Assembly: GCA_903813345.2 (NCBI GenBank)
Contig: CAIIXF020000008.1
Span: 24,290,822-24,354,821 of the forward strand
DNA length: 64,000 nucleotides
Source: Owenia fusiformis
Lineage: Eukaryota > Annelida > Polychaeta > Sabellida > Oweniidae
Direction of reading: 5' to 3'
The notes under the pieces were generated by a model that saw nothing but the letters and a program-made list of their open reading frames with translations, made no database searches and was not told the DNA's origin. Positions 1-64,000 of the stretch are shown here, in pieces. Numbering within the stretch: position 1 is the stretch's first letter; every line of letters starts with the position of its first letter. A program made the position numbers and the translations under genes.

Positions 1-840
1 CAAACTTAAAATCTGTAAGAATAATTTAGCAAAACATGAACTTCTTATAACCAATTTCTTTTCAGTATTTTATCTTTAATAATTGATAATAAAACTTTGT
101 TTAAAAAGTAGAAAAATGAGTGCTTAATACAGGGTAGGAACATCTAAGTGCACAGGATCCTATGCTACTCTATGCATTGCATGATGTGCTTGGGCTACAC
201 ACAAACATTGAAATAATTTAATTTGAACCACTGTGTGATTATTTATATTTTTTGTAAGGACCAAAATACACACAAATATAGACACCATTTAGTGTATGGT
301 ACAATGCTAATGAGTCAATGGAATAGTATGGTCATGGATCAAATCTTGATTGAATATTCAAATCGATGCATATATTGTGAACAATATACTGTATCCAATA
401 GTACATATATGAAAGCACAATTTTCTTTTTAAGAACTAATGTCAAGTACATTTCTAATTTATAAAACAGTAATCCAATACATCTAAGAAACTGCACTTTC
501 ATTAAGATGTGAAACATCAATAAAGTGTCAAATGCATATTAGAAATGTTACAACTCATAAATTTTGAATACAAGAAGTATCCCATGCATATTTAAGGGTA
601 TTAACATGAATTTTTTTTTCAAATGGTGAATGTAACAATTAGTTACAGATGTCATGGGCAGTTTATCTGATGGAATGCCCATGCAGATGTCAACCATCAA
701 TGATGACCACTAAATGCCAGTTATAAATGAAACAAAAATGGTAGCTTCAACAATATATCACTGGTTCTATTCTTGGAAGTAACATAAAAACTGCATCTAA
801 AAGTTGTACTAAAACCATTTACTCGATTTAGATAAATTTA
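1..840. other. AT-rich flank, no gene seen
   Basis: Only short chance open frames occur. The stretch 800-840 is one half of a dispersed sequence whose uninterrupted paralogue is at about 12270-12350. The other half resumes after 9412. Confidence 0.5.
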
Positions 841-1772
841 CAGGGTGTCAAATAGGTCCCGTCCCCCCTGCTACAGCTAAAACCTTAATAGATGGTACCT
901 AGTGTGATATATCATTGGAAAGATCCTTCAAAGTTATGTTAACTCACCAACTCTCAAGTATTTTGGATGAAATTCACCTATATTTTCATGATGTCCTTTA
1001 TAGTAAGTTAAGCAGCTCTTATTGCGTCAAAATGAGAAGGGTATGACCTCAGAAATACGTCAAAAAGTTAATCTTTTTCACATTCCACTTGTTACAAAAA
1101 GTTTTTCACCATTATTCCTAGCACCTCTATTTTCTACACACATACTATGTCCCGACCTCATGTACATTTACAGAATTACTAACACGTAATATTACATCTA
1201 TTTTCGGAAGACTCTTGGACAACGGTTTTAGCATAATATATAACATGTTAGATATCAAAACATAGGTAATTGAAATTAAAATTATATGGTGTATTAATAT
1301 CTAATTTTTATTTTATATTTTTAGATAAAGGACGCTTAAAAGACTCTATTGAGATTTAAAGTGCACATTTTTACCATGTAAAACGTTGCATTTGATAATT
1401 TTTATTTGAAAAATGGTAATTTGGTCATAACTTTTTTATTCCTCAACCAATTTAGTTCAAATTTGGTATGGGACAACAATTGCTGATGGGCGTTTATGAC
1501 GTCACATGATCTTGTTACGTCATCCACGCATATCCGCCATCTTGGATGCTAGAACTAGAACTTAACGTTAAAAATATATGTTTTGTATTCATTTTGTTTA
1601 CATAGCAAACATTTTGCGACTTGTGTCTGTTTTGTACCAAGAAAAAAATTGATAGAAATATGGCTTGTTTCAAAGACTCTCGTCATTTCAATACACGAAA
1701 TTATGTTTTTCTAGTGACATTCAACTAGATTTTTTATAATGTCATAAACGCATTGCCCTTATACTACTTTGT

Positions 1773-2309
1773 CACTGGTGATCCACTCGATTACGCTGGT
1801 TACCAAAACGAACCGTTTTGGTAACAAAATGTCGGAACGTCGAAGGCACGATTTTTCTTTTTTCCTTATTTCACGCGTTGTAGGCAGAATCCCCACGACG
1901 TTTTTTTTCAGAATGTGCATCAGTATCATATGTTTTAGAAAATGTACATGTTTGCGAAAAAAATAGCTCAGAAGACAACAGAATCGTCGATTTACTTCCT
2001 CACTTAAGTTACATAAACGGTTTTTTCGAAAAACAGTTAAGATCTGCACTTTTAACCGAAACCGTTTATGTAACTTAAGTGAGGAAGTAAATCGACGATT
2101 CTGTCGTCTTCTGAACTATTTGTTCGCAAATATGTACAATTTCTTAAACATATGATACTGATACACGTTTGTGTTAAAAAATGTCGTGGGAATTCTGCCT
2201 ACAACGTGTAAAATAAGGAAACGAGAAAAATCGTACCTTCGATGTTCCGACATTTTGTTACCAAAACGAACCGTTTTGGTAACCAGCGTAATCGAGTGGA
2301 TCACCAGTG
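1773..2309. mobile_element. Palindromic MITE, CACTGGT ends, 5-bp TSD TTTGT
   Basis: The two halves (1773-2035 and 2055-2309) are near-perfect reverse complements. The element opens CACTGGTGATCCACTCG and closes with its complement. It is flanked by TTTGT at 1768-1772 and 2310-2314. Inside the arms is a second small palindrome around GGTTACCAAAACG. No coding capacity. The open frames that cross it are artefacts of the palindrome. Confidence 0.8.
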
Positions 2310-2314
2310 TTTGT

Positions 2315-2701
2315 GTCAAATCTGAATCTGGTATTACCTTATACTTGGAGAACATTGAGATATGTGAGGGTGAGACTAATGAGGATATCAAACACCAGGT
2401 GTCAGCAAATGCTAAAATTCAAAATATACGTATTATGCAAAGCTATGTTGTGCATAATAAAGTGTCCCAGTATAGAGTTGGATGCAAAATTATTGTGCCA
2501 AAATCCAATGTTGAACGTGCAATGTCCCCCTCTGCTTGGCCTTCTCCAGTGCAATGCAGAGAATGGGTGCCAAAAGGCCGTCGTAATAATGCTCCCAGGC
2601 TTGATGATATTGATTATGACAACATTTACCATGCTTCAAAAGAGTATACTTCTTACATTGATTGGCGTGATTCCTGCGTTGAAGAATGTTATGAGGAATG
2701 A
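2315..2701 (+). pseudogene. LINE ORF1-like C-terminal fragment
   Basis: The frame running into TGA at about 2701 contains KIIVPKSNVERAMSPSAWPS followed by PVQCREWVPKGRR. This resembles the ORF1 protein C-terminus of invertebrate non-LTR elements, where a VP..N...W/FWP..V..R.W pattern is common. It starts directly after the palindromic MITE, so the 5' part is missing or displaced. It lies just upstream of an endonuclease fragment in the same orientation. Identification is by pattern only. Confidence 0.45.
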
Positions 2702-2796
2702 TGGTTCTGACGAACATTATCATTATTTGTGCTTACATCGTCCTTATTCCTTACACCCAGTACTTTCAATATACATACTAGTAACTACCAAAATAT

Positions 2797-3475
2797 GAAA
2801 GCAGCAGATAATCTTAAAATAACTGCATGGAATGCGAATGGTTTTAATGCCAGCAGCCCTTATTTAAACTCATTGCTCGATAAAACTGATATTCTCTGCC
2901 TCACAGAACATTGGTTATATCCAGGTTCGCTAAACAAACTGTGTGATATTCATCCTGACTTTACTTGTGTTTGAGAAAGTAGTACCACACTTGATCCCCT
3001 AAATCAAGGTCACATAATTGGAAATGGTGGAATTGCTATTTTCTGGAAAAAATCGTTAAACCAAAATATTATTCATGTTACGAAATACAAAAGTGATAGA
3101 TACATGGTTATTAAAATATTAAGACCTGGTATTCATCACCTTTATGTTATTTGTGAGTATTTACCACATGTGCGATGTAAGAATGATAACTTCCTTGAGG
3201 TATTAGATAGGCTTGAGGTGATAATTAATGATTTACAAGGTGATGGTGACACTGTTTTAATGGGTGATTTTAATGCTGATTTTGGCAAGAACATTGGTAC
3301 AAGGGGGGGGGGGGGGGGCATGGTCAATCTCGGCTAATGGTGTAAACCTGTTAAATATGTGTAAACTTAACGCCAGTTGACATGCTCCCTATGTGTCAAG
3401 GTCCAAATTACACCTTCTTTAGGGACTACACGGGTCAGTCTTATATTGATCATTGCATTTTGAGTGAACGACTAG
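2797..3475 (+). pseudogene. LINE ORF2 endonuclease domain, 5' part
   Basis: Apurinic-type endonuclease (EEP) domain of a non-LTR retrotransposon. Visible motifs in order: ITAWNANGFN (catalytic Asn), ILCLTEHWLYP (catalytic Glu), GIAIFW, then VLMGDFNADFG (Asp-x-Asn). The frame is broken by a stop at about 2972 and by a G homopolymer at 3302-3318. It then continues to SYIDHCILSERL, where the foldback element at 3476 interrupts it. The remaining SDH motif is found after that insertion. Confidence 0.8.
3302..3318. repeat. Poly(G) run
   Basis: Seventeen consecutive G inside the LINE endonuclease fragment. It shifts the frame and probably grew after the element died. Confidence 0.9.
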
Positions 3476-3489
3476 TGGGTGTCTACAAA

Positions 3490-4310
3490 ACTAAGACCTA
3501 AGACCTACAAAACTAAGACCCCCCACGTTATAAAACTAAGACCCTGTTATAAAACTAAGACCCCCCACGTAATAAAACTAAGACCCTGTTATAAAACTAA
3601 GACCCCCCACGTAATAAAACTAAGACCCTGTTATAAAACTAAGATCCCCTACGTAATAAAACTAAGACCCTGTTATAAAACTAAGACCCCCACGTTATAA
3701 AACTAAGACCCTGTTATAAAACTAAGACCCCCCACGTTATAAAACTAAGACCCTGTTATAAAACTAAGACCCCCAACGTTATAAAACTAAGACCCAGTTA
3801 TAAAACTAAGACCCCCCACGTTATAAAACTAAGACCCTGTTATAAAACTAAGACCCCCCTGCGTTATAAAACTAAGACCCTGTTATAAAACTAAGACCCC
3901 CCACGTTATAAAACTAAGACCCTGTTATAAAACTAAGACCCCCCGCGTTATAAAACTAAGACCCTGTTATAAAACTAAGACCCCCACGTAATAAAACTAA
4001 GACCCCCCCACGTTATAAAACTAAGACCCTGTTATAAAACTAAGACCCCCACGTTATAAAACTAAGACCCTGTTATAAAACTAAGACCCCCCACGTTATA
4101 AAACTAAGACCCCCCACGTTATAAAACTAAGACCCTGTTATAAAACTAAGACCCCCGTTGTTATAAAACTGAGACCCTGTTATAAAACTAAGACCCCTCA
4201 CGTTATAAAACTAAGACCCTGTTATAAAACTAAGACCCCCACGTTATAAAACTAAGACCCTGTTATAAAACTAAGACCCCCCATGTTATAAAACTAATAC
4301 CCTGTTGTAA
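3490..4310. repeat. Minisatellite arm (left), about 21 units of 38-40 bp
   Basis: Alternating half units CTGTTATAAAACTAAGACC and CCCCACGTTATAAAACTAAG with small C-run length changes. The complementary array starts at about 4856. Confidence 0.92.
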
Positions 4311-4319
4311 GAATCAGTC

Positions 4320-4690
4320 ACCGTGCCTTGCTCTGCTGGCCGCAAGGTAGTCTTGCCTCTGGGCCTTGTGTTCCCCAGTTACATACAGATTCTACAAAAG
4401 ATAGTCTTGCTTCTGGTCCTTGTGTTCCCTTCTAATATACAGATTCTCCCCACTAACATAAAGATTCTACAAAAGGTAGTCTTGCTTCTGGTCCTTGTGT
4501 TCCCTTCTCACATTCAGAATCTACACATGGTAGTCTTGCCTCTGGCCCTTGTTTACCCTAGTAACATACACATATGGTAGTCTTGCCACTGACCCTTGTT
4601 TTCCCTAGTAACATACACATATACATAAGGTAGTCTTGCCTCTGACCCTTGTTTTCCCTAGTAACATACACATATACATAATTTTAAGGT
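4320..4690. repeat. Central degenerate tandem repeat of the foldback element
   Basis: About six units, roughly 50-75 bp, each containing GGTAGTCTTGCCTCTGGCCC, then TTGTKTTCCC and an ACATACA stretch. These occupy the loop of the foldback and are unrelated in sequence to the arms. Confidence 0.75.
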
Positions 4691-4855
4691 AGTCTCAAAA
4701 TTTCAAAGCTCCTATCATTTAGAGCAATATGTTGGACACATTTTCTGAAAATTCAAAATATTCTGTTCAGTGACCTTTCCGATACTCTTACTTTTAACTT
4801 TTTTCAGTCACATTTTCAGAGGGCTGAAAAACCTATTTTCAGCATGGTTAGGGTC

Positions 4856-5650
4856 TTACTTTTACAACAGGGTCTTAGTTTTATAACGTGGGAGGTCTTA
4901 GTTTTATAACAGGGTCTTAGTTTTATTACGTGGGGGGTCTTAGTTTTATAACAGGGTCTTAGTTTTATAACGTGGGGGTCTTAGTTTTATAACAGGGTCT
5001 TAGTTTTATAACGTGGGGGGTCTTAGTTTTATAACAGGGTCTTAGTTTTATAACGTGGGGGTCTTAGTTTTATAACAGGGTCTTAGTTTTATAACGTGGG
5101 GGTCTTAGTTTTATAACAGGGTCTTAGTTTTATAACGTGGGGGGTCTTAGTTTTATAACAGGGTCTTAGTTTTATAACGTGGGGGGTCTTAGTTTTATAA
5201 CAGGGTCTTAGTTTTATAACGTGGGGGTCTTAGTTTTATAACAGGGTCTTAGTTTTATAACGTTGGGGGTCTTAGTTTTATAACAGGGTTTTAGTTTTAT
5301 AACGTGGGGGGTCTTAGTTTTATAACGTTGGGGGTCTTAGTTTTATAACAGGGTCTTAGTTTTATAACGCGGGGGGTCTTAGTTTTATAACAGGGTCTTA
5401 GTTTTATAACGTGGGGGGTCTTAGTTTTATAACAGGGTCTTAGTTTTATAACGTGGGGGGTCTTAGTTTTATAACAGGGTCTTAGTTTTATAACGTGGGG
5501 GTCTTAGTTTTATAATAGGGTCTTAGTTTTATAACGTGGGGGGTCTTAGTTTTATAACAGGGTCTTAGTTTTATTACGTGGGGGGTCTTAGTTTTATAAC
5601 AGGGTCTTAGTTTTATAACGTGGGGGGTCTTAGTTTTGTAGGTCTTAGTT
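4856..5650. repeat. Minisatellite arm (right), inverted copy of the left arm
   Basis: Tandem units reading GGGTCTTAGTTTTATAACAG and GGTCTTAGTTTTATAACGTG. Reverse complement of the left array. Confidence 0.92.
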
Positions 5651-5671
5651 TTGTAGACACCCAACGACTAG

Positions 5672-6420
5672 TTAGTAAATGTGACTGTATAATGGTTCTT
5701 GAGAATGATCCTCTGAACTTCTCTGATCACTTACCAATTAAAGTTAAACTCCTACTTCAAGAAGGAATTATTCTTAAGAACCAAGTCATTCCACAAGAAT
5801 TGCATGGAAAAAAGTCTCTGAGGGGAATTTAAGAGATAATACTGTACAGAGGAATTAGAATCATTAATAAATCAGTATCTTAACCCTTTTGATGTCTAGT
5901 CTTGATGAATATACCTCAAATAATGCATTATTAGAGGAATGTTTTGACATGTTTACTCAGATTTTACACTTCTGGACGGTGGTTAAACTACTGTTGGGAG
6001 AAGGAAACATAATGATTAATGCCAATAGGTGGTCTAATGGAAAAATTTCCGTATTATGTAAAATATGCTATAAAGAACCAGAAACACTATCCCACATGAT
6101 ACTGGACTGTGAAGGTCATGATGCTTTAAGATCAAATATTTTGAAAATTGTATACAATATCTTCAAACCAGCACAAAATTATCCAAAAGAGATGATTCTT
6201 GGAGCAATTTTTGGTGCAGGGGAGATATTTGATGTCGAGGAATATAAGCAAATTGCTGTTTTCATCCATAAAATGTACATAAATAGACCAGAATTTGGTC
6301 TGTAACTAAAATTTAATTGTATATTATATATATATGTTATAATTATAAGTAAATAATGTAAAATTTATTTAAACACATCAAGTATGGTGGATGAAATAAA
6401 AAAAAATAAAATAAATACAT
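5672..6420 (+). pseudogene. LINE ORF2: end of endonuclease fused to C-terminal zinc-knuckle region, RT deleted
   Basis: The frame resumes the endonuclease directly after the foldback with NFSDHLPIKVKL (catalytic SDH). A short linker follows (to about 5965), then the extreme C-terminus: CKICYKEPETLSHMILDCE, a C-x2-C...H-x5-C knuckle found at the end of several non-LTR ORF2 proteins, ending at TAA about 6303. The whole reverse transcriptase, roughly 1.5-2 kb, is missing, so this is an internally deleted copy. The tail at 6395-6420 is A-rich (AATAAA repeats). Confidence 0.75.
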
Positions 6421-6485
6421 ATACTATGATTTTAAGTTCATTTGCATTGCTTTGCATGTATTTGGACCAGGTAATATGAGGTATT

Positions 6486-6783
6486 ATTATATCACTATCT
6501 AGCTAGCGACAGTATGATTGGTCAAAACCGGGTCACATGTCGTGGGATATCTGGCGATATTCAATGGCAATGCTAATCAGATAAGACAACCGTGAGAAAT
6601 CTAGCGATATCCCACGCTCCCGGGAATTTTCAAAGAATTTGTTTTCGTTCAGTGTAAATAATTTAGTTCAGTTTAAGTCAAAATGGCAGACGAACCGAGT
6701 ACAGTAGATTCGTAAAAATATCTGAAGACTTAATGACTTAATAATATTAGGGATGTTTAGCTAGACAGTGATATAATAAAACA
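6486..6783. mobile_element. Short inverted-repeat element with ATG-bearing module
   Basis: The ends TATTATATCACTATCTAGCT (left) and TAGCTAGACAGTGATATAAT (right) are inverted repeats. The interior is CpG-rich for this window and contains TGATTGGTCA and GTCACATG motifs, then ATGGCAGACGAACCGAG (9 codons, then stop). The ATG context resembles the start at 17485. A hairpin module follows immediately. Confidence 0.5.
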
Positions 6784-6892
6784 AATATTTCACTCTATTT
6801 TCGGTGAATACTCATACTCATACTTCGGGCTTCGTGGAATATCACCTGTGAAAGATGTACAAGTATTCACCTCAATAGAGTGAAATATTTGT
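6781..6892. repeat. Hairpin module A
   Basis: Outer arms ACAAATATTTCACTCTATT and its complement. An inner stem GGTGAATAC / GTATTCACC surrounds a loop containing CTTCGGGCTTCG. It is preceded by TATAATAAAACAAAT, the same 15 bases that precede the larger hairpin at 60900. Confidence 0.7.
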
Positions 6893-6905
6893 TCAATATT
6901 CAGCA

Positions 6906-8700
6906 TTCTTTTGTCCTAAAATATTTTGACGTTGTAAAAATTGATTAGGTTGTTTTTAATAGCAGTCTAAAATGATATCAGGAAAACAAATGATAACATA
7001 TTTGGTATGTAGAGAATGCCCATAGCCCATATTTTATGATTCATCACGTTTAACAGCTTTAGATCAAGCGAAGTATGAGATTTTCCTTTAAACGTGCGTG
7101 ACAGAGAATTGTCCCATCTCGGTTTTTTCCTATGAATTTTAGTAGGCTGAATCCAGGGAAGAAAAGAGTGAATATAAGCTTTGAAAATATATGATATTAT
7201 ATTATCATAAAAAATGCTCATAGACTCAAGATTCCAATGATATATCACATGACTATCATCCCTTCTTAGATCTTTAGTTATTATTTAATATGTGCGTGAC
7301 ATAATTTGTCCCATCGACGATTTTTTTACATAAATAGAGAAATTTCAAATACGACGTCATATCAGCGCTACAGCAAATCGTGAAGAACAAAATGCTCTCT
7401 CATCATGTCGTATAGACATTTTGCTCCCCCCCCCCCCCTCCGTCCCCTCCCCCCCCCTCCGTCCCATTTTAATTATTTTCGATTATTTTTTATACAACGT
7501 ATGGAAACATATTTTGTAAAGTCATAAAGGTAATCAATTTTATGATGATAATGTCACTTACAAATATTTATTGCAGGTTGTGTAGACCGTTGATGCTTGA
7601 TTTAAAGCAAAAACATTGACTTTTGCACGTTGGTGGCGTTGCGCCTTTTTTAATGGATCTTATACCTAAGAAGAGAATCGGCTTAAAAAAATTCGTAGAA
7701 TACGTGACATATTTTACCATACCGTGCGCCTATTCGTTTAGCAATTAAATCATTTATAAACCTTTTCTTGAAAAAAGTAATTTTTGCAGATTTGTTCATT
7801 TTTCTAACAGAAATTGCTTGCCCCCCCCCCCTCCGTCCCATTTTCACGATCACCGGGCGTGAAGTCGTGGCATGATAGTATTTTGAACAAAATATTTTAA
7901 ATAATCTAGAGCGGTAGTGAATTAGACCATTCAAGGGGTTATATAGAAACATTCTTCACGTGTAGTTCAGGCAATTTTAATTATTCTGAGTAGCGGATAG
8001 TCATTAATAATTATGATAGCGGAAAGTCATTTATCATTAACGTGTTCATATTTAATTTCGTTATTTTATTTCAATTTGATACCCTATTAACACGTATAAT
8101 CTAGCGTTCTTGTTAATTTAATGACTAAAATTCATATACGACCTGAAAGCCCGTGTCTAAATCTACAAAATAATGTTTACTTTATTTGGATTAAATAACA
8201 ATTCTCGAAATCGTTGTTCCCTCTTCAAAAGAGGAGACGCGAAAATCTTTCCTTATAAGGTCATTTATACTTCCTTGTTTTCCCTCATAAGTTTAACATG
8301 GGGATTTTCACACCTATTTTTCAAACGATATATTCGTTCATAGTCATCTAGGTCAATCTGTTCAGTGGTCCGAAAGCAAATCTATAGTACTCGTTTCCGA
8401 ATTTTTTTTGTTCATTGTACAATCTTTTATTGATTAAACTCGGTATACTGACTAATAAAGCAATTACAAAGAAGAATACTTTCGATGGTGTCATTGTTTT
8501 ATTAAGCGTGTGGGTGTAAAAACAAAATTGCGTAATTAGTTTGATTCAGAACTTTCGGGTCACGCAAATAGCTACGCGAAATGCATAGTGGGGAAATATT
8601 GACCAATCAAATTTTGTCCTTTTTGAGTGCTTTTTCAGTACATATTTGCGAACGTTCTGATTCAAAGAGCAAACCGCGAAAGGGAGAATTGATGACACCT
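6906..8700. other. AT-rich interior of composite element, no gene
   Basis: No convincing coding. Two poly(C) tracts with CTCCGTCCC (7427-7465, 7817-7838) and several variants of a GTGACA...TTGTCCCAT motif (about 7090, 7290, 7690) recur, suggesting old local duplications. Confidence 0.4.
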
Positions 8701-8959
8701 CAAAGCATCGACAGGTTTTAGCATTATTTTCACTGTTTGCAACGTAAATGTACATGAGATCGGGACATAGTATCACATCTAACCCTACCCAGAAATTGGT
8801 TAAATTCCGGGTTAAATTCATTGCCATATTCATAGTAGTCATAATTAGGTCCTTTGATTTTTCTTATACCCGATTCTTAAAATCCTGCCAAATACGCCAA
8901 ATTGCCATGTTTCTAGGCTTATGCTCACATCAATTGATACAATGTAAAAAAAAGCTTTC

Positions 8960-9300
8960 CACTTAGGAGGTGTTCCACTTACGGAGGTTTTGGGTTCACG
9001 GGGATTTAAAGAACATACAAGATTAAATATAGGGTTGATATGTATCACTGAAAAAAAGTCAGCTATATAGCATTAATTATCATTTGTTTTACTCAAAAAG
9101 GTATCTGACATTCTTAATCCTCCTCATTCTGCCAAAAATGCATTCTGACATTCTCAATCCTCCTCATTCTGCCAGTCTCAGACACTAAGATTTGGCAATT
9201 AAGTTTTAGAGACTCCTACTGCTAATAATTCATTTGTTTTTATCCACTTGCGAGGTGTTCCACTTACGGAGATGTTCCACTTAGCAGGTTCTACTGTATA
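8960..9300. repeat. Local repeats of GGTGTTCCACTTACGGAG type
   Basis: GTGTTCCACTTA variants at about 8968, 8975, 9253 and 9273, plus a duplicated CTCCTCATTCTGCCA segment at 9118 and 9160. CACTTAGCAGGTTCTACTGT at 9276 recurs at about 52690 inside another element. Confidence 0.5.
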
Positions 9301-9412
9301 TGCCAATCAACGTAGCTTAGGAAGACCTTTCCAATGATATATCACACTTGGTACCATATATCTTGGTTTTGGCTCAGTAGAGGGGGGGACGGGACTTATT
9401 TGACATCCTGTA

Positions 9413-10480
9413 TGCTATCTTACCGTATGAAGGCCACACTTTTCAATGGTGAACCATTTACAATTCTAAAAGTTCATTTTATCATGATATCGGGGATATA
9501 AAGTCAGCACTAGTCATTTTCAGAGCAGAAATTTTACGTTACGTGACATGACGTGTGTGGTTGAAACAATTTGCCGCGAAATACGATTTTGTAAATAAAA
9601 ATGAAAACATGGCTTTCAATGAAAGGACCCACGGTCCTGTGCTCACACAGTTTGGAACCTTCAGAGGAATGTATATCCTGACTTTCAAACAAAAATATTG
9701 ATTTGGATTTGTAGTCTCCAACTTTGAGAAACTTAGATAGCACAGTTGTGTGACCTCGTTTGATGACCTTTTGACCTTTCGAAGGTCACTGAAGGTCAAG
9801 TAAAGGTCAAATCCTAAAACTAATGTCAGATTTGAACTCCTGGCAACTTGTAGATGATTTTCAAAAAAAATTGCTAAAATTGAAGCAAGTTGAAAAATAA
9901 CTTATTTTTACTGTTTTTTTACGTCAAATATCTCAAAAACGGTAAAAATTTGATGCCGACATATATTGAGCAATATGTAGGGAATGCTTAGATCTAGTTA
10001 TAATGTAATTCATTGCAAGAAATGATCAAGTATTGGGACAAACTTTGAGAAACTTGTCAATGACAAAACCTGCCATTGACTTTATACATGAGAAAGTTTC
10101 CTGAAAATGACTGTCCTACTTTTTGTAAAATTTTATAGAGTAAACACCAAAAACTGTAATTCCAAGAGCTTTGAAATCTTCAGAGGACATAAGTTGCATA
10201 TAAAGCAACTACTACAAGTTATTTGAAAGTTCTTCTTCAACAAAGTGTCTAGTATTTACAGAAAATTTGACTTTTTGACGTCAAAATCAGCAATTTCTCG
10301 GAAACTGGGCGAAATTGGGAAATGGCGATGATAGGTCAAATAGGCATTATAGATATGCATAAAATGAATGTGGTTATGACTCAATCCGAATAGCAGTTTT
10401 AATTTGTGCGGCCAATTTTGACGGACGGACCAACGGATGGACCAACGGACGGACGCCTGGTCGATCCCATAGGCTCACTG
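9413..10480. repeat. Dispersed repeat C, ending in GGACGG-type microsatellite
   Basis: Contains GAAGGTCAAGTAAAGGTCAA and GTCAGATTTGAACTCCTG followed by ACTTGTAGATGATTTTC. These recur at 22090-22560 and 30870-30950. The end (10425-10460) is an ACGGACGGACCAACGGATGG tract. No protein-coding signal. Confidence 0.6.
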
Positions 10481-11078
10481 TGTGAGCCAAAAACGAGTTA
10501 TTCGCTCTTATGTTGAGCCAATTATTGCATGATTGAGGCTATTCTCATCAATTTCTCAAAGGGTATAATATCACTTGCAATTGAGTGCGGAATCAATCGA
10601 GCTGAAACGCTATTGAAAGCATGTAAGTTATATAACAGCAAACATTGCCAGAGTTTGGGGATTAAAACTTTTTAACCCAAATGTAATGCTGTAAGGCCAA
10701 AATATAATTATTGGGTTAACATTTTCAGTTATTGATATACGGTTTAACAAATCCATTAAAATCAATTCTTTGTATATGTAACGAATAATATAGCAGTGCT
10801 CTTTCCTCAAGATTTTCTTTTTTTGAAGTTCAATCAATTGAAAAATTATTTGGCTATTGGAATGCGTGCAAATGTGGAACTAATATATATTTCTTCTTTG
10901 GTTCAGCCTTCGTAGTAGTTTGCAACAACAACTTTTCGTTTTAGCGCCAGAATAACTTGGCACACGGTACGTCATGGTCAGTTGACCTCAAAAAGTGCGC
11001 AAAAATAGCATTTCAGAGGTTGACAGTCTTATCTTAATAAATCGTGTTGTGTGGGGAACTATCACAAGCTTTGTAGTC
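10481..11078. other. No gene seen
   Basis: AT-rich sequence with chance short frames only. It lies between dispersed repeat C and the 4-kb inverted-repeat element. Confidence 0.4.
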
Positions 11079-12269
11079 AAAATCACTGGTACTCACCTGG
11101 TTACGATGACGTATCAAGATGGAAGAACTTCCGGGATTCGTTTTCGGTAAGATATTTTTATTTCTCGATTTTACACCACTAAGTCTTGTCAGTCATGTTG
11201 TGGACAATAATTTGGCTCAAAGTTGAGGAAGATAGTTTAGTTTGAGAATATGCAGGCGGTTCTTTGTTTTGTATATTATCGAAGACGCAATCCACATATT
11301 TAGTCCCTCGCTTTTGTTACGCTGACGTAAGATCAATATTACGCTGACGAAGGTGTGACTTGGAGCTGTTGTAACGTTGACGAACCATCTTAACATTTGC
11401 ATATATTGGGCAACAATCATGAAAACATAGTTCAACTATTTCGTGTACTCGACGAGAAATGAGGATACTATATTCACAGATCCCATCATTTTGGTGTGAA
11501 ATGCAGTAAGGTTAAAACTTGGCAAGATGAGGGACATCGGATACAAATTGATTCGAAATTTAAAGTGTCTCACATATTCGATCAAAACTTGCCATGCAAA
11601 CATGTTAGCCTACTTTACTGGCCCCCTTGCTGTAACAAGGAACACAAAACACATTAAAACGTAAACATAAACCAATTAGTCACTTCACTATGAAAGTGAG
11701 GGGTGTCAGCAAATGTATATTAACAGAATACGCTGTGTGCATGGACTAACTCAATATCAGTGGTCATTTACTGTGTCAACTTAGTAACCCTTGCATATCG
11801 TGCTCACTCAAGTATTGAATAATTTTTTATGATCTAAATCTTTGTGGTTTATGAAAAAATGTGATATATTTTAGTTAGAAATACATTAATAAATATATTC
11901 ATTCCAATAGCACTAGAATGCGGGAAGAAAGAGCAATGGTGACAAAATGCAGAAAGAATTTTCCGTAAGGGTTTCATACATTTCTGGACACAATCATACA
12001 TGTACTTCATGTGTACTGTTATTTTTAGTGCTGTATGTATAGATATAATTTCACGTATTAAAATCATATTTTCCAGCAATGACTTCAAATTCGGAACCAC
12101 CCCCATATCACTTTTTCTTCAATAACTCCAAACATGTGTAAACATTGACCATGTGCATGTAAATTCAGATTTCACGAGCTCCTTCCGATTCGAGTACCTC
12201 ATACACCCCTGCATGGATTTGAAGTTGGTTTCGCCTTTTATAAACGCTGATCGGATAAAGATTGCGCAA

Positions 12270-12390
12270 ATCTTTAAGTTGTACTCAAACCATTTTACTC
12301 GGTTTAGTTATGCCATCTGATTCTTTATGATAGTGAACCATCAACAATTCCAAAAGTTCATTTTAACATGATATTGGTGATATAAAGTTA
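12270..12390. repeat. Uninterrupted paralogue (empty site) of the 841-9410 insertion
   Basis: GTTGTACTCAAACCATTTTA to TTAGTTATGCCATCTGATTC and on to TCCAAAAGTTCATTTTA is continuous here. The same sequence is split by the composite element between 840 and 9411. Confidence 0.6.
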
Positions 12391-12407
12391 GCACATGTCT
12401 GTTTTTC

Positions 12408-12785
12408 ATAGCATAGCATAGCATAGCATAGCATAGCATAGCATAGCACAGCACAGCACAGCACAGCACAACACAGCACAGCACAGCATAGCATAGCAGC
12501 AAAGCATAGCATAGCATTGTACTGCACTGAATAGCATAGCATAGCACTGAATTGCATTGCATTGTATTGTATTTCACTGCATTGTATTTTATTGTATTAT
12601 ATTGCACTACACTGTATTGTATTGTGCTGCAGTGCACTACATTGTATTGCACTGCATTGTATTGTATTGCACTGCATTGCATTACACTGCATTGTATTGC
12701 ACTGCACCACATTTTATTGCACTATATTGTATTGCACTGCACCACATTGTATTGCATTGTATTGCACTGCATTGCATTGTATTTG
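12408..12785. repeat. Pentanucleotide array 1
   Basis: About 140 bp of GCATA/GCACA repeats, then about 240 bp of mixed ATTGT/ATTGC/ACTGC pentamers. Long open frames in several frames are produced by the five-base period and are not genes. Confidence 0.93.
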
Positions 12786-13100
12786 TGACCCATGTAAAGC
12801 CAATAGGAATATGTAAAACAATTTGGAGATGTGTAATAAAATTGTACCTGTGTATGAAATCAGGAAGTAAAACCAAATGTACAAAAATGTAGCCCAAGTA
12901 GTAACCACTTTGCCAGCCTTATCCAGAGTGATACCAACATGTACAGCTAAGGCAAAGAAAAGATAATTGGCTTGATTGCCTTGAATTCACTGGGCTATTA
13001 AACTGTACAATAAAATTGACTGGCTTGCTTCCAAAGCATTTAAAGTCTAATGTTTTTTTAAAACCATTAAAGGGTGATGTTATTAAAACATGGGTTACAT

Positions 13101-13594
13101 ATTGCACTGTATTGTATTGCATTGTATTGAATTACACTGGATTGTATTGTATTGTACTGCACCACATTGTATTGCACTGCATTTTATTACACTGCATTAT
13201 ATTGTATTGCACTACATTACACTAGATTGTATTGCACTGCAATGTATTGCATTGCACTGCATTGTATTGCACCACACCACATGGTATTACACTGCATTGT
13301 ATTGCAATGCATGACATTATATTGCACTGCACTACATTGTTTTGCATTGTATTGCACTGCATTGTATTGCATTACATTGCACTGTATTGTATCATATTGC
13401 ACTGCATTGTATTGTATTATATTGCACTACATTGTATTGTATCATGTTGCATTGTATTGTATTGCATCATTTTGCTCTGTATTGTATTGCATCATATTGC
13501 ACCGCATTGTATTGCATCATATTGCACTGCATTGTGTTGCATCATAGTGCACTGCATTGTATTGCATCATATTGCACTGTATTGTATTGCATCA
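13101..13594. repeat. Pentanucleotide array 2
   Basis: About 490 bp of the same ATTGT/ATTGC/ACTGC pentamers, with a higher-order ATTGCATCATATTGCACTGC unit near the end. It is separated from array 1 by about 315 bp of unrelated sequence. Confidence 0.93.
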
Positions 13595-13933
13595 TATTCC
13601 ATATTTACTATTTCAGTTACAGTTTTATTACATAAAATGTTATTTATAAGATTATAATTTTCAAACATTGAAAAATGTTTCAAACAATATCACTTAAAAG
13701 ATATGAAATGGCCCACAATAATATATTTTCAATGGAACCCTTTGCAAGGGTCACTCCTATTTGTGGCAGTCGGTAATACTAGTATGGATTGTCACCCCTA
13801 CAACAATACAACACTTAAAAATTGATATGCCTTCAATAGCACTAAGCTTGTTAACATTCCCTGAATGATATTGGAAGTTAACTCAAATATCCGTTTATTA
13901 CTTCGAAAAAGGCAACATTCATTAGGTTCAATG

Positions 13934-14188
13934 CACTGGCGGATCTGGGAGGGGGGGGCAGCCCCCCCCCCTTGGATGGGCCCAGAAAAAGAAATTGGGC
14001 CCTAAAAAAATTTTGGGTCAAAAAAGGCCTTAAGGCCCCAAGAAGTGGGCCTTTTTGGCCATTTTCAGGCCAAATTTTGAAGAAAATGGGCCTCAAAATT
14101 TGGGCCCACTATTGTGTTTTAGGGGCCCAAGATTTTTTTCTATCCTGAAATTTCCCCCCCCCCTGTTGGTTCCCAGATCCGCCCCTGC
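13934..14188. mobile_element. GGGCCC-rich MITE (hAT-like or CACTG group)
   Basis: Left end CACTGGCGGATCTGGGA, right end complement of CAGGGGCGGATCTGGGA, flanked by CAATG on each side. Interior is G/C runs and TTTGGGCCC motifs. Related truncated copies lie at about 47850-47978 and 57410-57620. CAGGGGCGGATC ends are known from hAT elements, which make 8-bp duplications. Only 5 bp match here, so the superfamily is unresolved. Confidence 0.55.
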
Positions 14189-14439
14189 AATGTTATCTAG
14201 TATGAGTGAGTGTTCTGATTTGACTAGCTATGCGTGAATTATTTTTTAGTCAATAAGATAATTTCAAGTGGGGAAGGGGGGCGAATCTTTCTATTTGTTG
14301 TCAACAATAAATTACACAAGAGCAAATCAACACTTGCTAACTTTTGTTATGTGAGAGAGGGAAGAAATTGGACCATTAAGAAAATACTTTTCACATTTCC
14401 ACAACTGTCGATGATTGGATCTCTTGAAAAATTAAAATG

Positions 14440-14515
14440 CTTCCCCACATTTCGACCCGTGCATAACAGGAGGTCCTCAGGCCAAGACAACGCTCTACCA
14501 ATAACGCTATCAGAT
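14440..14515 (-). pseudogene. tRNA-like relic (possible SINE head)
   Basis: On the minus strand TAGCGTTATTGGTAGAGCG resembles a pol III A box and tRNA D arm. About 35 bases later GGGTCGAAATG resembles a decayed B box. Between them GTCTT / AGGAC could form an anticodon stem. Acceptor and T stems do not pair well, so this is not a functional tRNA. Confidence 0.35.
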
Positions 14516-15576
14516 CATCCAAAGTTATTTGAGCCTCTAGTAATTTTAATTGTGAATAGGATCGATGTCAGTGTTGTATCAATATCGGAATGGAATGGAA
14601 TGCACATATTATAAGAATATATAAGAGAATTATTACAAGATTTTGATTTATTATCTCAGCTTCAGCTTTACAAATGCCCGGGGCACATGCCACAAATCTA
14701 TGAGCCTGGATCTGGAGCTTTCGATACCCCATGACATTCCAAAGATCAACATTTTTCCTTCGTCAGCGTGACAAAGTGTCTTCCTCAACGTCACATAAGC
14801 AATATTCATGCAGATCGTCAATGTTACAAAAGCGAGGGACTAAATATGTGATTTGCGTCTTCGTTAATATACCAAACATAAAACTGCATGTATATTCTCA
14901 AACAAGACTATCTTCCTCAACTTTGAGCCAAATTATTGTCCACAACTTGACTTATAAGTGGTTTAAAATCAAGAAATAAAAATATCTTAACGAAAACGAA
15001 GCCCCGGAAGTTCTTCCATCTTGTTATATACGTCAGCGTAACTAGGTGAGTACCAGTGAAAATAACAAAAGGGATGCTATTTGTGCTAAAAACAAGATAA
15101 TAAGAGATTCTTCAATTGGTTTTAGTACAACTTTTAGGTTGTGTTGAGAAGTGGTGACACAAAAATTAGATGTTCAATTTATTTTCAATAAAGCAAGATT
15201 CTTAATTGGTGCTCTGCATAAAACTGTTTATCAAACTAACTGTACTAAAAACACACACACTTCCACTGATCAACATCAATATTAAAATCACAACATGCAG
15301 AAGGTATACAAAATTCATAGTAATAACATAATAGTTTTATTATAGAATACAATATTTCTACATACATACATGTACAACCCTACAACTGTTTTGCTTAAAT
15401 ATAAATAAAATTTTAGAAAAATACTGCCAGTATCACATGATAAACATTTACGATGGTATAAAAAATAATGAACATATTCATAAACATTTACATGGTATAG
15501 AAAATAATGAATAGATATGCCATTATTGTAAGAGTGTTATAATCAATCCATTTAGAAATGTGTATAATATAACTTA

Positions 15577-15960
15577 ACTAGAAAAACAGCAACTCCAGGG
15601 AGTAGCAAGTCCCACTGAACAAAACATATTTTGCTTATTAGTAGCCATCTTGAAAATTCCTTCTTGAGCATAGCTTGTTTGTCCCTAGGCATCAACATAT
15701 AAAATTTAAGTTATCAAAGATTACATTCCTTTTTTACGAAAAATGGCAGCCATTGAGTTATCGCCCAGACCGCATGGTATTTCTCAAATTTAGTCCTCAA
15801 ATTGTAGTTAATTTTGTTCTAAAATCAAACATGGCAGTTTTTTCTCAACTTTCTACTTTAACCTTGATTCTTATAGTAAGCCTACATCTGTATATGTATT
15901 TGCATCCTTTATATATACATGTATTGATTACAACAATGTACGTGCAGTGATCTTCCCAGC
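15577..15960. repeat. Dispersed AACTAGA repeat, fragment
   Basis: Starts AACTAGAAAAACAGCAACTC and contains GCATCAACATATAAAATTTA and AAAATGGCAGCCATTGAG stretches shared with the full copy at 28297-29491. Ends indistinctly without the terminal microsatellite. Confidence 0.65.
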
Positions 15961-16037
15961 ATTAAGAGAAATTGGTTGCTACATCAAAGATAACATGCCA
16001 CCATGTTGAAAATTTGTTTGCGCCTTTCTCGAAATTG

Positions 16038-16760
16038 AACTAGATAACAGCAACGCCAAGGTGTAGCAAATCTCATTGAACAGCCATGGTTGCCATTTTT
16101 AGAAATGGCTGCCTATTAGCCAAATTAAAATGGACGATCACTAGCCAAATTGTATTCATGAGAAAGTGTAATTTGCTTTTAATTATTTACGTATACAATT
16201 TCAACAAAATTTCCAGTAACAGCAAAAAACAATATACATAAATTGGCTCTCACAAGCCAAATTGTCATAAGAAAGTGAAATATGCATCTAATTAGTCACA
16301 TATAAAATTTCAACAAAATCGCTCCACTACTGTGGAGTGTCATAAGACTATAAGTGTACCATTATCAGTATTCACATGTCAAATATGAACAAAATTGCTC
16401 TACAACCTTTCCACTTACAGCAAAAATAGTAAATAGCCACCATTTTTCAAGATGGCCACCATGTTTTTTTAAATAATCAGATTTTCAACTTCATCAATAT
16501 CCTATATAATGTTTTGCATTTAAAATATATTAGTATTACAGTTTTATATCCTGAAACTAAAATACTGTAAAATTGACACTAAAGTGGAGGCCATTTTGAA
16601 ACTGACGGCCATTTTGAAAATTGGCTTTTGAGCAGACCTTGTACTCAAATGGGGCATATAAGCTTACGTATAAAATATAAATGATATATGGCCAAGAGTA
16701 ATGATGGACGTAAGGACAGAGCCATTCTCTATATCCCCCAAACTTCTTTCAATGAGATAA
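16038..16760. repeat. Dispersed AACTAGA repeat, subfamily B, nearly complete
   Basis: Starts AACTAGATAACAGCAACGCC and carries several AAAATGGCCACCATTTT-like modules. Ends with TCTATATCCCCCAAACTTC and TGAGATAA after a short GGACG tract. Same layout as copies at 59693-60358 and 61194 onward. Confidence 0.7.
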
Positions 16761-17200
16761 ATATTAAGATTAAATGGCAGGTACAATTTAGGTTAAGCAC
16801 CATGTTGAGATTCCTGGGTACATCACTGTTGTACATAACATTATTTTGTAAACAGTAATTCAGGTACAACACCTTTTAAGGGGAACAATTAGAGATATCA
16901 AAAAGCTTAAAGCACAACTGAAATAGGTTTTTTCAACTTGCAGCTATAAAAATGCGGTATTCTGCATCGTAAAGTTATCACGATAACCATTACAATAACA
17001 AAAAAATATATATATTATAAATTACGGTTAATAGTCTGATAACATTATTATGAAATTAACCGATCACTTATATTGGCCCCCATGTGATTAGTGATGCCAT
17101 ATTTATTTTTATTCCATGGTTACAAGGATATAGATCAAATATCACGTGAAGATATAATTGATACGTGGATGAAGATATCATATTTTAGCAAACAACTCCA

Positions 17201-17356
17201 ATAAAAAAAAATTGAAAAAATCAAAACCATCAAATATCACTTTTGAAACCATCGAATATCACTTTTTGAAAGGTGATATTCGATGGTTTTAAAAGTGATA
17301 TTGGATGGTTTCAAAAGTGATATTTGATGGTTTTGATTTTTTCAATTTTTTTTTAT
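17201..17356. repeat. Hairpin module B
   Basis: Arms of about 75 bp: ATCAAAACCATCAAATATCA paired with TGATATTTGATGGTTTTGAT, with three variants of a CCATC(A/G)AATATCACTTTT unit in each arm and a loop of about ten bases. Bordered by AATAAAAAAAAATTG and its complement. Confidence 0.85.
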
Positions 17357-17484
17357 TAATTCAGCAAAACGATTCTTTATATTTTATTTTATTTTTTGGG
17401 ATCTAGTTTTTACGGCGTTCGCATTAAATACAAACCACCCTGTTACATCACGTTTATGACGTTCGTTGAATTATTGCAATCAAA

Positions 17485-17796
17485 ATGTCAGACGAAATGG
17501 AACTTCCATTGGAAGGCGTACATGTATTTGAAAAAAAAAACATAATCCATTCCGAGGAAGACCTGGATGTAAACAATCAAGGAGGTAGATTTGCAAATGA
17601 AGATGTGGACGAGTTTATGAAAGGGATGAAAAACACGTTGAAAAAGACGAGGTTAGATATGAAAATTGTCCACGAATTTCTTGGGTCTAGAGGCGAATTC
17701 AGACAGATCGAGCAGATAGATGCTAATGAACTTAATGGATATTTGGCCGATTTGTTTATAAATGTTGTTCACATTTCTTCGTTATATTTTGTGTGA
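17485..17796 (+). pseudogene. Crypton/DUF3504-like tyrosine recombinase N-terminal fragment
   Basis: A 103-codon frame with an acidic N-terminus (MSDEMELPLEG), then NTLKKTRLDMKIVHEFLGSR followed by GEFRQIEQIDANELNGYLAD. The pattern N-x-KKT-x10-FL-x-RGE-xRxIExIxxxELxxYLA is the SAM-like N-terminal domain seen in Crypton-type recombinases and KCTD1/QRICH-like DUF3504 proteins. The catalytic domain is absent and the frame stops soon after LFINV. Likely a broken first exon of a transposon gene. Assigned from remembered family pattern, not a search. Confidence 0.5.
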
Positions 17797-17966
17797 GTAT
17801 TTTATTGTTGTGAATATTAATGTTGAAATGAATCTTGTTAAAATTTATCTGACTATCCAATGTTCGCTGGATAATAATTCCCCATGGAATAAATGGACAA
17901 TCCTATGGTTTTTCAAAAATATCACTTATATTCACTTATGGATATCAGTATCTTCACTCTGGTTTA

Positions 17967-18536
17967 CTGTAAATTGCTTTAATTTGGCACTATTTAATTT
18001 GGCGGATTGGGCAATTCTTAAAATTTTAGCTGCTATTTAATTTGGTGTATTTTCCATCATCAATTGTATTCCTCATTTCACAAATTACCACAGATAATGC
18101 AATTTTATCTCTCCTGGTATTAGATTCTTTTATCTTAACCAGCTTTAGATCTTAGGAAATAGTTTGAATATATAAGCACAAATGCCAAAGGGAAGGGTGA
18201 CTAAAAACTTTAAAGAAACCCAACAAGAAAAGCAAACTGTAAGTGTAAATCTGTCATAAGAAAAGTAGACCCTATATATCTCAAAAACCATAATCTAACG
18301 TGAAAAGAAACAATGTCTAACATCCAATCAATTGAAATTGACATTATACCCATTACATGATACAACAAGATTTTCACCAAAGTTGATAAGTCCAATGTAA
18401 CACGTGAAAAAGGCACTGGACGAAATTTACCAGGAATTTCATTTTCAAATAATTGGTGGAGTCATAATTTGGCAGTTGTTATCAAACCACCAAATCCGCC
18501 AAATTAAAACGGCTGTCAAATTAAAGCAATTTACAG
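17967..18536. mobile_element. MITE with CTGTAAATTGC ends, TA target
   Basis: Left CTGTAAATTGCTTTAATTTG, right complementary CAAATTAAAGCAATTTACAG, TA on each side. Interior AT-rich, no ORF. CTGTA ends plus TA fit mariner-like MITEs. The element at 45132-46101 has similar ends. Confidence 0.7.
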
Positions 18537-18974
18537 TATTGATTTCTTGGCAATCACCACGTTATAGCAACCACATGATTGTTGTGTAAACAAATAAGAA
18601 AAACATCTTGGAATTATGACATCAGGTTTTAGTGGCCACATGGGGGCCAATGAAAAGTCACATGGGGGCCATAAAACGTCACAAAACATTTAAATATTGC
18701 TAATAAAACAGATACCTTGTGTAGTAAAATGAAAAGTTGCCGCATAACTGGTTAGTTGATATATCCAGATAATTTCATTATCAAACAAAATATATTCTTT
18801 TAGGTTTAATTTACTATTTCAGTTGTCCTTAAAGGTATTCCTCTTGTACAGGTGTCAGTGTACATGCATATAATATTCTATGCATAGGCTAAAGTACACT
18901 ATAATATTATTAAGTAAATATGGCACTGTTATATGTGTTTCATAAATCAATACTCTTATGATGTTCCATTGGCA

Positions 18975-19352
18975 ACTAGAAAAACAGCAACTCCACGGAG
19001 TAGCAAATCCCACAGAACAAAACATGTTTTGATAAATAGCAGCCATATAAAATTTGAGCCAAATTCATCCACTGGTATTTAAGTTATCAAAGATTATGTT
19101 TTTAATGAATATGGTGGCCATTTTGAAATTCAGCTGCCATCTTTAAAATTTGTCCCTTTGTATTTGAGTTATCAAAGATTATATTTTTTACAAAAAATGA
19201 CCGTAAGGCATACCCATAAGGCAATAAGCCTATAAAATCTGAATCAAGTCCATCAACCTCTATTTGAGTAAATGGACGGACGAATGGACAGATGGATGGA
19301 CAAACGGATGGATGGCTTTCTTATATCCCCCTCGAACTTCACTGGGTAGGAT
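18975..19352. repeat. Dispersed AACTAGA repeat, short copy with both ends
   Basis: Starts AACTAGAAAAACAGCAACTC (18975) and ends TATATCCCCCTCGAACTTC plus GGGTAGGATAAT. A GGACGGACGAATGGACAGAT tract precedes the end. Confidence 0.75.
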
Positions 19353-19359
19353 AATTATT

Positions 19360-20850
19360 ATTGTTTTAATTGCTCAATGGCATTATGATAATGAGTTTTT
19401 AGATTTTCTAGACTACAAGTGCTTGTGGAATGTTACTTGCTCAAAGCAATATTCAAATATTCTATACAAATATACACATTTATACAGTTTCAGGTATCAT
19501 TTTGGTATTTACAAAATATATTGCTTTTATCCTTATAATATATTTGTACTTTATGTATCAAAATGCAGTAAAGTTTGTTTTAACAAAATGAAATGTTTTA
19601 TCTGTACTTTGATGATAGCAATTTGTTTTATGTCAACTGATTGTTTGATAATGTAAAATCACATAAGCCCTTAGCATAGGATTTGATTCTATTTTTCAGA
19701 TTACTTATTTTAAATCTTCATTGTAATCACAGCTTTTCAAACATGATGGCTATATTCTGCTAAGATACCAAGTTTGCGTATTTTGTTTGATAATGATAAA
19801 TTATCTTATTTTTCTTTCTGAAATAAGTACAGTATTATCTTTATTCCAATTAAAATCATGTTTTCTCCATATAACTTTACACCATGACACAGTTTCATTT
19901 GTTTCCTTATTTTAACAGAGTATCTGTGCATTGAACTTACCGTATTTAATATGCAAATTGAATTTGGACTATAATATAGGCCTATGTCTAGACATATGTC
20001 CTCATTCTCAAAATCAATTTCGTTCATTGTGTACCTTACTTATAAATTCTAGTAATTAATGGTATGGTGCACAATCCAAAAAAAGCTGAAGAAATTAGTC
20101 TGGTCATCAATACTGCATCAATATTGCTCAAAATTTGACAGTACATTTACAATCATAAGCAAAAATGATTTTACCAAAAAAGATTCGGTTATTCATCTTA
20201 TATCTTAGGCAAACAGCAAGAAAAATTCTGCAGAGGATCAAATTGCAAATGAGAAGATCGATTATCATTTGATTCTATATATTACTACATGTTTTCAAGA
20301 TGATGGTTTAAAATATTTCTAAAAACGCTTTGAATAATATTATGTTCATTTCTGTTGACTTAACCAATATATCACAACTTCTAATTTCACAACAAGATGT
20401 AAGGAATTTGCTTCTATATGGTATTCGTAAACTACAGTGAAAATTACGTAAGTGGAGGAAGAGTTTTGCAATGACATCATCTAAAGGAGGAATTCTCAAA
20501 ATACCTTGCAAAATCCTAAGTATTCACTTATTTTTAACAGTTCCGTACGGAACACTTAATATTTTTCTTACGAATAAATTCTTAATATTCTTGATGAATC
20601 TAATCGATAGAAAACATGAAAATAGACATTTTTAAAAGTAATCAAATTTCTTACAAAAGTAATTTTTTTTATACTATTTTGTTATTCCATTTTCACAAAT
20701 GCATTGTGTGAAAGAGGTGTGAGTAAAAATTCATGGACACAAACCAGTACCTCTGAGCAAGCACTAAAATCAATATCTGCTAGAATTGTCCTCCATTTCC
20801 ATAAAAACGGTCAATTAACTGAACTTGGTCATCATTTTAAAAAGCTGTAA
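19360..20850. other. AT-rich sequence, no gene
   Basis: Only chance frames. No repeat family recognised from elsewhere in the window. Beyond the 3' end of the annexin gene. Confidence 0.4.
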
Positions 20851-20859
20851 TTATAAACA

Positions 20860-21077
20860 TATTAATATTACACTTTTATGTTGTAACTTAAGTACATGTA
20901 GCATAAAGTTGATACTAAAATACTGGCCATTTTGAAACTGGTGGTTATTTTAAAAATTGGTTTTCGAGCAGAACTTGCACTCTCATTTGGGCAGATACAC
21001 ATAAATATAAACAATCTCAGTCAAACAGTTTTTGAGTTATTCTCTCTATATCCCCCAAATTATGTTCTATGGGATAA
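20860..21077. repeat. Dispersed repeat B, 3' end only
   Basis: TACTGGCCATTTTGAAACTG through TCTCTATATCCCCCAAATTA and ATGGGATAAT, matching the 3' ends at 16760 and 60358 but without the GGACGG tract. Confidence 0.6.
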
Positions 21078-21177
21078 TACGTTATTACATTTTAGTAGTA
21101 CACAGTACAAAATAAATGTTAATATAGGTATCCTATATTTTGTAAAACTGTGGGGTAATTTCACTGACTGACTTACA

Positions 21178-21202
21178 TTTATTTCCAAGACCCACCTTTA
21201 TT
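21178..21202 (-). promoter_or_regulatory. Candidate poly(A) signals for the annexin transcript
   Basis: Two AATAAA hexamers on the minus strand (21197-21202 and 21178-21183) lie about 460-480 bases after the stop codon. They are the first closely paired canonical signals I saw downstream, so the 3' UTR is probably about 0.5 kb. Transcript data would be needed to confirm which is used. Confidence 0.4.
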
Positions 21203-21659
21203 TTCTTTTTTTTTACAAAATCCCAAAACTGACAGAAAAGATAAGCATGACCAGCCCTATTATATACTATGAGCTCTCATTAAAGTTCTTTGAAACACTT
21301 AATAGTTTGAATTACTCATATGCATGCATTTTCAAAAATTAGACAAAACCAATGGATTTACCCCACAGTAAAATCAGATGCAGAATTCTTGACTTCACCA
21401 TTTTCTTTGAAACTTATTTCTACAACTAAGACTGGTCCCACACCAGTAACATATAGCCATGCTCCTTGCTGGGAGTCATGCTAATTTAAAAACAATTCAG
21501 ATCTTTATGTTTTGTACACTAAATGTTATAAGTTTGAACTATGAACAATAACAAACATATAGTAAACAGCACTATTCCACGAAATATATGGATGCATGCA
21601 AATTACACAACAAAAACAACATGCTTGTTCATGTAATATGACACCATCAATATGGCTGC

Positions 21660-21785
21660 TTACTTGTCCTTGACGATAGCAAGGAGCATCTTTTTATAGT
21701 CCCCACTACACTCATCCTCAATGACCTCCTCTAGGGACTTTTTGGAGAGCTCCTTGAACTTTGCCTTTATCTGTACAAGGTCAAT
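21660..21785 (-). CDS. Annexin exon 15, C-terminus
   Basis: The 126-base terminal exon follows ATGCAG. It encodes IDLVQIKAKFKELSKKSLEE, then VIEDECSGDYKKMLLAIVKD, K and a stop. DLVQIKxxFKxxxxKSLxxxIxxxxSGDYKKMLLAI is the canonical annexin C-terminus. The acidic residue in EDECSGDY caps the GIGT loop of exon 14. The TAA stop is at 21660-21662. Confidence 0.96.
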   Translation of the reverse strand: MDLVQIKAKFKELSKKSLEEVIEDECSGDYKKMLLAIVKDK

Positions 21786-24700
21786 CTGCATGAAAGTAAA
21801 AGTTTGTATCAGTGAGTTAATATTTTAATATAGTTACATCATTTACTCTCAGCTTAATTTCAACTTCTTTACTATACTATACATCATTACAAAAAAGTAA
21901 ATTGATGATCATTAAAAATAGTATATATTCAATTTGCTTTTACAACTAGCATATATTCAAGTGCTAAAATAGCATATTTCAAATGTTTTCTGGAATCAAA
22001 AAGTAATAATGCCATTGTTAGTGGCATATACAATGAAAGCACAACATTTTAAATTAAACAAGGCGTTTGACCAAATGTCACCACCTGCAAATGGTTACAA
22101 AAGTGTAACAATTGTAACCGATGAAGGTCTAACATAGGTCAAATCTGTAGTCAGAAGCAAGTTAGAAAAATACCTTTAAAGTCAGATTTGAACTTCGAAG
22201 AATTTGTAGATGATTTTGAAAACAAAATCCAGTCAAATTGAAGCAAATTCAAAAAATACCTCTTTGACACTTTCTTGACCTTGAGAAGGTCAAATCTAAA
22301 GTCAGATTTGAACTTCTGAGAACTTATAGATGAATTTGAAATTTAAGCCAATCTAAACGGCACTTGTTATAATTTAAGTTGTAAGTTGTAAGATTTTATT
22401 ACAAGAATTTGTTACAAAAAAATTGACCTTTTGTCCTTGAGAAGGTCATTGCAGGTCAAATCTCAAAGCTACAGATTTCAACTCCTCAGACATTATACAT
22501 GATTTTGAGAGAAATCGCAGCAAGTCTAAACTGTGGAAGTTGTAAGATTCTGTTACAAGAATCTGGTGCCGACCACCATCCAGAAAAAGCTGTTTTCTGA
22601 TGTCACAAGTAATTGTTATTTGATTTATCATCCCTCTAGAACAACTCATGTTAAGTATAAAATGTATATATCATCTATGACTTACCTCAGACCTTGAGAC
22701 AATAATACGTATCAACATTTTGTCATTCGTCCCAATACCACTTGAAGCCTTAAGTAATCTCTCAGCATAGAATACAGTCACATCCTCAATAGCACCAACT
22801 AAACACAAAAAAATAATGACATGACTCAAATGTTAGAAGTACCAAAACGATATCAAAGACAACATTGATCCTTTTGCATTGAAATTTTAAAATAGTTAGT
22901 TTTCTACCTACCCAAATCCATCCACTGATATTTTAGCTATAAAAGATTACGTTTTTAAAGAAAAATTTAACCACTTTCTTGAAAATTCCTTCTTGAGCAG
23001 AGTTTTTTTGTCCGGCATCAACATATGAAATTTGAACCATATCTGTCCACTGGTACTTGAGTTATCAAAGATTATGTTTCCTTATGAAAAATGGCAGCTA
23101 TTCATTACAAGGTCACTTGCAATATGATGGAATCTTCATTAAAAATTTAGAAGATTCAAAATTCTTCCAAAATTAGAGAGTTTGATTTTTTGTGTCATCC
23201 TGTAAATGAGAATGTGACACAAGAATCAACATACCCAGTCCAAGGTAAGCATCCTCAGCGTCTCCAGATGCAGATTTCTTGATTCCCTCCCTGATGTCAT
23301 CTCCTGCTAGTGCTTTATACTCCTCAATCAGGGCCCTCACTTGGGCACGGTTCTGCTTGGAGAATATCTCAGTGAACTTCTCTTCCTTCACCTTCACAGC
23401 TTCCTCATCAACCTTGTGAATAATAATAAAATCATTTTAGATATGATTATTACCAATCAAAGGACATGGAGAGGGGTCAATTGGTATTTACAAATGACAG
23501 CAAAGAGCTATAAATCAATTTATAGAATCAAAAGAATTTTATTACACATTCTTTGCCAAAACCTTTGAAGCGGTGGCTAGATTAGCCCTTTAAGTTTTGA
23601 AAGAGTAGCCTGGATTATGCCTGAAAATTAGATATTATGCAAAAGTTTACCAATGTGATTCATAGAAATTGTTGAAACACATTGGATGATCTTCAACAGC
23701 TTTCACTTAGAGATACAAGTTGAAAACCCTACCATATGACAAAAGGGACACTATTTAAGCAGAAAACACATTTCACACTTTCATTGATCATTTTGAAGCA
23801 GTATTAATCGTTCAACAGTTCATGGGTATGTTACCTACACCAACATTTAGAGGAGGGCCTCTTGTGGAAGGAAGTTGTCCCCCTGTGACCAGGAATCTGA
23901 AAAGCCCTTCATTAAATATCTTTAAAAAATCAAAAGAAAATCCAATATTCAATGTTTTGAGCCATATTTCATTAGAATCGGTCCATGATTTATGAAGATA
24001 TTGACATTTCAAGATCAAGGGGTATGTTCGTGATTTCACTGGAAAATGTTATCGTCTATGGAAACTTAGAACATTTCTTTGGATCACAAGAACTCTGCAA
24101 CTAACAAAGGTAGGATGCTAGTTTTAATCTGTAATGTGTGGGATTCAAGATTGAACAAAATGAGAAAATATTACTAGTAGTTCTTTAAGACTGCAGCCTA
24201 AAAATTGTGAGGGGAAGGGTGTTGAAGGTTTGAAGATATTGACATTTCAAAATAAAGGGGTATATTCGCGATTTCACAGGAAAATGTTATCGTCTATGGA
24301 AACTTGGAACATTTCTTTGGATCACAAGAACTTTGCAACTTACAAAGGTAGGATACTAGTTTTAGGCCATAATGTACGAGAGTCACGATTGAACAAAGTG
24401 AGAAAATATTAGTTCTTTAAGACTGCAGCCTAAAAAATGTCAGTGGAAGGGTGTTGAAGGGTTGAAGAATCGTGGATATTGAAAATCACATTTTATCCAT
24501 TTTCAGTTATATTTGGTTAGGGCTTATTATTTCTGCAAAATGTATGGTGAAAACATCAATTTTAGACTTTCCTCTACAGCATGTGAAAATATAAAAGAAT
24601 TCCTACAAGTAATAAGGGAAATATGTCCCGTTGCAGGGTTTCACTTTTTTGGACCACCCTGTTTATAATAAGCATGATCATTAGAGTGAGTGAACTTACA

Positions 24701-27700
24701 TCATATATGGCCTTTGCATCATCTTTTGCTAGCTGATTGTCTACAGTTGTACCTTGGTCCCTCTCTCCCTTCACCAGCTCAAGTAAGATATCCTTGAAGT
24801 CACCACTGGTATCATCTTCTATGTCCTCACTAAGTTCACTGTAGAACTCTGCAAACAGATTGAGGGAGATGTCAATAGTCTACATGTATGTTTAAGATCA
24901 GGTTAGCTAATATTTCAAACAAATATGTCTCAGGTTGAGTACTTTTTCTTGATTTTTCTTTCTTTTCTTACATGTAATTTGAGTTGTTCTAAGATGAAGC
25001 ACAATGAAAATTGCCCATTATCTGCAAGGTATTTACAGGGTAGATGATTTCAAATATTTTAATAACTACACACCATGTGAATATTGATGTATACTTATAC
25101 ATACCTTTTTTATAGTGCTCCTTTATAGCTGACAGTTGCTTGGCATTGCGTGTGGACAACACACCTATGAGAACAGCTTCACTTGTTCCTGCTCCATCCA
25201 TCGCTTCATGGAGACAGTACGCATCGTACTCAATAGGTGGCATCAATAGTCCAAGGATGACCTCTTCAAAGTCACCTGTCAGTTCACCTTCAAGTTCCTC
25301 CTGTAGATCCTGGTACAGAGAAATATTTGATATTTGTTAAGTCAAAATTTATTAGCAGATGAGAAAAGTATCCATAAAAGTTATATCCAATTACAAGATT
25401 GATTTAAAGTTTGTGTCAATAAATAAGTTCTTCTTCTTAATATATATGCTGCATCAATCTACTCACATTGTCTCACATGCTTCCCATACATGTATTGCAA
25501 ACAAATGGAGAATTAAATTTCAACCATTGAACAATTAAATGTTATGTCAGAGGCTAATATATGAGTGTGTACACACATATCTTTGTTGAAAAGTCTCAGC
25601 CTAAATTGTTCAAGAACAATACATGTAGACCAGCTGTAGGCTTTGGGCAAGCCTAATGTACTTTTACTGTACATGGTCAATTGCCTAACTGTATACCATT
25701 TTACCTCTACAAGTTCTAGTACATACAATCATGAATTGTGTTTTACTCATAACAAAGCAGTTGTACTAGCAGTATATTTACCTGAATCACTGTGTCCAGG
25801 GTATTGAATATGTGTTCCAAATGTATGGAACACACCAACTTTTAACTTTATATAAATTATTATATTTCATATATCACCCTTGGTATACGCAGCTAACGAA
25901 AATTGACCGGTACGGGTCAAAAGCTGGACTGGTACGGGTTAACGGTTTTATTTGAATTTAAAACAGTCATAACTTGCTCAATATTGACTTCCTAGTGTCT
26001 AATTTGAAATATATGATGCCTCCCGATGCTTTTAAGTACCCTAATTTTTTACAGATTTTTAAACGGACCAAAACTCTCTAAATGCGCATTTATGGTCTTT
26101 TCTCTCGAGAACAACTGTCTCATTTTCACGATAACTTTTATTTAGTACTTCTAACATATAAGATCTATTTTTCCCCATCAAGGTATGATGTAAATGACAT
26201 GCTATTTACATCTTGTGAGTTTCAACGACGCGCGTTTGATTTTATAAAAAATGCCAAACTTTGTGACAAAGAATTTCATCCTGCTTGCAGCGAGAAGACG
26301 GACCGGTTCTATCGCCCCGAACCGACAATGTTTGATTTTCAGGAACTTACAGACACATACCTCAGACCCCTCTTTTACCCACCCCTACCCCATGATCAGT
26401 AGCTGCAATTCGATCCCTTCAACAGAATTATTATGTTTTTAAATTCTACAGATTTTATTTTATAATTGTCCTTTGATATTTGAATCTCAAATATGCTTTC
26501 TAAGGTAAACTTTTATATTGGGACATGAAATGCCTCAACCCTGTCTATTCACTGTATCTTTGTATTTATGAAATAAACCTATTGATTAAAAAAAAAAATT
26601 CAACACATTAACTCCCCTACTGCTCCACAAAAAATCATCTAAACACTTACTTTCTCATACTTTTCTTGATACTTCTTCTTGATCTCTTGCCTCTGTTCAT
26701 TACTCCTGCCAGATAGTATCTGTATCAGAGGTCCTTCGTTGGTGCCCCACCCTTGGATTGCATCATGGATATCCTTAACATCACTATCAACATTAAACTT
26801 ACTGGCAGGCTTTATTGTCCCACTTGTTTTAGGTTCCTCTTTATCTTTGGATTGTTTGTCTTTATCCTTGTTGTCAGAGTTTTTATTATTCGATTTATTT
26901 GTACTGTCTGTATTGGATTTTTTACTAGGTTTGGATAGAGGACTGTCTTGGGGAGCAGATGCTTCCTTCTTCTGCTGGGGTTTACGCACTGGATCTCTCT
27001 TTGGGGGACCTGTCACCTTTACACCACTTGGAGGCATCTTCTTCTTAGCTTGTTCCTCACTCTGAAGACACACATGTTTAATTATAAATTGCATTTGCAG
27101 TCACTGTCAGTGTTGTATACATGATTGTACAGGTCATTGCTATGAAGCATGACCAATGAAGACAGTGTCGTATACATGATTGTGCAGGTCATTGATATTA
27201 AGCACGACCAACGATGTCAGTTGTGTATACATGATTGTGCAGGTCATTGTTATGAAGCACGCAAATGATGTCAGTGTCATATACATGATTGTACAGGTCA
27301 TTGCTATGAAGCACGACCAATGATGTCAGTGTCGTATACATGATTATGCAGGTCATTGTTATTAAGCACGACCAATGATGTCAGTTGTGTATACATAATT
27401 GTGCAGGTCATTGTTATGAAGCACGACCACTGATGTCAGTGTCATATACATGATTGTACAGGTCATTGCTATGAAGCACGCAAATGATGTCAGTGTCATA
27501 TACATGATTGTACAGCTCATTGCTATGAAGCACGACCAATGATGTCAGTGTCGTATACATGATTGTGCAGGTCATTGTTATTAAGCACGACCAATGATGT
27601 CAGTTGTGTATACATAATTGTGCAGGTCATTGTTATGAAGCACGACCAATGATGTCAGTGTTGTATACATGATTGTGCATGTCATTGTGATTAAGCACAA

Positions 27701-30700
27701 CCAATGATGTCAGTTTTGTATATATGATCGTGCAGGTCATTGTAATTCAGCACAACCAATGATGTCAGTATTGTATACATGATTGTACAGGTCATTGTTA
27801 TGAAGCACGACCAATGATGTCAGTGTCGTATACATGATTGTGCAGGTCATTGTGAAAAACTGCATGCACAATGACATCAATTCAACACCAGAGTGATATC
27901 TCATGATAAACAGTGAAAGATTTCTTATTAAATAACTCTACCTTCTTAATTGCTTTGGCCTGCCCAGGAGGGTTTTTCTCTGCCATGACAGCAAGTACCT
28001 TTCCAGAGGGTCCACAATGTTTGTAGATATCATCAGCAAGCTCTGTGCCATACTTCTTCTTGTAAGCCTTGCGTATTGCACCCAAGTTAGTCTGCAAGGT
28101 CAATGAATTGTGTTGTATTAAACAAGACACACAGTTATAAATAACACACTTTGAAGGCCAAAATGATAACCATGTATTTTACCCAGCACACCAACAACCT
28201 AATCAGATCTTGGCACTGGTCTTACATAGTCTGGTCTTACATCTGTTTAAATTTCGAGATGAACGTATAAATGGGAAAGGGTGGCAGACACAAATCAACT
28301 AGAAAAACAGCAACTCCACGGAGTAGCAAATCCCACCGAACAAAACATGTTTTGAAAAAAAAATTGACCCAAATTCATCCACTGGTATTTGAATTATCAA
28401 AGATTATGTCTTTATGAAACATGGTTGCCATTTTGAAATTCAGCTGTCATCTTTAGATTTCTTCTTTAGCAGAGAATGTCCGTCCAATGGTATCTAGGTT
28501 ATCAAAGATTACATTTTTAATGAAAAATGGCAGCCATTTTGAAATTCAGCTATCGCATTTGAAATTTCTTCTGAAGCATATCTCCATTTTCCCTAAACAT
28601 CAGCATATAAAATTGGAACCAAATCCATCCACTAGTATTTGAGTTATCATTAATTACGTTTTTTTACGAAAAATGGCGGCCATTTGAAATTCAGTGGCCA
28701 TCTTGAAAATTTATTTTTGAGCAGAACTTCTTTGTCTCTAGGCATCAGCATATAGAATTTGAACCAAATCCGTCAACTGGTATTTGAGTTATCAAAGGTT
28801 ACGTTATTTTATGAAAAATGGCGGCCATTTTGAAATTTAGCTACCACCTTGAAAATCCCTTCTTGAGCAGAGCTCCTATGTCCCTAGGCATCAGCATCTA
28901 AAATTTAAACCAAATCCATTCAATGGTATTTGAGTTATCAAAGATAACGTTTTTTTACGAAAAATGGCCGCCATTTTGAAAGTTAGCTGCCATCTTGAAA
29001 ATCCTTTCTCGAGCAGAGCTCCCTTTGTCCCTAGGCATCAGCATCTAAAATTTGAACCAAATCCATTCAATGGTCTTTGAGTTATCAAAGATAACGTTTT
29101 TTTTTCGAAAAATGGCCGCCATTTTGAAATTTGGTGGCCATCTTGAAAATGTCTTCTTGAGCAAGGCTCCTTTGTACCAAGGCAACAGCATATAAAATTT
29201 GAACCAAATCCATCTACTAATATTTGAGTTATTAAAGATTATATTTTTTCCGAAAAATGGCCACCATTTTGAATTAAGCGGCCATATTGAAAATTTCTTC
29301 TCGAGCAGAGGTCCTACACCCATAAGGCATAAGCCTATGAAATTTGAATGAAATCCGTCAACCGGTATTTGAGTTATTGCCCGGACACACGAACGGACGG
29401 ACGGACGAACGGACGGACGGACGAACGGACGGACGAACGGACGGACGGACGGCTTTTCTATATCCCCCTCGAACTTCGTTCGGTGGGATAACAAAGTACA
29501 AAATATAAAATATTAAAATATCTATTTACTATTTAAAAGATCATAGTTCTTAGCTGTCCTAACTTTCTAAACAACTGCATACAATAAACTACTGCATACA
29601 AAAACAGCCAACACCCAAACTCATGAGTGATTGAATGTGACCTATATACATGTATATATATTATATATATAATATATATATATAACATGAAGACATGAAT
29701 GAAAAGTAAAAACAAACACAGCATGAAACAACATACAAAACTGGTTTAAACAATAGAACATATATACAAAAGTGACTGGCAAACAACATGGTTATAAATA
29801 TCTGAAATACTGGATGTACTTTCTGGCATTATTTTGGACATTGTTCAAACATTGATGTTGGTTGAGGCCTAATAAAGATGTACCATAGTTGAGTATAGGC
29901 TGGACTAAAGAGTCATAAAGCTTGTTGTAGACTGAGAACTCCATACCTCCGGTTTGCTTGTATTTACTAATGATCACACTCAAGGCTCTATTAGCAGATT
30001 TTGCAATTTCTCTAGCTGAATGTGTTGGATCAACATGTTCTTGTAGCCAGATCCCGAGATATTTTTAAGTGTCTGTATAATCCAGATCAAAGTCTCCACA
30101 CTTAAAAGCAAAGTCTGACCTCGGATGACAATTAGGGCGGTAATGAACTACTTTTGATTTACGAGGGTTAATCAAAAGTCTCCATTTGCCATTCATGAAG
30201 AGTATTTTTTCAGCCATGCTCGCAATAAGTGCTATGTCATCAGCATAAAAGAGGATACCTATATTCTGGTCCTCTATTTGTATTCCACATTGTAGACGAT
30301 TAATATCAGAAACTAGGTCATTGACATACACTGAAAATAATGTTGGAAACAGCCCTCCCGAAAGCCATTGGTTACATTTACTTTGGGAGATAGAACACCA
30401 TTGATGCAGATGTTAAAAGTGACATCTTGATATAAAGATTGGACAGCTTTAAACATTTGATACTGATCTTATTAGGTTTATTCCATAGGCAATCTCTATT
30501 AACACTTGAGAATGCTTTAGTTGCATAAATATAGCAGATGAAGGTGTCAAGCTTAGAAAGTTTTATACTGTTAATAATTGAGTAAACGCTGTGGACTTGT
30601 TCTTGACAGCCGCGACCATGGTGAAAACCCCATTGTTCACCATGAATCAGATTATTGTCCTCAAGGAATTTAGTTAGGCGCTTATTCAAAATATCAGTGT

Positions 30701-33700
30701 AGACCTTGCATGGCACGGATATTAATGTGACTGCATGATAGTTCAATGGGTTATATGTTTCTCCATCATTGTATATTGGGTGTATTATACCCTCCATTCA
30801 CTGAGTTGCCACGATGCCAGAGTTAAAGCATAATGACATAATTCTGTGTAGCATGGTTAGAATTTAGTGAAGGTCAAGCAAAGGTAAAATCTCAAAACTA
30901 AGGTCAGATTTGAACTCCTGAGAACTTGTAGATGATTTCTTTAAAAATTGGTCAATTTGGAGCAAGTTGAAAAATTCAAAATGGCCTGCTTATAAAATAA
31001 ATTCAAGATGGCCATCATGTAGTTAAGCCTGAACACACCAAAACCTAATCAGATCTTGGCACTGCAGTCTGCTGTTACATCTGTCTATATTTTAAGTTTA
31101 ACGTGTGAATGGTTTTCCTGAAATTCTGATGATAAGATTTATGAAAGAACTCTAAATGGCCACCAAGTAATTCACTAAGCATGCCCTTAACCTAATCAGA
31201 TCTTGGCACTAAGTGTGCTCTTGCATCTGTAAAAATTAAAAGTTGAACAGGCAAGCGGTTATCCTGGAAATTAGATGACAAGATTTGATTTATGTTGTGC
31301 CCACTCACTTGCACACCCACACGCACGCCCACACCTCCCCCATCAGCACAAGATGATGACAATATAATACTTAGTAGTATAGTATTTTAAAGTGTGATAA
31401 TATACACTGAAAAATGTACTTTTTTCTATTATTCATTTATTAAATCACATATAATTAATGTACAAATACAATATGATTCTTAAGTCGCCAAAGGCATTAT
31501 ATAAGAATGTAAGGGGGCAGGTGGATGTTGTAGTGGCTAGGCAGGCAGGATGAGGGCTGGAGCAGGTGTGACATAGGATAGTTTAGGTCATTGGAGGTGG
31601 AGGGTATTAGCTATTGTTCAAAATAAAGTTAGTCATGAGTATCAAGATTTTAGAGTTCAAATCTATGTTTATGTTGTTGTCTAATATATTTTATTTTTTG
31701 TGGACCGTTGTTAAACCCCTCAATAATAAGTAAATGGTAATGTTGACAGGTCCTCAACAAGTGAAAACATATGTAGGAATATATGTTTTATCATTTAAAC
31801 TAATCAAAACGATTGTAGGATCAACAGGAGGAAACAGCTTTACTAAGGCTTATCCGAAAAATTCCTTTATCACTGATAATCTCCATTTTAAACACCAGTC
31901 AGGATTTTTACCTGGACATACATGTAGTACCATACATCAATTTTTATCCATTGAACATTTTCTCCAGTGCACTTTTGAACAAGGAAAAGTCCCAATTTTT
32001 TAGACACAGCCCCAGCATAAGCTTTTACTTCACAAACTTAAGGCATCTGGCCTGCGAGGGCAAATTCATAATATCATCAAGTCATACCTAAGTAATAGGA
32101 AAATTGCTGTTCAGTTCTCTGGGGAAATTTCAAACTACCAAGAATCGGACTATATCAGTTGTGGCGTCCCCCAGGGCTCAATACTTGGGCCAATATCATT
32201 TTTGTTATACACTAATGACCTTCCAGATAATCTGGATGGTCATTGCTATATCTAAGCAGATGACACCTCATAGCTTCACTCATTTGACCCCAAACATCCA
32301 CAGGAAGTAGATGTTTTGTTTAATTCAAATTTATCCAATTTTGAAACATGGTCCAACAAATGGCAACTGGAGTTCAAACCTGGTGGTGATGGTCATTGCT
32401 ACATTTATGCAGATGATACCTCATTACACCATCCTTTTGACCCAAAACAACCACAATAAATAGAAGCAGTGGTAAAATCCAATCTAATTAAAGTAGAAGA
32501 ATGGTCTAACACTTGGAAACTTAATTTTAAACCGGAGAAGAGTTCCGAGATGAATTTCCACTCACCTAGAACAAAAATTGATAAGGTGTCAACCTCAAAA
32601 CTAAACAATGTAGAAATCAAGAGATACCGAGCACAAACATTTAGGACTCATTTTTGACCCATGCTTATCTTATGATAATAAGAAAAATGTTAAACCCGTT
32701 AAAGAAACTCAAATTCAAGCTTGGGAGTAAGCACTTAGAAACAATCTTCAACTCATTCATTCTTCCTCACTTTGATTATGGTGCCATTTTATATGGCACC
32801 ATAGAAGCACAGCTTCTAAATTTCTTTTGCGAAGACTCCATAGTCTATATTACACAGCGGCTCTCTATTGTTCTGGCTGCATCCAAGGGAGCAGGACAGA
32901 AAAGGTTCGAAGTCTCCTGAACTGGTCAACACTTGATTCCAGACGTAGAATACAATCAAATAATTCTATGTTCAAAGTTGCCGATGGTACAAGCCCCTCA
33001 TATATCACAGACATTTTTGATAAGTACATGTATGGTAATGTTAGATATAGAAACTTGAGATACATTGATCCATTCAAAATGCCCATAAGATGCTCTGCTA
33101 GATTTTCATCCTAAGCAATACCTTCTGCAATCTCAAAATGGCTTTTTTAAAGCTCAATTTTATGCCCATAATTTTAACTCTGTTGACAGCCCTAATTGTG
33201 CTTGTGGCAGCCCTCAAACCTTAAAGCACATTCTTTTGCAACTTGCTGAATTAGAACCTTCTCTCAATAATAATCTTCCTCAGAATGATTTTATCTCCAT
33301 TTTGAAAACAGGAAGCCCAAACTTAAGCATAGATATAAACTCTGAAGCCATTTCACTGACACTTGACTTCACAATAGCTAATTCCATCCCTCATGTCTCT
33401 CTCTGATATCCTGTTGTCCTGTCACACCTGCTCTGGTCCAGGACCCTGTCTGCCTGCCTGCCACCCCCAGCCTCTCACCATTCCTATATAATGCCCTTTG
33501 GCAATTTAGGGATGCTATTGTAACTGTATTTTAAACTATATCAATGAAATAAATAATAAGAATGATAAAAAAACTTCAAACCTGCAAAGAGCTTTGAAAT
33601 GATTTTCCATACTAATGGGACAAAAATAACGAGTCTCAACTTCTTAACTGAACAATGTTGATATCACAAGAAATCCAGAACATTGACACCTACATTTTCA

Positions 33701-36700
33701 CTCATGTCTTACCAATGACAAGCATATCGGTGACCTGATACTAAAAATAAGAAAATAAGAAAAATGTTAAACCCTCTAAATAACATGAATAAACTCAAAT
33801 TCAAACTCGGCAGCAAACATCTTGAAACTATATTTAATTCCTTTATCTAACCTCATTTTGATTATAGTGCTATTCTTAACATCACAGCATCTAAATCTCT
33901 ATTGCAAGATTTGACCAACTGCACTTCACTGCTCAGGCTGTATCCATGGAAGCAGTACAGAGAAAGTTTTGAACTTATTAAACTGGCCAACTTGACACGA
34001 GACGCCAAATCCAAATAAACAATTTTATGTTTAAACTTGTTAATGACATAAGCCCCTCTTACATTACTGACTTATTTGACAATTTTAAAACCCCTATGCA
34101 CAGGAAACTGAGATACTGTACTCTGAAGCATGTAGATGCTCAGCTAGATTTACAAACTCTGCAATAGCTTCAGCAATTTCAAATTGGTTGAAGCTTCCAA
34201 CTGCTATGAAATCTAAAAAGACTCTTCAGAACTTTAAAAACACCAAACACGTCATTTTCAGAGCCCAACTAAAATTTCTAAGTAGGCAACAAAAGATAGC
34301 CTTAAACAAGGTAAGGGCAGATTTATTTGTGACATGTAGTTTTGCACCTGGGATATGCATACTATCATTTGTTCCAAACTTGAAGTTGTTACTACTTCTT
34401 ATAGCTGGAGATGTCCACCCTAATCCAGGTCTAAACAATCTGTCATTCTTGTTCTCCAATATACACTGTTGCTCATAAAAATGGAATATTAGATTTGGCA
34501 GCTCAGAAGTCAAACTTTGGAGGAAGAGAACATTTATTTGGAGTTGGCTCAAACATTTAGTTTCTAGGCAAATCATAAACACATACTTCACCTACAAATC
34601 AACATTTTTAGAGAAAAATATTAACATTTAAGTTTAGAAAATTACTGTTACTTAAACAGGGGTACGCTAAGAATTTTTGCATTTTCAAAACACCCCAATC
34701 CAAATCTTCATGTAAAACAGATCAAACAAAATAAACATCTGGTCATGAAGATTGAAGTGTCCTCTATCCAATGATAGCACTGATATGTGTTATGTCCTCT
34801 TTGTGTTGCAATCAGAGCATCAACCCTACGGGACCTGCATTGAATGAAACATCTGACCTTTCAAAGTGAAATAAGGCCCTATTCCTCAATCTGGGCAGTG
34901 CGCAACGTGTCTAAATTTTGACGTGGGGGTCCAAGTCACGAATCTCATTACCAAGGTCATCCCACATTTGCTGATTGGCTGACTTTTGTGCCCATGGTAG
35001 CTGGTCCATATTGCCTGCCCTGATGTAATATAACACGATGCCACTAGCATATGCAACAGCATGATCATTCTGCAGTTGAATGTTGCCCCAAAACACTCTG
35101 TTTACATGTGGTACTTGATGGAGGCCTAAAAGGTAAATTTATTCTAAAATTATGTTTGGGAATCACCAAGGGGGTGCAATTTCTGTAGTACTGCTCCAAA
35201 CATAAATAGGGTCACCTTCATGGACTGCCACATCAGTAAGTCTCCTTATTGTCTCTTTCCCCTGGTCTATGACAGAAACGAACACAATCATCAACTTTTG
35301 GAGGACACATCTTATTTCTTCATATGCTGTCATATGACACCAATTATTAGGTCCAACGTTTTGGTGCTTTCCTGCCCATTGAAGGCACATTTCTTTGTTA
35401 TGATCAGTCAGCTGTGGTCTCTTTAAAGGTCTCATGGCCTTGCATTCGTTATAAAGAAAGCACTGGTTGTCTATCATCATCACCTCTGGAACACAGGTTT
35501 TGAGGTGAGACAGCCATTCATCTCATACACTACTGGTTGACTTAAAACAATTTTGATGACAAAGATGCAACAGGTGGTGGTCTTTTCTTGCATTTTTCTC
35601 TCTTGGGCTACTATTGCTGTGGCCTGTAGTCATAATCCAGTGCCTTTGGTACCACTGCAAAATTTTAGTGACTGTTCCTGACACACCCCTAGGGTCATGG
35701 CAATGGCAGTTTGTTTCATGCAAGAGAGCGCCATTCCTATGACCTGCCAATTTGCTCTTTTTCTCTTATTCTATGGGGCATGCCTCCTATAAACTCTTCC
35801 AACTCTAAATTAAATTTTTATAAAATGTGCACAATGATTACAACTAAGATTTGGACACCTCTTTCAAGTTACCAATACCATGAGGTCATGGGGTCAAATG
35901 AGTAAATACAAGTTTAATAAACCATAAATGTTTCAACTTTTCATACCAATCAGTTTTTTATGCAAAACTGATGAGGGAATAAGAACACATAACACATTTT
36001 CATCAAAATGTTATCATTTTGTAGAAATTCCATCAAACAGTTCATATCTATAAAATATTCCATATTTATGAGCAACAGTGTAAAAAGCCTCTCAGCCAAT
36101 GGCGGTACACAATTTGATTCTTTGAAACTGATGAACTAAATGAACTCAATACAAGCATTATTGGTCTCTTTGATTTTGACATCAATTATTACAATGTTTT
36201 TCATATTGAACTTACATGGTGTATTAAATAATCCCAAATATGCATATAGGAACATGTACATCACCAGGGGGGTTGATCAGTTCAAAAAAGAGTAAATCTC
36301 TAGTTCTTGAGATTCTGTTTGGATGACACCAAGATTTACATGTTGGTTGTTTAAGTAGATGGTTGAATAGACAAATAGACACCCTCGATTGTTGCACTAC
36401 TGTAAGTCTATCCAACCCCTTGTCTTGTTGCAGGGGTTGATCTTGCAGATGGTTGTGATTGCCCGTTGTTAACGTTGGGTACTGTTGCAAGTACTTGGTC
36501 AATATCGTCTAAGGACAGAAAATTCATGGCGTGTTTTACCCTGCCCTTGGTATAGCATATATCTTCCCATAGGATGACCACGCTTGATCAATCTGTTCAT
36601 GATTCTTGAGTTGGTATAGGAGTTCAAGATTCCTAGGACCTCATAGATGACTCACCAGTTCCATGTAGCCTATATTTTGTGCGAATGGCCCACTTTTTGA

Positions 36701-39700
36701 CAGGGCGGTGTCTGAACTTACAGATTATGGATCTGGGTTTTCACATGACATTGTACTTGTCTTACCGATGTGAACTCAAAATAGGGATGACATCCCTATG
36801 AGCCTCAATTAAACTCAGGGCACAATCTTCCAATCCAGCTGCATCCTCATTTGCCTCTTCTTGGATACCATGGATGCAAATTGTGTTAGCACAAGAATAT
36901 TGGACATTATGGTTGCACATAAGTGTGAAATCATTGACACAGTCCTCAAGGGTTGCTATGCAATCTTTAAATGCATTATTAGACATAAGTAAGTACCTGC
37001 TTCTGTGAGTTATAAATAACTTTTTCGACAGTTGCTTTGATTTGTTCCACAACCTTGCCCATGATTTTATGTTCAGTTGCAATAGTTCCTGTCAACTCAC
37101 CAGGCTCAGGAAATGTGCTTCCAGTACTCCCCTCACATAACTTGCATTTGTAAGATTTACTTGAAAAACTTAGAGATACACATCAAAATTATATCGAAGT
37201 TTTCAAATCAGAAAAAAATATGTATGAACACTAAAGCTTACAGATCCTATCTCCCTGGTTGCATTAACATTTGTATGGTACAGTATATGTCATACAAACA
37301 ATAATAATCGAACTTATGATCAGACATGAGTACATATATGATGTTTACCTCAAGCTTATGATCAAAACTATATTTCCCAGACAGTTATAAAAATGAATAG
37401 AGCACTATGGTAAATTGTATCGGGGTTCCAAAAGACGTCATGCTATTCTCATACTTGTAAAACTTAGTGACTGTCTTTCATTATCTATTATCCATTGTAT
37501 TAAAACTATATAATATGCAACTCACATCAGCATGGGCCATAAGGATCTCAATCAGCACCGGGTTTCCAGACTTCATGTGTTTCTTAAGTTGTTCAGCATA
37601 CTGTGCAGGAGAAACCCCAACACACTTCACTGGAAACAAACAATGGCTTTGAATCTTTTATCAATAAATTTTTATCATCTGCAAAAAAACAACCGTGGAG
37701 AAGAAAGGTAAATATCATTTATGTACCTCTTAGACAAGTTTCAGTCAGGTTTTCTCCCTGGCCACAACACAGAACTTCAACTTTTAGCAATTACTGACTA
37801 TATTTATCATCAAATGGAACAAGGAAACTGCATTAACTCGGTATATCTTGACATTTCGGCTGTGTTTGATACTGTCCCACATTCGCTCTTAATACACAAA
37901 ATGAAATCTTATGGAATTAATGGCAAGACAGTTGATCTTTGTGATTCTTACCTGAGGAATAGAAAAGTTTGTGTATCAATCAGTGACAAAAATTCTAACT
38001 TCTCAGACAACAACTTCATAAACTCTGGTGTTCCTCAAGGCTCAGTAATAGCCTCCCAGACAAATTAGACTCTGAAGCATACATATATGCTGATGATAAA
38101 TCTCTACATTCATTTTTTTATTCATCAAATGCTCAAACGGAGCAGATTCAAAATGATCTAAATAAAATAAATAAAATTAATCTGTGGTCAAAGAAATGGT
38201 TCCTTAAATTCAAACCTTCCAAAAGTGTAAAAGTCATATTCCATTCAAACCGGATCAAAAACTTCCAAAACACCACTTTATTTTGACGGAAAAGTCATTC
38301 CAAGTAAAACTTTGCATAAACATCTTGGATTTATCCTTGATAAAAATTTATGATAGCAAATATCATAAAATAACACCTATAAGAAAGGCCACCATTTTCA
38401 AAATGGTTGATCACTAGCCAAGTTGTCATCAGAAGAAGTTATATGCTTTTAAGTAACCACATATAAAATTGTTAAAAAATCGCCAATGCTGGCCATTTTT
38501 TAAAATGGCCGCTTACTACCCAAAATGTCATAAGACAGTATGCAATCCTTACAAGTATTCACATATCTAATATGAACAAAATCGCTCTATTACTTTTTGA
38601 GTTATAATAAAAAATGTAAAATAACACACATAAAAATGGTGGCCATTTTTCAAAATGGACAACTACTCCCCAAAGTTTTATTAGACAATGTGCCATGCTT
38701 AAAGTATTCACATATCAAATATGAACAAAATCGCTCCAATACTTTTCAAGTTATCGTAAAAAAAAATGTAAAAACGACAGCCATTTTTAAAATGGCCGCC
38801 TACTATACGAAGTGTCATGAGACAGTGTGCAAGGCTCATGAGTATTCACATATCAAATATGAACAAAAATCGTAAAATGACGTGCAAAGGCAGCCATTTT
38901 TCAAAATGTATTTCTTCTATATATACATTTCTAGCTTAAAGGAACATTCCTGGCCAGACCATTTCTCTCCTAATATGGTAGCTATAACAATATATATACT
39001 TTCCATATTTAGCAAAACAGGGAAAAATGTTTTAATATGGTCAATATTGATCACTTGAAAATGTAGTGCTGAATTCCAGTAGGCTGCCATCTTTTAGTAT
39101 TTCACTCAGGAAGTGATGTCATCGACTCTCAACTTTGCATATAACATTATAAGGAGCTATTAAGAATTACAAAAACCAGCAGTGCATTCTTTTTCAATTT
39201 TGTCTATGTAATTCAATCCTTCTATAAGTCTCTTCTATAATTCTAAGCTGACAAACTCTGAAAATATTTTTTGCACATAGAGTAAAAATCACTTGTCTTG
39301 AAGTGATTTTGTGCTACTTCCCTATACTGTTATATGCAAGGTCATGGAAGTTGAGAGTCGATGACATCACTTCCTGAGTAAAATCTTAAAAGATGGCAGC
39401 TTACTGGAAATGAACACTACATTTTTAAATTATCAATATTGACTATATTAAACATTTCCTGGTGTTTTGCTAAATATGGAAAGTATATATATGATTATAG
39501 CTATCACATCAGGATAGAAAAGCTTTGGCCAGGAATGTTCCTTTAATCAATGTTTTATATAACTTTTTTACATTTAAAACATACTGCTATTACAGTTTTA
39601 TATGCAGTACCTAATTTACTGTAAAATTTTTTGAGTGGCCATTTTGAAAATCCATTATCGAGCAGAACTTCTATTGCCATTGTGTATATGTGTACAATAT

Positions 39701-42700
39701 ATGAACAAAATCGGGCCAGCGGTATTTGAGTTATTGCCCGGACATACGGACAGACAGACGGACGGCAAATAGCCGGACGGAGGTGTTCCCTATATTCCGA
39801 ACTTTGTTCGATGGGATAAAAACCCAGGCACCAGACTACTGAGACACTCTATGCCTTACATTATTCCCACTTATGTTTCTACCATACTCCCAAAAGCCCC
39901 CGTCTTAAATATTATACAAGAACACAAATGTGTACAAAATGTCCCCACCTATGGGTGATCCTGTCAAATGGTTATCCTAAAAATGAGTAGACAAGACTTT
40001 ACCGACACAATTTGATTATGGAAAATCCAAAATGGCCACCTTAAAATTTACCTAGAATGCCAAAAAACTAATCAGATCTAGATTTTCATACTAAGAATTA
40101 TCCCTGAAAATTTGAAATTGATCTACAAAACGGTTCACCTAAAAACGCGTAGACAAGACTTTACAAGCAGGATTTTAAGACGGAAAATCCAAAATGGCTG
40201 CCTTGACATTTATCCAGAATGCCAAAAAACTAATTAGATCAAGATTTTCATACTAAGAATCATCCCTGAAAATTTGAAATTGATCTACAAAACGGTTCAC
40301 CTAAAAACGCGTAGACAAGACTTTACAAGCAGGATTTTAAGACGGAAAATCCAAAATGGCTGCCTTGACATTTATCCAGAATGCCAAAAAACTGATCAGA
40401 TCTAGATTTTCATACTAAGAATCATCCCTGAAAATTTGAAATTGATCTACCAAACGGTTCACCAGGAAATGCGTAAACAAAACTCTACAGACAAGATTTT
40501 AGGACGGAAAATCCAAAATGGCTGCCTTGACATTTACCCAGAATGCCCAAATACTAATCAGATCTAGATTTCATACTAAAAATCATCGCTGAAAATTTGA
40601 AATTGATCTACAGAACTGTTCACCTGGAAATGCGTAGACAAGACTTTACAGACAATATTTTAGGACGGAAAATCCAAAATGGCTGCCTTGACAATTACCC
40701 AGAATGCCAAAAAACTAATCAGTTGTACATTTTCATATTAAGGATCATCCCTGAAAATTTGAAATTGATCTACAGAACTGTTCACCTGGAAATGCGTAGA
40801 CAAGACTTTACAGACAATATTTTAGGACGGAAAATCCAAAATGGCTGCCTTGACAATTACCCAGAATGCCAAAAAACTAATCATTGTACATTTTCATATT
40901 AAGAATCATCCCTGAAAATTTGAAATTGATCTACCAAACGGTTCACCTGAAAACGCATAGACAAGACTTTACAGACAAGATTTTAGGATGGAAAATCCAA
41001 AATGGCTGCAGTATGTCCAAGTTACGTTTAACGTCAGTGATATAGGAACAATTCAAAACATAATCATAAAATGTTCAAGTGCAGTATACATTGCCAGTTT
41101 CTTCCTAAATCGTGGTATATGTACATTGCCCAATATAGCATATCATGACTAAAAATAAAATGTTAATACATGTACAGTACTGAGAAACACCATGAGGAGT
41201 TTCGAAACTACTGTAGTTTGATTGATCTTTAATGAAATGTCTCTGAAGATGTGTATGTCCTCAAGATAAGAGAAGTTCTTGCAAATCTGGTTGAACCTAC
41301 CTAGTGCAGAGAAGGCCTCTGCAAATTCCTCTGTGCATTCCTTATCAACCACATCAGTTGCAGCTTTCCCCGAGATCTAAAAACAATAATAAGTCATCAA
41401 CTATGGGGTATGTCGAAGGTACATGTAGGTATAGTAAAATACAACATAAAGGGGAATTCAGAGAGTATAATTGTAAATAATTGTAAAACAAGGCATTATT
41501 CATGACAAAATGCTACTTATAAGGGGAGGCATCAAAAGTTCTATGTCGGATCGGAAACTAAATAAATCTAGTTTTGACTCTGTCCCCCCCTCCCCCCCAA
41601 AACTAAATACCATGAAAGTTGATCACTGACTTCCCGTTCGAGAATTTTAAACACAAACTAGTTTTTGTTAATTCCTATCGTAATTTGCGGCTTTTAACAA
41701 CTATTGATGGAATAGAATCCATTGGAATGATCTTGACGAAGAAAGCAAAATCTTTATTTTTAAACCATTCCAAGGCATTCTGAGTCGAAATTGCCCAAAA
41801 TTTGAAATGTTGAAATTTGTCGGATAGCAAACTGAAATGGGTTTGAACCCCCTCCCCCCTAACTAGATTTATTTAGTTTTCTATCCGACATCGAACTTTT
41901 GATGCCTCCCCTAAGTATAGTAGTTAGTTTGCAAGCTAGTTATTGCAAAAGTGTAGCAATTTGTTACATGCACTGATAATGACCACTAGCTACTAACAAG
42001 AACTGATGGCTCTAACAATATGGCATCACTTTTTGGTGGTGAAATAATTTTTAGGGGGATTAAGCATACTAGAAAAATACTAAATGTTTTCTGTAAATAT
42101 CATTTCTGTTAAACGTATTAAATGTTTTTGTATGAAATTGTAATATGGCGTAGACATTGAAAATATTTTTAAGGTTTAATAGAATATTTGATTGTTACCT
42201 GTTTATAAGCCTTCAGTATGGCATTGAGTTGTGGCAAGCTTTTCTGTGAGAGCAATGTCAGAAATACTTCAGAGTCTTTATCCCATCTACCATCCCCAGC
42301 CTAAAACAACAGCATTAGATAATTTACATAAATAAAATACAGAAAAACAAGTTTAAGAAAAACAAGCTTATTGGCAGCTTATAATCCTTCCTATATTTAA
42401 TAATTTTTACTAAGTTAAGAAAGATTTCAAAATTGTTCAAATCAAGAAGAATGTTTCATCTCTCAGCGTAGAAAATCAATTAATTTCACAGTAGTTGCAT
42501 GGAAACCTTGACATCTCAGTGGCATTGATCTGTAGAGTTCCTGTAGAAAACCACTAATTCCGTGCTGTGCAATTGATTAACACATTGGAGAGGTTAAGTT
42601 ACACATATTCAACAAAACTTGAACATGAACGTCAATGCGTGCAAAAAAATGACGTCAGATTTGTTTATTTTTTACATGTCAAAAGTTAAGTACATGTTTT

Positions 42701-45700
42701 GGCCTGTCTAATTCCTTACCCCTGGGGCAATTAATCTGGTCAGAGATTCCAGACACCGGGTCCCTCACCCAAATTTAATATTTTTAAATATTTACTGGTT
42801 TGTAGGCTAATGTTCATGAATGTTAAGAGTTACATGTGTACTACTTTGTTTATCTCAATGTTATAATATTAGGGATGCCATCATATACAGTATATGGTCA
42901 TGAATGTTTCGCAGAAAGCCCAGTTAACCAAAAAATGACATGATTGCCAATATAATCAAAAGCAAATGAGAACAAACCATTCTAATGACATTTTCAACAT
43001 GATGTCTTTTAGTAGAATATCAGTTCAAATCACCTAATAGTTTTGACAAAAAATGAGTCGGGAAGGGCATGCTTTTACTATTGCTTTGTATCTGTTCAAC
43101 AAAAGTGGAGAATATATTTGGATGGACGATCATTATTTATGGAATGGATGGGCGAATTGTTTAGTTTGAAGGGTACATAGAAATACACATCAAACTAGTT
43201 TTCGAAAGTGCACTACATTGTAATTAATGCAATGACGCATTTGGCTATTTACATTATTGGGTTACCTCCCTCCATTTTATTCATCCAAATTAAATTATGA
43301 CAATGCTATGAATACAAGTACAGGCCATCCAACTGTACTGCAATTTGCATATTTGTCACGCATTTGCTGAAGAAACTGAAGTTAAATATGCATTTTCTCT
43401 GATTATTGTCAAGCAAAAATATTTCAGGAGAAGAACATAAAAAACAAACACTGAAAAAAGAATGCCAAAAAAACGAATGCAGTCTGTTCGGAATTTCACA
43501 CTTATTGCATATATGTCACGCATTTGCTTCAAGTTTTCTTGTATCATATCTAGAATTCCTCTCTCTAGCCATTATTCTTGGCAAATTTACCCCATGAAAC
43601 CATGCCCAACTTGTAGAGGAGTCTATTTTCAACTGTTCTCAATCTTTAGTTCATTTAATTTACCAATCATTGGCAAATCAGGGTTTACGAAAAAGACTGA
43701 CCCCACCGACCACCGACCACCGACCGGTCGGTGTTTTCCACTGGTAGCCTCAAAACAGGGTTTGAAGAAAATGTGTAAAAGACCGACCATATCATGTAAA
43801 AGACCGAACATATTTGTAGCCTTAAAATATTAATAATTTGATTTTGAACGTCAATCGTTGGACTAGGCAACGTTTTTTACCGATTTTGTACCTTGCAACA
43901 AATGGCAAGCAAACAAATTGGGCATGGCCGTCTCCTCTCGATTAATTGTCCTGCCTTAGGTCCTAACCTATCATTAACCAACCTATCGTTTCTACGGGAA
44001 TCTATCCTAATTTTTTACTGAAATTTAACAATTTCGAAACAAAAATGATTTGTTATCGTCATAGCCTACTGAATACTGAACACGATATAATGTTAAATGC
44101 GTTCTCTTATCGGGATTAAAAGTGACTTACCATTTCAGTACACCATTAGAAAGCTTTTTTGTCATATCAAATGTAGTTTTTACCAGTTGACGTTTAACAA
44201 CTGAGAAATCAAACATAACGTTACGACGTCAACATCGACGATGTTTGTGTGTTTTTGTTATGGCGTTTCATATGAATGAACTTAATGCAATGTTACGTGA
44301 GTTTTTTTCCAAAGTGACTAACCAGGATGAAATTGGTCTTCTAACAACTGAAACATCACTTAAAAATATGACATTACACACCACGACGATGTAACGTTTT
44401 CATAGTGATTTGAAATGATTAATTATACGTTTTTAAATCACGACCTAGTAAAGGTACTATAGTCATTGGATTCCCAGTTTTAGTTTTACTTTTAATTTTG
44501 CATTTTTTCATCTTTATGTAAAAGACCGTCAGCCGACCACCGACCACATGTACCCAACTGTGGAGAGTGACTGGTCGGTGATCGGCGGTCGGTGTTTTTT
44601 GTAAACCCGGCAAATCATGAGTTTCCTAGAGTGTATACTTGACAAAACATATCCAGTCAAAAATCCCCACTCCCGGGCACATGCAAATCAAATTCCTCAC
44701 TCCCAGGATGAAATTCCCCGTCAAATTCCTTCCCCTGGGGGCAATATTTTGTATCAAATTCCTTACCCTCCACACGTGGGGGGGATGTCTCACGCGAAAT
44801 TTTGAATGGTGCATAAAGACATCAAGGTAGTGGCACATTATGATTGTATTTTCAATAATTAGTTGTCTCATTTCTCGATTCATTGAAGCATCAGTGCCTT
44901 TTATGATGTAAAGCTCCACAGTCTTGCATATGTCACAGTGTAGGCTTACTTCCAGACAATCAAGATGGATTTGAAAAACCAAGAGATTGTAAAAAAAATC
45001 ATGATAAAAACATATTGATTGATAATGACAAACATGTTGTGCCTCAGTTAGTTATACACATACATGTAAATAATAATTTGGAAAGTTATGATGGCATCTC
45101 TAAAACCTCCTACATGTACATGTATGTAGTACTGTAGGAGAAGAAAATATAACGAGGAAAATATTATAGCGAAAAATAGCGTCAGGCTTCGACCGTTATG
45201 ATTAATTCCGCGAAAGTTTATTCAAAAAAATAAAACTTACTGAAATCATGAAACGCCAGAATGTTAGACCGCCTCGTCGAAGTTTTATTGCTACATTAGA
45301 TTTACGATCGGTATTTTAATTACCTTTGCTACTAGAAAAAGAACGAACACAAAAACACATAACGTAAAACTACAGACAATGTTTCAAACTATACAAATCA
45401 GAAACAATATAAACAACAGTTTAGCATCTTATCAACGTACCATTCCTGAAGAAAATATTTAGATACAGGGATAAGCTGTTTGTTTTCCCGCTGGCATTAA
45501 ACATTATATTAGGCGATTATAAAGAAAGTCTTGTGTCACCGGTTTACTTGATTGTTATAATCCGTTAATTAGAATTAAAACTTACCTGGAAAGTACAATA
45601 AGTAAGCCAATAATTAACAGGTAATTACTGAGAGCATGTATGTATACATTTATTGAAAAACAAAAGGCGAACAATTAAGTTGTTACTAATTTTATTCGTT

Positions 45701-48700
45701 CGTAAATTAAAAACGTCATGGCAAAATAGGTCGTTTTATCTTTTGAATTAATACTGATTACGTACCAGAGAAACCAAATATGATGACTGTATGAGTAATC
45801 AAACAATCAAGGAAGCATAACTAGTATTAGAATGAGTATTCGAAAGTATATGAACCGTGAGGGGCTTTCATTTAAACACAGTAAGTTCGCGTGAATTAGT
45901 AACTCTATTATCGCTCACAGCGGTAACCCTTAATAATTTCGGGAATCAAGCATTAAAACCTCGGCTAGAACAATGGGCTTTCTAGGCCTAGTTTGACATG
46001 AAATTATTGGGCTCTTGGACCGTTATAATTTCTTCTCGCGATTTTTGATTTTGGCAGCATTTCGTTATAATTTGTTCCCGCTATAATTTCTTTTTCTACA
46101 GTATTATAAAGTCTACATTTCTTGAAAGTTAAATTTCAGGACTAATGAGTGGTTTATTTGTTTAAACAAATAGCCATTCACCTCGTGAAGTTCCTTAGCG
46201 TCCTCCTCAGCAGCATCAAAATCTATATCATGGTCCTGGTTCTTCCCATCATTGAGCAGTGTCAGCAATAAAGCCTCACATTCTTCATCAGCCAGATATT
46301 TAATGTCTTCCTCTAAGCTCTCCCCATGTTCTAAATGTGCAAAATATAGCCTTTAATATGCATATGTTTTCCAACTTAGAAGTCCTTTTACTTTAATGAG
46401 GTTACAATATTAAAATAAAACAAGACAAAATATTACCTCTTGATTGATTTCAAAAGTGTATAATTATTAATTACAGACATCAATGCCAAACACCATAAAA
46501 TTATGATGATGCTGACACTAGTGCCAAATGCCAGTCACGAAAAATGGTGGCAATATGTCAACACTCCTTGTCAGTCATAAAACATGTTAACCTACCATTT
46601 TTGTATGAGTCCTTGATGGCCTGTAGTTCTTCTGGAGTCTTGTCAACCAGTAACTTAACCAGCGCAACAGCTTTGTTACCAGATCCCTGCAAAACATTGA
46701 AACAACACAGATGACATTATGAAATGACAAATGTATACTCCTCAAAAACCAGTCTTTTTCCACTTAGGTTGACATGTTAAACCCCATGTACATTGGAACT
46801 ATATAGTATAAGCCTGAAATGAAAGAAAAATTGATACCGTATTAGCTGTAACTGGCGCCCAAGTCCCTATTAGGGCCCCCCAGACTTTTGGGGGCCCATG
46901 GGTGAGCCCCTGGGTTGAGAATCAACAATCGTTATGGTCAAACGTAACAAATCCAGTGGGCGATAATAGAGTACTTGCTGGTATAAGTTACTTTTTGCAG
47001 TTTTCCAAAAGGTATTCCTGCTTGAATATATCACTCTTTTCACTATACAGTAAGATGTATATAATGTTGGTAATTCAAGTCCATATCCATTACATTGACG
47101 TCTACCGGTGAATATTTCCTTAATCTTAATTGCCATCTCATTTCAGTATGTGTTGAAAATACATGTAGTTGGTCCCGATATGCAATCCAAAATGAGGCTG
47201 AGAAAAAATTTGAATTTGATTCAGTAGGTTTATATCATTTTCCTATCGACTTGCTAATTAAAATACTGATGTAAGTACATGTTTTATATTCCATTGGTGA
47301 AGCAAAAAGAGAAGGATAGGGAAGAACCCCCACAGTTCATGCAAACGTTGCGAAACAAAAAAAATCTAATTTTTTCCAAACTGAAAGTGAAACTCTGGGA
47401 TTTTTTCTAAATTGGGACTCATATTGGCGCTAATCAGGACAACTTTTTGAACTGTTTTGACATACTTTCAGCACCCGGGCGCTAAAAAGTAGTTTACACT
47501 TTTTTCAAATGATCATTTTTTCAATTCTCTGAATAAAATGCTTCAAATATTCTTACATTTTGCAGATTGGCCATAACAGACATGAAGTGATTTTCTCCTT
47601 TGCTCTTACACTATTGCAAGTGTTCACATTTAAGTACAGTGTAATATGATATCAAGGTAAACTCACATGTAGGGCTTTATGCACAGCCTCTGCATCAGCA
47701 GCACTCTTGTCTCCTAGGAGGGCATCTAACAATGCAGCATAAGGTGAACCAAGGGCTGCTTTCAGCTCACTGTGCAAGTCCTGCAGGTAATAATGTACAG
47801 TAACAATTATCAATTCAAAAATTTATAATTTGGCAAATAATGCCAAGTGATGTCCAAAATGGCCCATTGATTGAGACCCTACAAAATTTTTGGGCCCAAA
47901 TATTTTATTAGCCCCAAATTTTTTTTTCTGGGCCCACCAAAGGGGGGGGGGCAGGCCCCATGGAACATTGATCCGCCAGTGTACATTGTATCTGTTCATG
48001 ACCTATCATTCATTTTTCTGAGTCATATGCAGATAAGTCATTGGGATATATCAACTAATTAACTTACACTAATTAATTAATTTACACTACTTGTTCGTGT
48101 TGATAGTTAAATTGTGATTGCCTTTGGGAGTCGTTTATATTCAAAGTTTAGATAAAAGTAAAACAGCAATGCCAATGCGTAGCAAATCCCATCGGACAGC
48201 CATGGGTGCCTTTTGTACAAAATCCCTCCACTACTTTTTCAGTTATAGCAAAAATCGTAAACTAACACACATAAAAATGGCTACCACTAGCCAAATTGTC
48301 ACAAATAAATAGTACCTATGGGGTTGTTTTAAAAGTTTCCTGGATAATGGTACCTAAAATTTAATCACAAACAATTTCAGATGACACTAACTTGAATCAT
48401 GAATATTTTCTGATCGTGAACATGGGTGTATCTTTTAGACCCCTTCATTATCTCCAAGAAAAAGTATGTAAAAAGATAATTAAGTTGATCAGATTAAGTG
48501 GTATTAAAGGGGCAATGGACCAATCAACATACTTTTTCATGTACCTGTATGTTGACCTCATTTTCACTAAAAATGCAACTTTTTATTTTATTGTTGAATG
48601 CATAATTATAATTTGCTTTTTAGAAATGTTATACTTCCTCAAGGAAAAGTGGATTTCTCCAGGGACTTTAAAGATATTCAATTTGGATGACCAAAATGAG

Positions 48701-51700
48701 CTGAAACCAATGGATAGCATGAGTTTTTTCAATGGGGAAATAACATGAGGAACACTAATCTTTGAGGAATTCAGTTTTTCTTTCAGGAACTAATTGATAC
48801 ATTAAAATAAAGAAAAGTAATGCATCAAACATTGTAAAAACTAATTGCATTTTTGGTGAAAAAGAGGTAGACATCTTGAAAAAGTATGTTGGTCGTTTGA
48901 TCGCTTACTCAATATCATTGTATATGCTTTTCTTTTGAGATAATGAATGGATCTAAAAAATATACCTGTCTCCGTGGTCAGAAATTAGTTATTATCCAAG
49001 ATATAAATGTCTGAAAATGTTTGGGATATTCTACATGATTTAAAAAAGTTTAGACAGTATGAAGCAAGATGAAATCAGTTTTTAACAAAATACTGCAATC
49101 GACCAGGCACCATATGATGAATCGGAGCAAATGTGACTTAGGCATTACTGAGGATTTTGTTGGATTTTTGGAGACACAAATAATTCAATATCCGGGTTCT
49201 TATTCTGACTTTGTGCAAAATTCCCAATACTTACCCGGGAATAGTGCAAAACCTCCACTTAAACAAGAAACCAACTCCCACAAGGCATTTGCAATAATAG
49301 TCAATGTTATCCTACCAGATCATACTGATCCTTGAATCTCCCGGCAAGCTCTTTCCTGTATGCAGGGGTCTTCTTAATGAGACATCTAATGAGGATGTCA
49401 TCTGGGTCACCTGAATTGCAAAAAAGTATTAAGTAGAGTATTCAGTTAATTCATATGTACCAGGCAGATTCAAGCAAATATTGAACTTTTAAATAATATG
49501 AAGGCGAAAAGGTATGATTAAGTATTCACAAATGTAAATAAATAAATGGGATAGATGTGTGATTTTCCAAGCTTGACATGTGCAAATCAGGCTGGAATAT
49601 AATTCATTCAATTGATTAGCAATACTTTTGTGACTGTCAAAACATTTATTTATTGAATAATTGGACATTTTAGCAGTAACAATTCATGTTGCCCTTGCAT
49701 TTCCTTATACATGTACATGTATGTCAGTACTGATGCGTTTCAAAATGAAGTAGTGTTTGTATGATGCAAGTATTGCAGTTTTTCCACAAATACAATTAAG
49801 CCAACATGTGACTTCTAAAAGCTACATTCAGGTACAGCTACAAATCTTTACATGCAGAATCATTGTTTAAGTATGAGTTTATTGTTCCTTTCCATCTACG
49901 AAAGGGAGACAGTGTGTGTGCATAAGTCTAATAAACAGCATAATATGATAATAGTACCAGTGTCGATGTTAGGTGCCAGCGTGTTAAAGCCCCCATATAA
50001 AGTTTAAGCCACTTTGGCTCATAAATTTGTTCATGATATGAATATATTATAAGCAATGAACTCATCCATGCATTAAAACAGTTTAGAGAAAAATGCATTT
50101 CAAAATTTTAGTTCTCATAGACACCAATGGTAAAACATAATGTATTATTCTTTTCTCAAATCATTGTAGTAGGCACCTGAGAGTGAAGAGTATCTCATCC
50201 TCACTCTCATTAGTGTCACATATATAAAGCACATTTTCGCTCCTCCAGGGGTGTATTGTGCAGTTTTAATGTTCCAGTTCTTAGTTTTGCAAGGATATAT
50301 ACTTCTATCCATCACTTTATTTTGTCTTTTTAATTGGCAAATTATTATAGAAAAAATACATGTATATAATCTCATGCCAAATAAGGTATTGTAGGTAATA
50401 TCATGCAACATATCGTATAACATGTATCCATGAGTCAAAACTAGAAGACATCGACTCCACGTAGTAACAAATTCCACCAAACAAAATAATGTCAAAACAT
50501 GTTTTGATAAATAGTGGCCATCTTGAAAATTTTGGAACTTACCTTTTTAAATATGCCTCTATGTATCAGCATAAAATATTTGAATCAAATCTGTCTACTG
50601 GCATTTGACTTATGAAAGATGATGTTTTTACAAAAAATGGTGGCCATTTGCCTTGTTAAAGATTATGTTTTCTTACAAAAAAGGTGGCCATATTGAAATT
50701 CAGCTGCAATCCTGAAAAATTTCTTTTTGAGCAGAGCAGTTTTGTCCCGAGGCACCGGCATATAAAATTTGAATCAAATCCATCAACTGGGTTATCAAAG
50801 ACTACACTTTTAATGAAAAATAGCAGCCATTTTGAATTGAGTGGCCATATTGAAAATTTCTTCTCAAACAGAGTTCTTCTGCCCCTATAGGCATCAGCAT
50901 ATAAAAGGATAGGTATCGATATGGCAAACATTTTGAACACACGTTTCTCTTAAACCAGTCATCAAAAACTTCTGAAAAGGAGCACGTAGGTTATCGCAAA
51001 CAATTTCAGACAATTCTAACTTGAATTATGAATATTTTCTGATCATGAACATGGGTGTATCTTTTAGATCCATTCATTGTCTTCAAGAAAAGTATATACG
51101 ATAAAAAAGTATATTGATAATTTAGTTAATCAGACCTAAGTGATATTGAAGGGGCAATGGACCAATCAACATACTTTTTCAAAAATGTTGACCTAATTTT
51201 CACCAAAAATGCAACATGTTCGATTTATTAAAAGGAAAAGTTAATTGCACCAGGAACTTTAAAGATACTGAATTTGGATGACCAAAATGAACTGAAACCA
51301 ATGGATAGCATGAGATTTTTCAATGGAGAAATAACATGGGTAACACTTATCTTAAAGCAATTAAGTTTTTCTTTCAAGAACTATTTCACTGTATGTACAG
51401 TGATCGCCTACTATTAAAATTGGGTGATCAAAGACTCGACAAGATGCGCAAAATTAGAAATGTCGGAGGAAAGGTATGTTTGTTTCTCTTCTCTTTACCA
51501 CCTTAATGTCATTTTACCTACAGATGGTATTCTATATGCTGTATAAGAGACTTAAGATTCATTTGGTGACAGGATCCAGTGATTGGCCCAACCGAAATAC
51601 CTGAACTGAGTTGATAAATGAAGCAAAATCAAAAACCCGCCGAACGAAATGTATATTTCTCCAAATTATCTGTTTTTAGATTACCAACACCAGAACAATG

Positions 51701-54700
51701 ACATGCCTATGGTTAATGTACATAATACTTAACATTACATGCATATCAAACGTTCCAACTCCCATTCAGTATCGAGTAAGAAGGTTGTTATGAAAACAAT
51801 TTATGATCAGCCAAGTGAGTGATTTTACCATGTGGATTCTAATGATATGTTCTTTTAGCATTTCAGAGTGATTGGGTTTACATGATTTTACTGACCTTCA
51901 TTTCGAACTCCTAAATTTCAAATCATTATAAACCACCTTGTAGAACATCATGAAGAAAAGAGATGAAGATGAGAAAGATTACTGAAAATAGAGGCAAATT
52001 TAAAATGATAACAAGAAATTTCTCTGGAATATTACCAAATGAAGTGAAATCAATAAATAAACACATACTTGTAGAAAGTGATGAATTTATGACAATTTCA
52101 GTGATTGACAATAATCGAATGTAATCATCCAAAATCTCTGATTCAACTGCTACAAAATGAAATAAAATTACCATCATTAGAGATAATAGCATGGTACTTA
52201 TTTCACACTTTGTAGAGTTTCTCTAAAAACGCCCACTGGGTGTTTATTTTGCATTCGATTACATACAATTCTAAAATTCTCAAGCTAATCACCTATAGAC
52301 CTTAGTTGAAAATTGATCAATAAATCTACTGAATATTAAACTTTAGAGGAGCTTAAACCCTTATACCTGTCATTTATATATGACCCAAGCTAGCCACCTC
52401 ATGGTGAAACTGGGAACTGACTTCTGGCATCTACTGAAGGTTATTACGTCATTACATTTTAATATAACTTATTGATACCCTGCTGCAAAAGAATGATTTA
52501 ACTCCCCAATGAAATAGATAATGTACATTTCAGATTTTATATTTTATAAGTTTATTATTAGGCCCCATGTCCAAAACAGGCACAATCATGACAATGGGCG
52601 ATACAGTGGGATCAGAGGGTAAAATAAATGGACTGAAATGGGACTTTAAAAACTGTTCCACGTATAAGGTGTTACGCTTCAAGAGGTTTCACTTAGCAGG
52701 TTCTACTGTAAAGTGTACATATCATTTAATGGTAATGTATTCAAACCTAGGCAGAAACAAAACGACGCACACACATTGACCATTTAATTAACTGAATCAG
52801 TGAACAGTGATGCACATGTTTATTTTGGACATACATTTTGCGAGAACCCCCATTTTTCTTCTCTTGAAAAGCATGTATGAAAAGGGTGTATGGTTTGCTG
52901 AAACTTGCGCTATAGGCTGATCCATTCGTTTCTGTGTTAGAATATTTATTCCATGTTATTTAAGAGGAAACGTGAATTTCATCACGGTCAAATGGAAGCC
53001 CAAGACCCTACCTAAGTATTAAAAATTAAAGAGAGTAAAGAATGTTCTATTGTTTTTGATATTTTTAAGCTTTTTAAATGAAATAACACATATTACTTCG
53101 TATTTATATCTTTACATCGTAAAATCAATAACATTTACGAAAAATGGTCAAACTGATATACTGTATATTTCTCAAAGCATATGGGTGTTCTTGTGCCTAC
53201 AAAACCTAATTGAATCACCAGTAGCCTTTAATATAAACACAAATAAATCTTTTAGAAATAACCGTTACAAAATATTTGAATTTTGCGCATCTTGTCGAGT
53301 CTTTGATCACACACTTTTTATAGTAGACGATCACTGTACATACAGTGTATTTGATACATCAAAATAGAGAATAGTAATGCATTGTAAAAAATGATTGCAT
53401 TTTTGGTGAAAATTGGTTCAACATCTTTGAAAAAGTGTGTTGACGGGTTGATTGCTAGTTAAATATCTCCGAGTTTGACTTTATTATTACTGTATATAGT
53501 TTTCTTTGAGATAATGAATTGATCTAAAAGATAAACCTGTCTTCATTGTCAGAAAATAGTCATAATCCAAGATATAACCTTCTGAAATTGTTTGCGATAA
53601 CCTACGTGCTCCTTTGACACATTGTCAATTTAATCGTCATCTTTTGAATGGTAACAATATAATTTGAAATAGATAGATGGGACTTGTGTTGTCTCGGCTA
53701 CTATATATTATTTTCTATATATTGTTTTAGAAAACACATCGGACACTTCTTCTGTTCTTGGTATCATATGTTCGGAATGAAATGAAACATCTATCCGAAC
53801 CTCATTGGAACAAAATGACATAAACACAACGTGTCTCTCAATATTGTAATTATACAAAGGAAAGTTTGGTTGATTTAAGAAAAGTATCTTGTTAATGAAA
53901 TTAAAGGTTTATCTTAGTTTTTATCTATTTCAGGGGTTTTTGTTTTAATTTTTTGAATACTTTTTGTTGGATCAACCAAAATTTCCTTTGTACAACTATA
54001 ATATTGGGAAGTCTAAGAAAATGTTGTATATGCTATTTTGTTCGAACAAGCTTCGGAAAGATATTTTATTTCATTCTCAAGAAATGGTAAAAAGGAACAA
54101 AAAACAATTACACTAAAAAACAAAAAATGTTTACAAAAACAGTTATATAAAAAAATATATATAAATTATTTTCGCATTAAATTGTTGTCAATCAGTCAAC
54201 ATTACATAAAGGACCAAGTTTTTTTACAGAATGTATTCAATTATTGGTTAAAGAGAAAAACATTGTTGAATTCAGTTCTCCATATCAATACCAATCCTTT
54301 GAACCAAATCCATCCACTAGTATTTGAGTTATCAAATATTACGTTTTTTTATAAAAAATGGCAATTTTGGTATTTGGCATCCTCCGATCACAGGGCTTCA
54401 AAATCCAGAATATCTTCTTTCTTTTTACACCCTGCTATAAGCAGTTAGCAATTCCCCGATTAAGAACTCGCAATCTGATTGGCTGTCGCAACACTGCGAC
54501 AGAAATCATGTATAAGTCATTGCGCATAATTAGATCACGTGATTCAGTTAAATCGGGCGCGTCCAAATTGGTTATAGCAGGGGGAAGAAGGAGGTACGTA
54601 TTCTGGACACCTGCTTAGGAGGATGGGTATTTGGTGGCCATCTTGAATATGTCTTATTGAGCAGAACTCCTTTGTTCCTAGGCATCAGCACATAAAGTTT

Positions 54701-55556
54701 GAAATCCATCAACTGGTATATTTGAGTTAGGATTACATTTTTTATGAAAAATGGCGGCCATTTTGAAATTAAGCTGCCCTCTTAAAAATTCCTTCTTGCC
54801 CAGACCTCCTGTGTACCTAGGTATAAGCATAACAAATTTGAACCAAAGCCATCCACTGGTATTTGAGTTATCAGAGATTATATTTTTTACAAAGAATGGC
54901 GGCCATTTTATAATTCAGTCTTGAAAATCTCTTCTTGAGCAAAGCTCAAAGTATCAGCATATAAAATCTGATCCAAATTTGTCTACTTGTTGTTGAGTTA
55001 TCAAAGATTACATCTTTTACAAAAAATTGTGGCTATTTTGAATTGAGTGGCCATACTGAAAAATTCCTTCTCAAGCAGAGGTTTTATACCCATAAGGCAT
55101 TATAAAGCCTATAAAATTTTAACCAAATCCATCAACCCATATTTAAGTTATCACTCTGACAGATGGACGGACGGATTGACAAATGGATGGATGAACAGAC
55201 AGCCGATCAGCTTCTCTATATCCCTCTCCAATTTTGTTATGTGGGATAATTAGGTGAGGCAAGTGTGATCGGAGGCTCTACAAAATTGCTTGATTTCACA
55301 GCGAAGGTCACATACAAATGTACCAATGTCAATTAATTTGTTCCATTCCATGCCATGTGTTAGGTTTTTCAGTTGTAACTTATAATATTAAGTTTAAAAT
55401 GATCATCATTCAAAACTAGACAATATGATAAAGTTTCTGAGTTGACTTTACAGACTCCAGTATATCCAAGAATAACTGTTCAAAAACGTAAATGAAAAAC
55501 TTACTCAATTTTTTGCAGACTTTAAATAATTGCTTGCACTCCTCATCCATTTTTTC
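21660..55556 (-). CDS. Eight-repeat annexin (annexin A6-like), 15 exons, minus strand
   Basis: Calcium- and phospholipid-binding scaffold protein of the annexin family, expected in the cytosol and at membrane faces. Fifteen exons joined at GT-AG sites give one uninterrupted frame of about 704 residues ending in TAA at 21660-21662. Exon coordinates: 55505-55556, 49316-49410, 47667-47780, 46596-46686, 46182-46330, 42199-42300, 41301-41376, 37526-37629, 27942-28091, 26651-27061, 25105-25309, 24700-24848, 23235-23412, 22686-22798, 21660-21785. Approximate domain order: repeats 1-4 (residues 5-300), charged linker (301-395), repeats 5-8 (396-702). GxGT calcium loops are intact in repeats 5, 6 and 8 and lost in 1-4 and 7. 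Vertebrate annexin A6 is the known eight-repeat member and is of similar length (about 673). The start is uncertain: an in-frame ATG with A at -3 and G at +4 lies at 55548-55550, but upstream exons may exist. Introns are heavily invaded by transposons. Confidence 0.93.
22090..22560. repeat. Dispersed repeat C, three tandem units in annexin intron 14
   Basis: GTCAGATTTGAACTTC and related units at about 22181, 22301 and 22465 are each followed by a TAGATGATTTTGA-type segment. Related to 9790-9870 and 30880-30950. Confidence 0.65.
22686..22798 (-). CDS. Annexin exon 14, repeat 8 first half
   Basis: The 113-base exon has acceptor TGTTTAG and donor GTAAGT. It encodes GAIEDVTVFYAERLLKASSG, then IGTNDKMLIRIIVSRSE. 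FYAERLxKAxxGIGTNDKxLIRIIVSRSE is almost the family consensus for the final repeat, with an intact GIGT calcium loop. The next exon supplies IDLVQIK. Confidence 0.96.
22905..23130. repeat. Dispersed AACTAGA repeat, internal fragment
   Basis: CCATCCACTGATATTTTAGC and GAGTTATCAAAGATTATG stretches match internal modules of the 28297-29491 copy. Lies in annexin intron 13. Confidence 0.6.
23235..23412 (-). CDS. Annexin exon 13, repeat 7
   Basis: The 178-base exon encodes VDEEAVKVKEEKFTEIFSKQ, then NRAQVRALIEEYKALAGDDI and REGIKKSASGDAEDAYLGL. The third-repeat pattern (EEKFTEIF, QVRALxEEYKxLAGxDI, SGDxEDAYL) is clear. The GxGT loop is absent, which is common for repeats 3/7. Paralogous exons 6+7 sum to the same 178 bases. 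The splice to exon 14 restores GLVGAIED. Confidence 0.95.
23600..24661 (-). mobile_element. Mariner-like MITE copy with internal duplication
   Basis: The right end (24600-24661, CGTTGCAGGGTTTCACTTTT to GGACCACCCTG) is the complement of the left end of the complete element at 55930-56909, so this copy lies in the opposite orientation. Internal homology runs back to about 23600. The opposite terminus is missing. Positions about 23993-24231 and 24232-24465 are a tandem duplication of about 235 bp. Lies in annexin intron 12. Confidence 0.65.
24700..24848 (-). CDS. Annexin exon 12, end of repeat 6 and connector
   Basis: The 149-base exon has acceptor TTGCAG and donor GTAAGT. It encodes FYSELSEDIEDDTSGDFKDI, then LLELVKGERDQGTTVDNQLA and KDDAKAIYD. 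The DDTSGDFKDILL motif carries the acidic cap for the GAGT loop of exon 11. The connector GERDQ plus DAKAIYD matches the annexin repeat 2/3 connector. Confidence 0.95.
25105..25309 (-). CDS. Annexin exon 11, end of repeat 5 and most of repeat 6
   Basis: The 205-base exon has acceptor TACCAG and donor GTATGT. It encodes DLQEELEGELTGDFEEVILG, then LLMPPIEYDAYCLHEAMDGA and GTSEAVLIGVLSTRNAKQLS. The MxPPIEYDAxxLHxAMxGxGT stretch is a textbook annexin repeat junction with an intact GAGT calcium loop. Glu in the ELTGDFE helix supplies the cap acidic residue for repeat 5. Its length equals exons 3+4. Confidence 0.96.
25850..26600 (+). pseudogene. Possible retrocopy or LINE 3' end with poly(A)
   Basis: Plus-strand sequence ends with GAAATAAACCTATTGATT and a run of eleven A at 26589-26599, as in a polyadenylated insertion. 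An open stretch of about 106 codons (26082-26402) contains RPEPTMFDFQELTDTYLRPL but I do not recognise it. Lies in annexin intron 10, antisense to the gene. Confidence 0.3.
26651..27061 (-). CDS. Annexin exon 10, charged linker and start of repeat 5
   Basis: This is the largest exon (411 bases, 137 codons), between CTTCAG and GTAAGT. The first 80-odd residues are low complexity: Lys, Pro, Ser, Asn and Asp rich, with runs such as KKMPPSGVK and NKDKDKQSKDKEE, and are probably disordered. From about residue 90 it enters repeat 5: DVKDIHDAIQGWGTNEGPLI, then QILSGRSNEQRQEIKKKYQE. GWGT is an intact type II calcium loop. In vertebrate annexin A6 the halves are joined by a shorter linker, so this extension is notable. 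Confidence 0.93.
27098..27857. repeat. Intronic minisatellite, about 13 units of about 56 bp
   Basis: Unit includes GATGTCAGTGTCGTATACAT, then GATTGTGCAGGTCATTG and TATGAAGCACGACCAAT. Units differ at few positions and two subtypes alternate. Sits in the intron between the linker exon and exon 9 of the annexin gene. Confidence 0.9.
27942..28091 (-). CDS. Annexin exon 9, end of repeat 4
   Basis: The 150-base exon has acceptor CTTGCAG and donor GTAGAG. It encodes TNLGAIRKAYKKKYGTELAD, then DIYKHCGPSGKVLAVMAEKN and PPGQAKAIKK. LxAIRKAYKKKYGxxL is a near-consensus annexin helix C-D. GPSGK replaces the usual TSGD. The C-terminal Lys-rich tail leads into the linker exon. The upstream intron is about 9.4 kb and holds most of the LINE fragments. 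Confidence 0.92.
28297..29491. repeat. Dispersed AACTAGA repeat, longest copy
   Basis: Starts AACTAGAAAAACAGCAACTC. Contains about six tandem modules of about 150 bp, each with GCATCAGCATATAAAATTTG, TTTGAGTTATCAAAGATTAC and AAAAATGGCGGCCATTTTGA. Ends with a GGACGGACGAACGGACGG tract (29395-29452) and CTATATCCCCCTCGAACTTC, then GGTGGGATAA. No coding, no target duplication recognised. Confidence 0.85.
29395..29452. repeat. GGACGG/GAACGG microsatellite
   Basis: Mixed GGAC and GAAC tetramers forming the 3' part of the dispersed repeat. Similar tracts occur at 10425, 19273, 39750, 55161, 60265 and 63975. Confidence 0.9.
29638..29685. repeat. TA-rich microsatellite
   Basis: Near-perfect TATATA run including palindromic ATTATATATATAATATATAT, directly beyond the LINE fragment. 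Confidence 0.85.
29790..30830 (-). pseudogene. Non-LTR retrotransposon reverse transcriptase fragment (minus)
   Basis: Three frame-shifted blocks in order on the minus strand. First NPLNYHAVTLISVPCKVYTD, GFHHGRGCQEQV and FICYIYATKAFSSVNRDCLW (RT fingers/palm). Then LQCGIQIEDQNIGILFYADD (catalytic FYADD). Then YNKLYDSLVQPILNYGTSLL (thumb). The first catalytic Asp region has lost its consensus (YIYATKAF for FxDFxKAF). Upstream endonuclease and downstream C-terminus are missing. Resides in annexin intron 8, same strand as the gene. Confidence 0.85.
31430..31660 (-). mobile_element. LINE 3' tail, inverted relative to neighbour
   Basis: GCCAAAGGCATTATATAAGA and GGAGCAGGTGTGACA match the complement of the 3' end of the plus-strand LINE at 33400-33545. 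A second, 5'-truncated minus-strand copy therefore abuts the plus-strand copy. Confidence 0.65.
31850..33550 (+). pseudogene. CR1/Jockey-like LINE reverse transcriptase and C-terminus
   Basis: Blocks in order: HQSGFLPGHTCSTIHQFLSI, SCGVPQGSILGPISFLLYTN (RT motif B/C), a stop-damaged ADDTS, then a second copy of that block with intact CYIYADDTSLHHPFDP, then KVEEWSNTWKLNFKP, KLKFKLGSKHLETIFNSFIL and a C-terminal CACGSPQTLKHILLQL knuckle. Many stops and frameshifts. Ends at AATGAAATAAATAATAAG. The catalytic segment (32220-32330 and 32390-32470) is present twice. Confidence 0.85.
33750..34260 (+). pseudogene. Second partial LINE C-terminal copy
   Basis: KLKFKLGSKHLETI (about 33790) and CSARFTNSAIASAISNWLKL (about 34140) repeat motifs of the preceding LINE at lower preservation. 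Multiple stops. Downstream of LPTAMKSKKTLQNFKN another element 5' end is joined. Confidence 0.6.
34310..34463 (+). pseudogene. LINE ORF2 5' end with decayed 2A-like motif, interrupted by Tc1
   Basis: Peptide KLLLLLIAGDVHPNPGLNNL precedes FLFSNI. GDVxxNPG resembles 2A-like ribosome-skipping motifs (D-V/I-E-x-N-P-G-P) known at this position in some non-LTR elements, but Glu is His and the final Pro is Leu here. The frame continues after the Tc1 element as NIKSLSANGGTQFDSLKL (36080-36135), typical of the start of the endonuclease domain. Confidence 0.6.
34464..36080 (-). mobile_element. Tc1/mariner element, 1617 bp, TA target
   Basis: Ends CACTGTTGCTCATAAAAATG (left) and the complement at the right, each flanked by TA (34462-34463, 36081-36082). 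Inside is a broken minus-strand transposase. Nested in the LINE described on both sides. Confidence 0.9.
34886..35750 (-). pseudogene. Tc1-like transposase, degraded
   Basis: Minus-strand blocks: paired HTH region (GVSGTVTKILQWYQRH, SPREKNARKDHHLLHLC), central region (LKRPQLTDHNKEMCLQWAGK, HQNVGPNNWCHMTAYEE), and C-terminal region (MFWGNIQLQNDHAVAYASG, PWAQKSANQQMWDDLG). The order matches Tc1 transposases. The DNARPH motif is altered, and the SPDLNPIEH segment that carries the third catalytic acid is deleted, so it cannot be active. Frameshifts separate the blocks. Confidence 0.85.
36220..37090 (-). pseudogene. LINE ORF1 protein fragment (RRM-like)
   Basis: On the minus strand: an N-terminal helical stretch with LEDCVNDFTLMCNH, then CANTICIHGIQEEANEDAAG (like the RRNNLVIHGIPE strand of ORF1 RNA-binding domains) and IPILSSHR. 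After frameshifts, IDQAWSSYGKIYA, typical of the ORF1 C-terminal domain. Closely fits L1/Tx1-type or I-type ORF1 but no function is retained. Confidence 0.6.
37526..37629 (-). CDS. Annexin exon 8, repeat 4 first half
   Basis: The 104-base exon in phase 2 has donor GTGAGT and acceptor TTCCAG. It encodes KCVGVSPAQYAEQLKKHMKS followed by GNPVLIEILMAHAD. The calcium loop is lost (HMKSGNPV). A plus-strand LINE fragment begins only about ten to forty bases upstream of the acceptor in transcript terms, so part of the branch/polypyrimidine region is probably transposon-derived. Confidence 0.9.
37640..38350 (+). pseudogene. LINE reverse transcriptase fragment next to annexin exon 8
   Basis: KFQSGFLPGHNTELQLLAIT, VYLDISAVFDTVPHSLLIHK (FxD region), SGVPQGSVI, then after a small deletion LDSEAYIYADDKSLH and LNKINKINLWSKKWFLKFKP, and finally HLGFILDKNL. 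About 15 residues normally between GVPQGS and the YADD segment are missing. Both ends are truncated. It lies in annexin intron 7, antisense to the gene, its left edge almost at the exon 8 splice acceptor. Confidence 0.88.
38360..39830. repeat. Dispersed repeat B copy carrying a nested TTAA MITE
   Basis: Modules AAAATGGTGGCCATTTTTCA and ATATGAACAAAATCGCTC recur four times. Ends with ACGGACAGACAGACGGACGG, then TCCGAACTTTGTTCGATGGG. Interrupted by the 38940-39542 element. Confidence 0.75.
38940..39542. mobile_element. Palindromic TTAA-target MITE (Kolobok- or piggyBac-like)
   Basis: Begins AGGAACATTCCTGGCCAGAC and ends with the complementary CTTTGGCCAGGAATGTTCCT. TTAA at 38936-38939 and 39543-39546. 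The two halves are long imperfect inverted repeats, for example AGGAAGTGATGTCATCGACT at 39111 and its complement at about 39355. The flanks match a continuous sequence at about 61611-61650. Confidence 0.82.
39955..41015. repeat. Tandem array of about 161-bp units, seven copies
   Basis: Each unit holds GGAAAATCCAAAATGGCTGC, CAGAATGCCAAAAAACTAAT, ATCCCTGAAAATTTGAAATT and a GTTCACCT...GCGTAGACAAG segment. Spacing of AAAATGGC is 161, 172, 152, 161, 162 and 160. Located in annexin intron 7. The open frames across it are repeat artefacts. Confidence 0.9.
41301..41376 (-). CDS. Annexin exon 7, repeat 3 second half
   Basis: The 76-base exon has acceptor TTTTAG and donor GTAGGT. It encodes ISGKAATDVVDKECTEEFAE followed by AFSAL and one base of a Val codon. 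It aligns with helices D-E (the usual SGDFExALLALV), with the SGD lost. Exons 6 and 7 sum to 178 bases, the size of exon 13. Confidence 0.9.
41522..41912. mobile_element. MITE with AGGGGAGGCATCAAAAGTTC ends
   Basis: About 50-bp inverted ends (AGGGGAGGCATCAAAAGTTC, ATGTCGGAT, ACTAAATAAATCTAGTT and their complements). Interior has poly(C) tracts. Target duplication not clear: ACTTATA precedes, AAGTATA follows. In annexin intron 6. Confidence 0.75.
42199..42300 (-). CDS. Annexin exon 6, repeat 3 first half
   Basis: The 102-base exon is bounded by a TTTTAG acceptor and a GTAACA donor. It encodes AGDGRWDKDSEVFLTLLSQK followed by SLPQLNAILKAYKQ. AGDGRW matches the AGExKWGTDE start of annexin third repeats, but the GT pair is replaced by DK. 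LPQLNAILKAY is the helix C signature. Confidence 0.92.
42310..43670. other. Annexin intron 5, unique sequence
   Basis: No coding or clear element. A GTCACGCATTTGCT segment occurs twice (43356 and 43517) in direct orientation. Confidence 0.4.
43681..44608. mobile_element. Non-autonomous DNA element, 9-bp TSD GGCAAATCA
   Basis: Ends GGGTTTACGAAAAAGACTGA and complement of GGGTTTACAAAAAACACCGA. Exact GGCAAATCA at 43672-43680 and 44609-44617. Subterminal CGACCACCGACC repeats occur near both ends. No ORF of note. A 9-bp duplication fits Mutator-like or Merlin-like mobilisation, but terminal motif alone does not decide. Confidence 0.8.
45132..46101. mobile_element. MITE with CTGTAG ends, TA target
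   Basis: Left CTGTAGGAGAAGAAAATATA, right reads back CTGTAGAAAAAGAAATTATA. TA on each side. Inside the ends are tandem variants of ATTATAGCG/ATTATAACG. No ORF. Similar class to 17967-18536. In annexin intron 5. Confidence 0.72.
46182..46330 (-). CDS. Annexin exon 5, end of repeat 2 and inter-module connector
   Basis: The 149-base exon has acceptor CATTTAG and donor GTGAAT. It encodes HGESLEEDIKYLADEECEAL, then LLTLLNDGKNQDHDIDF and DAAEEDAKELHE. SLEEDIK is the annexin helix D. The connector and DAKELHE correspond to the repeat 2/3 connector of four-repeat annexins. Exon 12, its paralogue, is also exactly 149 bases in the same phases. Confidence 0.93.
46596..46686 (-). CDS. Annexin exon 4, repeat 2 middle
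   Basis: The 91-base exon has acceptor TTGCAG and donor GTAGGT and ends with one base of a split Glu codon. It encodes GSGNKAVALVKLLVDK followed by TPEELQAIKDSYKN. The loop is GSGN where a calcium-binding repeat would carry GxGT, so the site is probably weakened or lost. The helix C motif LQAIKDSYK is typical of annexins. Confidence 0.92.
46700..47640. other. Annexin intron 3, no gene
   Basis: A short GGGCCC-rich patch at 46868-46915 resembles the MITE family of 13934-14188. The rest is unremarkable. Confidence 0.4.
47667..47780 (-). CDS. Annexin exon 3, end of repeat 1 and start of repeat 2
   Basis: The 114-base exon has acceptor CTGCAG and donor GTGAGT. It encodes DLHSELKAALGSPYAALLDALL and then AADAEAVHKALH. 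The DLxxELK helix D and the DAEAVHKAL helix A are strong annexin signatures. Its length plus exon 4 equals exactly the single exon 11 of the C-terminal half, showing an intron that differs between the paralogous halves. Confidence 0.92.
47850..47978 (-). mobile_element. Truncated GGGCCC-rich MITE copy
   Basis: Ends GATCCGCCAGTG, the complement of the left end of 13934-14188. Includes TTTTTGGGCCC and a poly(G) run. The opposite end is missing. In annexin intron 2. Confidence 0.6.
48147..48312. repeat. Dispersed repeat B, 5' fragment
   Basis: AACAGCAATGCCAATGCGTAG and CACATAAAAATGGCTACC match the 5' part of the copies at 59693 and 61194. Confidence 0.6.
48370..49035. mobile_element. Repeat D, uninterrupted copy
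   Basis: Homologous over about 660 bp to the outer part of 50976-53615 (CTTGAATCATGAATATTTTC, CATGGGTGTATCTTTTAGAC, CAATGGACCAATCAACATAC, CCAAGATATAA). It lacks the 1.96-kb CACTG insertion, so it shows the empty site near 48788. In annexin intron 2. Confidence 0.7.
49316..49410 (-). CDS. Annexin exon 2, repeat 1 helices B-C
   Basis: Acceptor ATTCAG and donor GTAGGA bound 95 bases in phase 2. The peptide contains DPDDILIRCLIKKTP followed by AYRKELAGRFKDQYD. It aligns with the annexin pattern of a hydrophobic helix, a repeat of charged residues and an aromatic Y before the DL of the next exon. The Ser completed across the junction and the following DPDD replace the GxGTDE calcium loop. Confidence 0.88.
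49420..50435. other. Annexin intron 1 segment, no gene
   Basis: AT-rich, chance frames only. No family seen elsewhere in the window. Confidence 0.4.
50440..50912. repeat. Dispersed AACTAGA repeat, partial
   Basis: Begins AACTAGAAGACATCGACTCC (a diverged 5' end). Contains GGCCATCTTGAAAATTT and CATATAAAATTTGAATCAAA modules. Stops before the terminal microsatellite. Confidence 0.65.
50976..53615. mobile_element. Repeat D element with inverted ends, interrupted by a CACTG element
   Basis: Ends AAAGGAGCACGTAGGTTATC and complement. The outer part alone is about 675 bp and matches 48370-49035. The target duplication is at most GA/GA and uncertain. In annexin intron 1. Confidence 0.7.
51387..53347. 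mobile_element. 1961-bp non-autonomous element, CACTGTA ends, 5-bp TSD TATTT
   Basis: Left CACTGTATGTACAGTGATCG, right its complement, with about 65 bp of inverted ends that include GATCAAAGACTCGACAAGAT. TATTT at 51382-51386 and 53348-53352. The homologous repeat D copy at 48370-49035 has a single TAATT at this point, confirming the insertion and its 5-bp duplication. No transposase frame was recognised. Confidence 0.88.
53640..54295. other. AT-rich intron sequence, no gene
   Basis: Only chance frames. No recognised repeat until the dispersed repeat begins near 54300. Confidence 0.4.
54300..55250. repeat. Dispersed AACTAGA repeat, large 3' part
   Basis: Five modules with AACCAAATCCATCCACTAGT, GAGTTATCAAA and AATGGCGGCCATTTT. 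Ends with a GACGGACGGATTGACAAATG tract and TATATCCCTCTCCAATTTTG, then GTGGGATAAT. A non-homologous segment (about 54380-54625) containing AACACTGCGACAG and CCTGCTATAAGCAG/CTATAGCAGGGG may be an insertion in the first module. Confidence 0.75.
55505..55556 (-). CDS. Annexin exon 1 (first exon found), start of repeat 1
   Basis: Read on the minus strand this follows a TTTCAG acceptor and ends at a GTAAGT donor. It encodes EKMDEECKQLFKVCKKL plus one base. That matches helix A of an annexin repeat, but the usual MKGxGT loop is replaced by KKLSDPDD after joining to exon 2. ATG at 55548-55550 could be the initiator, leaving almost no N-terminal tail, which is short for an annexin. An upstream coding exon is therefore possible. 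The frame is also open for about 33 codons upstream, but that stretch looks intronic. Confidence 0.75.
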
Positions 55557-55929
55557 CTGAAATAAAAAATAAATAGTATTTATTTCAAAAGAAAATACAA
55601 TATTCTCAATGAAACTCAAATAGAAAATTCCCTGACTTCTCTTTGATTCAAGCATGTTATTTTGGTAGTTTTCATTTGTATTTTCTCATTTCATATCATC
55701 AGTTTGTGGACTTTTCAACTTTCCAAAACACTCACTTAAAATTCCCTTGAGTTCTTCCTGACTTCCTGATTTTCAATTCGAAAATTCTCTGATCATTTTA
55801 GCTATTTTAGAGGAAGTGGTAACCCTATAGTTTGTAATCCAACTTATTGGTATGCTTCCTCTGGTAGCATTGGTACACATTTTCTAATAACGGAAGCTCT
55901 GAATTTTACTATGGACACTTTTTATTTTA

Positions 55930-56909
55930 CAGGGTGGTCCAAAAAAGTGAACCCCTGCAACGGGCCATATTTTCCTTATTACTTGCAGGAATTCTTTTTT
56001 ATTTTCACATGTTGTAGAGGAAGGTCTAAAATTTATGTTGGTACCATACATTTTTCATAGTCTTGAAATTTGCAGAAATTATAAGCCCTAACCAAATATT
56101 ACTGAAAATGGAGAAGATGTGATTTTCAATATCCATGATTTTTCAACCCTTCAACTCCTTTCCCCTGAGAATTTTTAAGCTGCAGTCTTATTTTCTGACT
56201 TTGTTCAATTTTAAATCTTTCACATTATGGCTTAAAACTAGCATCCTACCTTTGTTAGTTGCAAAGTTATTGTGATCCAAAGAAATGTGTTTAGCTTCCT
56301 CAGACGAAAATGTTTTCCAGTGAAATCGCGACCATACCACTATATGATCTTGAAATGTCAATATCTTGATAAATCATGGACCAATCTTAATGAAATATGG
56401 CTGAAAACATTGAATATTGGATTTTCTTTTGATTCTTTAAAGATATTTGATGAAGGGGTTATCAGATTCCTGGCCACAGGAGGCAACTTCCTTCCATAAG
56501 AGGAGCCCCTCTAACTGTTGGTGTAGGTAACATACCACTGAACTGTTGAACAGTTAAAAATGCTTCAAAATGATCAATGAAAGTGTGAAATGTGTTTCCT
56601 GCTTGAATTGTGTTTCCTGCTTGAATAGTGTCCGTTTTGTCATATGGTAGGGTTTTAAACTTGTATCTCTAACTGAAAGCTGTTCAACAATTTGTGTGAA
56701 TCACATTTGTAAAATTTTGTACAATATCTAATTTTCAGGCATGTTTGTTAAACTCTTGTAATTTCTTCAAAAAATTAAGACTGAGAATAAATTATGGCAT
56801 CAACCAAAATTTTAGATCTTTCTCTACATGTGATAATATGAGCCAATTCATGCATGTATTTAGAAAAATATAGCCTGTTGCAGGGGTTCACTTTTTTTGG
56901 ACCACCCTG
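55930..56909. mobile_element. Mariner-like MITE, CAGGGTGGTCC ends, TA target
   Basis: Left CAGGGTGGTCCAAAAAAGTG, right complement. Inverted ends of about 36 bp with ACCCCTGCAAC. TA at both borders. No transposase. A homologous inverted copy with internal duplication lies at 23600-24661. Upstream of annexin exon 1, or in a further 5' intron. Confidence 0.82.
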
Positions 56910-56999
56910 TATTTTTATCAAAAGAAATACCATATCTCAGATCAATATATCTGGTATAAAGGGATATACTAGTTTAACCCATAGCACACACGTGGATGG

Positions 57000-59690
57000 T
57001 ACGTCATGAGAATTAATGTATCAGTAGAAGTTGTAAAGAGTCAAAGGACACCCGATATATGCATTACCCAAAACTGTTTGATATTATTTCCATTCATTTA
57101 AAGGAACAAAACTTGCCTAATCAAATACCATTAGTTGATGGCACTTACAACACTCTCTACATCTGATCTATTATTCCTCATAAACCACTCAGACTTTAAG
57201 AGCTATACCATGGCGGGGTTTCAAAACAAGGGCACAGCTGTGGACTGCGACTAGTGTTATTCAAATCAGTTTCACGATATATTATTGCTGTAAAATGGCG
57301 GTAAATCCAAACTTAATTTGGATAGCATGTTAAGATTTCAGCGGTAAATCATTGCTTTGGATAAACTACACAAGAGCAGGTATGTATCATTGGTGGGGCC
57401 TACAATTCAAGTCAAAAAAGGCTTTTGTAGATCATTTTTTGGCCCCTAAAACCCAAAATTTAAAATTTAAGGCAAATTGTTTTCATAAGTTGACCAAAAA
57501 TTAATAAACAAGACCACAAAGGGCCAAGTAATACCAAAAGGACCCACTAATTGAGGCCCTACAAATTTTTTAAGCCCAAAGATTTGGCCTCAAAATTTTT
57601 TTCTGGGCCAAACAATATCAATTACTAATACTTTAGTCTTGCTTCAATACCCTGGACCATTCTTTGACTTGACCTTTTTGGGTATGACATTATAGCATAG
57701 TTTTGGCAATTGGGCATGTCAGTGGTCCAAGCATTGACCTAGAATTGACTTTAGCTAATCAATTAAGGTCTAATGGTACTTAAAAGGAAATGACAAAACA
57801 GAATGTGACAAAACCATGCTGGATTTCAAACATTTTTTGAGTTTAAGTAGTTCCACATAATATTTACAGGACCAGGATCACAATGTACATGGTCAGAATG
57901 ACCCTAAACATGATGAAATAACTTTTTCAACCCTCTGAATATGTGACTGAAAAATAGCTAAAAGTAGAAGCTTTGGAAAGGTCACTGAACAGAATATTTT
58001 GATTTTTTTTAGAAAATGTGCCTAATAAACATGTATTGCTTTTAATGATACATGCTTTTTGATTTGATTGGTGAGATGTAGAAGGTTGATCTATTAGGTG
58101 AAGTGATGTCTAGATGGTACTGTAGAAGATAAATGAGATAGTGCTGAGCTATTGCATGATTTACCAATCTTTTTAAATAAACTGATAGTCTGGAAGATGG
58201 TCTTCTTTTCTTGAAACAATAAGAGCATGCGCCCTTGTTTTGATTCTCCACCTTGTAAAACAGGGCAAATGTTCATTAAATGTAATGAATGACCATCTTA
58301 GTGCTTGAAATACAATCAAGTGGAGACAAAGGCATTTATCACACCTATTCTGATATAAAAGACCTCCTCTCAACTAAAAAGTGAGAACAAGACACAGGGA
58401 GAACAATATTTAACATACAAATAAGAATGGTGCGGTCTTAAAATAAATATGCCAAAAGAGAATTAGTTCTGGGTTTTTATACCAAAAAGCATCCATGAAA
58501 AATATCAGACCTTTGTAGGTACCATTCATGTAAAATCCAAAGAAATGGTATTTACATTTAAATGAGAAAGAAATAGAAAGCATTAATCCAAAATGATAAT
58601 TACAAATATATATTTAGTATCTTCCAATCATATGTGTGCTTCTTGATTAATCAAAAATAGGCCTCACAGTCACATACAACCTTGGCATGAAAGCTCAGAT
58701 TACTCTTTCTTATACACTCTAATAATTGGATTTCTATTGCATGTATAAAGAGTACCAATGCATGAAATAACTAATGACAAATTGATCCCTTCGACGGTTG
58801 CTATGGTAACCAAAAGTAGGGGTTAACGGAGCAGTAAAAAAATGAAGGGCTTGATCAACATAAATATGCTCATAAATATCTCAAAATGACAGTTATTTTC
58901 AAATATTTGGCTTCATATTGTCTCAAGCCTTGTAGCCATGACAACTGTAACATACATTACATCATCATGCTATTGTGATGTCACACAAAGCAGTGACACC
59001 AGGACACTGCCATTTTCAGTCCTTCTTGGACGGAGCAAAATTTGATTAAAATAGCAATGAAAAAGCAAGAATCGCATATAAACATCCGTTCTGTGATTAA
59101 ATTTAATGCTTTGAAGAAGTTTTCAGTATTAGAGACCTATAGAGGTTTGTTGGAAGTCTATGGGAAAGAAGAAGTAAAAAAATCTACAGTATATAGGCGG
59201 TATTCTGTATATGTATTCTGAATATGCTGTGAGAGCCCAGATGACCATTCTTGGAAAAAATGGTTTTGAGGGTGCATACCTAGAATTGTTAAGGAGATAC
59301 CAAAAATGCACGGGGAATACTTTGAGAAAGAGTGAGATTGCACCAGAAGTATAAGGAATCAATAGTCTTGCACAGAATTGATGTGCTCAACAATAGGACT
59401 CACTAGAAGTTACGGATTAGATCACGTCCTGAATATCAGTTGAAACTTGTATATTTAACTAGCAATTAGTGACAAACTATGTGCTCCGTGGACCCTGTTG
59501 TGACGTCATGTTTGGAACTCTCACTTTACTGAAATTGGGTGTAACTTGTTGAAATTTTCACACAATGATGGTCACATGTTTGTGGTTCTGTGTTCCAATT
59601 TTGAATAAAATCTGGTTGATAAAAGTGAAGTTATAGCATTTGTCCCACTACTTATGAATCCCCCCTCGTACTTCCCCAATATTCAATATA
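57000..59690. other. No gene identified; possible annexin 5' region
   Basis: AT-rich with a GGGCCC-family fragment (57410-57620) and a unit at 59461-59680 (GTGCTCCGTGGACC...) that I cannot assign. Because the annexin start is uncertain, a 5' exon or promoter could lie here, but I found no supported one. Confidence 0.35.
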
Positions 59691-59692
59691 AA

Positions 59693-60358
59693 AACTAGAT
59701 AACAGCAATGCAAAAGCATAGCAAATCCCATCTTCTTTGGAAATGGCCATCTATATGCAAAATTGTCATTTTAATATGATTCTAAGTATTTACGTATAAA
59801 ATTTCAAGCAAAATCACTGTACTACTTTTCCAGCTATAGCAAAAAACGTAAATATAACACACATAAAAATGGCCACCATTTTTCAAAATGGCCACCTACA
59901 TGTAGTAGCCAAAGTGTTATCAAACAGTGTACCATGCTTCCACATATCAATTTTAAACAAAATCACTCACTACTTTTCGAGTTACAGCAAAAATCGTAAA
60001 ATAGCATGTAACGGCCACTATATTTCAAGATGCCCACCATTTGATTTTCAACTAAATCAGTATCCTTCATAATTTTAGGCATCAAAAACATAATAATATT
60101 ACAGTTTATGTCGTAAATAAAATACTGTAAAATTGACACTAGAATGGCAGCCATTTTAAAACTGGTGGCCATTTTGAAAATCAGAGCAGAACTTATATGG
60201 GACATATACATATAAAATATAAATAATATTGGGCAAACAGCATTTGTATTATTGCCCAGAGAGACAAATAGATGGATGTATGGACGAACGGATGGGTGGA
60301 TGTATTAACGGATGGAGCCATTCTCTATATCCCCCCAAACTTCTTACGATGGAATAAT
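59693..60358. repeat. Dispersed repeat B, complete copy
   Basis: Starts AACTAGATAACAGCAATGC, contains AAAATGGCCACCATTTTTCA, ends with ATGGACGAACGGATGGGTGG and CTATATCCCCCCAAACTTCT, then TGGAATAAT. About 666 bp, same boundaries as 16038-16760. Confidence 0.78.
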
Positions 60359-60359
60359 A

Positions 60360-60895
60360 AATTATTATTATATACCCAATATGTAACACTAATCCTGATT
60401 GGTCAATACCTAGTCACGTGTTCCGAAATAGATTTACTATTTCCCTCGGAAAGTTATATTCCCTCAAATGTGACGTCAGCGGGAATATACATTTGAACTA
60501 TTGCCCGCTGACGTCACAATTGCAAGCTCTATTACCCTTGGAAACGTCTGCTCATCATAACTGCGCAGACGAAAAACAGAAAAATGGAGGATGAGCACAA
60601 ACACAAATCAACTCTGTTCACCATGACAGACGTGCGTGAACGATACAATATAAGCAACGTGTATAAAGTTCCCTAAGCTCAATACGTCTGTGTAATTTCA
60701 AGTGTTATGATAATCTATTCCGCGTGTTAAACGCGATTGAATTTGTCAAGTGAGAGTCTCAGAGGCAAAAATTTCTGTTGAGCATCTGATGACGTCACAG
60801 CTTATAATGCTAACAATGGACCCGGGGAGGGGGCTTTCTAAGCCTTTTTGGCCTTCGCAGAGGAAACGGGACAAGAGTCAGTATAAGGTATATAA
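60360..60895 (+). mobile_element. CpG-rich module with short ATG frame, partner of hairpin C
   Basis: Contains TGATTGGTCA and GTCACGTG as in 6509-6535, a CGCTGACGTCA pair (60473 and 60508), and ATGGAGGATGAGCACAAACA at 60584 opening a 30-codon frame. Much higher CpG than the surroundings. Layout parallels 6486-6783. Confidence 0.45.
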
Positions 60896-60899
60896 TAAA

Positions 60900-61070
60900 A
60901 CAAATAGTGACTGCCTAATTTCGAGCAATAGTGTAAATGATTTCCCCTTGGGAATATCCTCTACAATATACTATTCCCTCAGCCTGCGGCTTCGGGAATA
61001 GTACATTGTAGAGGATATTCCCTCGGGGAAATAATTTACACTATTGCCCTCAATGGCAGTCACTATTTGT
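60900..61070. repeat. Hairpin module C
   Basis: 171-bp near-palindrome: ACAAATAGTGACTGCC...GGCAGTCACTATTTGT outside, GGAATATCCTCTACAATATA and complement inside, loop with CAGCCTGCGGCTTCGG. Preceded by TATAATAAAACAAAT as in hairpin A. Confidence 0.88.
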
Positions 61071-61193
61071 ATATTATTCAATAAACAAAGTCAACATTAT
61101 AGAGTCAATAACAGAGCCATTGTTTAAGAAATGTACTGACTATAGAAGCTAAGGGTAACTACATGACTACCCATTACATGTGAAAATCAATGA

Positions 61194-61830
61194 AAACTAG
61201 ATAACAGCAATGTCAAAGTGTAGAAAATCCCATGGAATAGCCATGGCTGACATTTTTACAAAATCCTTCAACTACATTTTCAGTTGTAGCAAAAATAGTA
61301 AAATAACATATATAAAAATGGCCACCATTTTTCCTGTCTTGCAGCGAAAGTGTCATAAGATGAGTGAGCAATGCTTATAAGTATTCACATATCAAATATG
61401 AACATAATCGCTCTATTACTTTTTGAATCATAGTAAAAAAAAGGAAAATAACACACACTAGCCAAAGTGTCATAAAACAGTGTGACATGCGTATCATTAT
61501 TCATGTATTCACAAATTAAATATGAACAAAATCATAAGAAGGAAAAATCATAAAATAGCGTGTAAAGGCCACCATTTTTTAAGATGCCTGCCATGTGTTT
61601 CTTAAATAGCTACATTTCTAGCGTTATTAATGTCCTATAAAACTTTTTTATACTTAAAACATATTGCTATTACAGTTTTGAATATTGTACCTAAATTACT
61701 GTAAAATCGGTACTAAAATGGCCATCATTTTTAAACCAGAGGCCATTTTGAAAATCAGCTTTCAAGCAGTACTTCTACTCTCATAGAGCATATGTGTACA
61801 AATATGAATGAAATCTGGCCAATGGTTCCA
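61194..61830. repeat. Dispersed repeat B, copy lacking terminal tract
   Basis: Starts AACTAGATAACAGCAATGTC. Contains the uninterrupted ATTTCTAGCGTTATTAATGT stretch (about 61611) that serves as the empty site for the TTAA MITE at 38940. Fades before the microsatellite end. Confidence 0.7.
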
Positions 61831-61989
61831 ATAATCAAGTGAGAAGTAATATATTTGGTCTCGGCTGACTAGCTTTCTTAGTAACCAGGTGCTACTATTA
61901 TCATACAGGTAAAGTATTTGGATACAAATCGACCTCCTTCTTGGTGAAAATGATGATGAAAATGACCAGTGTGAATGCCTATACACATG

Positions 61990-62580
61990 TATATATCGAT
62001 GTTAGACAAGTACACCATAGCATTTAAATTTATACCTCAATTCAGTGGCATACAGGCAGGATTGATTTCATATATTTTAAGATCAATTGTATTGTTTGGC
62101 TGAAACCAACACTTTTATTTCAGTAACTCTAGCTTGATCTATCAACACAATGTCTATGGGAACATGACGGTTGCCCAAACTGACACAATTCTTTTTTTAA
62201 ACTTTTTGCACTTTCAAAAACATTTTGTTTTGATAACACTTCAAGTGTTTTAATAGCATCAACTGCAGAGTAAAATCAATATCTGTTGGGGCACATATAA
62301 TGGAGATTCGATGTGTACTCTAAAGGTTGTTGACATTTTCCCCTGTTTAATAGTATGTAATGCTGCTCTTTACTTAAAATAGATAAAAACTATCCCAAGT
62401 ACATCCAAAAGCTTTTCCTTTAAAGTTGACTGGCCTTCACAAAAAAATTCTTGTGGAAAGAGCACTGCAATAATATTCATTACATATACAAGAAATCGAT
62501 TGAAATGCATTTGTTAGACTGATATCGATAACTAAAAAAATAGTACCGTGGGTACTGGGCTCACATGGTGTTGCTCAAAA
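61990..62580. other. No gene seen
   Basis: AT-rich sequence between the dispersed repeat and the terminal tandem array. Confidence 0.4.
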
Positions 62581-62589
62581 GTGAATGAT

Positions 62590-64000
62590 GGCTAAAATGA
62601 CTGAAAAAAAAATGGATATAATTTTTTGCTGATTTTTTGTAAAATTATTATTTCAAGCCACTTGCCACTATTTTGGACTGACTGAGAGACAGATGGACAA
62701 ATCGATGTTAAGTAAAATGGCTGAAAAAAAACGGATATAATTTTTTGCCAATTATTTGTAACAAAATTATTTCATACAACTACTCTTTTCAGTGACATGG
62801 GTTTTTGCAATGCAGGACACCTGAAATTATTTGTAAAGCTAGGAAATGGGCCAAAATTGAATTTCGCGAGACAAACATGGCGACCATTTTGAAAATAGGC
62901 AAGCTTTTGAACCAGGAGTCATAGGGGAGTTTTTTGTATTGATGTTGAACAAAAATAACTTGAAACTGGAATCCTATCGACAGAGGTTTTAAGCAAATGG
63001 TCCAAAAGAGGATTTCGCGAAACAGATGGACAAATCAATGTTAACTAAAATGGCTGAAAATAAAAAAATGGATATAATTTTTTGCTGATTTTTCGTAACA
63101 AAATTATTTCATACAACTACTCTTTACAGTGACATGGCTTTTTACATTATGCAGGACAGCTGAAATTATTTGTAAAGCTAGGAAATGGGCCAAAAGTGAA
63201 TTTCGCGAGACAAGAATGGCGACCATTTTGAAAATAGGCTAGCTTTTGAACCAAGAGTCATCGACAGAGGGTTTAATGCAAATGGTCCAAAAGTGGATTT
63301 TGGAAGACAGATGGACAAATCAATGTTAACTAAAATGGCTGAAAATAAAAAAATGGATATAATTTTTTGCTGATTTTTCGTAACAAAATTATTTCATACA
63401 ACTACTCTTTACAGTGACATGGCTTTTTACAATGCAGGACACTTGAAATTATTTGTAAAGCTAGGAAATGGGCCAAAAGTGAATTTCGCGAGACAAGAAT
63501 GGCGGCCATTTTGAAAATAGGTGAGCTTTTGAACCAGAAGTCATAGGGGAGTTTTCTGTATTGATGTTGAACAGAAATAACTTAAAACAGGGATCCTATC
63601 GACAGAGGTTTTAAAACGTGCCACTGTTGTTGACGGAAAAGTGGCTTTCGCAAGTCAGATGGACAAATCAATGTTAACTAAAATGGCTGAAAATAAATAT
63701 GGATATAATTTTTCGCTGATTTTTTGTAACAAAATTATTTCATATATCTACTCTTTACATTGAAATGGATTTTTACAATGTAGGACACCTGAAATTATTT
63801 GTAAAGCTAGGAAATGGGTCAAAAGTGAATTTCACGAAACAAAAATGGCGGCCATTTTGAAAATAGGCGAGCTTTTGAACCAGGAGTCATAGGGGGGTTT
63901 TCTGTATTGATGTTGAACAGAAATAACTTAAAACAGGAATCCTATTGACAGAGGTTTTAAAAGTGCCACTTTTGTTGACGGACGGACGGACGGACACACG
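62590..64000. repeat. Tandem array of long units running off the window
   Basis: ATGGATATAATTTTTTGCTG recurs at about 62613, 62732, 63068, 63354 and 63699. Full units are about 290-340 bp and contain GGACACCTGAAATTATTTGT, AAGCTAGGAAATGGGCCAAA, GCGGCCATTTTGAAAATAGG and GACAGAGGTTTTAA. Ends at the window edge in a GACGGACGGACGGACGGACA tract. Confidence 0.88.

Follow-up and report, generated by a model that had tools for sequence, protein, structure and literature searches.

The window (the whole stretch of 64,000 nucleotides that was analysed) contains at 3476-5663 a unit of 2,188 bp that lies within the remains of a LINE. Its long inverted repeats consist largely of tandem repeats and enclose a middle domain, the arrangement by which foldback elements are recognised. 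We consider it very probable that this unit is a foldback transposon, and as a best reading a non-autonomous one, because its ends match, an exact target-site duplication adjoins them, the anatomy is that of arm, loop and arm, and the joined flanks restore a continuous reading frame. The same observations bear out what a sequence-only reading of this DNA had claimed, namely that a foldback transposon moved here as one piece. The component parts and the features to which they relate are collected in Table 1.

Table 1. Coordinates of the foldback unit, its parts, the interrupted LINE and the second copy of the loop segment (window positions).
Feature	Position	Strand	Remarks
LINE endonuclease, upstream part	2975..3304	+	Exo_endo_phos over Pfam cut-off
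Endonuclease frame up to insertion site	3355..3476	+	resumes at 5673-5829 in the empty-site reading
Target-site duplication, left copy	3467..3476	.	AACGACTAGT; 8-bp core ACGACTAG at 3468-3475
Left terminal inverted repeat tip	3476..3498	+	TGGGTGTCTAC, then first AAAACTAAGACC motif
Left arm array, A/B half-units	3509..4310	+	18 A, 20 B; TRF and unit cut
Loop tandem repeat	4344..4681	+	around GGTAGTCTTGCCTCTG; unlike the arm unit by inspection
Loop segment with diverged copy	4705..4855	+	core 4737-4855, 85%; left edge approximate
Right arm array, inverted	4851..5637	-	18 A, 19 B; one degenerate half-unit at inner edge; outer edge 5637 from unit cut, TRF end 5619
Right terminal inverted repeat tip	5641..5663	-	23/23 match to left tip
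Target-site duplication, right copy	5663..5672	.	8-bp core 5664-5671
Endonuclease frame, remainder	5673..5829	+	SDHLPI motif
Further LINE remnant	5871..6302	+	zf-RVT match sub-threshold, 18.5 bits vs cut-off 27.5
Other copy of loop segment	57900..58070	-	core 57900-58020; outer edge approximate

Anatomy of the unit and its insertion site

The left tip reads TGGGTGTCTACAAAACTAAGACC, and the right tip is its exact reverse complement over all 23 positions. The length of the target-site duplication depends on how the outermost T/A is counted. In the 8-bp reading, ACGACTAG stands flush with both tips and the ends are TGGGTGTC; with the outermost T/A counted as target, the duplication becomes the exact 10-bp AACGACTAGT, and the element would begin and end with GGGTGTC...GACACCC. 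A random pair of 8-mers from the window agrees with a chance of 5.7e-5 and a random pair of 10-mers with a chance of 1.5e-5, and we therefore conclude that the ends and the duplication are not fortuitous. The matching termini and the exact 8-bp duplication that had been reported earlier are thus confirmed, and the duplication length can be corrected to 10 bp if the T/A is counted in this manner. Movement as a unit is indicated both by the duplication, flush with the ends, and by the reading frame across the joined flanks. Further copies of the 23-bp end were not found within the 64-kb window, with up to six mismatches allowed.

The arrays that form the arms were located by TRF at 3509-4310 and 4851-5619, with a period of 42, and together account for 1,571 of the 2,188 bp (about 72%). 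The earlier description of two opposing minisatellite arrays that make up about three quarters of the unit is accordingly retained, and its period of 38-40 bp has to be replaced by 42 bp. This repeat is a dimer, composed of half-unit A (AAAACTAAGACCCTGTTAT, 19 bp) and half-unit B (AAAACTAAGACCCCCCACGTTAT, 22-24 bp), the units being cut at their common motif. The left arm comprises 38 units (18 A and 20 B) and the right arm 37 (18 A and 19 B), in counts that leave out both terminal units and, in the right arm, a degenerate unit at the inner end; array copy numbers are those of the assembly. Alternation of A and B is interrupted only by double-B steps, two of them in the left arm and one in the right.

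Units of both kinds deviate little from their consensus. In A units, 4 of 342 bases differ in the left arm and 3 of 342 in the right; for B units the figures are 20 of 460 and 11 of 437, or 16 and 7 differences once the length of the C run (5, 6 or 7 C) is disregarded. The innermost unit of the left arm was trimmed to 19 bases for this comparison. So few differences imply that the arrays are recent or kept uniform. By inspection, a TTGTAA variant is common to the innermost A units of the two arms, and the tip motif TACAAAACTAAGACC agrees with the start of most half-units, TATAAAACTAAGACC, at 14 of 15 bases. From this likeness, the array most likely arose from the subterminal motif of the element itself, and not from an unrelated satellite.

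The loop was said to hold a tandem repeat different from that of the arms, and TRF indeed detects one there (periods 47-54 bp), which spans about 4344-4681, around GGTAGTCTTGCCTCTG. The loop is overlapped by 19 stop-to-stop ORFs of 25 aa or more, and Pfam recognised no transposase in any of them; a few Pfam matches were listed for these ORFs, all of them under their cut-offs. The right part of the loop is the one piece of the unit for which similar DNA was found elsewhere in the window: 104 of 122 columns (85%) agree between 4737-4855 and the minus strand at 58020-57900, and the match probably reaches back to about 4705. Aligned to the 58-kb site, 4691-4850 scores 188; for 296 other stretches of equal length from the window, the highest score is 68. 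The match extends as far as the border of the right array, where it ends in TAGGGTC, and AGGGTC is found within the array unit as well. By inspection, the 58-kb site, which lies some 53 kb from the loop, is without arms or termini. The segment and its copy would be either a dispersed repeat present at both sites or local DNA captured by the element. An alignment that carried the homology left of about 4705, back to 4502, was gap-ridden and has been discounted.

What did the insertion site look like before the unit arrived? As the site stands now, the frame that enters from the left meets a stop codon inside the element. Joining the flanks with a single copy of the duplication yields an open frame of 93 codons across the junction. 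We compared 89 residues of this frame with PDB: the top two of the 10 matches listed were LR1 (E 0.036) and LTX (E 0.07), which we take to be LINE-1 endonuclease variants, seven of the 10 were sequences named LINE-1 (E 0.072-0.56), and the remaining one, a phage protein, is unrelated (E 0.62). Against LR1, the residues that span the junction, SERLVSKC, align gap-free with SKALLSKC, and conservation extends to the SDH motif. In Pfam, the joined stretch remains below the cut-off (12.9 vs 27.4 bits, E 0.1); the upstream piece at 2975-3304 exceeds that for Exo_endo_phos (26.9 vs 24.5 bits). The joined frame and the alignment to LINE-1, with its weak E-values, support the view that a LINE endonuclease was interrupted precisely. 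The LINE is damaged beyond this interruption: upstream lie two stops and, just past 3302, a long run of G, and the space between the endonuclease and the zf-RVT remnant is scant for a reverse transcriptase. This LINE copy had decayed before the insertion took place, and is older than the transposon.

Superfamily, known foldback systems and the predicted hairpin

To which superfamily does the unit belong? Going only by target length and G-rich ends, it would most likely be a member of the Mutator superfamily. MULEs have duplications of 8-11 bp and long inverted repeats (PMC6446971), and a duplication of either 8 or 10 bp falls inside this range. The same type of element might be moved by the transposase of another superfamily, be it P (as for Galileo), Merlin or hAT, its arms having then arisen independently of the Mutator foldbacks; this we regard as rather unlikely, and it overlaps with our preferred explanation, of which it touches the superfamily part only. 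P and hAT elements duplicate 8 bp of target, which fits the 8-bp reading; against them stands that their ends usually start with CA or TA. If 7-8 bp is allowed for P elements, the 8-bp reading again agrees, and no P-type transposase was detected among the loop ORFs. Merlin elements possess 5'-GG ends and duplications of 8-9 bp (PMC8101967). Such ends fit the unit; symmetric GG ends, however, entail the 10-bp duplication, a misfit that an asymmetric 9-bp reading could avoid. A 10-bp duplication together with GGG ends suits a MULE, not the 8-9 bp of Merlin. In favour of another superfamily it can also be said that foldback arms arose in more than one of them (PMC4079207, PMC3573991, PMC3169594, PMC3688188). 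The Mutator assignment nevertheless appears to us the most likely.

How does the unit compare with foldback elements already described? FB of Drosophila melanogaster and TU of the sea urchin have long inverted repeats that consist mostly of short tandem repeats, as well as duplications of 8-9 bp; we liken them to our element by description, and not by unit sequence. Muta1, a MULE of Aedes aegypti with duplications of 8 or 9 bp, shares with the present unit inverted repeats in which a short terminal motif is followed by tandem subterminal repeats (PMC5225508). In Muta1, which is mobile and encodes its own transposase, a 12-bp repeat occurs 9 times in arms of 145 bp (PMC5225508), whereas the arms studied here extend over about 800 bp each, with 42-bp dimers as their building blocks, and none of the loop ORFs was recognised as a transposase.

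Tm1, the Mutator/Foldback element of root-knot nematodes, has composite inverted repeats of variable length that contain tandem repeats, and it includes non-autonomous members, likenesses to our unit in both respects; a Phantom-like transposase stands behind its arms, 45 of 53 complete elements show duplications of 8-10 bp, and its arm pairs are on average 93% identical (PMC3169594). Unlike the unit described here, with its identical tips and A/B dimer, Tm1 has a repeat unit of 13-15 bp and asymmetric 7-bp tips (PMC3169594). Tetris, a foldback of Drosophila virilis whose placement in Mutator rests on the length of its duplications and on analogy to other elements of this type, is apparently non-autonomous, has tandem repeats in its arms and makes duplications of 8-10 bp, all as in our unit; the arm repeat of Tetris, TIR-220, is by its name a much longer unit, and the likeness is one of description (PMC4079207). 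Galileo, of the P superfamily, likewise has long arms that are internally repetitive, but differs by 7-bp duplications, a P-type transposase and an arm tandem-repeat region of about 210 bp per copy, in two or three copies (PMC3573991, PMC3688188). Transposase-binding sites have been demonstrated in the arm tandem repeats of Galileo (PMC3688188).

Within one open-access library, in which foldback and Mutator elements with tandem repeats were looked for, we did not meet this family, and the papers there that matched the motif letters were unrelated, as judged by titles and the starts of abstracts. Exact matches in viral_contigs numbered 0 for the 22-bp end and 0 for an 18-bp stretch of the array. 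Two AAACTAAGACC motifs 6-14 bases apart occur in 20 viral and 9 prokaryote contigs, which we rejected as relatives; around the match all 29 contain short direct repeats, with at most six motif copies on the matching strand (up to one mismatch), and by inspection none exhibits A/B alternation.

Folding of the whole element as the plus strand gives a predicted MFE of -1447.6 kcal/mol with 926 pairs, in agreement with the very long hairpin that had been anticipated. Could the unit then be a functional dsRNA locus, where a read-through transcript would form a hairpin of about 800 bp and give rise to small RNAs that silence the family? The great stability of the predicted fold is in line with such a role, as is the association of long MULE inverted repeats with siRNAs (PMC6446971). 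Folding of this kind is, however, expected of any long inverted repeat, and the site lies within a decayed LINE. By analogy with those MULEs a role of this sort is conceivable, and we think it quite improbable.

Order of the arm units and proposed origin

Are the two arms copies of one another? They are 98.2% identical over aligned columns (759/773), with 99 gap columns, and units of different arms are no more distant from each other than units of the same arm (permutation p 0.95 for A and 0.55 for B). The order of the units conveys a different message. We cut the right arm into 18 segments and shuffled the 15 interior ones, with the first two and the last fixed; in 285 of 300 shuffles the alignment to the left arm was no worse than that of the real order. 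Unit shifts of -4 to +4 did not reveal arms in register (best p 0.10), in unit classes that contain two misassigned B units, one right B unit being missing and one left B unit also being entered as A. Local duplication of adjacent B units was not detected at lags 1-3 in either arm (lowest p 0.21). An origin of the arms by simple inverted copying predicts that they match in register, and both in-register tests failed. The order tests are limited in power, many units being equal to the consensus; within that power, the arms have unit types in common and not a unit-by-unit history. The earlier notion of homogenised arms is hence upheld as regards a single pool of variants, and not as regards order. 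Taken together, shared pool and unshared order argue against one arm being a recent inverted copy of the other, and favour turnover inside the arms combined with exchange between them or with joint recent growth.

We propose that a transposase encoded elsewhere in the genome inserted the element as one piece into the decayed LINE, an event that would have duplicated 8-10 bp of target. The arms most likely grew when the subterminal motif was amplified in tandem, by slippage or by unequal exchange, and inter-arm exchange or joint recent growth would keep them one pool. As in Galileo, the arrays plausibly serve as multiple transposase-binding sites. A more far-reaching proposal, which we hold to be quite improbable, sees in the arms a selected double array of A and B binding-site types, with 18 A each by way of exchange, and adds the capture of host DNA: about 150 bp of the loop would stem from the site 53 kb away and be joined to the array at AGGGTC. 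If true, this would make the unit the foldback counterpart of Pack-MULEs.

It is very unlikely that the arms are an artefact of reads or assembly, produced by a folded-back read or by a collapsed or expanded array. Tandem and inverted repeats do assemble poorly, the runs of 5, 6 or 7 C in B units resemble homopolymer errors, and a long G run lies just past 3302. A folded read, however, predicts the same order in both arms, which is at odds with the unshared order found here, and it predicts a mirrored loop and mirrored flanks, while the flanks differ from each other. The idea that a minisatellite and its inverted duplicate formed in place, with no transposon involved, appeals to the tandem repeat that makes up most of the length and can be dismissed in view of the identical tips, the flush exact duplication and the frame that is continuous on joining the flanks.

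Foldback elements are already known as a kind, and the general importance of the unit is modest. As a transposon inserted into a decayed LINE, it offers a clean case, with a readable empty site, of foldback arms that are nearly pure arrays of their own terminal motif. With this one element, it becomes testable whether such arrays are selected transposase-binding platforms or runaway tandem repeats.

Other repeats and coding stretches of the window

Upstream of the foldback unit, the 537 bp at 1773-2309 read almost alike on both strands (87.8% over 542 columns) and are thus hairpin-like. The first 30 bases of this stretch (CACTGGTGATCCACTCGATTACGC...) are the same at both ends, and TTTGT is present on each flank. 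The 5-bp duplication and CAC ends suggest a cut-and-paste family other than that of the foldback unit; a Transib-like element would be one lead.

Across the window, no Rfam matches were obtained at gathering scores, and ARAGORN predicted 0 genes. An annexin-coding ORF on the minus strand (26642-27100; Pfam 49.3 bits, cut-off 25) has a long charged N-terminal stretch and is adjoined by a 55-bp tandem array at 27105-27853. A piece of LINE reverse transcriptase lies at 30381-30797; the annexin ORF, this piece and the endonuclease at 2975-3304 point to an animal. Further tandem arrays have units of 145 bp (28479-29377, with related stretches at 50646-50906 and 54629-55191 that are 21-26 kb off and 73-78% identical) and 162 bp (about 6 copies, 39966-41009). 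Near the right end of the window, a repeat with a unit of 346 bp, in part tandem, occupies 62687-63982. An inverted dispersed pair, 23695-24662 and 55929-56684, is 82-86% identical in two stretches of about 450-500 bp.
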